From NCBI GenBank assembly GCA_014526335.1, contig JACTAT010000285.1, forward strand, positions 163,297 to 227,296: a DNA stretch of 64,000 nucleotides, read 5' to 3'. Below, piece by piece: positions 1 through 64,000 of this stretch (position 1 is the first letter of the stretch; every line of letters starts with the position of its first letter). The notes under the pieces were generated by a model, which made no database searches, had not been told where the DNA came from, and saw only the letters and a list, made by a program, of their open reading frames with translations. The translations under genes and the position numbers were made by a program. The stretch comes from Chrysaora quinquecirrha (lineage: Eukaryota; Cnidaria; Scyphozoa; Semaeostomeae; Pelagiidae).

Positions 1-1383
1 TTTCATCGAAGTGAACTGGTTTCAAAGGACTTGAGTGACTATAAGACTTCTAAAGCCTATAGTTACTATACAAGTGGATGGCTTCATCCTCTCAAGTACA
101 ATGAGGTTAACCAATCAAGCAAAGTATGTTTGTTAAGAACAGTATGTAGGCCTTCCCAGAAGATATCAGATGTGCCTCACAAACTCTGGATTTGCCTTTC
201 CAAAGAAACCGGGAAAGTTCTTGCTGCTCATTGCTCTTGCATGGCAGGTATATCTGCAACATGCAATCATGTTGCAGCAGCTCTTTTCCGGGTTGAAGCT
301 GCTATTAGAATGGGGTTGTCAAATCCCTCATGCACATCAAAGCCATGCCAGTGGCTTCCAAATAACAAAGTAGTGAAGCCTTTGAGGCTAAAAGACATTA
401 AATTGAGCAGAGGAGATTATGGGAGAAGAGGTAAAAAGCTTCAAGAACCAAATTGCTCTCCCAAAAAAAGTTTCAAGCCTTAGGAAGCAGAAGATAAACT
501 GACATTCTCTGATGTTGCTGCTACCATGAAAGATGCCTGCAAAGAAGAGGAGTCGATCTTTTTTACAGCAGTAGCAAAAGAGGTCAAACAAGGGAGCAAA
601 AAAATGTTAACAGAGCTATGGACATTGGATGACCATTTAAAAAACTCATCAAATGCAGAATCTTTTCTTAGCAGTGTTGCTGCATACATGCCAACAAATT
701 CAGAGAGGATAAAGAATGCCACTTTAGGACAGAGTGATAACCCTCTGTGGTTTTCATTTAGAAAGCATACAATAACGGCATCAAAAGCTCATGATGTCAA
801 GACAAGGATGGCATCTTTACTTAAAGCAAAAGGCAATGCTGATTTGTCTGCAATCATCAGGACAGTTTCTGGAGAAATTCACCTGAACCCTGATATACCC
901 GCTTTAAAATATGGCCGCACAATGGAGTCAGATGGAGTGCAAGCATTCAAAGAAGGTTTCTGCAAGACACACAAAGATGTCACCATCACTAATTGTGGGC
1001 TTTGTATTTGTAAGGTGATTCCTTATGTTGGTGGCAGCTCTGACAGAATTGTCCAGTGCAGCTGCTGTGGTATATCATGCCTTGAAGTCAAGTGCCCATT
1101 TTCAATAAACCATACATCCCCAACTGATGAAAATGTGAAATTACCTTTCTTGAAAAAGGACAAAGATGGAAAATTAGAACTAAATCGGAATCATAAATAT
1201 TATACTCAGTGCCAGTTCCAGATGGCTGCAACTCAAGCTGACACATGTTACTTTTTTGTCTGGACTGCTCATGGCTCAGCTATGGATAAAGTCTATTTTG
1301 ATGTTCACTACTGGACTGAACTCAAGGAAGTTTTCAAACATTTTTATGAAAAATATTATGTACCATCTGTGTTTAATGACTAG
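1..1383 (+). pseudogene. SWIM zinc finger - YqaJ nuclease protein of an ISL2EU-type transposon, 5' truncated
   Basis: One frame stays open from base 1 to the TAG at 1381-1383 except for a single in-frame TAG at 481-483. The N-terminal half carries a SWIM zinc finger (CSC, then CNH about nine residues on, near 229-275). The C-terminal half, after the stop, reads as a YqaJ/lambda-exonuclease-type domain: RKHTITASKAH, KYGRTMESDG, SSDRIV, the catalytic LEVKCPF (ExK) and YYTQCQFQMA. YqaJ proteins are Mg-dependent nucleases. A YqaJ protein paired with a THAP-DDE transposase is, as I recall it, the coding set of ISL2EU transposons, and the transposase lies convergently next door. The start is beyond the window. 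One nonsense change separates this from an intact frame, so it is a young pseudogene or a base-call error. Confidence 0.8.
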
Positions 1384-1605
1384 ATTTGTTTTCATTTAGG
1401 TTTGCTTTGCCATTTAATTGTCTGTTTAGTAGAATTGATAATATGTTGCAATTTGAGCAATAGTTTCTTTTTGGAAAAACCCTGAAGAATATCAAGCTTA
1501 GAGGCATGGATGAATAAGAACAATAGTTGTGATGTTAAATTACTTTCTTTCAGCTAAAATTCAGTCTGTTCAAAAAACTATGGATAAAATATAACATTAC
1601 TGCTG

Positions 1606-3196
1606 TTATACTTTTGAAGTAGTAGGTCTTATAAGTGGGGGCTGAATATTACAAAGTGCAGCACAAGTATGCACTATATCATCAACATAAGGCAACAAAG
1701 TTAATTGCAAAATGTTCTTTAAAATTCTAAATGTCTTTAATCTGTTGATTGCCCTTTCAACATGAATGCGAAGGTTTGCAACTTCTTTTGTTGTTTTGCA
1801 CTCATTTGCAGTCATCTGTGACTTGGCAGGAGCGCCAGGAGGGATACTCAGAGTGCAATAATGGTGCAGAAGATCTTCTTTGATCTGAAAACCCCGATCC
1901 ACCATGATTTCATCTCCATACTCCAGCTTATTGTAAAATGAACTGTTCTGGCAAATATACTGATCAGAAGTTCTTCCACCATAACAGTCTGATAAGAACA
2001 TAATGTAGCCAGTTGGCGATATGGCAATCAAGAACTTCACCGTATTGTGCTTTTTGTATTCCGACCATGTTGCTGCCTGCACCTCTAATGTCTTTGGTCT
2101 CTCTATAAAAGTCTCAGAGCAGTCGATAATGCACCTGGTCTTACAATGGCTCTTCTTAAACATCTCTGGAAGGTTTGATGTAATCACATCGCGAGGGAGC
2201 CAGGTTAAAAGTGCATCTGCAAAGGTACTGCTGAGAAATGTTATCCAGGTGGAAAAGATTGTTGAGCATGTACCAACTGAAATGTTGAATCTTTGGGCCA
2301 AGTCCTGTGTTAAGAGTTCTAATCGAAGTCTCATTAAGACCAGTAGAAACTGGTCCCTTCCGGCAACCTTCATTGTTTTTGTTGGAAGTTTACCTATTAT
2401 CTTGTGGGACAAAACATGTTTTTCCCCTCTCCAATATTTTAATCCAGCAGTATACGGCTTCAACAGCTCAAATATAGCATTGAAAACTTTGACTGACTGA
2501 AATCCTGTATAAAATTTCATATCAGCATCTTTCTTGATATATTTCACTGAAAATGGCTTTTGTCTTGAATTTGTGACACTGTTGGCTTTGATTTCTTCTT
2601 TCATCTTTGTGACCCGAGCCTGGAGATGCTTCTTTTCTTCAGAAAGTTTTTTTCAACTTCTCTCTGTAAGAGTTTATCAAATCATTCTTATCCTTGCATG
2701 TTCCACATGCCTCTGAATTTAATGACAAATATGCATGATCATGGCCAAAAGCGTGGTCCATTCTACCTTCATCATCTTTTCCAGATTCTCCACCTTTGGC
2801 TGCTTCAGCAGCAGGAGTCAACTCATGTCTCACAAGCTGACAACGCACAGACTTAGCCGGCTTTTCATAGCCAAGTTTCAAAGTAGGAACAGGATTCTCT
2901 GCTGTTGGTTTCCCACCTTCAAAATGTTCTGAGCACACCATATCACTTGAACCTGGCTGCCATGGAGTGTGCTTTTTTGTCACTCGATTCAGCGCTCTAA
3001 TCCATGTCTTCCGAAGCTCCCCAAAACGCAACTTACTTGGAAATGAATGCAGTTGAAAAGGCGGATCGCATGGACAATTCTCATTCATCATTCCAGCATG
3101 CACCATACATTCCTTCTTTCTCCATTTCTTCAATTTGTACTTGTTATTTGTACAAGATACAACTGCACACGTTCCGTTGACCATATTTGAACCCAA
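1606..3196 (-). pseudogene. THAP - DDE_Tnp_4 transposase (ISL2EU-type), one frameshift
   Basis: Two minus-strand frames abut: 3196-2639 and 2604-1606. The first starts with a THAP zinc finger (CAVVSC near the N-terminus, later SDMVCSEHF), the DNA-binding end of many animal transposases. The second has a helix-turn-helix segment (LTQDLAQRFNISVGTC) and a DDE_Tnp_4 core: CIIDCSETFIERP (first D), FLSDCYGGRTSDQ (second D region), GDEIMVDRGF and RIHVERAINRLK (terminal E). A short coiled-coil linker joins them across a one-base frame change at a run of seven A/T near 2648-2654. The product would cut and paste the element's ends. The family call is good; the decay is slight and could be a homopolymer error. 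Confidence 0.82.
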
Positions 3197-3690
3197 ACAA
3201 AATTTCGCAGAAGGAATCTTCCTGCAAAACTGATATTACGTAGCGTAGCTTGCCAGAGCAAAGTACTTGTTTGAAGTTTTTAAGAAAACTGTTCCCTTGA
3301 TAACAGACTACACAGGATAATATATCGAATGAATAAACTTGAAGAAATACGAGTATATCTGCAAGGTTTAATCAGCATCACAACTTCTCTCTCACAAATC
3401 ACCAAAACACGTTGTCGCGAAGGGAAGCTGTGAAAAATCTTTCACCCCATAACTCGTCCCAGACTCCCTTGCGAAAGCGAGGTCGTGGATAATGAAAAGG
3501 TGTATTGTTCGAATAATGCATTATCCATCTTTGTGCATTAAACAACTAATATCATAAACTTAATGTGTCACGGCTTTTTTTATCATATAACCTATTTTTT
3601 TAATTTTTATATTTATAATCTTTTTATATTCGAGAAATATTTAATTTTATAAGCATTCGGTATTTCATACAGCCACTACTCACTTACACG
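3197..3690. other. non-coding stretch between the ISL2EU element and the virus-like cluster
   Basis: No convincing reading frame. 3540-3660 is very AT-rich. It probably contains the transposon terminus and the left boundary of the virus-like region, but I see no diagnostic repeat. Confidence 0.4.
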
Positions 3691-3990
3691 ATGAATATTA
3701 ACGCAGCTTTTGAATGTGATCATAAAAACACATCTGTATACCGCAAAGTCATCTGCCTATTAGAGAAACATTATTTAACGAATTATAATGGCTATATATC
3801 CAACTCATGTCAACGAGAAAGAGCTGCCCGTAAATTCTGGAATGATTTGGATGAAGAAACAAAGCAAGACATGGTTGAAAAATTGAAAAACTGTAAAAAC
3901 TGTTGCTATTATAACGATTTTCAATTTATGATTACAACTGAACTAGCTAGACTCAATGATGAATATTATAGCAAATTATATACAACTTAA
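3691..3990 (+). CDS. hypothetical 99-residue protein
   Basis: Intact frame from ATG 3691 to TAA, unrelated to anything I recognise. It is rich in Asn, Tyr, Lys and Cys, with a CKNCC cluster near residue 70, and has no signal peptide or membrane segment. It is the only plus-strand frame at the edge of a minus-strand cluster and ends about 30 bp from the tail of the convergent charged-protein gene. The spacing fits a compact viral or transposon gene set. Function unknown. Confidence 0.45.
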   Translation: MNINAAFECDHKNTSVYRKVICLLEKHYLTNYNGYISNSCQRERAARKFWNDLDEETKQDMVEKLKNCKNCCYYNDFQFMITTELARLNDEYYSKLYTT

Positions 3991-4017
3991 TCTTTCTTGA
4001 ATAAAATACATCAAGTT

Positions 4018-5039
4018 TCAATTAACAGTTGTTTTATCTGCCTCCATAATTTTTTTTTTCAGAGACTGCATTGACTTTAAAAATTTATATTTGTTCTTAT
4101 TCATTTTAGACCCTTCACTTTCAGCTTTTTTCAAAAGTTTCATGACCTTTTTACCAAACAAAGATTGCAATTTCAAATCTTTTTCTTTGGTTTGTTGATC
4201 TTTATTTTCCGATCCTTCTTCTTCCTCAATGTCAGTCTCGGTCTCTTCACCTGATGAACTTGAGAAACCGGACGAAGATGAAGTTGAAAATTCACTATTG
4301 CTAGAACTACTTAATTCCAATATCTTTCTCTTCATTTTTCTCTTGTTGTTGTTGTTCAATTTCTTTTTCTTTTTTCTAGTATCAATTGCCTTGGCAATCT
4401 TATAAGCAAGAACATTTTCATCAAATTTCTTACTCATCCTCCTGCGTTCTCTGAAACTTCTATCACCGTCTTCTTCTTCTTCTCTATTGATGCACATTCT
4501 CTTTGCTGCTCCTAGACTTTGTTGATCTTCACTTTCATAACTTGATAAGTCACTATCACTATTCAAGCTTCGTCTTCGCTTCATAGAATCTCCCATTAGC
4601 ACCTTCTTTAATGATTTTTCTATTTGATCTGCAAACATTCTGTTCACCGATAACTGACCAGTACCACTCAAATCTCCTTTCTTAGACTTTTCTTTTTCTT
4701 GTCTTAATTTTTTCACTCTTTCAGCTATAGTACTAGTATTTTTTCTTTATCACCTTCTTCTTCAGTATTAGCCAATCTATTCAATAAATCTGCTCTAGAA
4801 GGTCCTGGAGTTGGACGAGACAGTGTTTCACTTTTGCTGGCTGATGTCTGTTGGGTTTTCTTTCTTTCTTCACGAATAAGCTGTAAAGGTGTTTTCACTT
4901 TATCTGTTGTGCTGCCTGATGTCTGCTGCGTTTTCTTTCTTTCTTCACGAATACGTTGTAAAGGTGTTTTCACTTTACCAGATTTAATAAGCTCTTCAAT
5001 ATCAGGTCTACTAGGAGTTTTTATCTCTTTTTTTGTCAC
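4018..5039 (-). pseudogene. highly charged Lys/Glu/Ser-rich protein with an internal 19-residue repeat
   Basis: Two abutting frames, 5039-4725 and 4716-4018, read as one protein split at an A-rich run near 4740. The N-terminal part has two near-identical tandem copies of a block beginning VKTPLQ and ending KKTQQTS (about 4830-4990 on the plus strand). The C-terminal part alternates basic stretches (RKKKKKLNNNNKRKMKR) with a Ser-rich acidic tract, as in disordered nuclear or nucleic-acid-binding proteins. No catalytic motif is visible. A neighbouring frame (5254-5048) may be its N-terminus in another frame. Function unknown. Confidence 0.5.
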
Positions 5040-5047
5040 TAATTTTT

Positions 5048-5254
5048 TTATAATTCACTTTCTTTCTTTCTAAGTTGACGTTTTAATATTTCTGGAAATG
5101 AGTTGCTTGACATACCCTCTGATACTAAAGTTTCAGCAATAGGAATCAAGCCAATAGGTGGATTTTTATTTAGATGCGGCTTATTTAGCCTATTAACCAT
5201 GGAGAATAAAGTAGCTAAATAAAACAGTTTTGTCACTCTTCGAAAAGCGAACAT
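5048..5254 (-). CDS. hypothetical 68-residue protein
   Basis: Open frame starting at ATG 5254, 20 bp downstream of the stop of the preceding frame (5276-5274), in the same dense minus-strand series. It contains PHLNKNPPIGLIPIAETLVSEGM and ends RQLRKKESEL. It may be an independent small gene or the N-terminal part of the charged protein separated by an indel near 5045. Not recognised. Confidence 0.4.
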   Translation of the reverse strand: MFAFRRVTKLFYLATLFSMVNRLNKPHLNKNPPIGLIPIAETLVSEGMSSNSFPEILKRQLRKKESEL

Positions 5255-5273
5255 GCTTACTAGCTCTTAAATA

Positions 5274-5502
5274 TCACAAAAATTCTCTAGTCTGCCAAGT
5301 AGCAATATGTAATAATCTTCTAAGATTCTCAGTGCTTATTCCACCTTCCGGAGTTATAAATTGCTTTAACTTAGTCTCTTTTCTATTCTCCTCCTGAGAC
5401 TCTAAATTTTTAATAGCCTCTAAAAGTTTCTTTACTTTTTAAACTCTTTACTTCACTACTTAAATTCTTATTCTTAGCCACAGCTTTAATTTGTTCGAAT
5501 GT
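5274..5502 (-). pseudogene. coiled-coil protein fragment cut by the hammerhead repeat array
   Basis: Reading leftwards from 5502, one frame (KNKNLSSEVKSLKSKE) gives way after one base shift to another (KKLLEAIKNLES, then TPEGGISTENLRRLLHIATW), stopping at TGA 5276-5274. The composition fits a coiled coil followed by a small folded tail. Its upstream part ends exactly where the tandem repeat begins, and the gene on the other side (6109-6825) runs into the repeat from the opposite edge. The array was therefore probably inserted into one minus-strand gene. Not recognised. Confidence 0.45.
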
Positions 5503-5580
5503 TCGAAGGTCACTGGTTCGAATCCCAGTCAAGGCAATTATAACAATTGTGGTAGCCCACTTGTGATGAATAAATATCCT

Positions 5581-5644
5581 GTGTCAGCATATGTTCAGTT
5601 CACTATATTTTCTATGCTCTGATGAAGGCTTTAAGCCGAAACAC
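5581..5644 (+). ncRNA. hammerhead ribozyme, copy 1 (stem III open)
   Basis: All core parts are present. Stem III is GTGT 5581-5584 with ACAC 5641-5644. The cleavage triplet GTC puts the predicted cut after C5585. Stem I is AGCATA 5586-5591 pairing perfectly with TATGCT 5613-5618 over a 21-nt loop. The core is CTGATGA 5619-5625. Stem II is GGCT 5627-5630 with AGCC 5634-5637. GAA at 5638-5640 completes the core, and A5641 closes stem III against T5584. One deviation is visible: an extra A (5626) between the core and stem II. Stem III is short (4-5 bp), so folding may be favoured in tandem or dimeric transcripts. Activity is inferred, not shown. Confidence 0.8.
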
Positions 5645-5721
5645 AAATAAACACCTTGGCTTTGGAGGAGACATGTGGCTGGAAGGACCTCGAGTTAGGC
5701 TGGCTACTTCATTGCACTGTT

Positions 5722-5777
5722 TAGTGCATTGGAGTAGTCACCTGGCTTGTTGTCCAGAAGGTCACTAGTTCGAATCC
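5722..5777 (+). promoter_or_regulatory. tRNA-like pol III internal promoter (box A 5722-5732, box B 5767-5777), unit 1 to 2
   Basis: TAGTGCATTGG resembles box A (TRGCNNAGYGG, two mismatches) and AGTTCGAATCC matches box B (GGTTCGANTCC, one mismatch). Their starts are 45 bp apart, a normal tRNA spacing. The box B stem (ACTGG/CCAGT in the other units) is self-complementary like a T-arm. It marks a tRNA-derived SINE head upstream of the ribozyme. Confidence 0.6.
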
Positions 5778-5832
5778 CAGTCAAGGCAATTATAACAATT
5801 GTGGTAGCCTACTTGTGATGAATAAATATCCT

Positions 5833-5896
5833 GTGTCAGCATATGTTCAGTTCACTATATGTTCTATGCTCTGATGAAGGCTTTAAGCCGAAACAC
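5833..5896 (+). ncRNA. hammerhead ribozyme, copy 2
   Basis: Identical in all pairing and core positions to the copy 252 bp upstream; the only difference is one base in loop I (TATATG against TATATT). Predicted cleavage follows C5837. Two cuts in one transcript would release a 252-nt monomer (5586-5837). The third unit begins GTGTCAGCATA at 6085 but is truncated inside loop I, so only two complete ribozymes exist here. Confidence 0.8.
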
Positions 5897-5973
5897 AAAT
5901 AAACACCTTGGCTGTGGAGGAGACCTGTGGCTTGAAGGACCTCGAGTTAGGCTGGCTACTTCATTGCACTGTT

Positions 5974-6029
5974 TAGTGCATTGGAGTAGTCACCTGGCTT
6001 GTTGTCCAGAAGGTCACTGGTTCGAATCC
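5974..6029 (+). promoter_or_regulatory. tRNA-like pol III internal promoter, unit 2 to 3
   Basis: Same arrangement 252 bp further on, with a perfect box B core GGTTCGAATCC at 6019-6029 and box A TAGTGCATTGG at 5974-5984. A further isolated box B lies at 5515-5525 at the array's left edge. Confidence 0.6.
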
Positions 6030-6108
6030 CAGTCAAGGCAATTATAACAATTGTGGTAGCCCACTTGTGATGAATAAATATCCTGTGTCAGCATATGTTC
6101 AGTTCACT

Positions 6109-6825
6109 TTTTTTTAAAAAAAATTGTATTATTTCAATCTTTTTTTTACACTTTATATAATTTTGTACTTCAATTTCTAACAAACTTCGTTTGCATCTAG
6201 AGCAAAATAATGTCATTTGCTCATCATCTACACAATAAACATCTTCAAATAATTTCTGTAAAAAGTCTTTCATACTTTCTAAGCAGTCTTTAAAACTTTT
6301 TTCATCTTCTCCTTTGTTTCGTATTCTATCTATTTCAGTCTGAATGCTATTCTTAAAACCTTCTTCAAAAAGTTGTTCTTCTCCATATCTCTTCAAAAAC
6401 TCTTTACAAAGCCATTCATTGATACCGCCGCTATTTTCAATAGCATTTTTAACGTCTGGATTTGACATTTCTTCACCCTTCAATTGCAAAATAAGCTGGA
6501 AATTTTTTTCTGAATTGAAATCTAGAAAAATATTTCTTACTTTCTCTTCAATAAACTCCATCAGCTTTTTTCCTACCATGTCACTAACTCCTTGCATAAT
6601 ATTCGGCACCTTACTCCATTGCGGTTCTAGTCTCAAAAGAGTACATTGTTCTTGTAATAATTGTAGTTTTTTACATTCCATAATTGTCAACTTTTCCAAT
6701 TTATCATAACGACAACAGCTCACAACACAACCAAGCTCTGCCAACTTAAGATGCAATAAATGTTGAATATAAATATTAAATATTAAATATCTGATCAGTT
6801 GGGTCACTAGTTGCAATATCTTCAA
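6109..6825 (-). pseudogene. hypothetical protein with a CxxC pair, C-terminus displaced by the repeat array
   Basis: Frame read from about 6825 to the repeat edge. The body is helical and charged (LKGEEMSNPDVKNAIENS, EEQLFEEGFKNSIQTEIDR), ending with FCSRCKRSLLEIEV, which could bind a metal with a partner cysteine. Its last residues are encoded by T8A8 sequence at the array edge, so the natural C-terminus is lost or lies beyond the array. It overlaps the preceding gene's stop (6776), which suggests tightly packed or fused genes. Not recognised; a structural or replication protein of the virus-like element is possible but unsupported. Confidence 0.45.
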
Positions 6826-7640
6826 TTAACATCTCCCTGTTCTCTTCTTTCACGCAAGCTGTAAAAAATAAAATCGCTTGTAACTCTCCTTCTGCTACTT
6901 CTTCTTTGCTATTGCTTTTCTTCTGCTGCTGCTCTGGAATTTGCTTGGCTTGTTTTCTTTTTACAACCGTCACAAGCTTTTTCATTTCTTGACTCAATTC
7001 AATATCTTTCGAGTTTAGAGTCAACATCTTCACAACTGGATACAAATGCTCCTTTGCAAAAACCATACATTTATCATAACATGCCTTTAAGTTCTCATCA
7101 CTAACACAAAATTCTCCTTCGTCTCTTTTACTATCCTTTATTATGTAATTTTCAGCTCCTCCTCGTACATAAAAAGGATATAACTTTTTATGTAAATCAC
7201 CGACCTGTGAAGCATAATTTACAAAAGGAATTCTCTTCGAGTGAGGCATCAAATTCCAAATGTCGCTTAATAATAATATCTTATCTCTTTCAATAGTACC
7301 TTCAAGAATGGCTTTAGCCATGATCTGAACAAAAAATAACATTGAGACGGCTGCTTTATTCTATAATATCCAATCATTACCTTGTCTCTCCTTTCAATAG
7401 TCTTACAAGCATCTAACCTTTCCTTAACTCGTACTGCTTCATCTTCGTCATGCTTTAATATTAAACCCAAGTCGATGCAACAGTGATTCGGCAAGCATCT
7501 AAATCCCTAAAAATACACTTCTTCTTGCAGTTACCACGTGGAGATAAGAAGCTATCGCCAATATTACGAGTATGTTTGAAATAAATCATGTGCTTTCCCC
7601 CATCGACATATAATAACTCTCGTCTCACTGGTCCTTCCAT
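6776..7640 (-). pseudogene. hypothetical protein, two frameshifts
   Basis: A coding trail runs from ATG 7640 to the stop at 6776 through three frames, changing near 7500 (T run) and near 7335 (six T). The first part reads LLYVDGGKHMIYFKHTRN and contains a cysteine cluster (CKKKC). The middle is charged (KERLDACKTIERRDK) and the last part has LLLSDIWNLMPHSKR followed by a Lys/Gln-rich stretch. I recognise no family. Its place upstream of the 6109-6825 gene and downstream of the TRAF-like gene suggests membership of the same viral transcription block. Confidence 0.4.
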
Positions 7641-7728
7641 ATTTTTAGCAGTATCTCATTTGATGCTCGATTGTAACTGAACTTAAATATTTCATATCCC
7701 TTATTTAAAGCCTTCATAACAATAAATG

Positions 7729-8639
7729 TCAATCAATCATTAAATATTGACAGTCTATAAATCCCTTGTCCCACAGATCTTTACAAGAAATGAATTTCGG
7801 ACAATCAAATGCTACATTGGCGTTTTTATTCTCTGCTGGTCGTATAAACGAGTTGTTTAATTCTGAATTAAACTCTTCCAATACAGTAGCTTTTAAATCA
7901 CGTTGATTTATTATTTCAACTACAAATTTTGCTTTCATTGGCCATTTTAGTAAAGGATCAAAAGGCCGTTTCATTACTCTTCTGAATAATGAAACCGAAT
8001 TACCTTTTCCTGGACCATCTCCGTTCAAATAAATCAAACCTTGAATTTTATAGCCAAACTGCGATGTAAAAAATTGTGGACTGACAAATTTCCTTAAATC
8101 ATCTTTTATAGCAGCAGTAACTTTATTATAAACATCATGAATTCTCCAAACAAAAACTCCAGACTGACTGACTGTATCGCTGGGTGTCGAAGGTGGAAAT
8201 TGTAATATTTCATTCTTATTTCCTTCTTTTTTTGTTTTAAAATGTCTTCCTCAATAATTTTCTTCAATTCATAATAGCCTATCCTTAGAGCATCTAACTG
8301 AGCTTTAAACTCCTTATCAATTTCTCTATCCTTATTCGGCAGTACCTCTGTAACTTAATCATTCAAGTCAGAATAAACAGCTCTTAATGCCTCTACTTCA
8401 CCTTTCGAATTCTGTATTTCTTTACTTACATTTTCTTCCACTTTCAAAAGAGCAATTTCTTCTTTAAATACTCTAATCTCGCCCGTTAAATAACAACATT
8501 GCATATTTACCGAATTAGCATCTGTACGCAATGCTCTCAGCCTTGCAGCTACATTTTGCTCGTCAAAGTTATTCAATGACTCCATTGTTCGCACATTCTG
8601 CTCGTCGAGCTTATTTAATGACTGCATTGCAAATAACAA
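7729..8639 (-). pseudogene. TRAF-like protein: coiled coil + MATH (TRAF-C) domain
   Basis: From 8639 the first ~95 residues form a coiled coil with a twofold echo (MQSLNKLDEQNVRTME / MESLNNFDEQNVAARL). After one in-frame TAA (8357-8355) the frame continues, then shifts by one base at an A run near 8237 into a clear MATH domain. Its hallmarks are GVFVWRIHDVYNK, SPQFFTSQFGY, IYLNGDGPGKGNSVSLF, LLKWPMKAKF and CPKFISCKDL. MATH domains of TRAFs bind receptor tails, and TRAF coiled coils trimerise. No RING or TRAF zinc finger is visible. There are no introns, and the gene lies between minus-strand genes of the virus-like cluster, so capture from a host TRAF gene is likely. The MATH assignment is strong; expression or function is unknown. 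Confidence 0.8.
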
Positions 8640-8826
8640 AACCCATACTACAAGCGCTTATATATTCATTTTTATGACACAAGTCAATCATCTAAACTTT
8701 TTCGTGACATATGTCAATAAAAAAAAGACAAGGCAAAGGTCAAGCATTCAGAGACAATATGTATCAGATTTCATGTTTTAATCTCATAATTCAATTGACT
8801 AATTTACATTACATTTGTTTCAAAAA

Positions 8827-9252
8827 TCATGAAGACTTTTTCAAATGTTCATTCATTATTGCAAAATTATCAGCTTCAATCTCATGCAGAACGTTCCTGC
8901 CATAAGCAACTGTGTGACCTAATCCTTTTACCTCTTCTTTTCCAGCTGCAGAAGAATTTGAAATAGCATAAACTTGGTATATTCTTTTATCTACATATTA
9001 AATTTTTCTAATTTCTTCTGGCGTCAAAGCAGCAGCTACCCACTCCATTACGCTCCTGGATGAGTCACTCAAGATTTTATCATCATCGGTAAGTATATAT
9101 AATATGATTTGTTTTCCAAGACCCAATTCACTAGACAGTTGTTTTATTTCTAAAATTCTCCTTCTAGAAGCTCTTTGCAATAAAGAACTTTCTAATTCAT
9201 CAGCTGCTTTTTTATCAATTACACGTATAAATAAACTAGTCTCTTCTGTCAT
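8827..9252 (-). pseudogene. hypothetical ~140-residue protein with one in-frame stop
   Basis: ATG 9252 opens an 84-residue frame (FIRVIDKKAADELESSLLQR, LTPEEIRKI) ending TAA at 9000-8998. The same frame then stays open for about 56 more residues (YQVYAISNSSAAGKEEVKG, GHTVAYGRNVLHEIEADN) to TGA 8829-8827. The continuity of frame and sensible composition suggest one gene with a nonsense change rather than two. No motif recognised. Confidence 0.4.
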
Positions 9253-9334
9253 CTGGACAGTCTGATTTCTGAATGCAGAATGACTATCTAAGCCTTCTAA
9301 TCTTTCTTATATCACTTTATTTTGTAAGCTTTTT

Positions 9335-9664
9335 TTAATATTGATAAAAAACGCCTCCAGTCCATTTTACAATAGTAACTCTTCTAGAAGGTGGTAGTGG
9401 AGCAGGATTATATGCCATACGCCTTGCTGTCTCAGGAAATGGAGATAAAAATTTAGCCCTATGTTCTCTGTGACAATTATGATGATGATGATGATGATGA
9501 TGACGTTTTTGTCTTTTTTTTACATTTCTAAAAGCCTTAATATTTCTTTTCCTACCTCCACCTTTCAGTTTATTTGTCATCATTGTCTGCTTATCCATAG
9601 CTAATGGTTCATTACCTTCTTTCAATACTCTTCCAAATAAATTTGCTCTCTTATAAAGCTTCAT
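9335..9664 (-). CDS. small basic protein with Gly-Gly site and His tract, possible viral core protein
   Basis: Intact 109-residue frame, ATG 9664. It is very basic, with KLKGGGRKRNIKAFRNVKKR near residues 33-52, then eight consecutive His encoded by an ATG/CAT microsatellite (9480-9503), then a Pro/Arg-rich tail. LKGG-G fits the (M/I/L)xGG-x cleavage pattern of adenovirus-type proteases, which also occur in Polintons. With its charge this suggests a DNA-condensing core protein matured by cleavage. That is inference; no homology is recognised and no protease gene is visible in this cluster. Confidence 0.4.
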   Translation of the reverse strand: MKLYKRANLFGRVLKEGNEPLAMDKQTMMTNKLKGGGRKRNIKAFRNVKKRQKRHHHHHHHHNCHREHRAKFLSPFPETARRMAYNPAPLPPSRRVTIVKWTGGVFYQY

Positions 9665-9716
9665 CCTTAATGCTCTTATTTGAATACTCTATTCAAATTC
9701 CTACTGACTCGACATC

Positions 9717-10534
9717 TTATAGCAAAGACATTGGAACTTTTTCAGTATCAAAAGGAAAATTTATCAAATATTTTATTTTGTCTTTATCTGTCTGTTTAAA
9801 ATTCGCAAATACGCTAGACCAGTTTTTGCTATTTTCCTCAAAATATTTCTTCATTGCTGAGTGAGGTTCCCTAGATCTTTCTCCACCTCCTTCTAATTGA
9901 TGACATAAAGTCTTCATTTGATTACTTTCTCTCTGGTTATCGAAAATTACTTGATAATCAGTATTAGTAGCAATATCACAAGCTAAACGACCTTGTTGAA
10001 ATGGTGATTGCCATAATACACAAGCAGAAATCGATTTATGACGAGAAGCTGTTGTAAATAAAGCAGCTACTTCTTTATTATCCTTTATCTCGCTCATTAA
10101 ATCATCCATAATAACAATACAATTCGCTGCTTTATTAAGTTTATTTGTACCTATTCCTTTTATAATTTCAATATTGCCTTCGCCGTATCTAGATTTCATC
10201 TTTTGAAAAAACTCTGGTTGTTCAACTCCATAGAACCATAATATTTTTTTAATAGTTTTCGTTTTTTATCTGAAGTAATTTTCCTCCAATTTTCAAGTAA
10301 TTTTTCGACCCAATAAGTTTTACCACATCCGGACTTACCAGTTAACGAAAGTGTAAATGGATTTTGTATTACAGTGTCCACTACTTGCGGCTTGTGATCG
10401 TAAATCGATTTAACTTTTGATCTATATTGATCATATAAAACACTGCCAATATGATTCAAAGACGATAAGATATCTCGTCTAGATTTTTCTTCTCTAGTCA
10501 GTCCTATCGTTCTGCCTTCACCGTATAAATTCAT
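9717..10534 (-). pseudogene. A32/FtsK-HerA-like DNA packaging ATPase, one frameshift
   Basis: ATG 10534 opens a frame with a Walker A motif (SLTGKSGCGKTYWVEKLL, about residues 64-81). After a one-base shift at a run of A/T near 10246 the second frame carries Walker B (CIVIMDDLMSE), then LFTTASRHKSISACVLWQSP, a sensor-like region typical of the packaging ATPases of Polintons, adintoviruses and nucleocytoplasmic viruses. The C-terminus ends at 9717. Combined length is about 270 residues, normal for the family. It would pump DNA into capsids. This is the best marker that 3.7-11.5 kb is an integrated virus or Polinton-like element. Confidence 0.78.
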
Positions 10535-10752
10535 ATTTCGTGCTTATGACCTACTCCTTCAATTTGATAATCATCATCATCATCTTTTTTCCACTTTCAT
10601 TTTCAGAATCTTCAGATTAAGGCAAATAAACGTGAAATTTTAGTTTTCTCTTCATTATTTCTGTCTATATTTTGACAGCCAAGAACTAAATATATATATA
10701 TATATATACAAAAATAAGTGTTTGAATTCTTCCATTTCTAACTTTCTCTTCT

Positions 10753-11212
10753 TCACTTTCTCCCTCTTCTTTTCTCAATCTCGCTCTCACTCTTGCTCTC
10801 TTTACTACTCTCCCCCTCTGGAATACACACACTTTCACTAGCTCCCTCTTCTATAACCTCTATCTCACTCTCTTCTCCATCATCTCCTTTTTCCACTGTG
10901 GACTCTACAGCTGTCTCTAACTCTTTCTGTTTCTTAACTTCGCTTTATTTTTTCTCTTCTTCTTCCCTTTCTGCCCACCTCTTCTCCATCTCTTTAATGT
11001 TTATTGGCTTCCTGCCAATCCTTTGCTTGGGAATAGTTATCGATAATTTCCTTTCATTTCTGTCTATCAACTTATCCACCACATTCTCTATGGTTGAAAG
11101 TGCAGGATTTTTGGTTGATTCTATAACTGCCTTCGAAATTGGCTAATGGTTCTTTTAATTCTTTTTTAGACTCTTCAATTATTTCCTGCATGTTGTTGAT
11201 AGCAGCCTCCAT
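10753..11212 (-). pseudogene. acidic Glu/Ser-rich hypothetical protein
   Basis: From ATG 11212 a frame begins MEAAINNMQEIIEESKKELK. It shifts by one base near 11140 into a longer frame (NVVDKLIDRNERKLSI, PKQRIGRKPINIKEMEKRW), passes one TAA near 10945, and ends in an acidic tract at TGA 10755-10753. Coiled-coil and disordered segments dominate. It precedes the ATPase gene on the same strand. Not recognised. Confidence 0.4.
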
Positions 11213-11306
11213 GAATTCTAAAAAAATAAAAACGTATATTCAAGCCAATGTTACATTAAAATTTCAAATACTACCAAGAATAAATACATGAATAAATATA
11301 AAACAA

Positions 11307-11438
11307 TTAAAAGTACATACGATCTCCTATCCTTATAATTTTTCCATTAAATTCAAATTTATCGTGACAACCATTCTGTTTTAATGCATGTATATTTGCA
11401 ATTTCAGTTTTGAATTTTTGTTTGATTGACAAATCCAT
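11307..11438 (-). CDS. hypothetical 43-residue protein
   Basis: Short intact frame (MDLSIKQKFKTEIANIHALK ...). Its start overlaps the stop of the upstream 24-residue frame in a TAATG arrangement (11440-11436), a packing common in viruses and rare in animal genomes. Too short to classify. Confidence 0.3.
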   Translation of the reverse strand: MDLSIKQKFKTEIANIHALKQNGCHDKFEFNGKIIRIGDRMYF

Positions 11439-11512
11439 TAAAACAATTCACCTTCTTCAGGCTGTAATGCTGCTGGCGACAGAATTTGAAATCCGTTAAG
11501 CCTGGTTTTCAT
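11438..11512 (-). CDS. hypothetical 24-residue protein
   Basis: Frame beginning MKTRLNGFQILSPAALQPEE. Proposed only because its stop overlaps the next start and it continues the minus-strand series to the edge of the cluster. It could be the C-terminus of a longer gene cut by the Harbinger element. Confidence 0.25.
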   Translation of the reverse strand: MKTRLNGFQILSPAALQPEEGELF

Positions 11513-11527
11513 TTGTTGTATTTCGTC

Positions 11528-11605
11528 GGCGACCGTCGCAGATCATGTATGTCGCAGACCATTGCAGACTGTCGCAGACCATCGCAGACTATCTGCAACC
11601 ATCGC
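11528..11605 (+). repeat. short CGCAGACCAT direct repeats upstream of the Harbinger transposase
   Basis: Variants of GTCGCAGACCATCGCAGAC repeat about five times in 80 bp (GTCGCAGATCATGTATGTCG, CAGACCATTGCAGACTGTCG, and so on). The position, just inside the presumed left end of the Harbinger element, suggests subterminal transposase-binding repeats. Confidence 0.45.
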
Positions 11606-11670
11606 GAATGATTTTATAAAATCATGCTTGGCGGGAAAAGTCATCAAAATTTTGGCGGTTAATTGAAAAC

Positions 11671-13378
11671 ATGGAGGACAGAGAACTTGTGCTACAAGGG
11701 CATCTACTTGTAGTAATTGCTCTCTTAAATAAGAAAAAGGGCCTCTTGGAAAGAAAGCCATACAGAAAAAAGCGATTTTGGGTCAGGAAGATTTTACAAG
11801 AACGAAAAAGATTGGGGCAGTATCACACTTTAGTGCAGGAGCTCAGAATTCATGACCGAGAGTACTTTTTTAGGTAGGTCCATGAAAATGAATTTAGCAG
11901 AATTTGTTTTTATATAGGTACAATTCAATCTATTTTTGAAAGCATATAATGGGCCTGTTGCACATGGACATCTTTAAAATTTTACCATTCTCTAACAATA
12001 TTTGTTATATTTAGTAAATTTTATCCAGTAAGATATTTTGTCAATGTAAATATTTGCTTTTCTAAATTGTAAAAGCTTATAAAGTATAGCAGGCCTTGAC
12101 TTACTTAACCGTACATTAGATATTTTCTATTTTTGCCTATCGCAAAAGATTAACTATATTGACGATGATGCATCCTTCACTCAGTTCCCTTTCAGTGTAA
12201 AGTGTAGTGTTAATAATTATTGTAAAAGTATTCAGATTATCATACTGCAAGGCAACATTGAATTATCTGACAAAATTTTATTTGTATATTAAAGGTTCTT
12301 GAGGATGAGCCCTGAACGATGTGATGATATTATTCAACGTGTTGCACCACTTCTGAAAGCAAGGCAGTGCAGAACGCGAGAGTCAATTTCACCAGCTGAA
12401 AGGATCACACTCACTCTGCGTTACTTGGCTAGTGGTGATTCTCAGCAATCCATGGCCTTCAATTTTCGTTTGGGGAGAACCACTGTCTGCAACATCATTC
12501 AAGAAACATGTGAAGCTATACGGATTGTCCTGAACCAAGATTTTTTAGCATCACCACAATCAGAGCAAGACTGGAAAGCGATCGCTGCAAAGTTTCATGA
12601 AGAGTGGGATTTCCCGAATTGTTTGGGTGCACTGGACGGCAAGCACGTTGCAATAGAATGCCCTGGATATAGTGGTTCTGAATACTTTAATTATAAAGGA
12701 TTCTTCAGCATTGTGCTGATGGCTATCTGTGATGCCCAGTATTGCTTTACGTTAGTCGACATTGGCAACTTTGGGAGAGACAATGATGCCCAAATCTTCA
12801 ATAGTTCAGAAATGGGAAAGGCATTCATAAGTGGTGATCTGAACATTCCTTTGCCAACAGCAGTGGAGGGATTCACTCTTCCCCATGCCTTGGTATCAGA
12901 TGAAATTTTTGGATTAAAGACTTGGTTAATGAAACCCTATCCTGGAAAAGGTCTTATTGAAGAACAGCATATTTTCAACTATAGACTCAGTAGGGCCCGC
13001 CGCACCATAGAAAATTCATTTGGTATCTTAGCTGCACGTTGGCGTGTTTTTAGAAGACCAATAAAAGCAAAACCTGCAACAGTTGACAGCCTTATAAAGG
13101 CTTGCATTTGCCTTCATAACTATTTACGCCTCACAGAGAATGCAAGATACACACCAACAGGATTCATAGACTCGGAGGACTCATCAGGAAATATTATTCC
13201 TGGGGATTGGCGTACAATTGTTCAAGGAGAACAAGGAGCCCTTCAAGATACATCAACTGGTCGTGCATTCAACAACAATTCTTTAACTGCAAAAGACACT
13301 CGCGATGTTTTTAGGAAGTTTTTCAACAGTAAAAAATGTTCAGTGAGTTGGCAAAAGTCATATGTAAACAGCACTTAA
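11671..13378 (+). CDS. Harbinger (HARBI1-like) transposase, exons 11671-11873 and 12295-13378
   Basis: Exon 1 from ATG 11671 ends at AG|GTAGGT (11873). The intron ends TTAAAG (12294) and exon 2 continues in phase to TAA 13378, giving about 428 residues with no stop or shift. The junction gives REYFFRFLRMSPERCDD, the usual N-terminal signature of Harbinger transposases. A helix-turn-helix (RLGRTTVCNIIQETCEA) is followed by the DDE_Tnp_4 core: GALDGKHVAIECP (D), FTLVDIGNFGRDND (D), and RRTIENSFGILAARWRVF (E). It excises and inserts the element at 3-bp TWA-type sites. This is one of the few intact genes here, so it could mobilise MITEs with TAA target duplications such as those at 18549 and its copies. 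Confidence 0.9.
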
Positions 13379-13480
13379 GAATGGGATAAAACTGAGATAT
13401 TAATAATTACAATAGTCAAAACTGAAATACACATATTCTGAGTACCTTTGAGCTTTGGTTCAGTTTGTGATTACTTTAAA

Positions 13481-13773
13481 TTATTGAAAGCTGTTTGGTG
13501 TAGATTGCAAGCTATCAGGTCCCAAAACTTGGCTTTGCCAGTAGTTTGCAGCTTGTTGTGTCTGAGATGCTTGTTGTTGGTATCCTGACAATTGATTATT
13601 AAGATATCCAAGCTCAATATCCAAGAAGACCTTTTCGATTGCATTTCTTGCCACAGCCTTTTTCATTCTGTCTAGCCTCCTGAGACGACTTGCAATACTC
13701 ATTCCATAATAGTGGTCTTCATCCAATTCTGTCTCTGGTTTGTTGGACCGTTGCTCTTGTCTGTTGTCCGTTG
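13481..13773 (-). pseudogene. Harbinger Myb/SANT-type accessory protein, N-terminus lost
   Basis: Reading leftwards from the breakpoint at 13773, a frame stays open to 13481: DEDHYYGMSIASRLRRLDRMKKAVARNAIEKVFLDIEL, then a Gln-rich tail. The DEDHYF.S.A..LRRL..K..A...IEK..F pattern is the C-terminal helix of MADF/Myb-like proteins that partner Harbinger transposase for nuclear import and DNA binding. The DNA-binding half would have lain to the right and is replaced by array 1. Confidence 0.65.
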
Positions 13774-14710
13774 TAATTTAAAATGATGTCAAGTTTTTTA
13801 AGGATGTTGAATATTTTCCACAAACTGCTGCTCTCAATGCTTCAAAACAGACTGTTGTGTTTGACATTCCTGCTCAGCCTGATCATATGATTGACTTGAA
13901 TCATTCTTATTTCGTCTTGACTCTTACCATCAAAAAAGTAGATGGAAGTGATATTGGAAAAACCACTGCAGAATTTGCTGGAGTAATAAAAAACATTGGT
14001 CAATCGATGTGAAAGCAGATAGAGTTGGTTTTGAATGACACTCCCGTCACAGAAGCAAATGGAATGTATGCCTATCAATCTTACTTGGAAACAATTCTGA
14101 CGTTTGATGAAACCACAGCTAAAAACTATTTGAAAATGACAAACTGGGTCAGTGATACGATTAGCAAAGAAAATGTTGGCTTTCCAAGAACAGCATCATA
14201 AAAAATGAAGGGTTTAAATGCAAGATCCGCACCATTTGATGATAGTGAAAAGGTTAAAGTGTTGACAAAGCCTCATGTTAACATTTGCAATCAAAGCAAA
14301 TACTTGCTGCCTGGTGTTTGTCTTCAATGGCGATTGAGTCCAAACAGCGATTTGTTTTGTTTGATTAACCAGGATTCGAAGTGAAACTGTTGCTAAGGAT
14401 TGAAAGAAGTCTAACGCAATTTACCCAGTCTGTCAACCTGGCGAGCTATTTGATCAATACCACAACAACTAGCTGGGTTCAAGAAAATGTGTTCAACGGA
14501 AAGATTCCGAACAGATTGTTCTGATTGTTCAATTTGACGCTGAAAGGAAACTGCACAGATGAGCAACACTTGCTTAAAAGTGAGGGTAATCTGAGAATAA
14601 GTATAAATTTTTCACACACTGTTGACAGTTTGATGAACATTGTAATCTTGGGTGAATTTGATAGAGTCATTCAAATCGATAGTCATAAAAACGTCATTCC
14701 AGATTGGTAA
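13774..14710 (+). pseudogene. Polinton capsid-type protein (F54H12.2-like), unit 1, N-terminus cut
   Basis: The frame reads DVKFFKDVEYFPQTAALNA at its start and later DHMIDLNHSYFVLTL, QIELVLNDTPVTEANGMYAY and YLETILTFDETTAKNYLK, a beta-rich pattern I associate with Polinton F54H12.2-like structural proteins. It is interrupted by TGA (after GQSM), TAA (after RTAS) and a frameshift near 14375. It resumes in another frame to GEFDRVIQIDSHKNVIPDW (TAA 14708-14710), which matches that family's C-terminus. The first ~20 residues are absent because the breakpoint lies at 13774. Whether it is major or minor capsid cannot be told by eye. Confidence 0.7.
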
Positions 14711-14728
14711 TTATGGATGAAATAAAAA

Positions 14729-15971
14729 TTAATTGTGTGAGAGTGTGCTTCGATGTGCATCTGCTTCCCTTTCCATCAAACATTTCACATAATCCTCATG
14801 CGTTATTTGCTTCTTCACATACTTTTCAATCCCTTTTTCTCTTTTGATAGTATTTCCATCATCGATTTGTCAGCTGTACATCTTTGATCTCAATTAAGCA
14901 AATTCTTTCATCTCAACGCCACGGAGCTCGTATTTCATTTTCCCAATAACTTTCTTGTTTCTTTGTTTCTTGTAGAGTAATTTGGATGTTCTTTATCGTA
15001 ATTGCTGAAATCAAATCCATCTTTTGATCTTTTAATACTCAGTCGACTTGATCCTTAGGCATTGGTATTTCATAGATAAAACTGTCAGTTTCCATGTAGC
15101 ATAGCTCAGCATTTGGAAGGCTTTATTTTGCAAAGTTGTAATGGAAATCATACATCAATGTTATGCTAATTTCCAATATGCTGAAACCAACATACATTAG
15201 TTTGTTGAGTTTAATTTTTCCAATCTTTTTCTCAGCTAGAAATGTGTCTTCATTGATTCTAATTACTCCATAAATGTTTGGATTTCGTAATCCATCTTCT
15301 CAAGACTATTCCACCAGTACAGATTTCAAAACACCGATGATTTGTTACGTTTTCCATCGTCTTCCCAAACACTGAATTGTTCATCAACTTGAACAGATCT
15401 TTTACAAAGTTGCTTCTTGCATGTGTTGTTTTCTGGGTATTAAAATCAATATATTCTTTCAACCATAAACTTTGCTTGAATTCGATGATTTCATAAGCTT
15501 TTGTTAGCTTCGAATCCAATTCCAAACACTGCTTCAACTTTCCTTCATGGATGAGGTTTTCTTCTTTGCTGATTAGATTTGGCATTAGCCTCGGTGTTGA
15601 CTTAAACTTTTTTCAATTGAAGTTTTTATGAGTGTTCTTTTGATGTTCTGATAGCATGTCTTCTTGGACTGGCAATCTCTGTGGCGCCAATGGTAGATCT
15701 GCATGATGATCGTGTAACTTTGCTGGATATTCCAAATCTACTTTGGGAATATAACCAACGTGTTCATTCGATCTTGTCAGCAAAGCGTGGATGTCTGTGT
15801 TTCTGATTTCGTCTTGTGTTAACTGCTTGAAACCACCATCGGGCATTGGTTGTGACATTGCCAATTCATAGAGATTATTTGGATCTAGATACATCAGCGT
15901 GTTGCTTTTTGTTAATTTGGCATGACGTTTAAATGCTATCAAGACACCACAACGAATGTCATCTTCAATCA
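14729..15971 (-). pseudogene. protein-primed DNA polymerase B C-terminal half, unit 1
   Basis: Fragments in several frames give the order of a Polinton PolB palm. Upstream is LMYLDPNNLYELAMSQPMPD (motif A region), then FKLMNNSVFGKTMENVTN (motif B region), then METDSFIYEIPMPKDQVD (motif C, usually DTDS) and a C-terminal KMKYELRGVEMKEFA. Stops and shifts break it at 15613-15585 and 15259 and further downstream. The N-terminal half is missing: homology with the longer copies ends at 15971, where recombinase sequence begins. It would replicate the element's DNA from a protein primer; it is dead here. Confidence 0.82.
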
Positions 15972-18495
15972 AATTACTTACTTCTGGAGATGGGCCACGC
16001 CATTAAGAGCCTCAAAAAGAGCCATCAGTAGAACAATGGAGAATTTTATGTGAAGCAACGGCTGCTAGAATTATAATATTCAATAAAGGAAGAGCAAACG
16101 AAGCCACAAAGTTGACGATCAGAGATTTCAATGAAAGACCCAAATGGGAAAATACCATAATTGAAGAGGTAAAAGACTCTTTGCAGCCCATTGAGCAAGA
16201 GCTTTGTGAAAGGTAAGTAATTTGCTTTGAAACAGTTTTCATCTTTACAGCATAAAGCAACCATAACTAATCAAAGCACTGAAAAATATTTCAGATTCAA
16301 TAAAATTTAACATTCTTTTGTTTTTGCCACAGTTGTCTCTAACCCTCGGATTTCATGGGTATTACTTTGTTTCTATTTTGGCAAGTTATATAAGGATGAT
16401 GAAGTTGCTTGAGCTTACCTGAGAGAAGAGTTTGACATCTTAAGGAATTAAAGATTCAGATAGAATGTTACATGCCAGAAATATTTATTCACTGATCAAT
16501 TATATACTTGATATACTTGATATCAGTTTAAGAATGACGTAATGTATTGTGTGAAGTATATTTAATAATGACAGCAATTGTTTTTGTCTCTTTGCAGACT
16601 AGATTTAGATTACGTGAAAGGAAAAAGAGGCAACAAATGCCCGATACTGCTGACAAAGGATACACGTCAAGGAAAAGCGTAACGATGTTGGAGTAAATGA
16701 GAACAATAAATATATCTTTGCTGCACCTGCTCAAGGCTCATTAAATTACTTGCGTGGCAATGATTGTATTTCTGCTGTGACAAAACGATGCCCTGGCTTA
16801 AAGAACCCAGAAGGGATAAGAAGTACCAAATTGAGAAAATTCGTTACCACTGTTTCTCAGATAGCAGACTTGAAAGAAAATGAGCTTGGTTGGCTGGCAA
16901 AGCACATGGGACATGACATAACAGTACATCGACAGTACTATCAACTTCATGAGTCTACTTTGGAGTTGGCAAAAGTCAGCAAGCTACTAATGGCTGTTGA
17001 TAATGGGAAGGCGAGTCATTTTGCTGGAAAGAAGCTAGACGATATTGAGAAAATTCGTTACCACCGTTTCTCAGATAGCAGACTTGAAAGAAAATGAGCT
17101 TGGTTGGCTGGCAAAGCACATGGGACATGACATAACAGTACATCGACAGTACTATCAACTTCATGAGTCTACTTTGGAGTTGGCAAAAGTCAGCAAGCTA
17201 CTAATGGCTGTTGATAATGGGAAGGGGAGTCATTTTGCTGGAAAGAAGCTAGACGATATAACTGTAGAAGGTTTGTAATGCTGGTTTTTCACCTTGAATT
17301 TATTGATCATGTGAAGGTTTGTTTACTTGAGATATATACTGCATTTCTCCACAAAAAGTTGTGCTATTTTAAAGTTACTCATCTAGTTAGTTGGTTACTA
17401 TTTGGTTGGGTAGTAATTCCGCAATAAGGTCTGCAAAAGAAACCCCTCTGCCTCCCATTAAACCATATTGATTTCACTTTAGGTTTCAGTGAGTTTCCAA
17501 ACTTAGAACAAAATGAAACAAATCAACATTTTTTGCAGGAAGAGAGGGGGCAAACAATTGAAGCTTTCATCCTAGTTTAAAGCTGTGTTGTTTTCTACAG
17601 GGAACCAACAGTCTCTGTGACTTTGGCAACATTAGATTTTGCATTGCATTGTTTGTTTTAAGTTTTAACTCTGGAATTAACTGAATGGGTTGATTTACCA
17701 TCTACAGATTTGCCTGAAGAGATCGAAGAGGAAGACAACGGTGCTAACGTCAGTGGCCAAAATAGAGAAATTCAACAAACTGGTTAGACATTTTCAGACA
17801 GATGATAATTTTTTATTCAACTTAAATCTTTTCCTTTTTACACGGCAAAATTGCTTGCTAGAGTAATACTTTACTGATTATTACCCTAAGCATTTTAGTG
17901 TACGCTTCATTTAGCACTTGTCCCTCATTTTCCAGTCATGGTCCAGCTTTCAAGACCATACAAAAATACGCTTTTTGCTGTTGCCCAAAAGAAAACAACT
18001 TTGATGTCTCTTTGTATGTTTGGTTGCTATATTGTCCCCATTTTTTAAAGAGTGCTGCAGGCATGTTCTATTCTTGTGTAATTATCGTTTTTACTTAATT
18101 GAAACCATTAGTTGAAGTGCTTGTAGTACCAAACTGGCTTCAGCTTTCTTCCTTTCAAAGTAACAAATACCCTGTTAAAGTCTGCTGAGACATCAGAAAG
18201 ATTTGAATTATGCGCCGTTTTGTCTTTTGCATTAACATTAACATGAATTTATTTTTCCAACAGGCACAGTGAAAGAAATTGCCAGAAAAAGAACTAAAAG
18301 CAAATTCAAAGGCGTTGGGAGGTTAAGACTGTCCTTGATTCCTTTGAGCCTTTATTAAAGCGCCAGAAATTGCCTGGTAAAGAGGCTATAGAGGATTGCA
18401 AACAAAACAACCCAGAGGCCCTCTCAGAGAGGACATGGCTTAATATAAAGTACTATTGTAAGCAGCACATCAATAAACTGGAGCTAACATTTTAA
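15972..18495 (+). pseudogene. spliced tyrosine-recombinase gene fragment, unit 1
   Basis: Four exon-like blocks with consensus splice sites: about 15992-16212 (ends AG|GTAAGT), 16598-17270, 17708-17782, and 18264-18495. The core reads YVKGKRGNKCPILLTKDTRQ, then after a frameshift IFAAPAQGSLNYLRGND, STKLRKFVTTVSQ and WLAKHMGHDITVHRQYYQLH. The last supplies the HxxR-like/LGH and the Tyr nucleophile block of tyrosine recombinases. The N-terminal part with the first catalytic Arg is missing. Exon 4 encodes a Trp/Cys-rich tail and has one lost A here. Such recombinase-like genes are dispersed in fish and invertebrates, and a Crypton-like origin is plausible. Confidence 0.65.
16831..17258 (+). repeat. 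214-bp tandem duplication inside recombinase exon 2
   Basis: TTGAGAAAATTCGTTACCAC begins at 16831 and again at 17045, and the copies run side by side to about 17258. This duplicates the MGHDITVHRQYY block. It is absent from the units at 49.9 and 56.0 kb, and accounts for the 6266- versus ~6050-bp unit length. Confidence 0.85.
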
Positions 18496-18548
18496 CTTGT
18501 TGACATGAGAAACAAAGTGATATTTTTTTGTATTGCATGTAACATTAA

Positions 18549-18864
18549 GGCCTAGTTTAGACAGCGCATTATGGGCGCGGCGAATTAAATTCAGCTTACA
18601 TGTCAAATGATTCGCTGTTAGAGTGCTTTAAACTACATGATGGATTCAGACAGCGAATTTACTTAAGAGCGCATTAAATAAAAAGATATAATTCGCTTAT
18701 AATTCACTTGGAGCAGCGCATTATGAGTGCATTTAATAATTCAAGTCCCCTCAAAAAATGGTTGGTTTAAACAGCGCATTATGAGCGAATGAAATTGACA
18801 CTTAGACAGATTTTAGGCAATAGTTTAATTCGCTGCGCCTATAATGCACTCTCTAAACTAGGCC
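18549..18864. mobile_element. 316-bp MITE, Harbinger type (TSD TAA), copy 1
   Basis: Terminal inverted repeats of about 40 bp start GGCCTAGTTTAGACAGCGCA on the left and mirror it on the right (ending CTCTAAACTAGGCC), flanked by TAA on both sides (18546-18548, 18865-18867). Inside, AGCGCATTATGAGTGC / AGCGCATTATGAGCGA subrepeats recur. There is no coding capacity. The TSD and palindromic GGCC ends suit PIF/Harbinger cross-mobilisation. It sits just after the recombinase stop, so it was part of the unit before amplification. Confidence 0.82.
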
Positions 18865-18984
18865 TAAGTTTTGAATAAAGAACAAGTTATTTTTAGTGAT
18901 TTTAAATAGTGCAAAAATTAAACACAACTTTAAAATTGCCCATTGAGGTATTTCATGCTTTGTCATTTGGTGCAACTCAATCAA

Positions 18985-19215
18985 AAGCTTCAAACTTGAA
19001 ACTTTCGGGTCATTGTCCCCACAAATCCAGTGGTTTTTTTTCTACATAAGAACTCACACCTCCCCACACCTCTGTGGGGACACATGATTCTTATGAAATT
19101 AATGTCAATATGACCTATTTGCAGCTGTTTCCAGACTTTGACGTTGTGGGGTCAGAGTGAGTGTCCCCACAACCCAAACAGTCCCCACAAGGCTGGTGTG
19201 CATTTACATGTTTGT
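18985..19215. repeat. GTCCCCAC / GTGGGGAC motif cluster before the pVI-like gene
   Basis: At least six GTCCCCAC, CTCCCCAC or GTGGGG motifs occur within ~200 bp in both orientations, including a hairpin CCCCACACCTCTGTGGGG (19064-19081). They stand out from AT-rich surroundings and recur in the other units (51.99-52.2, 58.03-58.24 kb). They could be protein-binding sites of the original Polinton control region; no function is shown. Confidence 0.5.
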
Positions 19216-19351
19216 CCCAACGTTGGTGTGACATAAACGCTTCATTCCGTTGAAAATTAACAAGCAGGTTGTAAATTTTAGGAATTTGAAAATTTGTTCT
19301 ATTATCCATTGTTATACAATGATATCAACAAATTTACTATAAAAGTCTACA

Positions 19352-19973
19352 ATGAGTTGGGAAAAGAGGTACAATTCTACAAAACAAAGACAACATTCTT
19401 GCTACACTTTAGAAGGAAACATGTATGATTTTCCAATTTACAAATCAACTCCATATTTTTACACCTATCAGCGTGGAAGAGGAGTAGGTGGTATTTTCAG
19501 GAAAGCTGGATCTATTTTTAAAAGAGCTGTTAAAGAAGCAAGAAGTAAAAGCTGCCGAGAAAATTTTGAAACCTGTTTTACAAGAAGAATCAGAGAAGGC
19601 AGTTAATCAGATATTAGCTGGTGAGAATGTTGGAAAAGTTGCAAAAGATACTACCAAATCTTCTATGAGAGGAATTAAAAGAAAAGCTACTCAAGAAATT
19701 GTTGATGTTGTAAAGAAGACGGCAAAGAAATCTTCTGCTGGTAAGAAATTGTCTGTTGGTAAGAAATCGGTTGCTGGTAAGAAATCGTCTGCTGGTAAGA
19801 AATCAACTGCTGGTAACAAATCAAGGGGTCATCCTAAAAGATCTATAAAAGAAAGCACCATGTGGGGGATATTCATACCTACGCAGACATTGAAGAAAAG
19901 ACAAGCTAAGAAAGCTAAGCAACGTGATTTGAGAAAAACTTTGTTGAAGAAACTGTTGAAGAAGAAATTGTAA
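19352..19973 (+). pseudogene. pVI-like minor structural protein with Lys-rich repeats, unit 1
   Basis: ATG 19352 opens MSWEKRYNSTKQRQHSCYTL and reaches YFYTYQRGRGVGGIFRKAG, the Gly-rich amphipathic N-terminal pattern seen in Polinton/adenoviral pVI- or pX-like proteins. A one-base shift near 19530 moves coding into a second frame (EVKAAEKILKPVLQEE, then ATQEIVDVVKKTAKK). Five tandem KKS-x-AGKK repeats follow, and a basic tail ends KKLLKKKL at TAA 19973. The C-terminus resembles a nuclear-localising, DNA-binding tail. It lies 2 bp upstream of the capsid-type gene's ATG in the same direction, as in a late-gene cassette. Confidence 0.6.
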
Positions 19974-19975
19974 CA

Positions 19976-20976
19976 ATGAGCGTAAAGCCAGAATAAACTG
20001 AATGTCCTAGTGAGAGTTTGGATTTATTCTGCTCACCAGTAATTTAAAATGATGTCAAGTTTTTTAAGGATGTTGAATATTTTCCACAAACTGCTGCTCT
20101 CAATGCTTCAAAACAGACTGTTGTGTTTGACATTCCTGCTCAGCCTGATCATATGATTGACTTGAATCATTCTTATTTCGTCTTGACTCTTGCCATCAAA
20201 AAAGTAGATGGAAGTGATATTGGAAAAACCACTGCAGAATTTGCTGGAGTAATAAATAACATTGGTCAATCGATGTGAAAGCAGATAGAGTTGGTTTTGA
20301 ATGACACTCCCGTCACAGAAGCAAATGGAATGTATGCCTATCAATCTTACTTGGAAACAATTCTGACGTTTGATGAAACCACAGCTAAAAACTATTTGAA
20401 AATGACAAACTGGGTCAGTGATACGATTAACAAAGAAAATGTTGGCTTTCCAAGAACAGCATCATAAAAAATGAAGGGTTTAAATGCAAGATCCGCACCA
20501 TTTGATGATAGTGAAAAGGTTAAAGTGTTGACAAAGCCTCATGTTAACATTTGCAATCAAAGCAAATACTTGCTGCCTGGTGTTTGTCTTCAATGGCGAT
20601 TGAGTCCAAACAGCGATTTGTTTTGTTTGATTAACCAGGTTTCGAAGTGAAACTGTTGCTAAGGATTGAAAGAAGGCTAACGCAATTTACCCAGTCTGTC
20701 AACCTGGCGAGCTATTTGATCAATATCACAACAACTAGCTGGGTTCAAGACAATGTGTTCAAAGGAAAGATTCCTAACAGATTGTTCTGATTGTTCAATT
20801 TGACGCTGAAAGGAAACTGAACAGATGAGCCACACTTGCTTAAAAGTGAGGGTAATCTGAGAATAAGTATAAATTTTGCACACGCTGTTGACAGTTTGAT
20901 GAATATTGTAATCTTGGGTGAATTTGATAGAGTCATTCAAATCGATAGTCATAAAAACGTCATTCCAGATTGGTAA
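19976..20976 (+). pseudogene. Polinton capsid-type protein, unit 2 (complete length)
   Basis: Starts at ATG 19976 (MSVKPE, then a stop, then SLDLFCSPV), so the N-terminus missing from unit 1 is visible here but already broken by TAA codons. The stops after GQSM and RTAS and the frame change near 20640 are the same as in unit 1. It carries the AQPDH and GSDIG variants shared with unit 1 and the 58998 copy, and lacks the HPDH/GDVG variants of the 46.9- and 52.9-kb copies. Confidence 0.7.
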
Positions 20977-20994
20977 TTATGGATGATATAAAAA

Positions 20995-22590
20995 TTAATT
21001 GTGTGACAGTGTGCTTCGATGTGCATCTGCTTCCCTTTCCATCAAACATTTCACATAATCCTCATGCGTTATTTGCTTCTTCACATACTTTTCAATTCCT
21101 TTCTCTCTTTTGATAGTATTTCCATCATCGATTTGTCAGCTGTACATCTTTGATCTCAATTAAGCAAATTCTTTCATCTCAACGCCACAGAGCTCGTATT
21201 TCATTTTCCCAATAACTTTCTTGTTTCTTTGTTTCTTGTAGAGTAATTTGGATGTTCTTTATCGTAATTGCTGAAATCAAATCCATCTTTGTGATCTTTT
21301 AATACTCAGTCGACTTGATCCTTAGGCATTGGTATTTCATAGATAAAATTGTCAGTTTCCATGTAGCATAGCTCAGCATTTGGAAGGCTTTATTTTCCAA
21401 AGTTGTAATGGAAATCATACATCAATGTTATGCTAATTTCCAATATGCTGAAACTAACATACATTAGTTTGTTGAGTTTAATTTTTCCAATCTTTTTCTC
21501 AGCTAGAAATGTGTCTTCATTCATTCTAATTACTCCATAAATGTTTGGATTTCGTAATCCATCTTCTCAAGACTATCCCACCAGTACAGATTTCAAAACA
21601 CCGATGATTTGTTACGTTTTCCATCGTCTTCCCAAACACTGAATTGTTCATCAACTTGAACAGATCTTTTACAAAGTTGCTTCTTGCATGTGTTCTTTTC
21701 TGGGTATTAGAATCAATATATTCTTTCAACCATAAACTATGCTTGAATTCGATGATTTCATAAGCTTTTGTTAGCTTCGAATCCAATTCCAAACACTGCT
21801 TCAAATTTCCTTCATGGATGAGGTTTTCTTCTTTGCTGATTAGATTTGGCATTAGCCTCGGTGTTGACTTAAACTTTTTTCAATTGAAGTTTTTATGAGT
21901 TTTCTTTTGATGTTCTGATAGCATGTCTTCTTGGACTGGCCATCTTTGTGGCGCCAATGGTAGATCTGCATGATGATCGTGTAACTTTGCTGGATATTCC
22001 AAATCTACTTTGGGAATATAACCAACATGTTCATTCGATCTTGTCAGCAAAGCGTGGATGTCTGTGTTTCTGATTTCAGCTTGTGTTAACTGCTTGAAAC
22101 CACCATAGGGCATTGGTTGTGACATTGCCAATTCATAGATATTATTTGGATCTAGATACATCAGCGTGTTGTTTTTTGTTAATTTGGCATGACGTTTAAA
22201 TGCTATCAAGACACCACAACGAATGTCATCTTCAATCATAAGTAGAATGTCCTTCTTTTCTTTGGATAGCAATTCCAGCTTCAAACTAGTCATTTTCAGC
22301 ATCGCATTCCAGGCCAGCAAAGGAGCAGTTAGATAATCGTAGAATTCCAGACTCTGTGCTCTGAACGATTGGAATATATCAGACAACAGCAACACATCTG
22401 TTTTCAAGTATAGTTCATGATAGTGTTGAAAAGTCTGACAGTTGAAGAATTGTCAAACCTGTTGAGAATGTTCATAATCTTCATCACTGATGTAAAAATC
22501 GCCAAGTTTGTTGTAAAATGATTCTTTCGGTGGTAGACATAATTCTTCCATTTTCTCTGTACTATTTGTCCAATCGTAGGGATAAACACC
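20995..22590 (-). pseudogene. DNA polymerase B, unit 2, longer copy without the recombinase insertion
   Basis: Beyond the point where unit 1 switches to recombinase (the base matching 15971), this copy continues into more N-terminal PolB sequence: LLMIEDDIRCGVL, FYDYLTAPLLAWNAMLKMT and ELYLKTDVLLLSDIFQSFR, a typical exonuclease-to-palm junction of Polinton PolB. A shift near 22404 leads to TNSTEKMEELCLPPKESF. It ends abruptly at 22590 next to a THAP exon. Small variants (GTGACAGTG, TTCAATTCC) pair it with the copy at 60017. Confidence 0.8.
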
Positions 22591-23141
22591 TTCGCAACAA
22601 ACTAGAGAGCAACATTTTTCAGATTCATTTGTAGTGAGCATTGTCTGGATTCAGATTATATAAGACCACCATCAGAGAATGAAAGATGTAGGTTGAAAAA
22701 AGATGCAGTACATTCCGTGTTTCTGCTTTTCCATCTTACCTAGAAGCAGATGTTGGAAAAGTATATGTGGGTGCCAAAAGAACACTTCCACAATACCATA
22801 CAAAACTATTAAGGATGCATAGTTATGCAAAGGAGGCAAATCAAGGGATTGACAATGATAGCCAAGAAATTTCTGTTTGTGGAGACTTCATGTCCTCTTT
22901 GCAAGAAAAGCTTAGAGCAAGCAACAACCACGACGGTAGTCTGAAATTGAAAGTTAAAGCATTGAAGGAAAACGTCCATAGAAGGGATAAAGAATTAAAA
23001 AGTATGCACAACATCATTGATGTCTTGAAAGAGAAGTTTGTCGCAATTATACCAGGTTGCAGTATACTACAACAAATAACTCACGATGTTATGGAAGCCC
23101 ACAAGTGCCAGACAAACTTCATTTTTTTGGTGAATGTTTAA
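22591..23141 (+). pseudogene. THAP-domain protein remnant (second exon and coiled coil), copy 1
   Basis: Starts inside a THAP exon: the end of the zinc finger (FICSEHCLDSDYIRP) and the closing KKDAVHSVF block are readable. After a one-base shift near 22720 comes a long frame to TAA 23141 with a coiled coil (LKLKVKALKENVHRRDKELK). The first THAP exon and intron, present in the second copy at 62619, are missing because of a deletion whose junction is near 22590. Probably part of a THAP-type transposase. Confidence 0.6.
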
Positions 23142-23164
23142 TGTTACCTGCTGCAGAGAAGTTA

Positions 23165-23368
23165 TGTTTTGAGAACAAGTTAGCTATCGGGACAGGACAT
23201 GTTATATTTGAGGACAAGTTATTGTTTGAGGACAAGTTTTTTTTGAGGACAATTGTTTTCAAGGACAAATTATTTTTTGAGGGGCAAGTTATTTTTTGAG
23301 GACAAGTTATTTTTTGAGGACAAGTTATTTTTTGAGGACAAGTTATTTTTCGTGGACAAGTTATTTGT
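23165..23368 (+). repeat. 18-bp minisatellite GAGGACAAGTTATTTTTT, copy 1
   Basis: About ten imperfect copies of GAGGACAAGTTATTTTTT lie in tandem, the last five nearly perfect. Because 18 is divisible by 3 the plus strand reads as repeated FEDKLF, which is a by-product. Copy 2 (63525-63710) has one unit fewer. Confidence 0.8.
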
Positions 23369-23499
23369 CAGCTGTTCACACATTCAGGCATGTGTGAGTT
23401 TTTTAATCCGAGGCTGCGTGCATAGGAGGCACTCCATGGGTGCACAGTTCCTGCCGTGTTTTCCCACATGTTTCCGATTCCCACACCTGAACATGTAAT

Positions 23500-26400
23500 G
23501 CAGCAGTTGTGGCAATATTTGTAGAGAGTCTTGGCTTTTTTGCTCCAGTTGTGGAAGAAAGCTTGCCAATGATTCTGCAGCCTTCGATGGAAATTCACTT
23601 CCTGGACCATCTACTGCAAATACACTACCTGACTGCTGGAACAGGTCCAAAAACGTGGGTAGGCATGCTGCTGCAGCATCGGCCAGTAGTACTGGGACAG
23701 CAGCTGGCTTTCAATCAAGTACTACATCATTGAGTTTCAACCAGTTTTTGCAGGAGAGAAAGAAGAGTCAGACCAAGAAGGGCAGACCAGAAGGGATGGA
23801 AAGTCACCATGGGAAGGGGAACATAAAGAAGAAAGTCGAGAAAGTAAAGGTGAGCTAGGGTAGGGTATTCCCAAAATTATTATTATCCCTCTATGTGATT
23901 GTGCAGACCGTAGTTCTGCCAAACCAGAATGCGCAAGTGATATTTCACATGCAGAAAATTACCGTGACTGAAAAACATTGACACTCAGGGTGAGTCTAAA
24001 TAAGTGTGGGGTGTTGGAAAGTTTTCAAAAAATCAATAAGCACAAGGATGTCAGTCAGTCTGGCATCCAGGAGTAAACTAACTGATCCTCAATTTGAGCT
24101 CCTTAGCTATAAAATGAGCATGAAACTTAAAGATGTCCCCGATGCTAGCATAGACCTACCTTTGCTGTGGAATAGACCATATGTGTGCTAACATTAGGGG
24201 AATCTGATGTGGAATACGCAATAAGAATATCTAGTTATATGTATGCTGTTTGTTCCCTTAAGGTGAATGTGTCATTAATATGCAGAAAGGCTGGAAGCCT
24301 TTGCAAGCAAAGAGGAACAGCGCTGCCCGTGTAAGTGCATGAGAGTGCAGGAAAAGATTACCTAACATTTCAAGCTACATCAAAGCACTCAGCTTTCAAT
24401 AAAAAAGTGTTCAATGCTGACAAAAATCATGTGTTGCTCTATGATGATTTTGAGCGAGTTGAGTACATTCCAGGATCAAAGACACCATTTAACTTGAAAA
24501 CCTATAAGGAGATGATTGGAAAGAAATACCAAAGAATAAATTTCTATCTTTGTGAAGAAGACACTTTTTATGGTATAGAGAAGTACTGCTTTAAGATCTA
24601 GAACATCAATTGCTATAAAATCTTCTTTCCCATCCTTTATTTCTATTGCACTCTGTGAATGAATAAGAGTATAACTCTCAGATAATAATATATCAGAATT
24701 ATTCTTGAAGCTTTCACCAGGTTTTTGACATGTGCTATATATTTCATTGCAATGTCTTTTTGTTCTGTTCCAGAAACTGATGTGTCAGAGGATGATGAAA
24801 TTTTGATGCTAAGTGCACTATCTAAGGAAAACCGTACAGAGGTGAGTATGCAGTGTGAGAATAAACTGAAATTATCTTTCTGTCTACCTGTATGATTTAT
24901 ACAGCAGAAATAACCGAATGTACCTCTACAAAGGCATAATATTTTGTGTTCCGAGAAACAAATTTCCTGATAATTAATATGTATGCACTATAGAAATTAT
25001 TTTTCTACAAGGTACTGGGTGATTCAAGTGGAGAGATAGTTTATCACTTCCAAACAACAAGGATACCCCTGATGCAATAAAAAACGATAAAAAAGTTTCA
25101 ACATATGGGAATTTCTGTGACGTTATTTGCATTGGAGATGATAATTTCTCAGAGGATGAAGGCCAACCTTTGCAAGAATCTGAAGATCCACCACCGTCTT
25201 TCAGAAATGTAAATTCTGCTGAAAACAGGTTGAGATCATGCTGTTACTACAATTATCTACCAAACAACATTGAGAAAACTTGCTGATGCTTGGCAAGTTT
25301 CAACTATGCAATGTTACTTGCTAAGTATCCCCTAGCATCATTTTTCATTGTTTGAAATGGAAAACAAAAAATATGCAACAACATCACAGTAAGGATGGGA
25401 ATTTTCTTTACCTTCTCTTACAACAAACGGTTCTTGTGTTTAATAACAGTGGGAACATTTTTGGACATCCTTAAAAGCTTTCAAGTATGCCTGAAAATGT
25501 CTCCACTGTTTATTGCAATTCTTACATTTTGTACAACCCAAATATTGCATTAGACATGATAGTCACCGCTTATCTTGTAAAGCCCTTTATATCTAGTAGG
25601 ACTATCTACAGTGTCAGAAACAGGTCTTGATACGTCCGAATATATTTAATGAACCCAAAAACTATTCCTGTTTTTTTGTACTTGATCAAGCTTCTATTTG
25701 TTTTGACATGCATCAAAGACTAACAACAAGCTTTGTTCCTCCAATACAGAAAACACTTGGAAATACTAATGTCAAGCCTTCAAGTGGAATGTGATGAACA
25801 GAAGGTGTTACGAGTTAGGAGAAGATGTTTATGGGAGGACTCCTTGAGGTTCTTTCAGTGGAATAAGAGTGCAATTGAGAAACAGCTGACAGTTAATTTT
25901 ATTGGTGAATCAGCAGCTGATGCGGGTGGTCCTAGACGAGAATACTTCGTGTTGTTAATGAATTACATTATCTGCCAGTCTGGATTATTGGAAGGCATTG
26001 ATGGCCATCAAGCGTTTACTTTTAACCCTGTCCTGTTGCATGAGAAGACATATTACCAGGCAGGGAGAATGGTTGCCACGGCACTGCAGCAAAATGGTTC
26101 AGGCTTATGTTGCCTGTCAGCATTCACTCATTCTGTTTTAATAAATAAGCAAGATCTGTCGCAGATCACAACAAATGACATACCAGATCGTGAAAGCAGG
26201 GAAAGAGTCATCAAGGTAGTGTATATATGCTTGTGCTAGTAATTCATTATTGACACATTGTGCAGTAAAATGTTTCAGTGGAAAGAGTGCCAAAAATCAT
26301 GGAGGCAGAGAAAATTTGTGCTAACAATAAACAAAGTCCCCCTGCAAACAATGTTGTTTTATTGCAAGTTGAGCAGCATTTATGTGGTTTGATGTTTGGT

Positions 26401-27190
26401 GGTTCCTGATTAGGATCAGATGTTGAGAGGAGTTTCATAAAACAGTTACATATGTGAATAGTTCTCTTTTCAGAAGTGTTTTAAAGTCCTCAGTTAAAGT
26501 TCTCCACTTAAAACAACTCTCAACTTCTGAACATTGTATACTTTTGACAGATTCAGCAAGCCAGACAGGATGATTTTGAGGAAGTGTTGGAATCTGAGCT
26601 GGACTTTCTCATCCAGTGTGGCATGACGAAATTGAAATAATTTTATGAGGAAAAAGACAAGCTGGTCCAGTTTTTGTGCAGTTCAATGATAACAAGGTCA
26701 ATGGCATCGTTAGACCAGTTTATTTCTGGGTTGAAGACTGCCAGACTGGTTTACAATTCAATAGTCGACCACCCACATCTGTTTTATTTGCTCTTCTGCA
26801 AAAGTGATGATGTGAGATTTACTCCTGAAAAGCTGGCTGACATGTGTAATTTTGCTTTCTCGCCAGCAGGTTCCAATAGTAGAGTTGCAGAGGAAGCCAA
26901 GGCATATTGGTGGGAGGGGATGTTGGCAAACTTCAATGAGGAGGAGGCTGGCTTCTCAGCAGAGGATCTCCTGCAATTCATGACAGGAGCGAGAGTTCCA
27001 CCTCCATCAGGTTTTCATTAAAAAAAAGACGATTGGATTTTATGCACAAGAAGAGCTAGGAAGGTGTCTGCCTTTCACATCAACATGTGCTCTAGTGTTC
27101 CATTTGCAAAGAGGTATTGGAAGTCAGAAGGAATTGCAGCAACTGATTGCTGAGTCAATAATATATGGTGTTGGCTATGGAAACATTTGA
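23500..27190 (+). pseudogene. G2E3-like HECT E3 ubiquitin-ligase gene, multi-exon, broken
   Basis: Exon-like blocks: about 23500-23849 (zinc ribbon CSSCGNICRESWLFCSSCG, then LSFNQFLQERKKSQ, ending AAAG|GTGAGC), 24263-24601 (KHSAFNKKVF, PFNLKTYKEMIGKKYQRINF), 24774-24841, 25018-25290, 25750-26215 (HECT N-lobe: RRRCLWEDSLRFFQW, GESAADAGGPRREYFVL, AGRMVATAL) and 26551-27190 (C-lobe: LLQFMTGARVPPPSGFH, then in the next frame the catalytic-Cys region PFTSTCALVFHL and IIYGVGYG). Breaks are TAA in exon 2, TAA 26638-26640 and a one-base shift at eight A near 27023. HECT C-lobes pass ubiquitin through the Cys. G2E3-like genes are highly multiplied in corals, perhaps with transposons. Confidence 0.72.
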
Positions 27191-27455
27191 AGAGAGGAGG
27201 AAGATTATGGTCACCAATAAGGACATGATGCTGTGTTTTCCAGAGCTTTTGCTGTCATAATGTCTCCATTTTTTCATGCCATCGTTACAGTAGTTTCTGT
27301 TCTTAAGTATGTCTGAATTAAATATTCTGAGTTATGACAGGTTTGTCTCTTGAAACAGTTATTTGTCTCTTGAAAAAGTAATTACATTTAACAATGGTCC
27401 AATTAAACAGTCCAGTTGACAAAATCTTTTGGCATAAAATACAAAAACATCAGTT

Positions 27456-28663
27456 TCAATTCTCAATTGTCAAAAGATGCATGTACATTTCATATGCATC
27501 TTTTATATTATCAGGTTGAACCAAGTTATTATGTTGTTGTAAGTAATTCAAATACTGCCTTGCATCACTGTCTTCTACTTCATAATTACACTCTTGCTCA
27601 ACTTCAGCCATCTCAATGAGATTTGGAGGTGCACACTTACAGTCAATAGCTCCAGAATCATTTGGCAGGTAAAACAGAACATCCGGAACACCAGATACAG
27701 CAGAATAAACAGATTTTCTGATTCAGTGTGTATTCCACTGCTGCTTAACTTCATCAAGAAAATTCTGCAACACTGTACAGGTAGCCTTGGGCACTCAAAT
27801 CCTTGAAGAAGTTAATCCACCAACTAGAGCTACCCCTTCGAAATACTGACCACCAGCACTCTATTCTCTGGTTTGATGGTGATGTTCCTTTTTTATGTGG
27901 TCTGTTTCCCGCAAAGGGATCAGAGTCGTCCCTGCGGAAAAAACATTGAGCAGCTGCCATCAGTCCATTCTCCGTGCCACCATCTGTTCTGAGCAGTACT
28001 GGACATCGCCCTACTTCTTTCACCGCTTCTAGAAATAATTTTCCTGGAATACTTGGTATGTTATTTGAGTGGACAGCCTTTAGCCACAATATACTCCTGC
28101 TGTAACCATCTATGGCGCCATGGATTGGTAATCCAAATGGTTTGAGTTTATCATATCCTTAAAAAGCAAGAAAACCTGGAAATTAAAACTTATAATATAA
28201 TTTAAAATCATATATACAACATATTAAAAGTCTCAAATTAGCAAAAGCTTTTTGGTTAAAAACCCATCCTAAGTGCTAGATGATACAATAAAACTTAAAA
28301 CAGAACAGGTATAGTTCATCGGAGCTAAAGATAGCATAGCTAAGCACCATACTATGAGGAAGGTATTTTCTTCCTTTTCGGTTTCTATTATGTTTGGATA
28401 ATAATACCTGCTGCCATACTCAGTGTGAATTCACAAACAGAGAAAAAAGGAGCTAGTACCTATGGTATTTGAAGTCAACTAACCATTTTAGATCGTCTAG
28501 TGATAGCTCTTAAGTTTAAATAGGGACCTTCGTTTTGATAAGAGTACTTACTGTAGCAGCTCACCATCCACATGCCAGCTGAAATTGGGCCCATAGGCGA
28601 AGTAGGTTCAGCGAGCGAGTCATCTTTGTCATCTAAAGTGGGACTGTCGGGGGTCTGTTTCAT
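27456..28663 (-). pseudogene. integrase-core (rve/DDE-like) protein, two exons
   Basis: Exon 28663-28552 (MKQTPDSPTLDDKDD ...) ends at a GTAAGT donor. Exon 28157-27456 follows an acceptor TTTTTAAG in matching phase. It reads PIHGAIDGYSRSILWLKA, CPVLLRTDGGTENGLMA, SPSNQRIECWWSVFRRGS and WWINFFKDL, that is, the D...D...E spacing and RTD.GTEN / NQRIE.WW signature of a widespread invertebrate integrase-core family. A frameshift near 27770 and an in-frame TGA in the WNTH*IRKS block break the C-terminal part, which resumes GVPDVLFYLPNDSGAID. Probable transposon or domesticated integrase gene, now inactive. The first exon is a guess supported only by phase. Confidence 0.7.
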
Positions 28664-28807
28664 GTAGCAACAGCGCCATCAATCTTCTTGGAGCTTGAAT
28701 ATGATGTTTATTTCGCAAAGTATGCCACATTGATCTGTACCCTTTCAAGTCACCTCCTGGAGATGCAACTTCTTCTCGTATATGGTAACGTAAAACATCA
28801 TGATTGA

Positions 28808-29302
28808 TTAAGTTATTTCTTCTTGGAAGATTAAGTTTTGCCAGTCTTCACAACAGTGTTCTGTAACTCGTAATATTCTTGCAGCTTCAGACAGGATGAA
28901 AGCTTCTTCATCATAATCTTTTTCATATACTGTCTTAAGGACATTGCCAATAGCCTTATCAAAAGCCAAATAAATGTTTTTTCCTTCTTTATACTCTTTT
29001 AAGTTCTCCATTTGAGACATTAGCCGGGTTTTTAGTTTTGTTGTGTGAACTCTCTCAGGAGTATGTCCACCGAGTTCTATAACCCTCAATTTGTACATTT
29101 CTGCAAGATCAGAAAGCTTAAATATGTTTCCATTTTCTTTGTTCGTAGCTGTTTGTTCCATAAAACATGCTAGCTCTGCAAGCACTTGCCCATAAATTTG
29201 CTTGTTGCAGTCAGTTAGATCAACATCAGATGCCTTCTGGGTTGATTTCCTATACAGTGATAGCAGAAATTTTGAGTGGTACATCGCATCCTCAGCAATC
29301 AT
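28808..29302 (-). CDS. hypothetical transposon-associated protein exon
   Basis: Open frame of 164 residues: AEDAMYHSKFLLSLYRKS, then CNKQIYGQVLAELACFMEQ, KLSDLAEMYKLRVIELG, HTTKLKTRLMSQM and NIYLAFDKAIGNVLK. I have seen this pattern (an AKYH...C...LY block, a DL...Y...L.ELG block, then a LK.RLL block) in large repeated families of cnidarians and echinoderms without a known function. The frame runs beyond M29302 towards a possible acceptor, so it is probably one exon of a larger gene. It lies next to the divergent MULE remnant and may have been part of it. Confidence 0.5.
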   Translation of the reverse strand: MIAEDAMYHSKFLLSLYRKSTQKASDVDLTDCNKQIYGQVLAELACFMEQTATNKENGNIFKLSDLAEMYKLRVIELGGHTPERVHTTKLKTRLMSQMENLKEYKEGKNIYLAFDKAIGNVLKTVYEKDYDEEAFILSEAARILRVTEHCCEDWQNLIFQEEIT

Positions 29303-29329
29303 ATCACCGGAGCTTAGTTTTCCTAGTAA

Positions 29330-31275
29330 AATAGTAAGAGATCATATGTACCAGGCAAGGTTTCGCCAGATGCATTCTAGAGATGATCAAAAGAATCTCC
29401 AATTCAAGATAAACAACTGGAAAGAAAATCGATCGAATGACAAATTTCTATTATCGCCCAAAAGCAGAAATTGGTCATCCTGGAGAGGAAACAAATCTAC
29501 TCTTTGTTTATCAATCTGAGCTACATCGGCACCTCATCAAGCGGTACGGTAACATATGCCTGCTTGATGCGACTTACAAAACAACATAGTATGCCTTGCC
29601 ACTCTTCTTCCTCTGGGTGAAAACAAATGTTGATTATCAGGTAGTGAGGGCATTCATATGCTAACACGAAACAACTGCATCAATCCAAGAAGGAATCAGC
29701 ATATTAGCTAATTGGAATCCTGATTTGAAATCGGATTATTTTATGACCGATTTTGACGAGAAAGAGATAAATGCCATTGAGTTGACTATTGCGATTTCCA
29801 CCGAGAACAGGCGTGGACACACTGTGTTAACACTGGCGCTAACTTCATGAATAACTTTTTAAATAAAGAACGCTCTGCACATTGGTAGCAATCAAAATTT
29901 ACAACTGCCATTTCTCTATTTCATTGATCTATTTAATTGATCTCTATTTTGCATTGCATTCTGCAGCAATAGATTAGATAGACTCGATTCCTTGAGAATG
30001 GAACTTTTGTTGCATTTTTGTATCTTGTAAAAATATGTTAATTTTAGACTACTAAGTCCAAGTTCGTCATCAGTTAACAGGGGCCGAGGTACTGAGACAG
30101 GGAGAGATGAACAATCTAGCCAAATACTACAGAGAGAGGTGAAATGAAACTGTTAAACTTATCTGGCATTTTTTCTGCAACGAAAATTTAGTGGGCATAC
30201 CTGTTGTCCCTAGCCATTATTTAAAGAAACTCTTTTTCTTCTTTTCAAATACTTGTCAAGACAAACAATGCAATTGAAAGGCAAAATAAGAGCTTCAAGT
30301 ATGAATACCTTTGAAAGAAGCGCAAGAATACCATAAGCAGAATGGCTACGGTTCTTGTTGACCAGTTTTTTCCAGAGAGATACAAACGGTAAGTTATATG
30401 CAAGGCAACGAAAACAAATACACGCTTGTTACTCTTACAAGACACTGGAAGTTATGTTGTCATTATTGTCATTATTGTCATTATTGTTTGATTTAAAATT
30501 TCTACTTCAGCAGGCTCTGCCATGGAAAAATCGGTATCTTGTAGCAGTTAATGAACCACTCTAACAATTTAATTCACAGGTAATCATCTCTAAATGCACA
30601 GTTCTAAAGTGGCTGCAGACGCTACACGTCTTGGATACCTGACTATCTGAAGGACAGGCCCAGGAAATTTGTCACCCATTGCATGGAAAAGATTGCACTG
30701 GCAAGTCGAATTTCATCCATCGATATCTGTGAAGAAGGAACAGGGGGTTGTAAGAGTAAAGTGTCAGGGATCAGAGAAGGAAGCCGGGTACATTGTACAG
30801 TTTAACCTAAACGGCATGCCAAGCTGTTAATGTTATGATTGGAAACAGTATTTTCTTCCTTGAAAGCATATGTTTGCAATCACATTACAAATGCAAAGGT
30901 ATTCCTGGGATGACTTACCAGCAGCATATCGGAGGCCCCTACTTCACCTTGGATCTGCACTGTGCAATCTACAGTGACAGAATACCAACAGACAACTCAA
31001 ATTTGGATGCTGCCACGATAGATGAGAATCAGGATGAAGAAACCGATATAAGCATAGCACTGCCAGTTTGTCAAATGAAAGCTTTGCCATTGCCATCTAG
31101 TTTCGCCCAAAGATCTCTAGGTGCTGCCTGCCGAGATAAACTTGATCAACTGAAGAGTCTCACCTTCAACCTCATCGATCAAAAGGCAAGAGAAATCATG
31201 GAAAGGCAAGATAACTTGATGACCGAACATGAAGAACAAAGTCTCCTTCAACATCAGGTGCGCCAAAAAAGGTAA
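29330..31275 (+). pseudogene. MULE-type transposase with C-terminal SWIM finger, decayed
   Basis: Readable blocks in order: RYGNICLLDATYKTT then YALPLFFLWVKTNVDYQVV, ILANWNPDLKSDYFMTD, CDFHREQAWTH (the MULE C/H signature, reached by a frame change near 29790), KTNNAIERQNKSFKYEYL (30250-30310) ending at a donor near 30390, PDYLKDRPRKFVTHCMEK, and a SWIM-like segment near 30820-30900 (PSC, then YDWKQYF in a shifted frame). A last open frame 30835-31275 covers the tail (MKALPLPSSFAQRSLGAAC). At least four stops or shifts are present. The family is a DDE transposase with an RNase H fold; this copy is inactive. Confidence 0.7.
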
Positions 31276-31671
31276 CAGCTAAAAAAACAAAACAGCACAA
31301 TGAAAAGGGGCATATTCCCCTTACCATCGAAAAGAAGCGCAAGAAGGAAACCAGAGTGGGTGCAAAGGCTGACCAGGAACGCATCCAAAGAAAATCATCC
31401 ATTGATATAGAAACTGGAGCAATAGGTAATCATCCACTTTATAACCATGCCTTAGTTTGTAAATAAATGTGCAGTCGAGACAAACCCACAGGGAACAGAT
31501 TAAACAATAGCTACATGGTAGGTTAGCTTTCATACAAGCTGCATATTATTTGCTTGATCTGCCATAATTATATAGATTATATATTTCATCATGTGCTGTT
31601 ACAAAAATCAATCAATTTTAAAGTTATTCCTATGTCAATTGTTTTTCTGGAATTTCAAAAGCTCTTTTTCC

Positions 31672-31978
31672 CATGAGTTCTAGGACACAATTATAATAGA
31701 TTACAGTAGATTGTATCAAAATAGTTTCTTTGCGTACCTCTCTTCCTTTGCATTGACAGCCTTTTTGAGCCATATTTGCTTGTTATGACATGATCCTTCT
31801 TCAGTGCAAGCGTGTGTGGCCTAAAGTTTCGTTAAACAACAACAGCAACGTAACCCTCCTGCGCAGTTTGTCCTACGCAAGGTCCTCTGAATCGACTCCA
31901 TATGAAATAAACTTATTGGATGGAAGTCACGCCAATTTCTTATTGTCCACTTTCGTGCCATGCGCGTAACTTTCGCTT
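31672..31978 (+). repeat. left TIR of the 3.3-kb element
   Basis: Inverted partner of 34669-34975. A typical difference is CCTAAAGTTTCG here against the complement of CGAAACGTTAGG on the right. Homology ends at the inner CTTTCGCTT. Confidence 0.85.
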
Positions 31979-32418
31979 CCAGTCTCCCTTATAGAAAACA
32001 ATGGGGTTCACAACACAGCTTCCGGCGAAAGCACCACTTTCCAGGGGGTCGTGTTGAAGTGAAGACATGGTCACATCACAGAAATCCTTGTAAACAACGT
32101 TCCAAGGAATGGCTCGAAATGGAAAGGACATAGCATCTTTGGTAATGGAAGATGCCTCCTGGGGCACAACAATCAAGACTTTATGACCACATAAAGAAGA
32201 AAAAAGAGAAGGATAATCTTTTGTTTCATTAGTGGCCTATCGATTGGAGATTGGTTGCTGAACAATGACGATAGATGACGATAGATTGATAAATGGATAG
32301 GCCTCTCATCGTCATTCCTGTTCTTTGCTGTTTGTGCAGATATGTTATATGATGGCTGGAATGGCGAACAGTTGGGGCAGGTAGCAAACAATGACAGAAA
32401 ACATGTTGCCTTGAAATA

Positions 32419-32706
32419 TTGGCTTTGTTGAATTTAGAGAACAATTCGCAACAGCAGGAGAAAGACAAGGAGACTGCTTCATCGATCACAGAGAGTTATC
32501 AGAGAGAGCTGAATACGCAATCTATCTATCACAAACAACATTTCGTTACCTGTGAGCTACCTGAGCTGCCTCAAGTCGATGCTTCCTCAAAGTCAAAAGG
32601 TTATAAAGGATTGTTATTGGCCCATATTCTTCCACGTTATACAGTTTATATGAATAATCCAAAATTATGCTACTTAATGTTGAGAAAAAAGAATGGGTCT
32701 AACTAA
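32419..32706 (+). CDS. hypothetical 95-residue protein inside the 3.3-kb element
   Basis: Intact frame (NNSQQQEKDKETASSITESY ... LLLAHILPRYTVYMNN). Hydrophilic N-terminal half, no motif. It may be an exon or chance; the upstream codons stay open a little and no splice sites are obvious. Confidence 0.25.
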   Translation: MALLNLENNSQQQEKDKETASSITESYQRELNTQSIYHKQHFVTCELPELPQVDASSKSKGYKGLLLAHILPRYTVYMNNPKLCYLMLRKKNGSN

Positions 32707-33763
32707 GGCTAGGGCCTAAAACATTCCAATTTTACATTAGAGGGAACCTTTTGAATGGTCTGGTTTGAGCAATATTTTTTACTCATTTTCAAACAAATAA
32801 ATTTTTAATGTAAAGGGTTCAACTGAGCAGCGTTTGAGCTTTCAATACTTTGTGCATTTCTGCAAAATGTATAAGAATACTGCTTTATCCAGACTCCTTT
32901 GTAGAATAGCTACAATGTCTATTGTCTGAGCAACAATAACAACGTGAATATATGATGTCACCATATAAAGTATGGCTCCTCACCACTTTTTAAACCATTG
33001 GCCTACAAAGGTTTCCTCTTTTTGGGTCCTAATCAGTTTCCAGGCTACAAGTTTCTAACTTCAACATTTTCGTGGGCTGATTATTTTTCAAAAGCAATAA
33101 GAATAATGGGTATTGTGCAGTGAAAACATAAGTTTTCAGGATGTTTTTTCGAAGGGGAAGCACCCCCCTGACAACAGGTGCTTTGGCCCTGTATCAAATG
33201 ACATTGTATTTGCTTTTATATTTTGTCTTTGGCACTAAGTTGGCAATTGCAAAAGAGTGTCAAGCTTTTGGCAAAGAAACTTTCAGTGAAGCGAAACAAA
33301 ACGTACTGGGAAATTATGTCAATGATTAGGACACTAATATATTTTAGTCTTTTACGTTCAATGTTAGTAAGTATTAGGGGTTCTCAAACAGTTTGTTAAT
33401 AGTGGATATTTTTAATTGGACTTTGGGGGTTTTTTACTAGTTTTTATCAAGTAGTTTTTCCTTTTTCCTTGTAATTCTATATGTGTTAGATATTTGAGAA
33501 TGAAATTTCAATCCCATTTTCTCAGTCATATCTTATGGGGACAATCCCGGCCACTTTTTTGTTGATACCAATCTTTGGTCGAGTCCCATTCCAAGTTGAT
33601 TGTCTTTGCCATTGGTATTCCCAGTCCTAGTTCACAAAATCCCAATCCCAGCACAAAATGTCATCCCCAAGTGTCAGGCAAATCCAACAAATCCCAGATC
33701 CCATTTTCACCCTGTACAGGATCCTTTATCATATATCTTTCCCTGGGCTTTCACTTAAAGGAC
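32707..33763. other. non-coding interior of the 3.3-kb element
   Basis: No frame with recognisable content. A short CCCAATCCC / AATCCCAG-rich patch lies at 33575-33700. Nothing else stands out. Confidence 0.4.
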
Positions 33764-34648
33764 TTAAAGTGTCCATGACAATTCCTTTGGATACATACAT
33801 TTGCGAATTCCACAGTTTGTAATTCTCTTCTTTGTGACCACTTGACTACCAAAAACATTGAGGAGACTCTGACCAAAGACATGTTTAGCTACTGGCTGAA
33901 TCATCCTATCTGTTGCTGCCTTGAAGTACAAGTCATAAGCTGCTTCCACTGCAGTTTTTCCATCACTGGTCGCATAAAACAGCTGCTCGATTATGTGCTC
34001 ATGAACGCTGAAATAAGATATTTGTGATACACACAATAAAAATTCCAGTAAAATTTTGACATTAGGTAATACAATTTTCATGCAGAGTTTTCCCGAAGTT
34101 CTTAGCTAGTGAGCAAGGCAATATCATGCTATGGGGGTGCTATCGAGAACTGCATTTCATTTAATTGAAATATAAAAAGGCTGATACCGTCGCTATCAGA
34201 CAGGATACAGGCCCATAGATTCAAGAACTAGTAATCTTACCTCATCGATAATATTGCATTTTGATTCGGGCCTAAGCAAGGCAATCTCATGCCGTGCGTG
34301 GAGGTGCTCTCGAAAATCGTATTTAATCAAAATATATAAATATTATACGAATATTATACTGTCGTTAACTGACAGGATACAGGCTCATGCAAGAACTAGT
34401 AATCTCACCTCACACATGAACCCCCTCCATTCTGCAGAGTTGAAGTGTTGGCGATATTCATCATCTTGCTTTTGCTTCATGTGCGATTTGTTCCCGACGG
34501 GACGACTCAAATCTTGGCGCGCTTTCTCATCCCAAGATTCACTTGAATTCCCGCCTGTTTTTAAAAACGTTCTCTCGCTCGTGTTTGCCCCCCTGAGAAG
34601 CCTCATGTCATTGGCTCGTGAAAACCTAAAACATATGACGTCTGCCAT
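33764..34648 (-). pseudogene. two-exon gene of the 3.3-kb element (34648-34409, ~34007-33764)
   Basis: Exon 1 starts at ATG 34648 next to the TIR: MADVICFRFSRANDMRLLRG, SESWDEKARQDLSRP, QDDEYRQHFNSAEWRGF. It ends at GAG|GTGAGA (34409). The F...D..LL.......W...A..L pattern suggests a SANT/trihelix-like DNA-binding domain, tentatively. A downstream block from an acceptor near 34007 reads EHIIEQLFYATSDGKTAVEA and DRMIQPVAKHVFGQSLLN to the stop at 33764. Phases of the two blocks do not match directly, so an extra exon or a lesion lies between, where two imperfect repeats occur. Confidence 0.45.
34110..34412. repeat. two imperfect ~150-bp direct repeats inside the 3.3-kb element
   Basis: The stretch with GAGCAAGGCAATATCATGC ... 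ACAGGATACAGGCCCAT ... AAGAACTAGTAATCTTACCT (34110-34242) recurs diverged at about 34272-34411. Both copies end in the same minus-strand splice-donor context (AGGTRAGATTACTAG), so an exon boundary was duplicated. Confidence 0.6.
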
Positions 34649-34668
34649 GGCAGATCCCATATAAGGTA

Positions 34669-34975
34669 AAGCGAAAGTTACGCGCATGGCACGAAAGTGG
34701 ACAATAAGAAATTGGCGTGACTTCCATCCCATAAGTTTATTTCATATGGAGTCGATTCAGAGGACCTTGCGTAGGACAAACTGCGCAGGAGGGTTACGTT
34801 GCTGTTGTTGTTTAACGAAACGTTAGGCCACACACGCTTGCACTGAAGAAGGATCATGTCATAACAAGCAAATATGGCTCAAAAAGGCTGTCAATGCAAA
34901 GGAAGAGAGGTACGCAAAGAAACTATTTTGATACAATCTACTGTAATCTACTATAATTGTGTCCTAGAACTCATG
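34669..34975 (-). repeat. right TIR of the 3.3-kb element
   Basis: Runs inward from CATGAG at 34975 on the minus strand. The first exon of the minus-strand gene starts 21 bp inside its inner edge, so the TIR probably contains the promoter. Confidence 0.85.
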
Positions 34976-35187
34976 TTTTTCCACATAACTATAAATCAGA
35001 AATTAGGCATCAATCAATGATCTTTTTGCAGTATGTTACAATTAATTTTTTTGAATACCCATAGTTATAAGAGAAAACTAAAGTCTGGAAGCAGAACAAA
35101 GCGCATTGTTCACGGTTTTGTTTTTGCATTCGATGTTGATCTGACCTGTCACGTGACCATGAGAGTGCATCAAATTTTCATAACAAC

Positions 35188-36221
35188 ATGGCCGGAGAGG
35201 AAAACTTCTTTAGTGGAGATGATTTTGACGCAATTTTCGCCCTTTTTGACGAACCGATTCTCATGAATCGCTTTAGGGCTGTTGAACAGTAGTTTTCATA
35301 TGGCCTTTTCAACGTTCACCTTTATTTTCAGAATGTAGAACCTTGCGAAGAAGGGGGAGAAGAAGTATACAATTTCCCCTGTGACCTTTGTAAAAAAGTC
35401 TGCAAATCAAAGCGTGGGTTAAGTCGTCACAAGACTACGATGCATAAAAACCAGGGCCTTCAGTCAGCTGGAGAAGATAGCAGTCTGAAGAAAGCAGCAG
35501 AATCGATTCTCCACCCTTTGAAGTTAAAGAAGATGATTCAAGTTAGTGTGTCAAAGCTGGCAAAAGATGAATGCTATCCAGCAGAGATCTTACAAGAGCT
35601 CAGTAATTGCAGCTTCAATTTAGACGATATGCTGTTTGCTTACTCATTTATCAAACCAGCCATAACAGAGTTTGAGGGAAATGCTGAAAGATTTTACCCT
35701 AATTTTTATAAATGTGTATCACAAGAACAGTTGCCTTTCAGGATTTTGAGTAGGCACAGCTACTTGCTAGTTGGATTTGAGCTGGCAAACCATATCTTAG
35801 CTCATTTGAATGACTCAAATATTCTGAAGATTTGCGTGCTAAGAAATTTGACCTAGCTACCTTCTCAAAGAAAGACATAGCATGTATTGCGAATCTGAGT
35901 GGGTATGTTTTTAGCAATTTTTACAGACGTGTCCGCAATTCAAGGAAGTGGAATACATACAGAAGTCAAATATCACTTTTGCTGGCTGGAAAGTCAATCA
36001 TCGTTGATGATCAATCAAATACTGCCAATGCACTTGTTGATGAAAGAAACAGAGGTGGACTTTGGAAAATGTCTTCTGAAGTTATAAGCATGTTCAGCAT
36101 TGCTGAGGCACATTTTCGCTCACAGTGCTGTTCTACATACAATAGAATTGATGCAAAAGATATGACTAATGTGCTTATGCAAGATTCAGAAATATTATCA
36201 AAATTTGTGATTATTAAATGA
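35188..36221 (+). pseudogene. C2H2 zinc-finger protein gene, two exons, one frameshift
   Basis: Exon 1 from ATG 35188 (MAGEENFFSGDDFDAIFALF ...) ends at CAG near 35289, where the donor reads TAGTTT instead of GTAGTTT. Exon 2 starts after TTATTTTCAG at 35332 in matching phase. It contains one C2H2 finger, CDLCKKVCKSKRGLSRHKTTMH, then an alpha-helical region (FAYSFIKPAITEFEGNAERF, FYKCVSQEQ, GFELANHILAHL). A one-base shift near 35830 leads to a second frame with SKKDIACIANLSGYVFSNFY and VDERNRGGLWKMSSEVISMF. This architecture belongs to a repeated invertebrate family I associate with transposons. The damaged donor and the shift make it a pseudogene. Confidence 0.6.
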
Positions 36222-37381
36222 CTTTCATGTGAACTGTTAATTATCCATCCGATAAGCTTCAAGTTCAATACTCGCTTTTTGAATTCTTCAAGAGAGCTAT
36301 AAAATGAATTTTGCAACCTTGTGGGTGGGTCAGTATGACGCTTTCTAGCAATTGTCTTGGCTGAAGTTCTTGGTTGATTTGTATATTGACTAAAAGGAAA
36401 ATAATTCAGACTCAATAGAGCACAGAAGAAAATAGCTGTGAGAAGAATGTTAAACATTTAGAATAATTTACTGTATACATAATGAGTTACAGTACAGGCC
36501 TGTATATATGGAAAAAATGGTATATTTTTAGACCTGACAAAAAAGATTTCCAAAATCCTTACCTGCTAGGAGCAGCAGACTTCTTTGGTAAATTTAATGT
36601 CGGTGTTGATCCAGGTATTAATGTCTTTCTATCTTGATCTATGAAGATAGACTAACGTTCTTTTGATTTCTTATTTGTAATAACACTGATAATAACTAAT
36701 CATACATTAATAGAAAATCTACACTTCATCTCATATTTGTCGAACCAGTGGTGTGGCCAGGGGAGGGTATGAGGGGTCAAATGCCCCCCACTTCCAAGAA
36801 TTTGGCTAAAATGGACATTGAAAAATGCAATAAATATATCTGGGTATACCTTTTTACCCTCCCCCACTTCCAGTCTGAAAATTTTAGACTTTTGCCTGCT
36901 CACTATTTTTGTCTGGCCCTGCCACTGTGTCGAACGATTTTAGGTTTCCTGTTGGCTATTTGGTCACACTGAACCACTGACATAGATCAGGATTTCATTC
37001 AAGGAGAGAACAGGGCTATAGCGAGTACTGGCCTATTGGCCTAACATAGCCGCATGAAGTTGCGAGGTGTAAACCGACGACATTAAATTTGGGCATTTAC
37101 ATGCATAGAAAAGTAAGAAGGAAATGATAATACTTACGTTGAATAAGTTGATCAGGAGTGTAATTTTTTTTGCATATGTACAGGTTACACTCATTGATTT
37201 GCTTCCTCAAGCTCGCATCGATGACCCTATCTTTGGTGATAACATGAATTAGCCTTCCTCTCCAGCTTGTATTGAACTCGTCTTTCGCAACGGGGACTTG
37301 AAATATCGCAATTCCTTGATACTTCTTATTTCTAGACGTGTGGCATCCAAAAATGGAACAATTTGCACCAGGCATTCCCAC
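36220..37381 (-). CDS. THAP-like zinc-finger gene, three exons visible
   Basis: Exon 1 (37381-37138): MGMPGANCSIFGCHTSRNKK, then SWRGRLIHVITKDRVID and NLYICKKNYTPDQLIQ. This is a C2CH THAP-type finger in which the usual CSEHF is replaced by ICKKNY. It ends at a GTAAGT donor. Exon 2 (36628-36563) gives PGSTPTLNLPKKS, the usual sequence after such fingers, with a GTAAGG donor. Exon 3 (about 36389-36220), after TTCCTTTTAG, gives RKRHTDPPTRLQN and SLEEFKKRVLNLKLIGW. No stop interrupts these blocks. The 3' end overlaps the tail of the C2H2 gene on the other strand, so the two convergent genes may form one transposon. Confidence 0.55.
36629..37137. other. intron of the THAP-like gene
   Basis: Lies between its first two exons. 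36740-36930 resembles a short repeat fragment (GGGGAGGGTATGAGGGGTCAAATGCCCCCC) with no coding signal. Confidence 0.4.
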
Positions 37382-37635
37382 GTAAAAGACCTAAAACCGG
37401 CACAATTTCGACGCATACAGTGTACAAATCGCCATTTACATCGGGACGAAAAAAATTTGATGCACCTTCTAGTGGACTGAGCACAAAAATTTTTCGCACA
37501 ATAACATAGAGCAATAGAGCCTTCACAGCTTCCAGACTATAGTTCTCTCTTATGACTATGGAATATCACTACTTGTTCTGTCAAAATCTAGCCTAAAAAT
37601 ATGAATGCTAATGCTTGGTGACCTTTTGCTATCAG

Positions 37636-38155
37636 GCATATCCAGCGACAAGAGATCAAAAGCTGTTCAGAGACATGATGGCGAAGACAAAAGACAAAAG
37701 GTAAGTAATTAATTATTAACTGATTAGAAGAAACCAACTTGAAAATCTCTATTCAAGTCTTCAAAAATTGTTTAATTCAAGTTTTGTAGGGTAAGCAGAA
37801 GAAAACAAGGAGAAGCATTCAGTATCTTTAGATAGAAAAATGCGGGTGTTTCTGAGATAAGTACTATCTATATTTTCCTTCTGATATTAACATACATTCA
37901 ATAACATTGCAATGATAAATTTCATCGCATCCTTTGCAGCAATTAGAGATTGAGGAACAGGAAGTAATTTCTGATTGTGAAAATGAGGTATTCTCAGAAA
38001 CAGAAGAGGAAGAAGCAGTGCTTTTAGAACAGAAGGAGAAAGTAGAAACAGTTACAGTACCTGATGATCAATTTGATGATGCCAATAAATCTGATCACAT
38101 GGGTCGCGGTATGGGACCGACCCTGCTCTGTTGGCCTGCAGTTGGTCTGCTTTAG
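37636..38155 (+). other. two exon-like blocks of an acidic protein
   Basis: 37636-37700 is bounded by an acceptor (CTATCAG) and a donor (AAAG|GTAAGT) and reads AYPATRDQKLFRDMMAKTK in one frame. 37940 onwards, after CTTTGCAG, reads LEIEEQEVISDCENEVFSE and an acidic tail. The C-terminal half is antisense to the cysteine-cluster exon at 38100-38393. Only the splice signals and composition support them. Confidence 0.3.
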
Positions 38156-38399
38156 CCAACCACAGAAATCCTTAAGAAATGGTCGCAGCCCTGTTGGTAT
38201 ATTTTCCTTTCTCGCCAGTATTGCATGCTCCCTGCAAAAAGCTTCATTTTGGCCACCTGGCTCTTTGACACATACATCAGGTAGCTTTATTCCTGGGATG
38301 TTGGTGGCTTTTTTTGTAACTGGCCACATGCAGTGCGGGTGGCGTAGCTTCCACACACCATCTTCCACAGTAAATGTTTCACATCCTGGCTAAATGAGA

Positions 38400-38898
38400 A
38401 TTACAACAAGAGATGTTATTAGAGAATGGAATTACTCCTTTATTTGGTTAATTCCTGTGAACGTTCTTTTAACCCCAGATTTGCGAGGACGTTACGGGAA
38501 AAAATTTATTTGCAGCACCTTTTCTCAGTATACGCGTTTAGGTGTATTTATTGTGACTTTCAGAACATGGCAAAATGTACACAGGTTTGACCGTGACAAA
38601 ATGTCCTTAAACTGGCTATATCTCCTATAATACTTGATTTCTATAATTTTGTAAGTTATATATTTGCTATCCTTCAAAGTTTTTTTACCTCCAATTCTCT
38701 TGTAAAAATTTATTGATTTCTATTAAATATATCGGGCTCATTTGTTATGCTCTTTGAGACTAAAGTTTCAGATATCAAAAGTTTAAAATATAGATTATTA
38801 TGACGTCATAACCTCGGCACTCTATTCCAGATTTCCACATTCCCCCCACTTGGTCGCGAAAGCTTCAAACTAAAGTCTCTTCTCATGAGTTACTCACC
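38400..38898. other. AT-rich intron-like stretch
   Basis: Between exons 3 and 4 of the cysteine-cluster gene. Nothing recognisable. Confidence 0.35.
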
Positions 38899-39128
38899 TC
38901 TCTTTTTGCAATCATAAGTACATATTTTATGGTCATATAGTTCAACTTCCCGTCTTTTCTTGATCTCCCCCATGAAATCATCGAACTGCTTGTCTTGCGT
39001 GCCCTTGAATGCCCAATCCATCCCTCTTTCTTTTATTTCTTCTTCATTATGCAGTTGATAAAATGCACGTGATACAATTCGCCTTTCCATTCTTTCCTCA
39101 TACTCCTTTGCATTTTCACGTTTCGCTA

Positions 39129-39705
39129 GAAATGAAAATTCCTGATAAAGGACAAGTGAATAAAAATTTGAAGCAATATAGATACGTATTTATTTGATAA
39201 GGGCCTAAAAAATTCATCCAGTACTGAAAGTTTCTTAAATTGCCCAGATTTTGAGTTCTTAAAGTTTCTTCAGATTTTCTTGAGTACCCATATTGGCAAC
39301 ATAGTTATTCTATCTGATTAACGTTCCAAACCCATTTATCCATCGTTATTTGAATGCACATTTGTTTCCTGTTTGTCTTCTTGTCACAGAAATGCTTTAT
39401 AGCAGACGAAACAGGAAATGAAAGATAATTTTTAGCTGCCTGAGGTTAAAAATTTCCTACGTAAAAAATTTCCAGTACTGGAGTTTCTTTAATTTTTGGC
39501 CATTCGAGAATCTACGTTTCTTATTATACGCGTAATACACGATTGTGATTGGTGGTTTTTCAATAGCTAGACCTGGTTATTATTCAATAGTTATTCAGTA
39601 GCCAAAAGTTGACTTCAGCGTGACCAGTCTCTTCTTTGGTCTTCGCCCTTCAGTGTGGACTGGCTTGAATGAAGAAGTTAAGTTATCTGGAAGCCTTCCT
39701 ATAAT
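39129..39705. other. intron-like stretch with no gene
   Basis: AT-rich, between the exon at 38899-39128 and the duplicated promoter. No reading frame or repeat end is recognised. Confidence 0.35.
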
Positions 39706-39960
39706 CTCTTGGAGGAATTCCGCAAAGGAGCTCATTATTTCTCTTCAGCGGAGCATATACTGGACACTGCTATTAATGTGAATAAATAATGTAAATAATT
39801 CACGTTTATTAGCAACTGCTATTAATGTGAATAAATAATGTAAATAATTCACGTTTATTAGCAACTCTTGCTACTTAAAGGCATCCCAATACCGGAAATG
39901 ATGATAGAGATAACAAATGAAGGAAGAAAAAGGCAAGGTTCATACATTTGGAATTGCGTG
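39706..39960 (-). repeat. duplicated 5' region of the cysteine-cluster gene, downstream copy
   Basis: Matches 40874-41079 in the same orientation. It includes the first ten codons' worth of exon 1 and about 175 bp of upstream DNA, plus an extra tandem 49-bp copy (TGCTATTAATGTGAATAAAT ... TTTATTAGCAAC). Confidence 0.8.
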
Positions 39961-40873
39961 CTGAATAGATGATTTCTAGAATCTTGTGAGCTGAATAGAT
40001 GATTTCTGCAACAGGCCTTTCTTGTTTATTGTGTCGTTGTATGCTTCCGCAAAACCTTCAAACGTTACTTGATTGTGGAGACTAGAATAGAAGACAATGT
40101 TAACAATGAATTGCAAATTTGACAACCCACATAAACTCAAAAAGGTCTTAATCAAAAAGCTACACAATATGGTACATTCTGAATGTAATAAGAGGATCAA
40201 AAGTTGCTACTTAAGTAGATACTTACGCTAAATACGAATGCAGCCATGCCAAACTTCGAGCAAAATAGCATTCATCGCTACATTCGACGAAATTCCGCTG
40301 CATTTCATACTTTTTGTAGCCAACTACAGAGTTCCCGAAAGCAGCGTAGCCAAAGTTGATGGCAGGAGCACAATTTCGGCATCGTAGATTTATTTTAATG
40401 GCTGGAGTGGGTCCTTCCTCCGTGAAGACGGTTGCTCTGGTCGGGTTATGGTGCATAACAAGATGAGAGGAACAAATCGTGCAGTTGCTTATTGGTGGGG
40501 ACAAAGGTAACGTAGCTGGGTGCTGTAATGCCATACCTTCTTCAACAAGAACATTCTCCAAGTCAGCATCCATATTTGTACTCACTCTTGAGGTAAGATC
40601 AGCCAGATGTTTGGCTTCTTCTTTGGAAACTTGCTTATTGAGTAAACGAGATGCGATGTTAGAAAGAACAGGAACCATATAATTTATTGCTGAAGCCGGC
40701 AAAGTGGTAACGAATTTCTTCCATACTGCATACTTGGAGAAGCCAAATTTCATGACTAGGATCTTTTCTGTCTTTTCTTTGTATAATTTGTCGTCTATAT
40801 ACAGTATAGGTGCGTCTTGTATTGTTTCTAAACAACGTAATAGATCGTCTTGGATCTTTCTTTTAGCTCTGGA

Positions 40874-41079
40874 CTCTTGGAGGAATTCGGCAAAGGAGCT
40901 CATTATTTCTCTTCAGCGGAGCATATACTGGACACTGCTATTAATGTGAATAAATAATGTAAATAATTCACATTTATTAGCAACTCTTGCTACTTAAAGG
41001 CATCCCTATACCGGAAATGACGATAGAGATAACAAATGAAGGAAGAAAAAGGCAAGGTTCATACATTTGGAATTGCGTG
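40874..41079 (-). promoter_or_regulatory. 5' end and presumed promoter of the cysteine-cluster gene (repeat copy 2)
   Basis: Contains the ATG (40903) and its upstream DNA. The outer part (GATAACAAATGAAGGAAGAAA ... GGTTCATACATTTGGAATT) is also echoed at about 43175-43227, suggesting a conserved upstream element of this family. No TATA box is obvious. Confidence 0.45.
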
Positions 41080-41152
41080 ATAGATAGTATATAATAAGTC
41101 CTATTACAGTGCACTACTTATTGCGAAATTCTGAAATGTGCTTAATAAAATT

Positions 41153-42590
41153 GTAGGAGTAAAACGTCACAAAAAAGGTTTTCCTTTTGTGTGATCTATT
41201 CCATAATAAAGTTTAATTGACCAATTATCAGATAGTATAAATGAATGAGTTTACAATGCATATATTGGGTATAAGCAGTCTTTTACTTTTACACAATAAG
41301 CTAAACTTTTACAACAAAGCTAAGGTAGTAATTACCTTAATTACTAGTGCAGATATGTGCAAACTTTTTAAATTCATTGAAGAATTAGGTCTATTTTTAA
41401 ATTTTCCATACAATTCTGGTTTTTCCAAGTTATTTATTTCCTCCAACCAGTGTCCATCAAATATTGTAAAAAGACAACGCACATGAGAACCAAACTTTCA
41501 AAACCGTGTAGTATAGTGTGGAAGTGTAAACACCAAAGTTCGGTTGTGATGTGCATTGTCTCTGTATTTCCAAATAGGGTCACTTTTCAATGCGGTAGGG
41601 CAAGCGTGCTGAAACTTGTTTTCCTCCACCATTTCTAGACCATCATGAAAACACTTTAGTTCGGTTCTGATATACGTTGTCTATTTCATACCTAATTGCA
41701 GTGATAATCACTGCGTGCAGTGATGAAATGGCTTTATGCAATGTTACAGTAAAAATTTGCAGTGATAAAAGTGTTTACTGCAAGAAGTTTCAATTTCTGG
41801 AATCACGAACACTAAGCCAACAGAGATTGAATTTACCTGTTCCATTGCCTGCATCACCGCTCTTTTGATTTAGATTAGAAATAATCAAAATTTTTCCTTG
41901 CCTTTTCTAAAAAAATTTGGCACTCATACCCTTATAGGGCGTTGGTCACCTTGACAGCCAAAGTTAAGCACGTGGACAGCAAATAATTTCTTGGGGCTCC
42001 GCCCTGAATCCCCTGTACTTGATCTAATGTGCAGTGATAGAATTTCCTAAAAATTAGGATGGTCTAATTCCAAATAGGGCCCCTTGCCATTTCGATGCAG
42101 TAGGGCTAGAGTACTCAAATTAGTTTTCCTTTGTATTATTTCAACTAGACTATCATGAAACTTTCAGTTCGGCTCTGGTGTGCGTTGTATTTTGCAAGTA
42201 GGGTCCCCTTTTGATGCCGTTGGGTTAGGGTGCTCAAAATGCTCTCAGGTAGGGTGATAATGGGCTGTCTTCGCATGGTCCACGTTCAACTACTCACGCA
42301 CAGTTGTGGTGCCACACGTAATTAAGACCCACGTTGTTACTTTCCATTTGTTTTGTGTGAAATCAATGACCTTCATTGTTCAACTTATAACCATTCCTTT
42401 CAAGGAAACAATAGGTTATATTGTTATTTTTGTAATTAACGGTATTGTGTCAAAGTAAAAGACTGCTTATACCCAATATGCAAACTCATTCATTAATATA
42501 CTATCTGATAATTGGTCAATTAAACTTTATCGATCCTTTTGCGAATCGATCCCGCAAAAGGACAACCTTTTTGTGACGTTTCACTCCTGC
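41153..42590. mobile_element. 1.4-kb non-autonomous TIR element, TSD AAAATT
   Basis: The left end GTAGGAGTAAAACGTCACAA ... TATTGGGTATAAGCAGTCTTTTACTTT (41153-41290) is mirrored at about 42446-42590, with AAAATT directly outside both ends (41147-41152, 42591-42596). TIRs are about 140 bp with small indels. No frame resembles a transposase. Confidence 0.8.
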
Positions 42591-42935
42591 AAAATTATTC
42601 AACACGTTTCAGAATGTTTTGAAATAAGAAATACACTGCATAGAGTTAATTAGATGCTATCTATCATGCAAGTCCAGATGTATGAAGCTTGCCTATTCTT
42701 CCTTCTTTTGCTATCTCTTTAGCCATTTACAGTAGTGATGTCATTAATAAGATGTAAGAGTCGCTAAAAAACATGTATGATTACATTCACCACATTGATA
42801 GCTGTGTTCATACAGTATATGGACATGTCTTTTTTCAAATAGGGCCCCCTTTTATTGCAGTATGTTTAGCGTGCTGAAACTAGTTTCTCACGTCTACTAA
42901 CTACTACTACTACTAGACCATCATAAACACATAAA
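41571..42935 (+). repeat. dispersed ~100-bp motif: AAATAGGGYCCC ... GCAGTAGGG ... TAGACCATCATGAAA
   Basis: Related copies begin at 41571, 42071, about 42200 (partial) and 42836; the last lies outside the TIR element. Each runs from CAAATAGGG through GCTGAAACT/TACTCAAATT to TAGACYATCATRAA and a TTCGGTTCTG-like end. Origin unknown; possibly a short decayed repeat family. Confidence 0.5.
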
Positions 42936-43491
42936 ATTTCGGTATCGAAGTTCAGTTTACTAGCAGCAAAGAAATACAACAAAATATGCAATTTACAACA
43001 ACAACAATTACAACAACTTAAACTAAACAGTTCAATGGTTACGCTTACTGTCAATATCATATATTTTTCGTAAGTTATTGGATTTTTATAAGATTTGCGC
43101 GTGAAAGCTTGACAAATACAAGCAGCCGCACTGCGAGCGAAATGAGAAACCATTCCAGAGGAGTGAACTGAACTGCAGAGATAACAAAAGAACGAAAGAA
43201 ATTAGAAGGTTCATACATTCGGATTAACAACATAGACATGCTATAATTAGTTTCTTACAGGATGGGCGACACCATTGAAATAGGTGACACGAACGAAAGT
43301 GACGTGTCAAAAAATCTACCACATCAAAAATCGATTGCATTGTTCTTTCAGTCAACGGGGCGTTAGCTGGAAAACTTGTTCTATCTCTCCTTATTGACGG
43401 CTCTATCTGTACCAAGATCGACGTGTTCTATCTTTCTCTCCGGAATCCAGACTTGCCATATTTTGACCGGCAAAAAAAATAAAATTTGACA
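42597..43491. other. non-coding DNA upstream of the P-loop gene
   Basis: Holds the last dispersed motif copy (42836-42935) and the echo of the cysteine-cluster promoter (43175-43227). No TATA box or start-site motif is evident before 43492. Confidence 0.4.
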
Positions 43492-46400
43492 ATGGAGGAG
43501 AGAAAGGGGGACGAGCTTTCCAATTTCGCGATGGAGATTATCCATCCCATTATTGCCAATGGCACAAAGATCGACAACAGTGGATACACTGCGCTGTTGA
43601 AGCACAAAAATGGTTTGCATGAACGGTAAGTGCCAGTTTTTAAAGAATACTATACACCTTATTTAGCAGGATAACCCTTTTGCTAACCTACGGCAAAAGC
43701 TCTATTTAGACCCTGGGGGCTTACTTCATTTTGGAAGCTTTTAGGGGAGTTATTTAGCATATTCTGCTTTTTATTTGTCAGGTGGAATGCTACAGACATT
43801 AGAAAATGAACTAAATAAAAAAAATTCAGCCTTTATAGATCACATGAAATTCGTAGTTATTAAGTAGATGTTAGGAGTTTAAGACACAAGTTTGGGATGT
43901 CAAACACGTTGCCACTTAATTTCATACGTTTACTACTGAACTTTGGAGGGTAAAACTGCTAAAATAAGAGGGGGAATTAATAGGGAGGGGCTTAAAAGAG
44001 AGAGGGGGCTTAATAATGCTTTTACGGTATATTCTATCCACATTATTCATATCCCTACAAATTTCAGGTTTTGGGCCTCAATGCATAGACAAATTTTTCT
44101 CGCCTTCGCTGCTGCTTTCGTATGGAATATACCTGTATATAGACTTAATATACGCCTGAATACACTTGCACGGTTTCAATTAACTATCACATCTAGTGTG
44201 ATTTTATTGTACAATAAATTGGTCCTCTATCTTCAAATTATGTCTTTATGAAATGGAGATAAAGTAAACACATATTTTCCAATTACCAATACGCATCTTA
44301 CAATTTTACATGCACGATTTATCCAAAACTCTACTTTTTCGGTTATTCTTACTAATAAATTACAGTACAGAAGAGGAATATTTTTCGCAAGATTATACGT
44401 AAGATTATAGCACTAAAATTCTAACTCATACACATGTTATAACTTTACTGAGCATTACCATTACTGATCTATGCTAATCTGATTTTCAGTACCATCTTCT
44501 TCCCTTGGCGGGCGATAGATGACCCTTCATTGTTTAAAAAATTTATTGCGAGTGGAAAGGCAAGCGACGTGGAAGCTCCGGGAACAACATATCATCTCAG
44601 CATGAACCCGAAGCAACTCACCCAGCTCGTCCATGGAGTGGTTTCGGAAAATACCCAGGCGCCTCTGCATGCTGCACGCATCGTCGGCCTTAACTCCGCG
44701 AATGGGCAGAATATACTAATCTTCAATGAAGAACAAGCATTCACCATTACAGGTGAAGAGTGCGACGCGAAAGCCTTTGGCTTACTTTATGTGAGCCACT
44801 TGCTGCCAACCGGCTTGCAGCTAGACGGCATGGCTAACGACAGGTACAAAGTCCACATAAAGACACCATTTAGCCAAGTATGGTTCAATGCATTATGTCA
44901 TCTTTTAAAAGGTAAGCCAGAACTGTTTTTTAATTATTTTCTTTCTTAGCATTGTTTGTTACAATTTTAATTATTACAATTGAAATGTTGTTATTTATGG
45001 TAACCAATGTAAAAAACAATGAAAATTTTTACCTCGGATATTTTTTAGTCTATTTTGCATTTGGGGGGCGTTTCTCTCACCATTCTTTTCTGAGCACATG
45101 TTACAGCTATAGTAACCGAATTTGGTACAACGTATCAAGACCTCATGGAAACTGTAACTAAAGCTTTATATTTCAATTAGTCACGTGATACGCTGCTAGG
45201 TAACAGATCTTTCGTCATTTTATTGGAAGAAATTACTTTATTGTCAAAAGAGTAGAATTAATGTTATCTAGCTCAAAAGCGCCTCAATAGGTCTAGATAC
45301 CATAGGGGAACTACACTTCAGCAATATTTTACAATTTGTTTAGACATTTTACCAACTTATACCATATAATTACGTTTTTTGAACCAGAAACTATGAGTAC
45401 TGGGGATTTGAAATGTCTCATGTCTTTTCAATCCAAAAAAAATTTTTTTTAAATGTTGACCATATTAATTAGATTTATGACGTCATCAAGATGAATAACT
45501 TAGTACTGATAGCAATTATCAATTTGCGAATTATGAGAACAAATTATATATCATTTGAAAACCTTGACGAGACGAGCATGATGTATGTTACACTATGAAT
45601 GGTCAAAGAAAAATAATGATTAGCTTGTTAGTGTCTTTTGATGTGACTCCTGTCCAAATATGGGCATTGGGAAGTCACGTGACTTAGTAAAGTTTGCGTC
45701 AACTAGTTGAATATGAAATTCTAGTAAAAGTCAGGCATTATCTGAGGTGATGTTTCCTGTTTTGTCTATTAAAATATTTCCCTATTAAAATTGTAGGGGA
45801 CATCTACTCGCATCTTAATTTGCTCACGCAAAGCACTGATGATGCAAACTCGTTTGTGGAAGTTGTCGAGGAATTTTCTCGCAAACAACTGCATGTGACC
45901 CTGGAAGAGAACGATGTCGCAAACGAAGAGAATTTCTCAGCACAATTCTTCATGATTAGTAGCGCTTTGTTCATCTCAAAACACACAGAGGTAGGTATGC
46001 CAATGTTTTCCTAACACCTGCTTGACGGTTTACAAGATACTACCCGGTAACCGTTAGCTGCTGTCTAATGAAAACAGAAATTGTCTGCAAATAGACTCGC
46101 TAAAAGTTAATACATTTCTCCATTTTACATATTCATTCCCGTTCCATAGTTTAATATATAATCGTTTTCAACACTGTCTTGCAAAGGCAAGTTTTTTGTC
46201 TTTCGTTCTTGGGGATGGGTTCTATATTAAATCAATGACAATGCGTATGCATCAAAAATGTATATATATACCAAATGCATTCCCCCTGACTGTAAACTAT
46301 TCATAGGTTGCTAGTTAGCAAGGACGGCTTCCATCATTAATTTCCTGGATTAGCGCAGTTTCGAAGAGTTTTAATAGATAATTTCACTGCTACGTTGTCC

Positions 46401-46794
46401 AAAGGCCACGCTGTGTCTGCCAGGCAAGAGGGGCTACGATATAAAGCGCAGCCTAGGAATGATAATCACAATGAACCTAAAAGTAGGATTATTTGTTCAT
46501 AGCAAAAACTTTTCTCATTATGACGTTTTTCGTTTTAGATGAATACAGCATATGGATATTGTCCGATAATGGTAGGCATGGGTAGTCCCGGATGTGGCAA
46601 GTCAAAAGCTGGTGCCGCAGCCATTGCATTAACGGGTTCTTACCCTAAAATGATGTTCTCACCGTTTATCGACAAACGGACCAAAGTCATGTCCACTTTC
46701 ACGACGCAAGGACTCTTTTTAGACGCACCAATTCTCCCAAAGAGTTTGCTCTGTCATCAAAAAGATATTTTGATGGAGTGTGTGATGCCGAAGA
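43492..46794 (+). CDS. four-exon gene with a P-loop (Walker A) motif, cut by array 2
   Basis: Exons 43492-43625, 44490-44911, 45797-45990 and 46539-~46794 have consensus splice sites and phases that join without a stop, giving about 335 residues before the break. Landmarks are MEERKGDELSNFAMEIIHPI (start), TIFFPWRAIDDPSLFKKFI, GLNSANGQNILIFNEEQAF, FVEVVEEFSRKQLHVTLEEN and, in exon 4, the nucleotide-binding loop PIMVGMGSPGCGKSKAGAAA. I do not recognise the family. A P-loop so late in the chain suggests an ATPase domain that continued to the right and is lost where the pVI-like fragment begins. The exons are clearly richer in G+C than the introns. It is the best candidate here for a host gene or a recently active element gene. 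Confidence 0.65.
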
Positions 46795-46898
46795 TATTCA
46801 TACCTACGCAGACGTTGAAGAAAAGACAAGCTAAGAAAGCTAAGCAATGTGATTTGAGAAAAACTTTGTTGAAGAAACTGTTGAAGAAGAAATTGTAA
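46790..46898 (+). pseudogene. pVI-like C-terminal fragment fused to the P-loop exon
   Basis: From the breakpoint the frame IFIPTQTLKKRQAKKAKQCD to KKLLKKKL is the last ~36 residues of the pVI-like protein and happens to be in frame with exon 4. The chimera ends at TAA 46896-46898. R-to-C is a private change. Confidence 0.75.
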
Positions 46899-46900
46899 CA

Positions 46901-47901
46901 ATGAGCGTAAAGCCAGAATAAACTGAATGTCCTAGTGAGAGTTTGGATTTATTCTGCTCACCAGTAATTTAAAATGATGTCAAGTTTTTTAAGGATGTTG
47001 AATATTTTCCACAAACTGCTGCTCTCAATGCTTCAAAACAGACTGTTGTGTTTGACATTCCTGCTCACCCCGATCATATGATTGACTTGAATCATTCTTA
47101 TTTCGTCTTGACTCTTGCCATTAAAAAAGTAGATGGAAGTGATGTTGGAAAAACCACTGCAGAATTTGCTGGATTAATAAATAACATTGGTCAATCGATG
47201 TGAAAGCAGATAGAGTTGGTTTTGAATGACACTCCCGTCACAGAAGCAAATGGAATGTATGCCTATCAATCTTACTTGGAAACAATTCTGACGTTTGATG
47301 AAACCACAGCTAAAAACTATTTGAAAATGACAAACTGGGTCAGTGATACGATTAGCAAAGAAAATGTTGGCTTTCCAAGAACAGCATCATAAAAAATGAA
47401 GGGTTTAAATGCAAGATCCGCACCATTTGATGATAGTGAAAAGGTTAAAGTGTTGACAAAGCCTCATGTTAACATTTGCAATGAAAGCAAATACTTGCTG
47501 CCTGGTGTTTGTCTTCAATGGCGATTGAGTCCAAACAGTGATGTGTTTTGTTTGATTAACCAGGTTTCGAAGTGAAACTGTTGCTAAGGATTGAAAGAAG
47601 GCTAACGCAATTTACCCAGTCTGTCAACCTGGCGAGCTATTTGATCAATACCACAACAACTAGCTGGGTTCAAGACAATGTGCTCAACGGAAAGATTCCG
47701 AACAGATTGTTCTGATTGTTCAATTTGATGCTGAAAGGAAACTGCACAGATGAGCAACACTTGCTTAAAAGTGAGGGTAATCTGAGAATAAGTATAAATT
47801 TTGCACATGCTGTTGACAGTTTGATGAACATTGTAATCTTGGGTGAATTTGATAGAGTCATTCAAATCGATAGTCATAAAAACGTCATTCCAGATTGGTA
47901 A
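46901..47901 (+). pseudogene. Polinton capsid-type protein, array 2 unit A
   Basis: Full-length copy from ATG 46901. It carries HPDH and GDVGKT variants and a Leu for Val before the shared TGA, all shared with unit B. The inherited stops and frame change are present. Confidence 0.7.
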
Positions 47902-47919
47902 TTATGGATGATATAAAAA

Positions 47920-49163
47920 TTAATTGTGTGAGAGTGTGCTTCGATGTGCATCTGCTTCCCTTTCCATCAAACATTTCACATAATCCTCATGCGTTATTTG
48001 CTTCTTCACATACTTTTCAATCCCTTTTTCTCTTTTGATAGTATTTCCATCATCGATTTGTCAGCTGTACATCTTTGATCTCAATTAAGCAAATTCTTTC
48101 ATCTCAACGCCACGGAGCTCGTATTTCATTTTTCCAATAACTTTCTTGTTTCTTTGTTTCTTGTAGAGTAATTTGGATGTTCTTTATCGTAATTGCTGAA
48201 ATCAAATCCATCTTTGTGATCTTTTAATACTCAGTCGACTTGATCCTTAGGCATTGGTATTTCATAGATAAAACTGTCAGTTTCCATGTAGCATAGCTCA
48301 GCATTTGGAAGGCTTTATTTTGCAAAGTTGTAATGGAAATCATACATCAATGTTATGCTAATTTCCAATATGCTGAAACCAACATACATTAGTTTGTTGA
48401 GTTTAATTTTTGCAATCTTTTTCTCAGCTAGAAATGTGTCTTCATTGATTCTAATTACTCCATAAATGTTTGGATTTTGTAATCCATCTTCTCAAGACTA
48501 TCCCACCAGTACAGATTTCAAAACACCGAAGATTTGTTACGTTTTCCATCGTCTTCCCAAACACTGAATTGTTCATCAACTTGAACAGATCTTTTACAAA
48601 GTTGCTTCTTGCATGTGTTGTTTGCTGGGTATTAAAATCAATATATTCTTTCAACCATAAACTTTGCTTGAATTTGATGATTTCATAAGCTTTTGTTAGC
48701 TTCGAATCCAATTCCAAACACTGCTTCAACTTTCCTTCATGGATGAGGTTTTCTTCTTTGCTGATTAGATTTGGCATTAGCCTCGGTGTTGACTTAAACT
48801 TTTTTCAATTGAAGTTTTTATGAGTGTTCTTTTGATGTTCTGATAGCATGTCTTCTTGGACTGGCAATCTTTGTGGCGCCAATGGTAGATCTGCATGATG
48901 ATTGTGTAACTTTGCTGGATATTCCAAATCTACTTTGGGAATATAACCAACATGTTCATTCGATCTTGTCAGCAAAGCGTGGATGTCTGTGTTTCTGATT
49001 TCGTCTTTTGTTAACTGCTTGAAACCACCATAGGGCATTGGTTGTGACATTGCCAATTCATAGAGATTATTTAGATCTAGATACATCAGCGTGTTGTTTT
49101 TTGTTAATTTGGCATGACGTTTAAATGCTATCAAGATACCACAACGAATGTCATCTTCAATCA
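47920..49163 (-). pseudogene. DNA polymerase B C-terminal half, unit A
   Basis: Same truncated extent as unit 1, ending at the recombinase junction (49163). Private features include IIKFKQ for IIEFKQ, NTQQTT for NTQKTT and RCGIL for RCGVL. TNLRCFEIC is shared with unit B where array 1 has TNHRCFEIC. Confidence 0.78.
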
Positions 49164-51471
49164 AATTACTTACTTCTGGAGATGGGCCACGCCATTAAGA
49201 GCCTCAAAAAGAGCCATCAGTAGAACAATGGAGAATTTTATGTGAAGCAACGGCTGCTAGAATTATAATATTCAATAAAGGAAGAGCAAACAAAGCCACA
49301 AAGTTGACGATCAGAGATTTCAATGAAAGACCCAAATGGGAAAATACCATAATTGAAGAGGTAAAAGACTCTTTGCAGCCCATTGAGCAAGAGCTTTGTG
49401 AAAGGTAAGTAATTTGCTTTGAAACAGTTTTCATCTTTACAGCATAAAGCAACCATAACTAATCAAAGCACTGAAAATATTTCAGATTCAATAAAATTTA
49501 ACATTCTTTTGTTTTTGCCACAGTTGTCTCTTACCCTCGGATTTCATGGGTATTACTTTGTTTCTATTTTGGCAAGTTATATAAGGATGATGAAGTTGCT
49601 TGAGCTTACCTGAGAGAAGAGTTTGACATCTTAAGGAATTAAAGATTCAGATAGAATGTTACATGCCAGAAATATTTATTCACTGATCAATTATATACTT
49701 GATATACTTGATATCAGTTTAAGAATGACGTAATGTATTGTGTGAAGTATATTTAATAATGACAGCAATTGTTTTTGTCTCTTTGCAGACTAGATTTAGA
49801 TTACGTGAAAGGAAAAAGAGGCAACAAATGCCCGATACTGCTGACAAAGGATACACGTCAAGGAAAAGCGTAACGATGTTGGAGTAAATGAGAACAATAA
49901 ATATATCTTTGCTGCACCTGCTCAAGGCTCATTAAATTACTTGCGTGGCAATGATTGTATTTCTGCTGTGACAAAACGATGCCCTGGCTTAAAGAACCCA
50001 GAAGGGATAAGAAGTACAAAATTGAGAAAATTCGTTACCACCGTTTCTCAGATAGCAGACGTGAAAGAAAATGAGCTTGGTTGGCTGGCAAAGCACATGG
50101 GACATGACATAACAGTACATCGACAGTACTATCAACTTCATGAGTCTACTTTGGAGTTGGCAAAAGTCAGCAAGCTACTAATGGCTGTTGATAATGGGAA
50201 GGCAAGTCATTTTGCTGGAAAGAAGCTAGACGATATAACTGTAGAAGGTTTGTAATGCTGGTTTTTCACCTTGAATTTATTGATCATGTGAAGGTTTGTT
50301 TACTTGAGATATATACTGCATTTCTCCACAAAAATTTGTGCTATTTTAAAGTTACTCATCTAGTTAGTTGGTTACTATTTGGTTGGGTAGTAATTCCGCA
50401 ATAAGGTCTGCAAAAGAAACCCCTCTGCCTCCCATTAAACCATATTGATTTCACTTTAGGTTTCAGTGAGTTTCCAAACTTAGAACAAAATGAAACAAAT
50501 CAACATTTTTTGCAGGAAGAGAGGGGGCAAACAATTGAAGCTTTCATCCTAGTTTAAAGCTGTGTTGTTTTCTACAGGGAACCAACAGTCTCTGTGACTT
50601 TGGCAACATTAGATTTTGCATTGCATTGTTTGTTTAAGTTTTAACTCTGGAATTAACTGAATGGGTTGATTTACCATCTACAGATTTGCCTGAAGAGATC
50701 GAAGAGGAAGACAACGGTGCTAACGTCAGTGGCCAAAATAGAGAAATTCAACAAACTGGTTAGACTTTTTCAGACAGATGATAATTTTTTATTCAACTTA
50801 AATCTTTTCCTTTTTACACGGCAAAATTGCTTGCTAGAGTAATACTTTACTGATTATTACCCTAAGCATTTTAGTGTACGCTTCATTTAGCACTTGTCCC
50901 TCATTTTCCAGTCATGGTCCAGCTTTCAAGACCATACAAAAATACGTTTTTTGCTGTTGCCCAAAAGAAAACAACTTTGATGTCTCTTTGTATGTTTGGT
51001 TGCTATATTGTCCCCATTTTTTAAAGAGTGCTGCAGGCATGTTCTAATCTTGTGTAATTATCGTTTTTACTTAATTGAAACCATTAGTTGAAGTGCTTGT
51101 AGTACCAAACTGGCTTCAGCTTTCTTCCTTTCAAAGTAACAAATACCCTGTTAAAGTCTGCTGAGACATCAGAAAGATTTGAATTATGCGCCGTTTTGTC
51201 TTTTGCATTAACATTAACATGAATTTATTTTTTTAACAGGCACAGTGAAAGAAATTGCCAGAAAAAGAACTAAAAGCAAATTCAAAGGCGTTGGAAGGTT
51301 AAGGCTGTCCTTGATTCCTTTGAGCCTTTATTAAAGGGCCAGAAATTGCCTGGTAAAGAGGCTATAGAGGATTGCAAACAAAACAACCCAGAGGCCCTCT
51401 CAGAGAGGACATGGCTTAATATAAAGTACTATTGTAAGCAGCACATCAATAAACTGGAGATAACATTTTAA
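49164..51471 (+). pseudogene. tyrosine-recombinase gene fragment, unit A
   Basis: Same exon series without the 214-bp duplication. Exon 2 reads cleanly from YLRGNDCISAVTKRCPG through the MGHDITVHRQYY block to ITVEGL and the GTTTGT donor (about 50250). Q-I-A-D-V replaces Q-I-A-D-L of unit 1. Exon 4 has the one-A loss after RKRTKS, as in unit 1. Confidence 0.63.
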
Positions 51472-51524
51472 CTTGTCGACATGAGAAACAAAGTGATATT
51501 TTTTTGTATTGCATGTAACATTAA

Positions 51525-51840
51525 GGCCTAGTTTAGACAGCGCATTATGGGCGCGGCGAATTAAATTCAGCTTACATGTCAAATGATGCGCTGTTAGAGT
51601 GCTTTAAACTACATGATGGATTCAGACAGCGAATTTACTTAAGAGCGCATTAAATAAAAAGATATAATTCGCTTATAATTCACTTGAAGCAGCGCATTAT
51701 GAGTGCATTTAATAATTCAAGTCCCCTCAAAAAATGGTTGGTTTAAACAGCGCATTATGAGCGAATGAAATTGACACTTAGACAGATTTTAGGCAATAGT
51801 TTAATTCGCTGCGCCTATAATGCACTCTCTAAACTAGGCC
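51525..51840. mobile_element. 316-bp MITE, copy 2
   Basis: Same ends (GGCCTAG ... CTAGGCC) and TAA flanks (51522-51524, 51841-51843), same length. Differs by single substitutions (ATGCGCTG for ATTCGCTG, TTGAAGC for TTGGAGC). Confidence 0.82.
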
Positions 51841-52330
51841 TAAGTTTTGAATAAAGAACAAGTTATTTTTAGTGATTTTAAATAGTGCAAAAATTAAACA
51901 CAACTTTAAATTTGCCCATTGAGGTATTTCATGCTTTGTCATTTGGTGCAACTCAATCAAAAGCTTCAAACTTGAAAATTTCAGGTCATTGTCCCCACAA
52001 ATCCAGTGGTTTTTTTCTACATAAGAACTCACACCTCCCCACACCTCTGTGGGGACACATGATTCTTATGAAATTAATGTCAATATGACCTATTTGCAGC
52101 TGTTTCCAGACTTTGACGTTGTGGGGTCAGAGTGAGTGTCCCCACAACCCAAACAGTCCCCACAAGGCTGGTGTGCATTTACATGTTTGTCCCCGCAACG
52201 TTGGTGTGACATAAACGCTTCATTCCGTTGAAAATTAACAAGCAGGTTGTAAATTTTGTGGAATTTGAAAATTTGTTCTATTATCCATTGTTATACAATG
52301 ATATCAACAAATTTACTATAAAAGTCTACA

Positions 52331-52940
52331 ATGAGTTGGGAAAAGAGGTACAATTCTACAAAACAAAGACAACATTCTTGCTACACTTTAGAAGGAAACA
52401 TGTATGATTTTCCAATTTACAAATCAACTCCATATTTTTACACCTATCAGCGTGGAAGAGGAGTAGGTGGTATTTTCAGGAAAGCTGGATCTATTTTTAA
52501 AAGAGCTGTTAAAGAAGCAAGAAGTAAAAGCTGCCGAGAAAATTTTGAAACCTGTTTTACAAGAAGAAGCAGAGAAGGCAGTTAATCAGATATTAGCTGG
52601 TGAGAATGTTGGAAAAGTTGCAAAAGATACTACCAAATCTTCTATGAGAGGAATTAAAAGAACAGCTACTCAAGAAATTGTTGATGTCGTAAAGAAGACG
52701 GCAAAGAAATCTTCTGCTGGTAAGAAATTGTCTGTTGGTAAGAAATCGGTTGCTGGTAAGAAATCGTCTGCTGGTAAGAAATCAACTGCTGGTAACAAAT
52801 CAAGGGGTCATCCTAAAAGATCTATAAAAGAAAGCACCATGTGGGAGATTTTCATACCTACGCAGACGTTGAAGAAAAGACAAGCTAAGAAAGCTAAGCA
52901 ACGTGATTTCAGAAAAACTTTGTTGAAGAAGAAATTGTAA
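52331..52940 (+). pseudogene. pVI-like protein, unit B
   Basis: Starts at ATG 52331. Differs from the other full copies by a 12-bp loss in the basic tail (TLLKKKL instead of TLLKKLLKKKL) and by RTATQE for RKATQE. The inherited frame change near 52510 is present. Confidence 0.6.
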
Positions 52941-52942
52941 CA

Positions 52943-53944
52943 ATGAGCGTAAAGCCAGAATAAACTGAATGTCCTAGTGAGAGTTTGGATTTATTCTGCT
53001 CACCAGTAATTTAAAATGATGTCAAGTTTTTAAAGGATGTTGAATATTTTCCACAAACTGCTGCTCTCAATGCTTCAAAACAGACTGTTGTGTTTGACAT
53101 TCCTGCTCACCCCGATCATATGATTGACTTGAATCATTCTTATTTCGTCTTGACTCTTGCCATTAAAAAAAGTAGATGGAAGTGATGTTGGAAAAACCAC
53201 TGCAGAATTTGCTGGATTAATAAATAACATTGGTCAATCGATGTGAAAGCAGATAGAGTTGGTTTTGAATGACACTCCCGTCACAGAAGCAAATGGAATG
53301 TATGCCTATCAATCTTACTTGGAAACAATTCTGACGTTTGATGAAACCACAGCTAAAAACTATTTGAAAATGACAAACTGGGTCAGTGATACGATTAGCA
53401 AAGAAAATGTTGGCTTTCCAAGAACAGCATCATAAAAAATGAAGGGTTTAAATGCAAGATCCGCACCATTTGATGATAGTGAAAAGGTTAAAGTGTTGAC
53501 AAAGCCTCATGTTAACATTTGCAATCAAAGCAAATACTTGCTGCCTGGTGTTTGTCTTCAATGGCGATTGAGTCCAAACAGCGATGTGTTTTGTTTGATT
53601 AACCAGGTTTCGAAGTGAAACTGTTGCTAAGGATTGAAAGAAGGCTAACGCAATTTACCCAGTCTGTCAACCTGGCGAGCTATTTGATCAATACCACAAC
53701 AACTAGCTGGGTTCAAGACAATGTGTTCAACGGAAAGATTCCGAACAGATTGTTCTGATTGTTCAATTTGATGCTGAAAGGAAACTGCACAGATGAGCAA
53801 CACTTGCTTAAAAGTGAGGGTAATCTGAGAATAAGTATAAATTTTGCACACGCTGTTGACAGTTTGATGAACATTGTAATCTTGGGTGAATTTGATAGAG
53901 TCATTCAAATCGATAGTCATAAAAACGTCATTCCAGATTGGTAA
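52943..53944 (+). pseudogene. Polinton capsid-type protein, unit B
   Basis: Like unit A (HPDH, GDVG), but one extra A in the run at 53163-53170 adds a private frameshift before the shared TGA, and one T has become A in TTTTTAAAGG. Confidence 0.7.
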
Positions 53945-53962
53945 TTATGGATGATATAAAAA

Positions 53963-55206
53963 TTAATTGTGTGAGAGTGTGCTTCGATGTGCATCTGCTT
54001 CCCTTTCCATCAAACATTTCACATAATCCTCATGCGTTATTTGCTTCTTCACATACTTTTCAATCCCTTTTTCTCTTTTGATAGTATTTCCATCATCGAT
54101 TTGTCAGCTGTACATCTTTGATCTCAATTAAGCAAGTTCTTTCATCTCAACGCCACGGAGCTCGTATTTCATTTTCCCAATAACTTTCTTGTTTCTTTGT
54201 TTCTTGTAGAGTAATTTGGATGTTCTTTATCGTAATTGCTGAAATCAAATCCATCTTTGTGATCTTTTAAGACTCAGTCGACTTGATCCTTAGGCATTGG
54301 TATTTCATAGATAAAACTGTCAGTTTCCATGTAGCATAGCTCAGCATTTGGAAGGCTTTATTTTGCAAAGTTGTAATGGAAATCATACATCAATGTTATG
54401 CTAATTTCCAATATGCTGAAACCAACATACATTAGTTTGTTGAGTTTAATTTTTCCAATCTTTTTCTCAGCTAGAAATGTGTCTTCATTCATTCTAATTA
54501 CTCCATAAATGTTTGGATTTCGTAATCCATCTTCTCAAGACTATCCCACCAGTACAGATTTCAAAACACCGAAGATTTGTTACGTTTTCCATCGTCTTCC
54601 CAAACACTGAATTGTTCATCAACTTGAACAGATCTTTTACAAAGTTGCTTCTTGCATGTGTTGTTTTCTGGGTATTAAAATCAATATATTCTTTCAACCA
54701 TAAACTTTGCTTGAATTCGATGATTTCATAAGCTTTTGTTAGCTTCGAATCCAATTCCAAACACTGCTTCAACTTTCCTTCATGGATGAGGTTTTCTTCT
54801 TTGCTGATTAGATTTGGCATTAGCCTCGGTGTTAACTTAAACTTTTTTCAATTGAAGTTTTTATGAGTGTTCTTTTGATGTTCTGATAGCATGTCTTCTT
54901 GGACTGGCAATCTTTGTGGCGCCAATGGTAGATCTGCATGATGATCGTGTAACTTTGCTGGATATTCCAAATCTACTTTGGGAATATAACCAACATGTTC
55001 ATTCGATCTTGTCAGCAAAGCGTGGATGTCTGTGTTTCTGATTTCGTCTTGTGTTAACTGCTTGAAACCACCATAGGGCATTGGTTGTGACATTGCCAAT
55101 TCATAGAGATTATTTAGATCTAGATACATCAGCGTCTTGTTTTTTGTTAATTTGGCATGACGTTTAAATGCTATCAAGACACCACAACGAATGTCATCTT
55201 CAATCA
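53963..55206 (-). pseudogene. DNA polymerase B C-terminal half, unit B
   Basis: Same extent as in units 1 and A. Shares YLDLNNLYE and TNLRCFEIC with unit A; private KNKTLMYLD. Ends at the recombinase junction, 55206. Confidence 0.78.
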
Positions 55207-57513
55207 AATTACTTACTTCTGGAGATGGGCCACGCCATTAAGAGCCTCAAAAAGAGCCATCAGTAGAACAATGGAGAATTTTATGTGAAGCAACGGCTGC
55301 TAGAATTATAATATTCAATAAAGGAAGAGCAAACAAAGCCACAAAGTTGACGATCAGAGATTTCAATGAAAGACCCAAATGGGAAAATACCATAATTGAA
55401 GAGGTAAAAGACTCTTTGCAGCCCATTGAGCAAGAGCTTTGTGAAAGGTAAGTAATTTGCTTTGAAACAGTTTTCATCTTTACAGCATAAAGCAACCATA
55501 ACTAATCAAAGCACTGAAAAATATTTCAGATTCAATAAAATTTAACATTCTTTTGTTTTTGCCACAGTTGTCTCTTACCCTCGGATTTCATGGGTATTAC
55601 TTTGTTTCTATTTTGGCAAGTTATATAAGGATGATGAAGTTGCTTGAGCTTACCTGAGAGAAGAGTTTGACATCTTAAGGATTTAAAGATTCAGATAGAA
55701 TGTTACATGCCAGAAATATTTATTCACTGATCAATTATATACTTGATATACTTGATATCAGTTTAAGAATGACGTAATGTATTGTGTGAAGTATATTTAA
55801 TAATGACAGCAATTGTTTTTGTCTCTTTGCAGACTAGATTTAGATTACGTGAAAGGAAAAAGAGGCAACAAATGCCCGATACTGCTGACAAAGGATACAC
55901 GTCAAGGAAAAGCGTAACGATGTTGGAGTAAATGAGAACAATAAATATATCTTTGCTGCACCTGCTCAAGGCTCATTAAATTACTTGCGTGGCAATGATT
56001 GTATTTCTGCTGTGACAAAACGATGCCCTGGCTTAAAGAACCCAGAAGGGATAAGAAGTACAAAATTGAGAAAATTCGTTACCACCGTTTCTCAGATAGC
56101 AGACGTGAAAGAAAATGAGCTTGGTTGGCTGGCAAAGCACATGGGACATGACATAACAGTACATCGACAGTACTATCAACTTCATGAGTCTACTTTGAGT
56201 TGGCAAAAGTCAGCAAGCTACTAATGGCTGTTGATAATGGGAAGGCAAGTCATTTTGCTGGAAAGAAGCTAGACGATATAACTGTAGAAGGTTTGTAATG
56301 CTGGTTTTTCACCTTGAATTTATTGATCATGTGAAGGTTTGTTTACTTGAGATATATACTGCATTTCTCCACAAAAATTTTTGCTATTTTAAAGTTACTC
56401 ATCTAGTTAGTTGGTTACTATTTGGTTGGGTAGTAATTCCGCAATAAGGTCTGCAAAAGAAACCCCTCTGCCTCCCATTAAACCATATTGATTTCACTTT
56501 AGGTTTCAGTGAGTTTCCAAACTTAGAACAAAATGAAACAAATCAACATTTTTTGCAGGAAGAGAGGGGGCAAACAATTGAAGCTTTCATCCTAGTTTAA
56601 AGCTGTGTTGTTTTCTACAGGGAACCAACAGTCTCTGTGACTTTGGCAACATTAGATTTTGCATTGCATTGTTTGTTTTAAGTTTTAACTCTGGAATTAA
56701 CTGAATGGGTTGATTTACCATCTACAGATTTGCCTGAAGAGATCGAAGAGGAAGACAACGGTGCTAACGTCAGTGGCCAAAATAGAGAAATTCAACAAAC
56801 TGGTTAGACTTTTCAGACAGATGATAATTTTTATTCAACTTAAATCTTTTCCTTTTACACGGCAAAATTGCTTGCTAGAGTAATACTTTACTGATTATTA
56901 CCCTAAGCATTTTAGTGTACGCTTCATTTAGCACTTGTCCCTCATTTTCCAGTCATGGTCTAGCTTTCAAGACCATACAAAAATACGCTTTTTGCTGTTG
57001 CCCAAAAGAAAACAACTTTGATGTCTCTTTGTATGTTTGGTTGCTATATTGTCCCCATTTTTTAAAGAGTGCTGCAGGCATGTTCTATTCTTGTGTAATT
57101 ATCGTTTTTACTTAATTGAAACCATTAGTTGAAGTGCTTGTAGTACCAAACTGGCTTCAGCTTTCTTCCTTTCAAAGTAACAAATACCCTGTTAAAGTCT
57201 GCTGAGACATCAGAAAGATTTGAGTTATGCGCTGTTTTGTCTTTTGCATTAACATTAACATGAATTTATTTTTTTAACAGGCACAGTGAAAGAAATTGCC
57301 AGAAAAAGAACTAAAAAGCAAATTCAAAGGCGTTGGAAGGTTAAGGCTGTCCTTGATTCCTTTGAGCCTTTATTAAAGGGCCAGAAATTGCCTGGTAAAG
57401 AGGCTATAGAGGATTGCAAACAAAACAACCCAGAGGCCCTCTCAGAGAGGACATGGCTTAATATAAAGTACTATTGTAAGCAGCACATCAATAAACTGGA
57501 GCTAACATTTTAA
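55207..57513 (+). pseudogene. tyrosine-recombinase gene fragment, unit B (intact last exon)
   Basis: Exon 2 has a private one-base loss near 56196 (LSWQKSASY replaces LELAKVSKL) just after the Tyr nucleophile block. In contrast exon 4 (57282-57513) keeps the A missing from the other copies and reads uninterrupted: RKRTKKQIQRRWKVKAVLDS, LPGKEAIEDCKQNNPEAL, WLNIKYYCKQHINKLELTF. It therefore shows what the family's tail should look like. Confidence 0.65.
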
Positions 57514-57566
57514 CTTGTTGACATGAGAAACAAAGTGATATTTTTTTGTATTGCATGTAACATTAA

Positions 57567-57882
57567 GGCCTAGTTTAGACAGCGCATTATGGGCCCGGCG
57601 AATTAAATTCAGCTTACATGTCAAATGATTCGCTGTTAGAGTGCTTTAAACTACATGATGGATTCAGACAGCGAATTTACTTAAGAGCGCATTAAATAAA
57701 AAGATATAAATCGCTTATAATTCACTTGAAGCAGCGCATTATGAGTGCATTTAATAATTCAAGTCCCCTCAAAAAATGGTTGGTTTAAACAGCGCATTAT
57801 GAGCGAATGAAATTGACACTTAGACAGATTTTAGGCAATAGTTTAATTCACTGTGCCTATAATGCACTCTCTAAACTAGGCC
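57567..57882. mobile_element. 316-bp MITE, copy 3
   Basis: TAA-flanked copy with the same termini. Private changes GGGCCCGGC and CACTGTGCC lie inside the otherwise paired TIRs. Confidence 0.82.
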
Positions 57883-58373
57883 TAAGTTTTGAATAAAGAA
57901 CAAGTTATTTTTAGTGATTTTAAATAGTGCAAAAATTAAACACAACTTTAAATTTGCCCATTGAGGTATTTCATGCTTTGTCATTTGGTGCAACTCAATC
58001 AAAAGCTTCAAACTTGAAAATTTCGGGTCATTGTCCCCACAAATCCAGTGGTTTTTTTTCTACATAAGAACTCACACCTCCCCACACCTCTGTGGGGACA
58101 CATGATTCTTATGAAATTAATGTCAATATGACCTATTTGCAGCTGTTTCCAGACTTTGACGTTGTGGGGTCAGAGTGAGTGTCCCCACAACCCAAACAGT
58201 CCCCACAAGGCTGGTGTGCATTTACATGTTTGTCCCCGCCACGTTGGTGTGACATAAACGCTTCATTCCGTTGAAAATTAACAAGCAGGTTGTAAATTTT
58301 GTGGAATTTGAAAATTTGTTCTATTATCCATTGTTATACAATGATATCAACAAATTTACTATAAAAGTCTACA

Positions 58374-58995
58374 ATGAGTTGGGAAAAGAGGTACAATTCT
58401 ACAAAACAAAGACAACATTCTTGCTACACTTTAGAAGGAAACATGTGTGATTTTCCAATTTACAAATCAACTCCATATTTTTACACCTATCAGCGTGGAA
58501 GAGGAGTAGGTGGTATTTTCAGGAAAGCTGGATCTATTTTTAAAAGAGCTGTTAAAGAAGCAAGAAGTAAAAGCTGCCGAGAAAATTTTGAAACCTGTTT
58601 TACAAGAAGAAGCAGAGAAGGCAGTTAATCAGATATTAGCTCGTGAGAATGTTGGAAAAGTTGCAAAAGATACTACCAAATCTTCTATGAGAGGAATTAA
58701 AAGAAAAGCTACTCAAGAAATTGTTGATGTCGTAAAGAAGACGGCAAAGAAATCTTCTGCTGGTAAGAAATTGTCTGTTGGTAAGAAATCGGTTGCTGGT
58801 AAGAAATCGTCTGCTGGTAAGAAATCAACTGCTGGTAACAAATCAAGGGGTCATCCTAAAAGATCTATAAAAGAAAGCACCATGTGGGGGATATTCATAC
58901 CTACGCAGACGTTGAAGAAAAGACAAGCTAAGAAAGCTAAGCAACGTGATTTGAGAAAAACTTTGTTGAAGAAACTGTTGAAGAAGAAATTGTAA
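58374..58995 (+). pseudogene. pVI-like protein, unit C
   Basis: From ATG 58374, with NMCDF for NMYDF and LARENV for LAGENV; the basic tail has full length. Inherited frame change near 58550. Confidence 0.6.
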
Positions 58996-58997
58996 CA

Positions 58998-59998
58998 ATG
59001 AGCGTAAAGCCAGAATAAACTGAATGTCCTAGTGAGAGTTTGGATTTATTCTGCTCACCAGTAATTTAAAATGATGTCAAGTTTTTTAAGGATGTTGAAT
59101 ATTTTCCACAAACTGCTGCTCTCAATGTTTCAAAACAGACTGTTGTGTTTGACATTCCTGCTCAGCCTGATCATATGATTGACTTGAATCATTCTTATTT
59201 CGTCTTGACTCTTGCCATCAAAAAAGTAGATGGAAGTGATATTGGAAAAACCACTGCAGAATTTGCTGGAGTAATAAATAACATTGGTCAATCGATGTGA
59301 AAGCAGATAGAGTTGGTTTTGAATGACACTCCCGTCACAGAAGCAAATGGAATGTATGCCTATCAATCTTACTTGGAAACAATTCTGACATTTGATGAAA
59401 CCACAGCTAAAAACTATTTGAAAATGACAAACTGGGTCAGTGATACGATTAGCAAAGAAAATATTGGCTTTCCAAGAACAGCATCATAAAAAATGAAGGG
59501 TTTAAATGCAAGATCCGCACCATTTGATGATAGTGAAAAGGTTAAAGTGTTGACAAAGCCTCATGTTAACATTTGCAATCAAAGCAAATACTTGCTGCCT
59601 GGTGTTTGTCTTCAATGGCGATTGAGTCCAAACAGCGATTTGTTTTGTTTGATTAACCAGGTTTCGAAGTGAAGCTGTTGCTAAGGATTGAAAGAAGGCT
59701 AACGCAATTTACCCAGTCTGGCAACCTGGCGAGCTATTTGATCAATACCACAACAACTAGCTGGGTTCAAGACAATGTGTTCAACAGAAAGATTCCGAAC
59801 AGATTGTTCTGATTGTTCAATTTGACGCTGAAAGGAAACTGCACAGATGAGCAACACTTGCTTAAAAGTGAGGGTAATCTGAGAATAAGTATAAATTTTG
59901 CACACGCTGTTGAAAGTTTGATGAACATTGTAATCTTGGGTGAATTTGATAGAGTCATTCAAATCGATAGTCATAAAAACGTCATTCCAGATTGGTAA
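58998..59998 (+). pseudogene. Polinton capsid-type protein, unit C
   Basis: Groups with array 1 copies (AQPDH, GSDIG, GVINN). Ends TAA 59998. Private: ENIGFP for ENVGFP, HAVESL for HAVDSL. Confidence 0.7.
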
Positions 59999-60016
59999 TT
60001 ATGGATGATATAAAAA

Positions 60017-62035
60017 TTAATTGTGTGACAGTGTGCTTCGATGTGCATCTGCTTCCCTTTCCATCAAACATTTCACATAATCCTCATGCGTTATTTGCTT
60101 CTTCACATACTTTTCAATTCCTTTCTCTCTTTTCATAGTATTTCCATCATCGATTTGTCAGCTGTACATCTTTGATCTCAATTAAGCAAATTCTTTCATC
60201 TCAACGCCACGGAGCTTTTAATACTCTTTTAATCTTTTAATACTCAGTCGACTTGATCCTTAGGCATTGGTATTTCATAGATAAAACTGTCAGTTTCCAT
60301 GTAGCATAGCTCAGCATTTGGAAGGCTTTATTTTGCAAAGTTGTAATGGAAATCATACATCAATGTTATGCTAATTTCCAATATGCTGAAACCAACATAC
60401 ATTAGTTTGTTGAGTTTCATTTTTCCAATCTTTTTCTCAGCTAGAAATGTGTCTTCATTCATTCTAATTACTCCATAAATGTTTGGATTTCGTAATCCAT
60501 CTTCTCAAGACTATCCCACCAGTACAGATTTCAAAACACGGATGATTTGTTACGTTTTCCATCGTCTTCCCAAACACTGAATTGTTCATCAACTTGAACA
60601 GATCTTTTACAAAGTTGCTTCTTGCATGTGTTCTTTTCTGGGTATTAAAATCAATATATTCTTTCAACCATAAACTTTGCTTGAATTCGATGATTTCATA
60701 AGCTTTTGTTAGCTTCGAATCCAATTCCAAACACTGCTTCAACTTTCCTTCATGGATGAGGTTTTCTTCTTTGCTGATTAGATTTGGCATTAGCCTCGGT
60801 GTTGACTTAAACTTTTTTCAATTGAAGTTTTTATGAGTGTTCTTTTGATGTTCTGATAGCATGTCTTCTTGGACTGGCAATCTTTGTGGCGCCAATGGTA
60901 GATCTGCATGATGATCGTGTAACTTTGCTGGATATTCCAAATCTACTTTGGGAATATAACCAACATGTTCATTCGATCTTGTCAGCAAAGCGTGGATGTC
61001 TGTGTTTCTGATTTCGTCTTGTGTTAACTGCTTGAAACCACCATAGGGCATTGGTTGTGACATTGCCAATTCATAGAGATTATTTGGATCTAGATACATC
61101 AGCGTGTTGTTTTTTGTTAATTTGGCATGACGTTTAAATGCTATCAAGACACCACAACGAATGTCATCTTCAATCATAAGTAGAATGTCCTTCTTTTCTT
61201 TGGATAGCAATTCCAGCTTCAAACTAGTCATTTTCAGCATCGCATTCCAGGCCAGCAAAGGAGCAGTTAATCGTAGAATTCCAGACTCTGTGCTCTGAAC
61301 GATTGGAATATATCAGCCAACAGCAACACATCTGTTTTCAAGTATAGTTCATGATAGTGTTGAAAAGTCTGAAAGTTGAAGAATTGTCAAACCTGTTGAG
61401 AATGTTCATAATCTTCACCACTGATGTAAAAATCGCCGAGTTTGTTGTAAAATGATTCTTTCGGTGGTAGACATAATTCTTCCATTTTCTCTGCACTATT
61501 TGTCCAATCGTAGGGATAAACACCATTTCTTGTCAACAACTCAAATGCTCTCTAAACTTCTTCAGCTTCAGCACATGTCAAACCTTTCTTTGGTGTTTTC
61601 TATAATCCACATCATCGTTATCTTTTAGTGGATTTTTACATGATGAACCAGGTTAAAACATACCTTCACATTGTCTTTTAAATTCTGCAAATCTTTCATT
61701 TCTTTGCTGTTCATTTCTAGGTACATCAGGATACTGCTGTTGAGTGATCTCGTCATGTAGGTAGCCTTTCATGGACATGAATTGTTCTTTCAGCAGGTTG
61801 TTGGCTAGTGTTGACAAACTTGTATTTAGAATTGCAAAGGAGTCAATGTATTCGATTCCATGAATAATTCTTTTCTTACCATCTTGTCCTCGACAAACCT
61901 GTTACCAATCTGCGCAGTCATGATCTTTTCTTTCGATTTGGCAATGATCTTTGTACTTCTACCTTTCAAATTCTTCAGGACATGGTGCATGTCACACCCT
62001 TTTAGATTGTGGAAAACGATCGGGATAGGGTGAAA
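60017..62035 (-). pseudogene. DNA polymerase B, unit C, longest copy
   Basis: Uninterrupted by recombinase, it extends to about 62035 and adds the exonuclease region: PIPIVFHNLKGCDMHHVLKN, RSTKIIAKSKEKIMTAQIGN and, in another frame, GIEYIDSFAILNTSLSTLAN. The middle repeats YLTAPLL-type sequence with a 4-bp loss near 61268. Around 60213-60240 it has lost more than 100 bp found in the other copies and gained a small CTTTTAATACT repeat. Private TNHPCFEIC. Stops and shifts are frequent. Confidence 0.8.
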
Positions 62036-62618
62036 AAGTCACAGACAGCCACTTCTAAAGATAACCATGAATGAAATCAGATTTTTTACAATTAAATGTT
62101 TTAGGTAGGCAACGCTTTTGAATTATTTTAGTTTACAACAACATCATCTGTAAGTCTCCTTGGCATGCTCCTAAAATTGAAAGCAGGCCTAGAAGATGAT
62201 ATCTGCTTCTGAAAAGTCGATAAGTAACCTTCATTTCCAGAATTTTTGCGTTTCTTCCATCTTCTTGGTGTTTGAAATTCATATAATTCCAGATATAACT
62301 CTAAAAAGTAGTGAATCGCATTGTTTTGATAACGTATTTCATGGTTTATGATTATCAGTGGTGTCACACTAAAACATTGCGTCGTGATGATTATACCCCC
62401 ACTCACAGCCCACAACACAGATTATCTTTCTTTTTATTTGTAACTTCCAATTTTAGAATTTTGAAACCCTATAAAACAAGCCATCCTCAGGTTTTTCTCA
62501 ATCTTTGAAAGTCTGCAAATTTCTGGATGTCGAGTTCTCTGGAGTTCCAGTTATAAATCTTGATGTTTTGACTGTTTTATTGTCTTGTATTCAGTATTTG
62601 AAAATTAAATCAAACATT
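62036..62618. other. unassigned DNA between PolB and the THAP gene
   Basis: Minus frame 62418-62128 (FQTPRRWKKRKNSGNEGYLS) is open but unlike anything I know. No repeat ends are visible. This stretch is absent from the first copy because of the deletion at 22590. Confidence 0.35.
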
Positions 62619-63501
62619 ATGCTTATCAGTTGTGTAGCATTTGGCTGCACAAACAAGCAAATTAAATCTAGTGATTCAGGAGAAAAGGATAAAGGAGCAG
62701 AAAAAAGAAATGCATTGCTTTTCACAGGTAGGCATACTTATGAAATTTGAATTTGAATAATTATAAAATAAATAATCACTATTAATCAATAAATAACTAT
62801 ATATATCACATATGTCAGATATATTTAAAATTCATGTATTATTTCAATACAAGTTTGTCTAACTTGCAAATTTTTCTTTCTTCACAGATTTCCTCTCAAA
62901 GATGAGTGAAAACTTGAAAAAAGGGAAAATGCTGTCATGAGAAAAATCCTGATGCAACAAACTGGAGAGCAACATTTTTCAGATTCATTTGTAGTGAGCA
63001 TTGTCTGGATTCAGATTATATAAGACCACCATCAGAGAATGAAAGATGTAGGTTGAAAAAAGATGCAGTGCATTCCGTGTTTCTGCTTTTCCATCTTACC
63101 TAGAAGCAGATGTTGGAAAAGTATATGTGGGTGCCAAAAGAACACTTCCACAATACCATACAAAACTATTAAGGATGCATAGTTATGCAAAGGAGGCAAA
63201 TCAAGGGATTGACAATGATAGCCAAGAAATTTCTGTTTGTGGAGACTTCATGTCCTCTTTGCAATAAAAGCTTAGAGCAAGCAACAAACACAACGGTAGT
63301 CTGAAATTGAAAGTTAAAGCATTGAAGGAAAACGTCCATAGAAGGGACAAAGAATTAAAAAGTATGCACAACATCATTGATGTCTTGAAAGAGAAGTTTG
63401 TCGCAATTATACCAGGTTGCAGTATACTACAACAAATAACTCACGATGTTATGGAAGCCCACAAGTGCCAGACAAACTTCATTTTTTTGGTGAATGTTTA
63501 G
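62619..63501 (+). pseudogene. THAP-domain protein gene, copy 2 (both exons)
   Basis: Exon 1 (62619-62727): MLISCVAFGCTNKQIKSSDS, then a one-base shift in an A run near 62703 into KKCIAFH, and a CAG|GTAGGC donor. The intron ends TTCTTCACAG (62887). Exon 2 gives RFPLKDE, NPDATNWRATFFRFICSEHC and the coiled coil LKALKENVHRRDKELK to TAG 63501. Extra lesions against copy 1: TAA replacing a Gln/Glu codon near 63265. Probable THAP transposase. Confidence 0.65.
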
Positions 63502-63524
63502 TGTTACCTGCTGCAGAGAAGTTA

Positions 63525-63710
63525 TGTTTTGAGAACAAGTTAGCTATCGGGACAGGACATGTTATATTTGAGGACAAGTTATTGTTTGAGGACAAGTTTT
63601 TTTTGAGGACAATTGTTTTCAAGGACAAATTATTTTTTGAGGGGCAAGTTATTTTTTGAGGACAAGTTATTTTTTGAGGACAAGTTATTTTTCGTGGACA
63701 AGTTATTTGT
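63525..63710 (+). repeat. 18-bp minisatellite, copy 2
   Basis: As at 23165-23368 but one GAGGACAAGTTATTTTTT unit shorter. Confidence 0.8.
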
Positions 63711-63839
63711 CAGCTGTTCACACATTCAGGCATGTGTGAGTTTTTTAATCCGAGGCTGCGTGCATACGAGGCACTCCATGGGTGCACAGTTCCTGCCGTT
63801 TTTTCCAACATGTTTCCGATTGCCACACCTGAACATGTA

Positions 63840-64000
63840 ATGCAGCAGTTGTGGCAATATTTGTAGAGAGTCTTGGCTTTTTTGCACCAGTTGTGGAAGA
63901 AAGCTTGCCAATGATTCTGCAGCCTTCGATGGAAGTTCACTTCCTGGACCATCTACTGCAAATACACTACCTGACTGCTGGAACAGGTCCAAAAACGTGG
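63840..64000 (+). pseudogene. zinc-ribbon exon of a second HECT gene copy, runs off the window
   Basis: Same CSSCGNICRESWLF ribbon and following residues as at 23500, starting after the same TAA. The rest of this HECT gene should lie beyond 64000. Confidence 0.55.

Follow-up and report, generated by a model that had tools for sequence, protein, structure and literature searches.

Dispersed through the genome of the scyphozoan Chrysaora quinquecirrha is a 252-bp repeat. Very probably it is a retrozyme-like non-LTR retroelement, non-coding and non-autonomous, that carries a predicted type III hammerhead ribozyme and spreads by target-primed reverse transcription. One copy of it lies in the window, the whole 64,000-nucleotide stretch of DNA analysed here, as a short tandem array (Table 1). 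The original prediction, which described the array as a retroelement with complete hammerheads, is supported by further genomic copies, target-site duplications, clusters of 3′ ends and 5′ inversions, while the parallels it named and the dependence of cleavage on dimers that it proposed are not supported.

The repeat unit, its predicted hammerhead and its fold

The array has a period of 252 bp, a copy number of 2.4 and a match of 97% (TRF). The periodicity had been called exact and it is, with a sequence that is itself nearly exact: six of the 252 positions distinguish copy 1 from copy 2, one of them a loop I site, and the hammerhead stems and core are identical. The unit has a GC content of 43% and contains no long ORF among those of at least 110 aa in the window; a single one of these 55 ORFs touches the array, at its edge and on the other strand (6088-6825). 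No LTR-like structure was seen in the insertion junctions of the two locus samples described below. Metazoan non-LTR retrozymes are defined by tandem units of roughly 170-400 bp that carry a hammerhead and lack both LTRs and ORFs, and the 252-bp unit has each of these properties.

The window holds two perfect matches to GGTTCGANNCC, each inside the array, and the corresponding site in the middle copy (5767-5777) has one substitution. Across 40 stretches, flanks included, 77 such motifs were found, with at least one in every stretch. An A box in the unit is a relaxed match only, and neither ARAGORN nor Rfam reported a tRNA.

Both complete units read 5′-TGTGT-C-AGCATA-(loop of 21)-TATGCT-CTGATGA-A-GGCT-TTA-AGCC-GAA-ACACA-3′, with stem III of 5 bp (TGTGT/ACACA), stem I of 6 bp (AGCATA/TATGCT) and stem II of 4 bp (GGCT/AGCC), GTC before stem I and GAAA after stem II. 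Every part that had been listed from the letters alone (stem III, GTC, the 6-bp stem I, CTGATGA, the 4-bp stem II and GAAA) is thus present in both. Because stems I and II each end in a hairpin loop and stem III is open, the predicted topology is type III, and the core has the corresponding CUGANGA, GAAA and NUH elements and three stems. A type I reading, or that of a Penelope-like minimal hammerhead, was rejected, no such arrangement occurring in the window. The third hammerhead is incomplete: its predicted cut would follow 6089 and the insertion terminates in loop I, the exact 3′ end being ambiguous as a gapped alignment continues through a T-run to circle position 26 (circle numbering, with position 1 the first nucleotide after the predicted cut). 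Oddities of the motif are the extra A after CTGATGA, the 21-nt loop I and the 3-nt loop II; loops I and II share no Watson-Crick word of 3 or more. The suggestion that cleavage might depend on dimers is not supported, such dependence being described for type I hammerheads with a weak closed helix III.

Table 1 Features of the array, in window coordinates
Feature	Position	Strand	Basis or detail
Tandem array, one probable retrozyme insertion	5505-6108	+	TRF, unit comparison, genome matches to the 604-bp query
B-box-like GGTTCGAATCC (Pol III type)	5515-5525	+	Exact GGTTCGANNCC match
B-box-like GGTTCGAATCC (Pol III type), third copy	6019-6029	+	Exact GGTTCGANNCC match
Predicted type III hammerhead, copy 1	5580-5645	+	Descriptor; RF00008 29.4 bits, sub-gathering; MFE of 5579-5647
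Copy 1 stem III	5580-5584/5641-5645	+	
Copy 1 C17	5585	+	Predicted cut directly after
Copy 1 stem I	5586-5591/5613-5618	+	Loop I 5592-5612
Copy 1 CTGATGA	5619-5625	+	Extra A 5626
Copy 1 stem II	5627-5630/5634-5637	+	GAA 5638-5640
Predicted type III hammerhead, copy 2	5832-5897	+	Predicted cut after 5837; descriptor; RF00008 29.4 bits
Third hammerhead, incomplete	6084-6108	+	Stem III 5′ strand, GTC, stem I 5′ strand, part of loop I
Cleavage-to-cleavage unit 1	5586-5837	+	Circle fold
Cleavage-to-cleavage 252-nt unit 2	5838-6089	+	Circle fold, body-shuffle control
Long imperfect hairpin, structured body	5906-6039 (copy 1 at 5654-5787)	+	Circle folds; 52/67 copies aligned

A strict Watson-Crick descriptor with arms of 6/4/5 matches the plus strand of the window twice and has no match in 370 Mb of first-order Markov sequence (one strand, window composition), which bears out the low chance that had been assigned to all paired arms arising together. 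Relaxed to 5/4/4, it matches once in the same 370 Mb; a looser G-U descriptor gives 4 matches per 40 Mb of Markov sequence and, on both strands of the window, these two copies only. No descriptor match for a minus-strand hammerhead was found in the window. The Rfam check that had been proposed for both copies gave a mixed outcome: RF00008 (Hammerhead_3) matches each in short searches (E of 4e-4 for copy 1 and 1.3e-4 for copy 2), at a score of 29.4 bits that lies below the gathering threshold of 48.5, and no match was reported when the whole window was scanned with that threshold or with E<=0.5. The proposed folding check was likewise divided. The 69-nt segments favour the motif, the MFE of 5579-5647 being the hammerhead fold and that of 5831-5899 retaining the three stems, while the 91-nt segments 5570-5660 and 5822-5912 fold otherwise; the energy z-score of the isolated 69-nt hammerhead is not unusual.

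Folded as a circle, the second cleavage-to-cleavage unit has an MFE of -92.7 kcal/mol (z -5.9) in which all three stems and all 15 hammerhead pairs form. The first reaches -81.4 kcal/mol (z -4.2) with none of stems I-III in the MFE, its hammerhead-constrained form lying 3.0 kcal/mol higher; none of 252 control stretches of 252 nt from elsewhere in the window (126 places, both strands) is as stable. All six differences between the two circles weaken pairs of circle 1, a pattern compatible with decay of copy 1 and not significant, as about two-thirds of sites are paired. Among 40 units, one per locus with two duplicated loci included, the median z is -4.6 (above -2 in seven), and the hammerhead strand is the more stable one in 39/40. 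The complete hammerhead is part of the circle MFE in 7 of 28 assessable units. Since 22 of 300 body-shuffled circles of the second unit still form the hammerhead, the body fold is statistically strong and its compatibility with the hammerhead is not.

The remainder of the window holds several other mobile or repetitive features. An element of about 6.05-6.27 kb lies head to tail at 13773-22590 and 46792-61524 (1.4 and 2.4 copies, 98-99% identity), with DNA_pol_B_2-like ORFs (viral/organellar-type DNA polymerase B) and a K/S-rich stretch encoded by an array of 18-bp repeats; we take it to be perhaps Polinton-like. On the minus strand at 1606-3235, two neighbouring ORFs carry THAP and DDE_Tnp_4 transposase parts, the larger having a best relative 91% identical; of the ten relatives with organism names among 120 listed, nine come from cnidarian genera and one from an amphioxus. 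A 214-bp tandem duplication (16830-17259, 99% match) overlaps an ORF without a Pfam match (16654-17097), and further domains include TRAF/MATH, HECT-like pieces and a CxC5-like protein.

Genomic copies and insertion junctions

In the 328 Mb of the genome (740 contigs), the 604-bp array query matches at least 59 places (best 40 of 392 candidates scored). The 24-nt core CTGATGA..GAAAC, allowing two mismatches, has 210 matches (96 + 114, tandem copies included) and its reversed control none, and the search for further copies that the original prediction had proposed as a test therefore came out in its favour. Pattern searches for relatives found none among phages and plasmids, and in a viral contig collection and other genome contigs they returned just one match each, in apparently coding phage-like DNA and in a bacterial contig, both of which look like chance.

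We recovered 52 hammerhead copies from 40/40 loci. The intact descriptor is satisfied by 39 copies in 29/40 loci, with full arms in 35, and 11/40 loci have no such copy. Stems and core diverge from the window unit in 60 of 2705 cells (2.2%), compared with 594 of 16045 (3.7%) elsewhere, a figure that omits eight positions at which the window unit often carries a minority base and becomes 963 of 16665 (5.8%) with them; the slower change in stems and core has a Fisher p of 5e-5, computed over non-independent cells. For covariation, 45 of the 52 copies were aligned, giving 40 distinct rows after omission of six identical repeats and of one copy (L037) with an insertion within the hammerhead core. 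In these rows 97.8% of hammerhead-pair cells are paired and 0/15 pairs are altered on both sides, the copies being too alike for covariation to be informative.

A first sample of insertions comprised the longest matches (293-1460 bp), 39 places with flanks plus the window, from which two loci (L019 and L025) sharing flanks with another locus were dropped to leave 38 independent loci. Their 5′ ends are scattered. Their 3′ ends fall between -23 and +29 around the predicted cut in 35/38 (p 8e-21 against a uniform distribution), with 16 at -15 to -7, 18 at +9 to +29 and one at -23. Target-site duplications of at least 8 bp flank 11/38, compared with 0.3 on average and at most 3 when flanks were re-paired among loci; most loci have no duplication of this length, and none was found for the window's own array. 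A 5′ inverted piece is present in 8/38, and in seven of these eight its outer end lies at -16 to -8 or +20 to +28, near the two groups of 3′ ends.

As this sample had been selected for length, a second was taken, consisting of the 30 exact core matches (71-641 bp) that come first when the contigs are read in order. One-third of these insertions (10/30) measure 214-264 bp, about one unit. The 3′ ends again lie between -23 and +29 in 22/30, duplications of at least 8 bp and up to 18 bp occur in 10/30 (permuted mean 0.27, maximum 3), and inversions occur in 7/30, with outer ends that are not clearly clustered. Pruning of four loci with shared or nearly shared flanks and of one with an N at the 5′ flank (L061) left 25, of which 19 have 3′ ends in the same interval. 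Six of the 25 were already in the first set; among the 19 new loci, seven carry a duplication of at least 8 bp. The family therefore shows the marks of retrotransposition, dispersed copies and, in part of the loci, target-site duplications.

Within the interval in which 3′ ends concentrate, the segment -5 to +6 is empty, both for the 35 first-sample ends in the interval (0/35) and for the second sample (0/30). It corresponds to the strands of stem III and stem I that flank the cut, and the adjoining unpaired linker and loop I are rich in ends. For the first sample, the chance of such a gap is 1e-4 for ends uniform over the interval and 0.004 when distinct positions are counted; two of the 35 ends lie at positions 28-29 in the 3′ strand of stem I, a place where the alignment boundary is not certain. 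The distribution of ends suggests that reverse transcription may favour starting points in RNA that the folded hammerhead leaves unpaired, a sequence preference of the enzyme being the alternative. The 3′ ends in loop I imply a template that was joined across the cut, whether circular or uncut.

The 5′ ends add a second signal. In the first sample, 5/38 lie within 3 nt of the cut (p 0.004), one of them (L026) an inversion joint, and in the second sample 4/19 non-inverted loci do (p 0.002), one being identical to a locus of the first set (L059, L017) and another a 71-bp fragment (L070). A broader interval of -16 to +19 holds 13/19 of the second-sample 5′ ends and shows no enrichment in the first set (6/38, p 0.46); the second-sample excess is partly one of ascertainment, as presence of the core was a condition of sampling and short insertions are more frequent there. 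One insertion of 501 bp (L066, from about 1318) consists of two nearly full monomers head to head, both ending at nucleotide 1, with a short spacer between the cDNAs and an enclosing A/T-rich target-site duplication of 17 bp, as if both target strands had primed a cDNA. Together with the other 5′ ends at the cut, it points to cut RNA as a template. Array length also varies between DNA duplicates of one insertion: two loci on one contig (L012 and L019) have identical flanks and arrays of 5.8 and 1.8 units.

The genome contains a second hammerhead family. The Rfam type I model (RF00163) matches at least four places, one of them over the cut-off (best 73 of 41646 candidates scored), and at the type I sites of four loci (L050-L053, about position 1500) CTGATGAGCTCC..GAGCG can be read directly. 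Three of the four contain GAAACGCGTC, with a sequence near to it in neighbouring copies of the fourth; B-box-like GGTTCGATTC lies close to the type I hammerhead in L050, L051 and L053, and inverted partial copies adjoin the element in L051-L053. None of the four loci holds a tandem array of this SINE-like element, and no similarity to the 252-bp unit was detectable (best E 2.1). What the two have in common is the genome and a hammerhead near a B-box-like sequence. The type I motifs appear to resemble the minimal type I hammerheads described for Penelope-like elements, which PMC7229834 mentions.

A proposed cycle and its rivals

For the retrozyme reading, the cleavage, the circles, the polymerase and the helper enzyme are steps that we infer. 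A genomic array would give rise to transcripts, perhaps through Pol III acting at the B box or through read-through, and the hammerhead would cleave every unit after GTC. RNAs of unit length, and circles or multimers that stay uncut, may be stabilised by the long hairpin. An autonomous non-LTR element (LINE or Penelope-like) would then act as helper, its reverse transcriptase copying the RNA at a nicked target and probably beginning mostly in unpaired RNA beside the cut. The insertions left behind would range from a fraction of a unit to several units, many with target-site duplications.

Target-site duplications and 5′ inversions are also seen in SINE and LINE insertions, and the observations could be read as a SINE-like element that Pol III transcribes and a LINE mobilises, with a hammerhead that is a relic or too weak and with 3′ ends clustered by the sequence recognition of the helper enzyme. 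A B-box motif in 40/40 stretches, an odd core with a sub-gathering RF00008 score and the avoidance of the exact cut by 3′ ends all suit this explanation, which we nonetheless consider unlikely: divergence is lower in stems and core than elsewhere, 39 intact motifs persist across 29/40 loci, some 5′ ends lie at nucleotide 1, and the one-unit size class makes up 10/30 of the second sample.

Two further explanations are far less probable. The type III hammerhead, the length of 252 nt and the strong self-pairing of the circle recall an integrated viroid-like RNA replicon (retroviroid-like), copied from RNA to RNA with genomic copies as by-products. Such a replicon is very improbable given that the other strand has no hammerhead descriptor match, that Rfam lists no other ribozyme family for 5400-6200 at E<=10, that the minus strand folds less well in 39/40 units and that the genomic copies are many and part of them bear target-site duplications. 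Least probable is an ordinary satellite amplified at the DNA level, its hammerhead due to chance. Head-to-tail arrays and the differing array lengths of the duplicated locus would be expected of it; insertions scattered over the genome, with duplicated target sites, inversions and clustered 3′ ends, would not, and the motif has a low chance rate (0 in 370 Mb of random sequence).

Beyond the retrozyme reading itself, we tentatively put forward a wider one, plausible though somewhat short of probable. An animal retrozyme family would run on a type III hammerhead, so that the type I order would not be needed for propagation, and the insertion ends would be a footprint of the RNA template: some cDNAs would stop at the predicted cleavage site, reflecting cut linear RNA, and others would cross the joint from loop I, reflecting circular or uncut RNA, with a preference for starts in RNA that the folded ribozyme leaves unpaired, on one or both target strands.

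Comparison with known hammerhead elements

Animal retrozymes are described as type I and plant retrozymes as type III (PMC7229834, PMC7761336, PMC4918200, PMC11722881), and the vast majority of eukaryotic repeat hammerheads as type I (PMC3088659), whose Discussion raises the possibility that propagation of repeats may need type I. No type III animal retrozyme was recognised among the titles and abstracts that the literature searches listed; elements of insects with type III hammerheads receive a passing mention in PMC7761336, which cites a previous survey and work in preparation. The closest relatives in organisation are the metazoan non-LTR retrozymes of Cervera and de la Pena (2020, PMC7229834), described as non-coding tandem repeats of about 170-400 nt with one hammerhead per unit, low GC, a strong fold, no LTR and target-site duplications of more than 4 bp; duplications of 15 bp are reported for Nematostella repeats (PMC4918200). 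Theirs are type I, whereas the 252-bp unit is type III by its predicted topology, with the body in the loop of stem III. The unit works like a non-LTR retrozyme and departs from one published descriptor of the metazoan group, the type I hammerhead.

Plant LTR retrozymes share the type III hammerhead and the non-autonomous character (PMC4918200, PMC7229834). They are described as having about 600-1000 bp, LTRs, PBS/PPT, 4-bp duplications and a GC content above 55% (PMC4918200, PMC7229834), unlike the Chrysaora element with its 252 bp, 43% GC and duplications of 8-18 bp where found, and that class was rejected on its LTRs, 4-bp duplications and length. A Penelope-like element, with an RT + GIY-YIG ORF, terminal repeats and a minimal type I hammerhead, was also rejected, the unit having neither a type I motif nor a long ORF.

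Sm-alpha and newt satellite 2 had been named as parallels, a comparison that fails on topology, both being type I in the literature and the 252-bp unit type III. Sm-alpha of Schistosoma is, like the present unit, a SINE-like repeat with tRNA-type sequence and a hammerhead, and differs in having a type I motif and a full tRNA in place of a B-box motif only (PMC8490949, PMC4918200). HDV-like agents and termite and dipteran genomes provide type III hammerheads in animals with a long helix I region; the passages of PMC7936874 on termites describe these motifs as isolated and describe no tandem retrozyme. That one genome holds about two hundred core copies of a dispersed type III family argues against a type I requirement, and the type I element of the same genome offers a comparison for it. 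From the set of insertions one can further read what the RNA template was and where reverse transcription began, a step that the retrozyme papers leave as a model.
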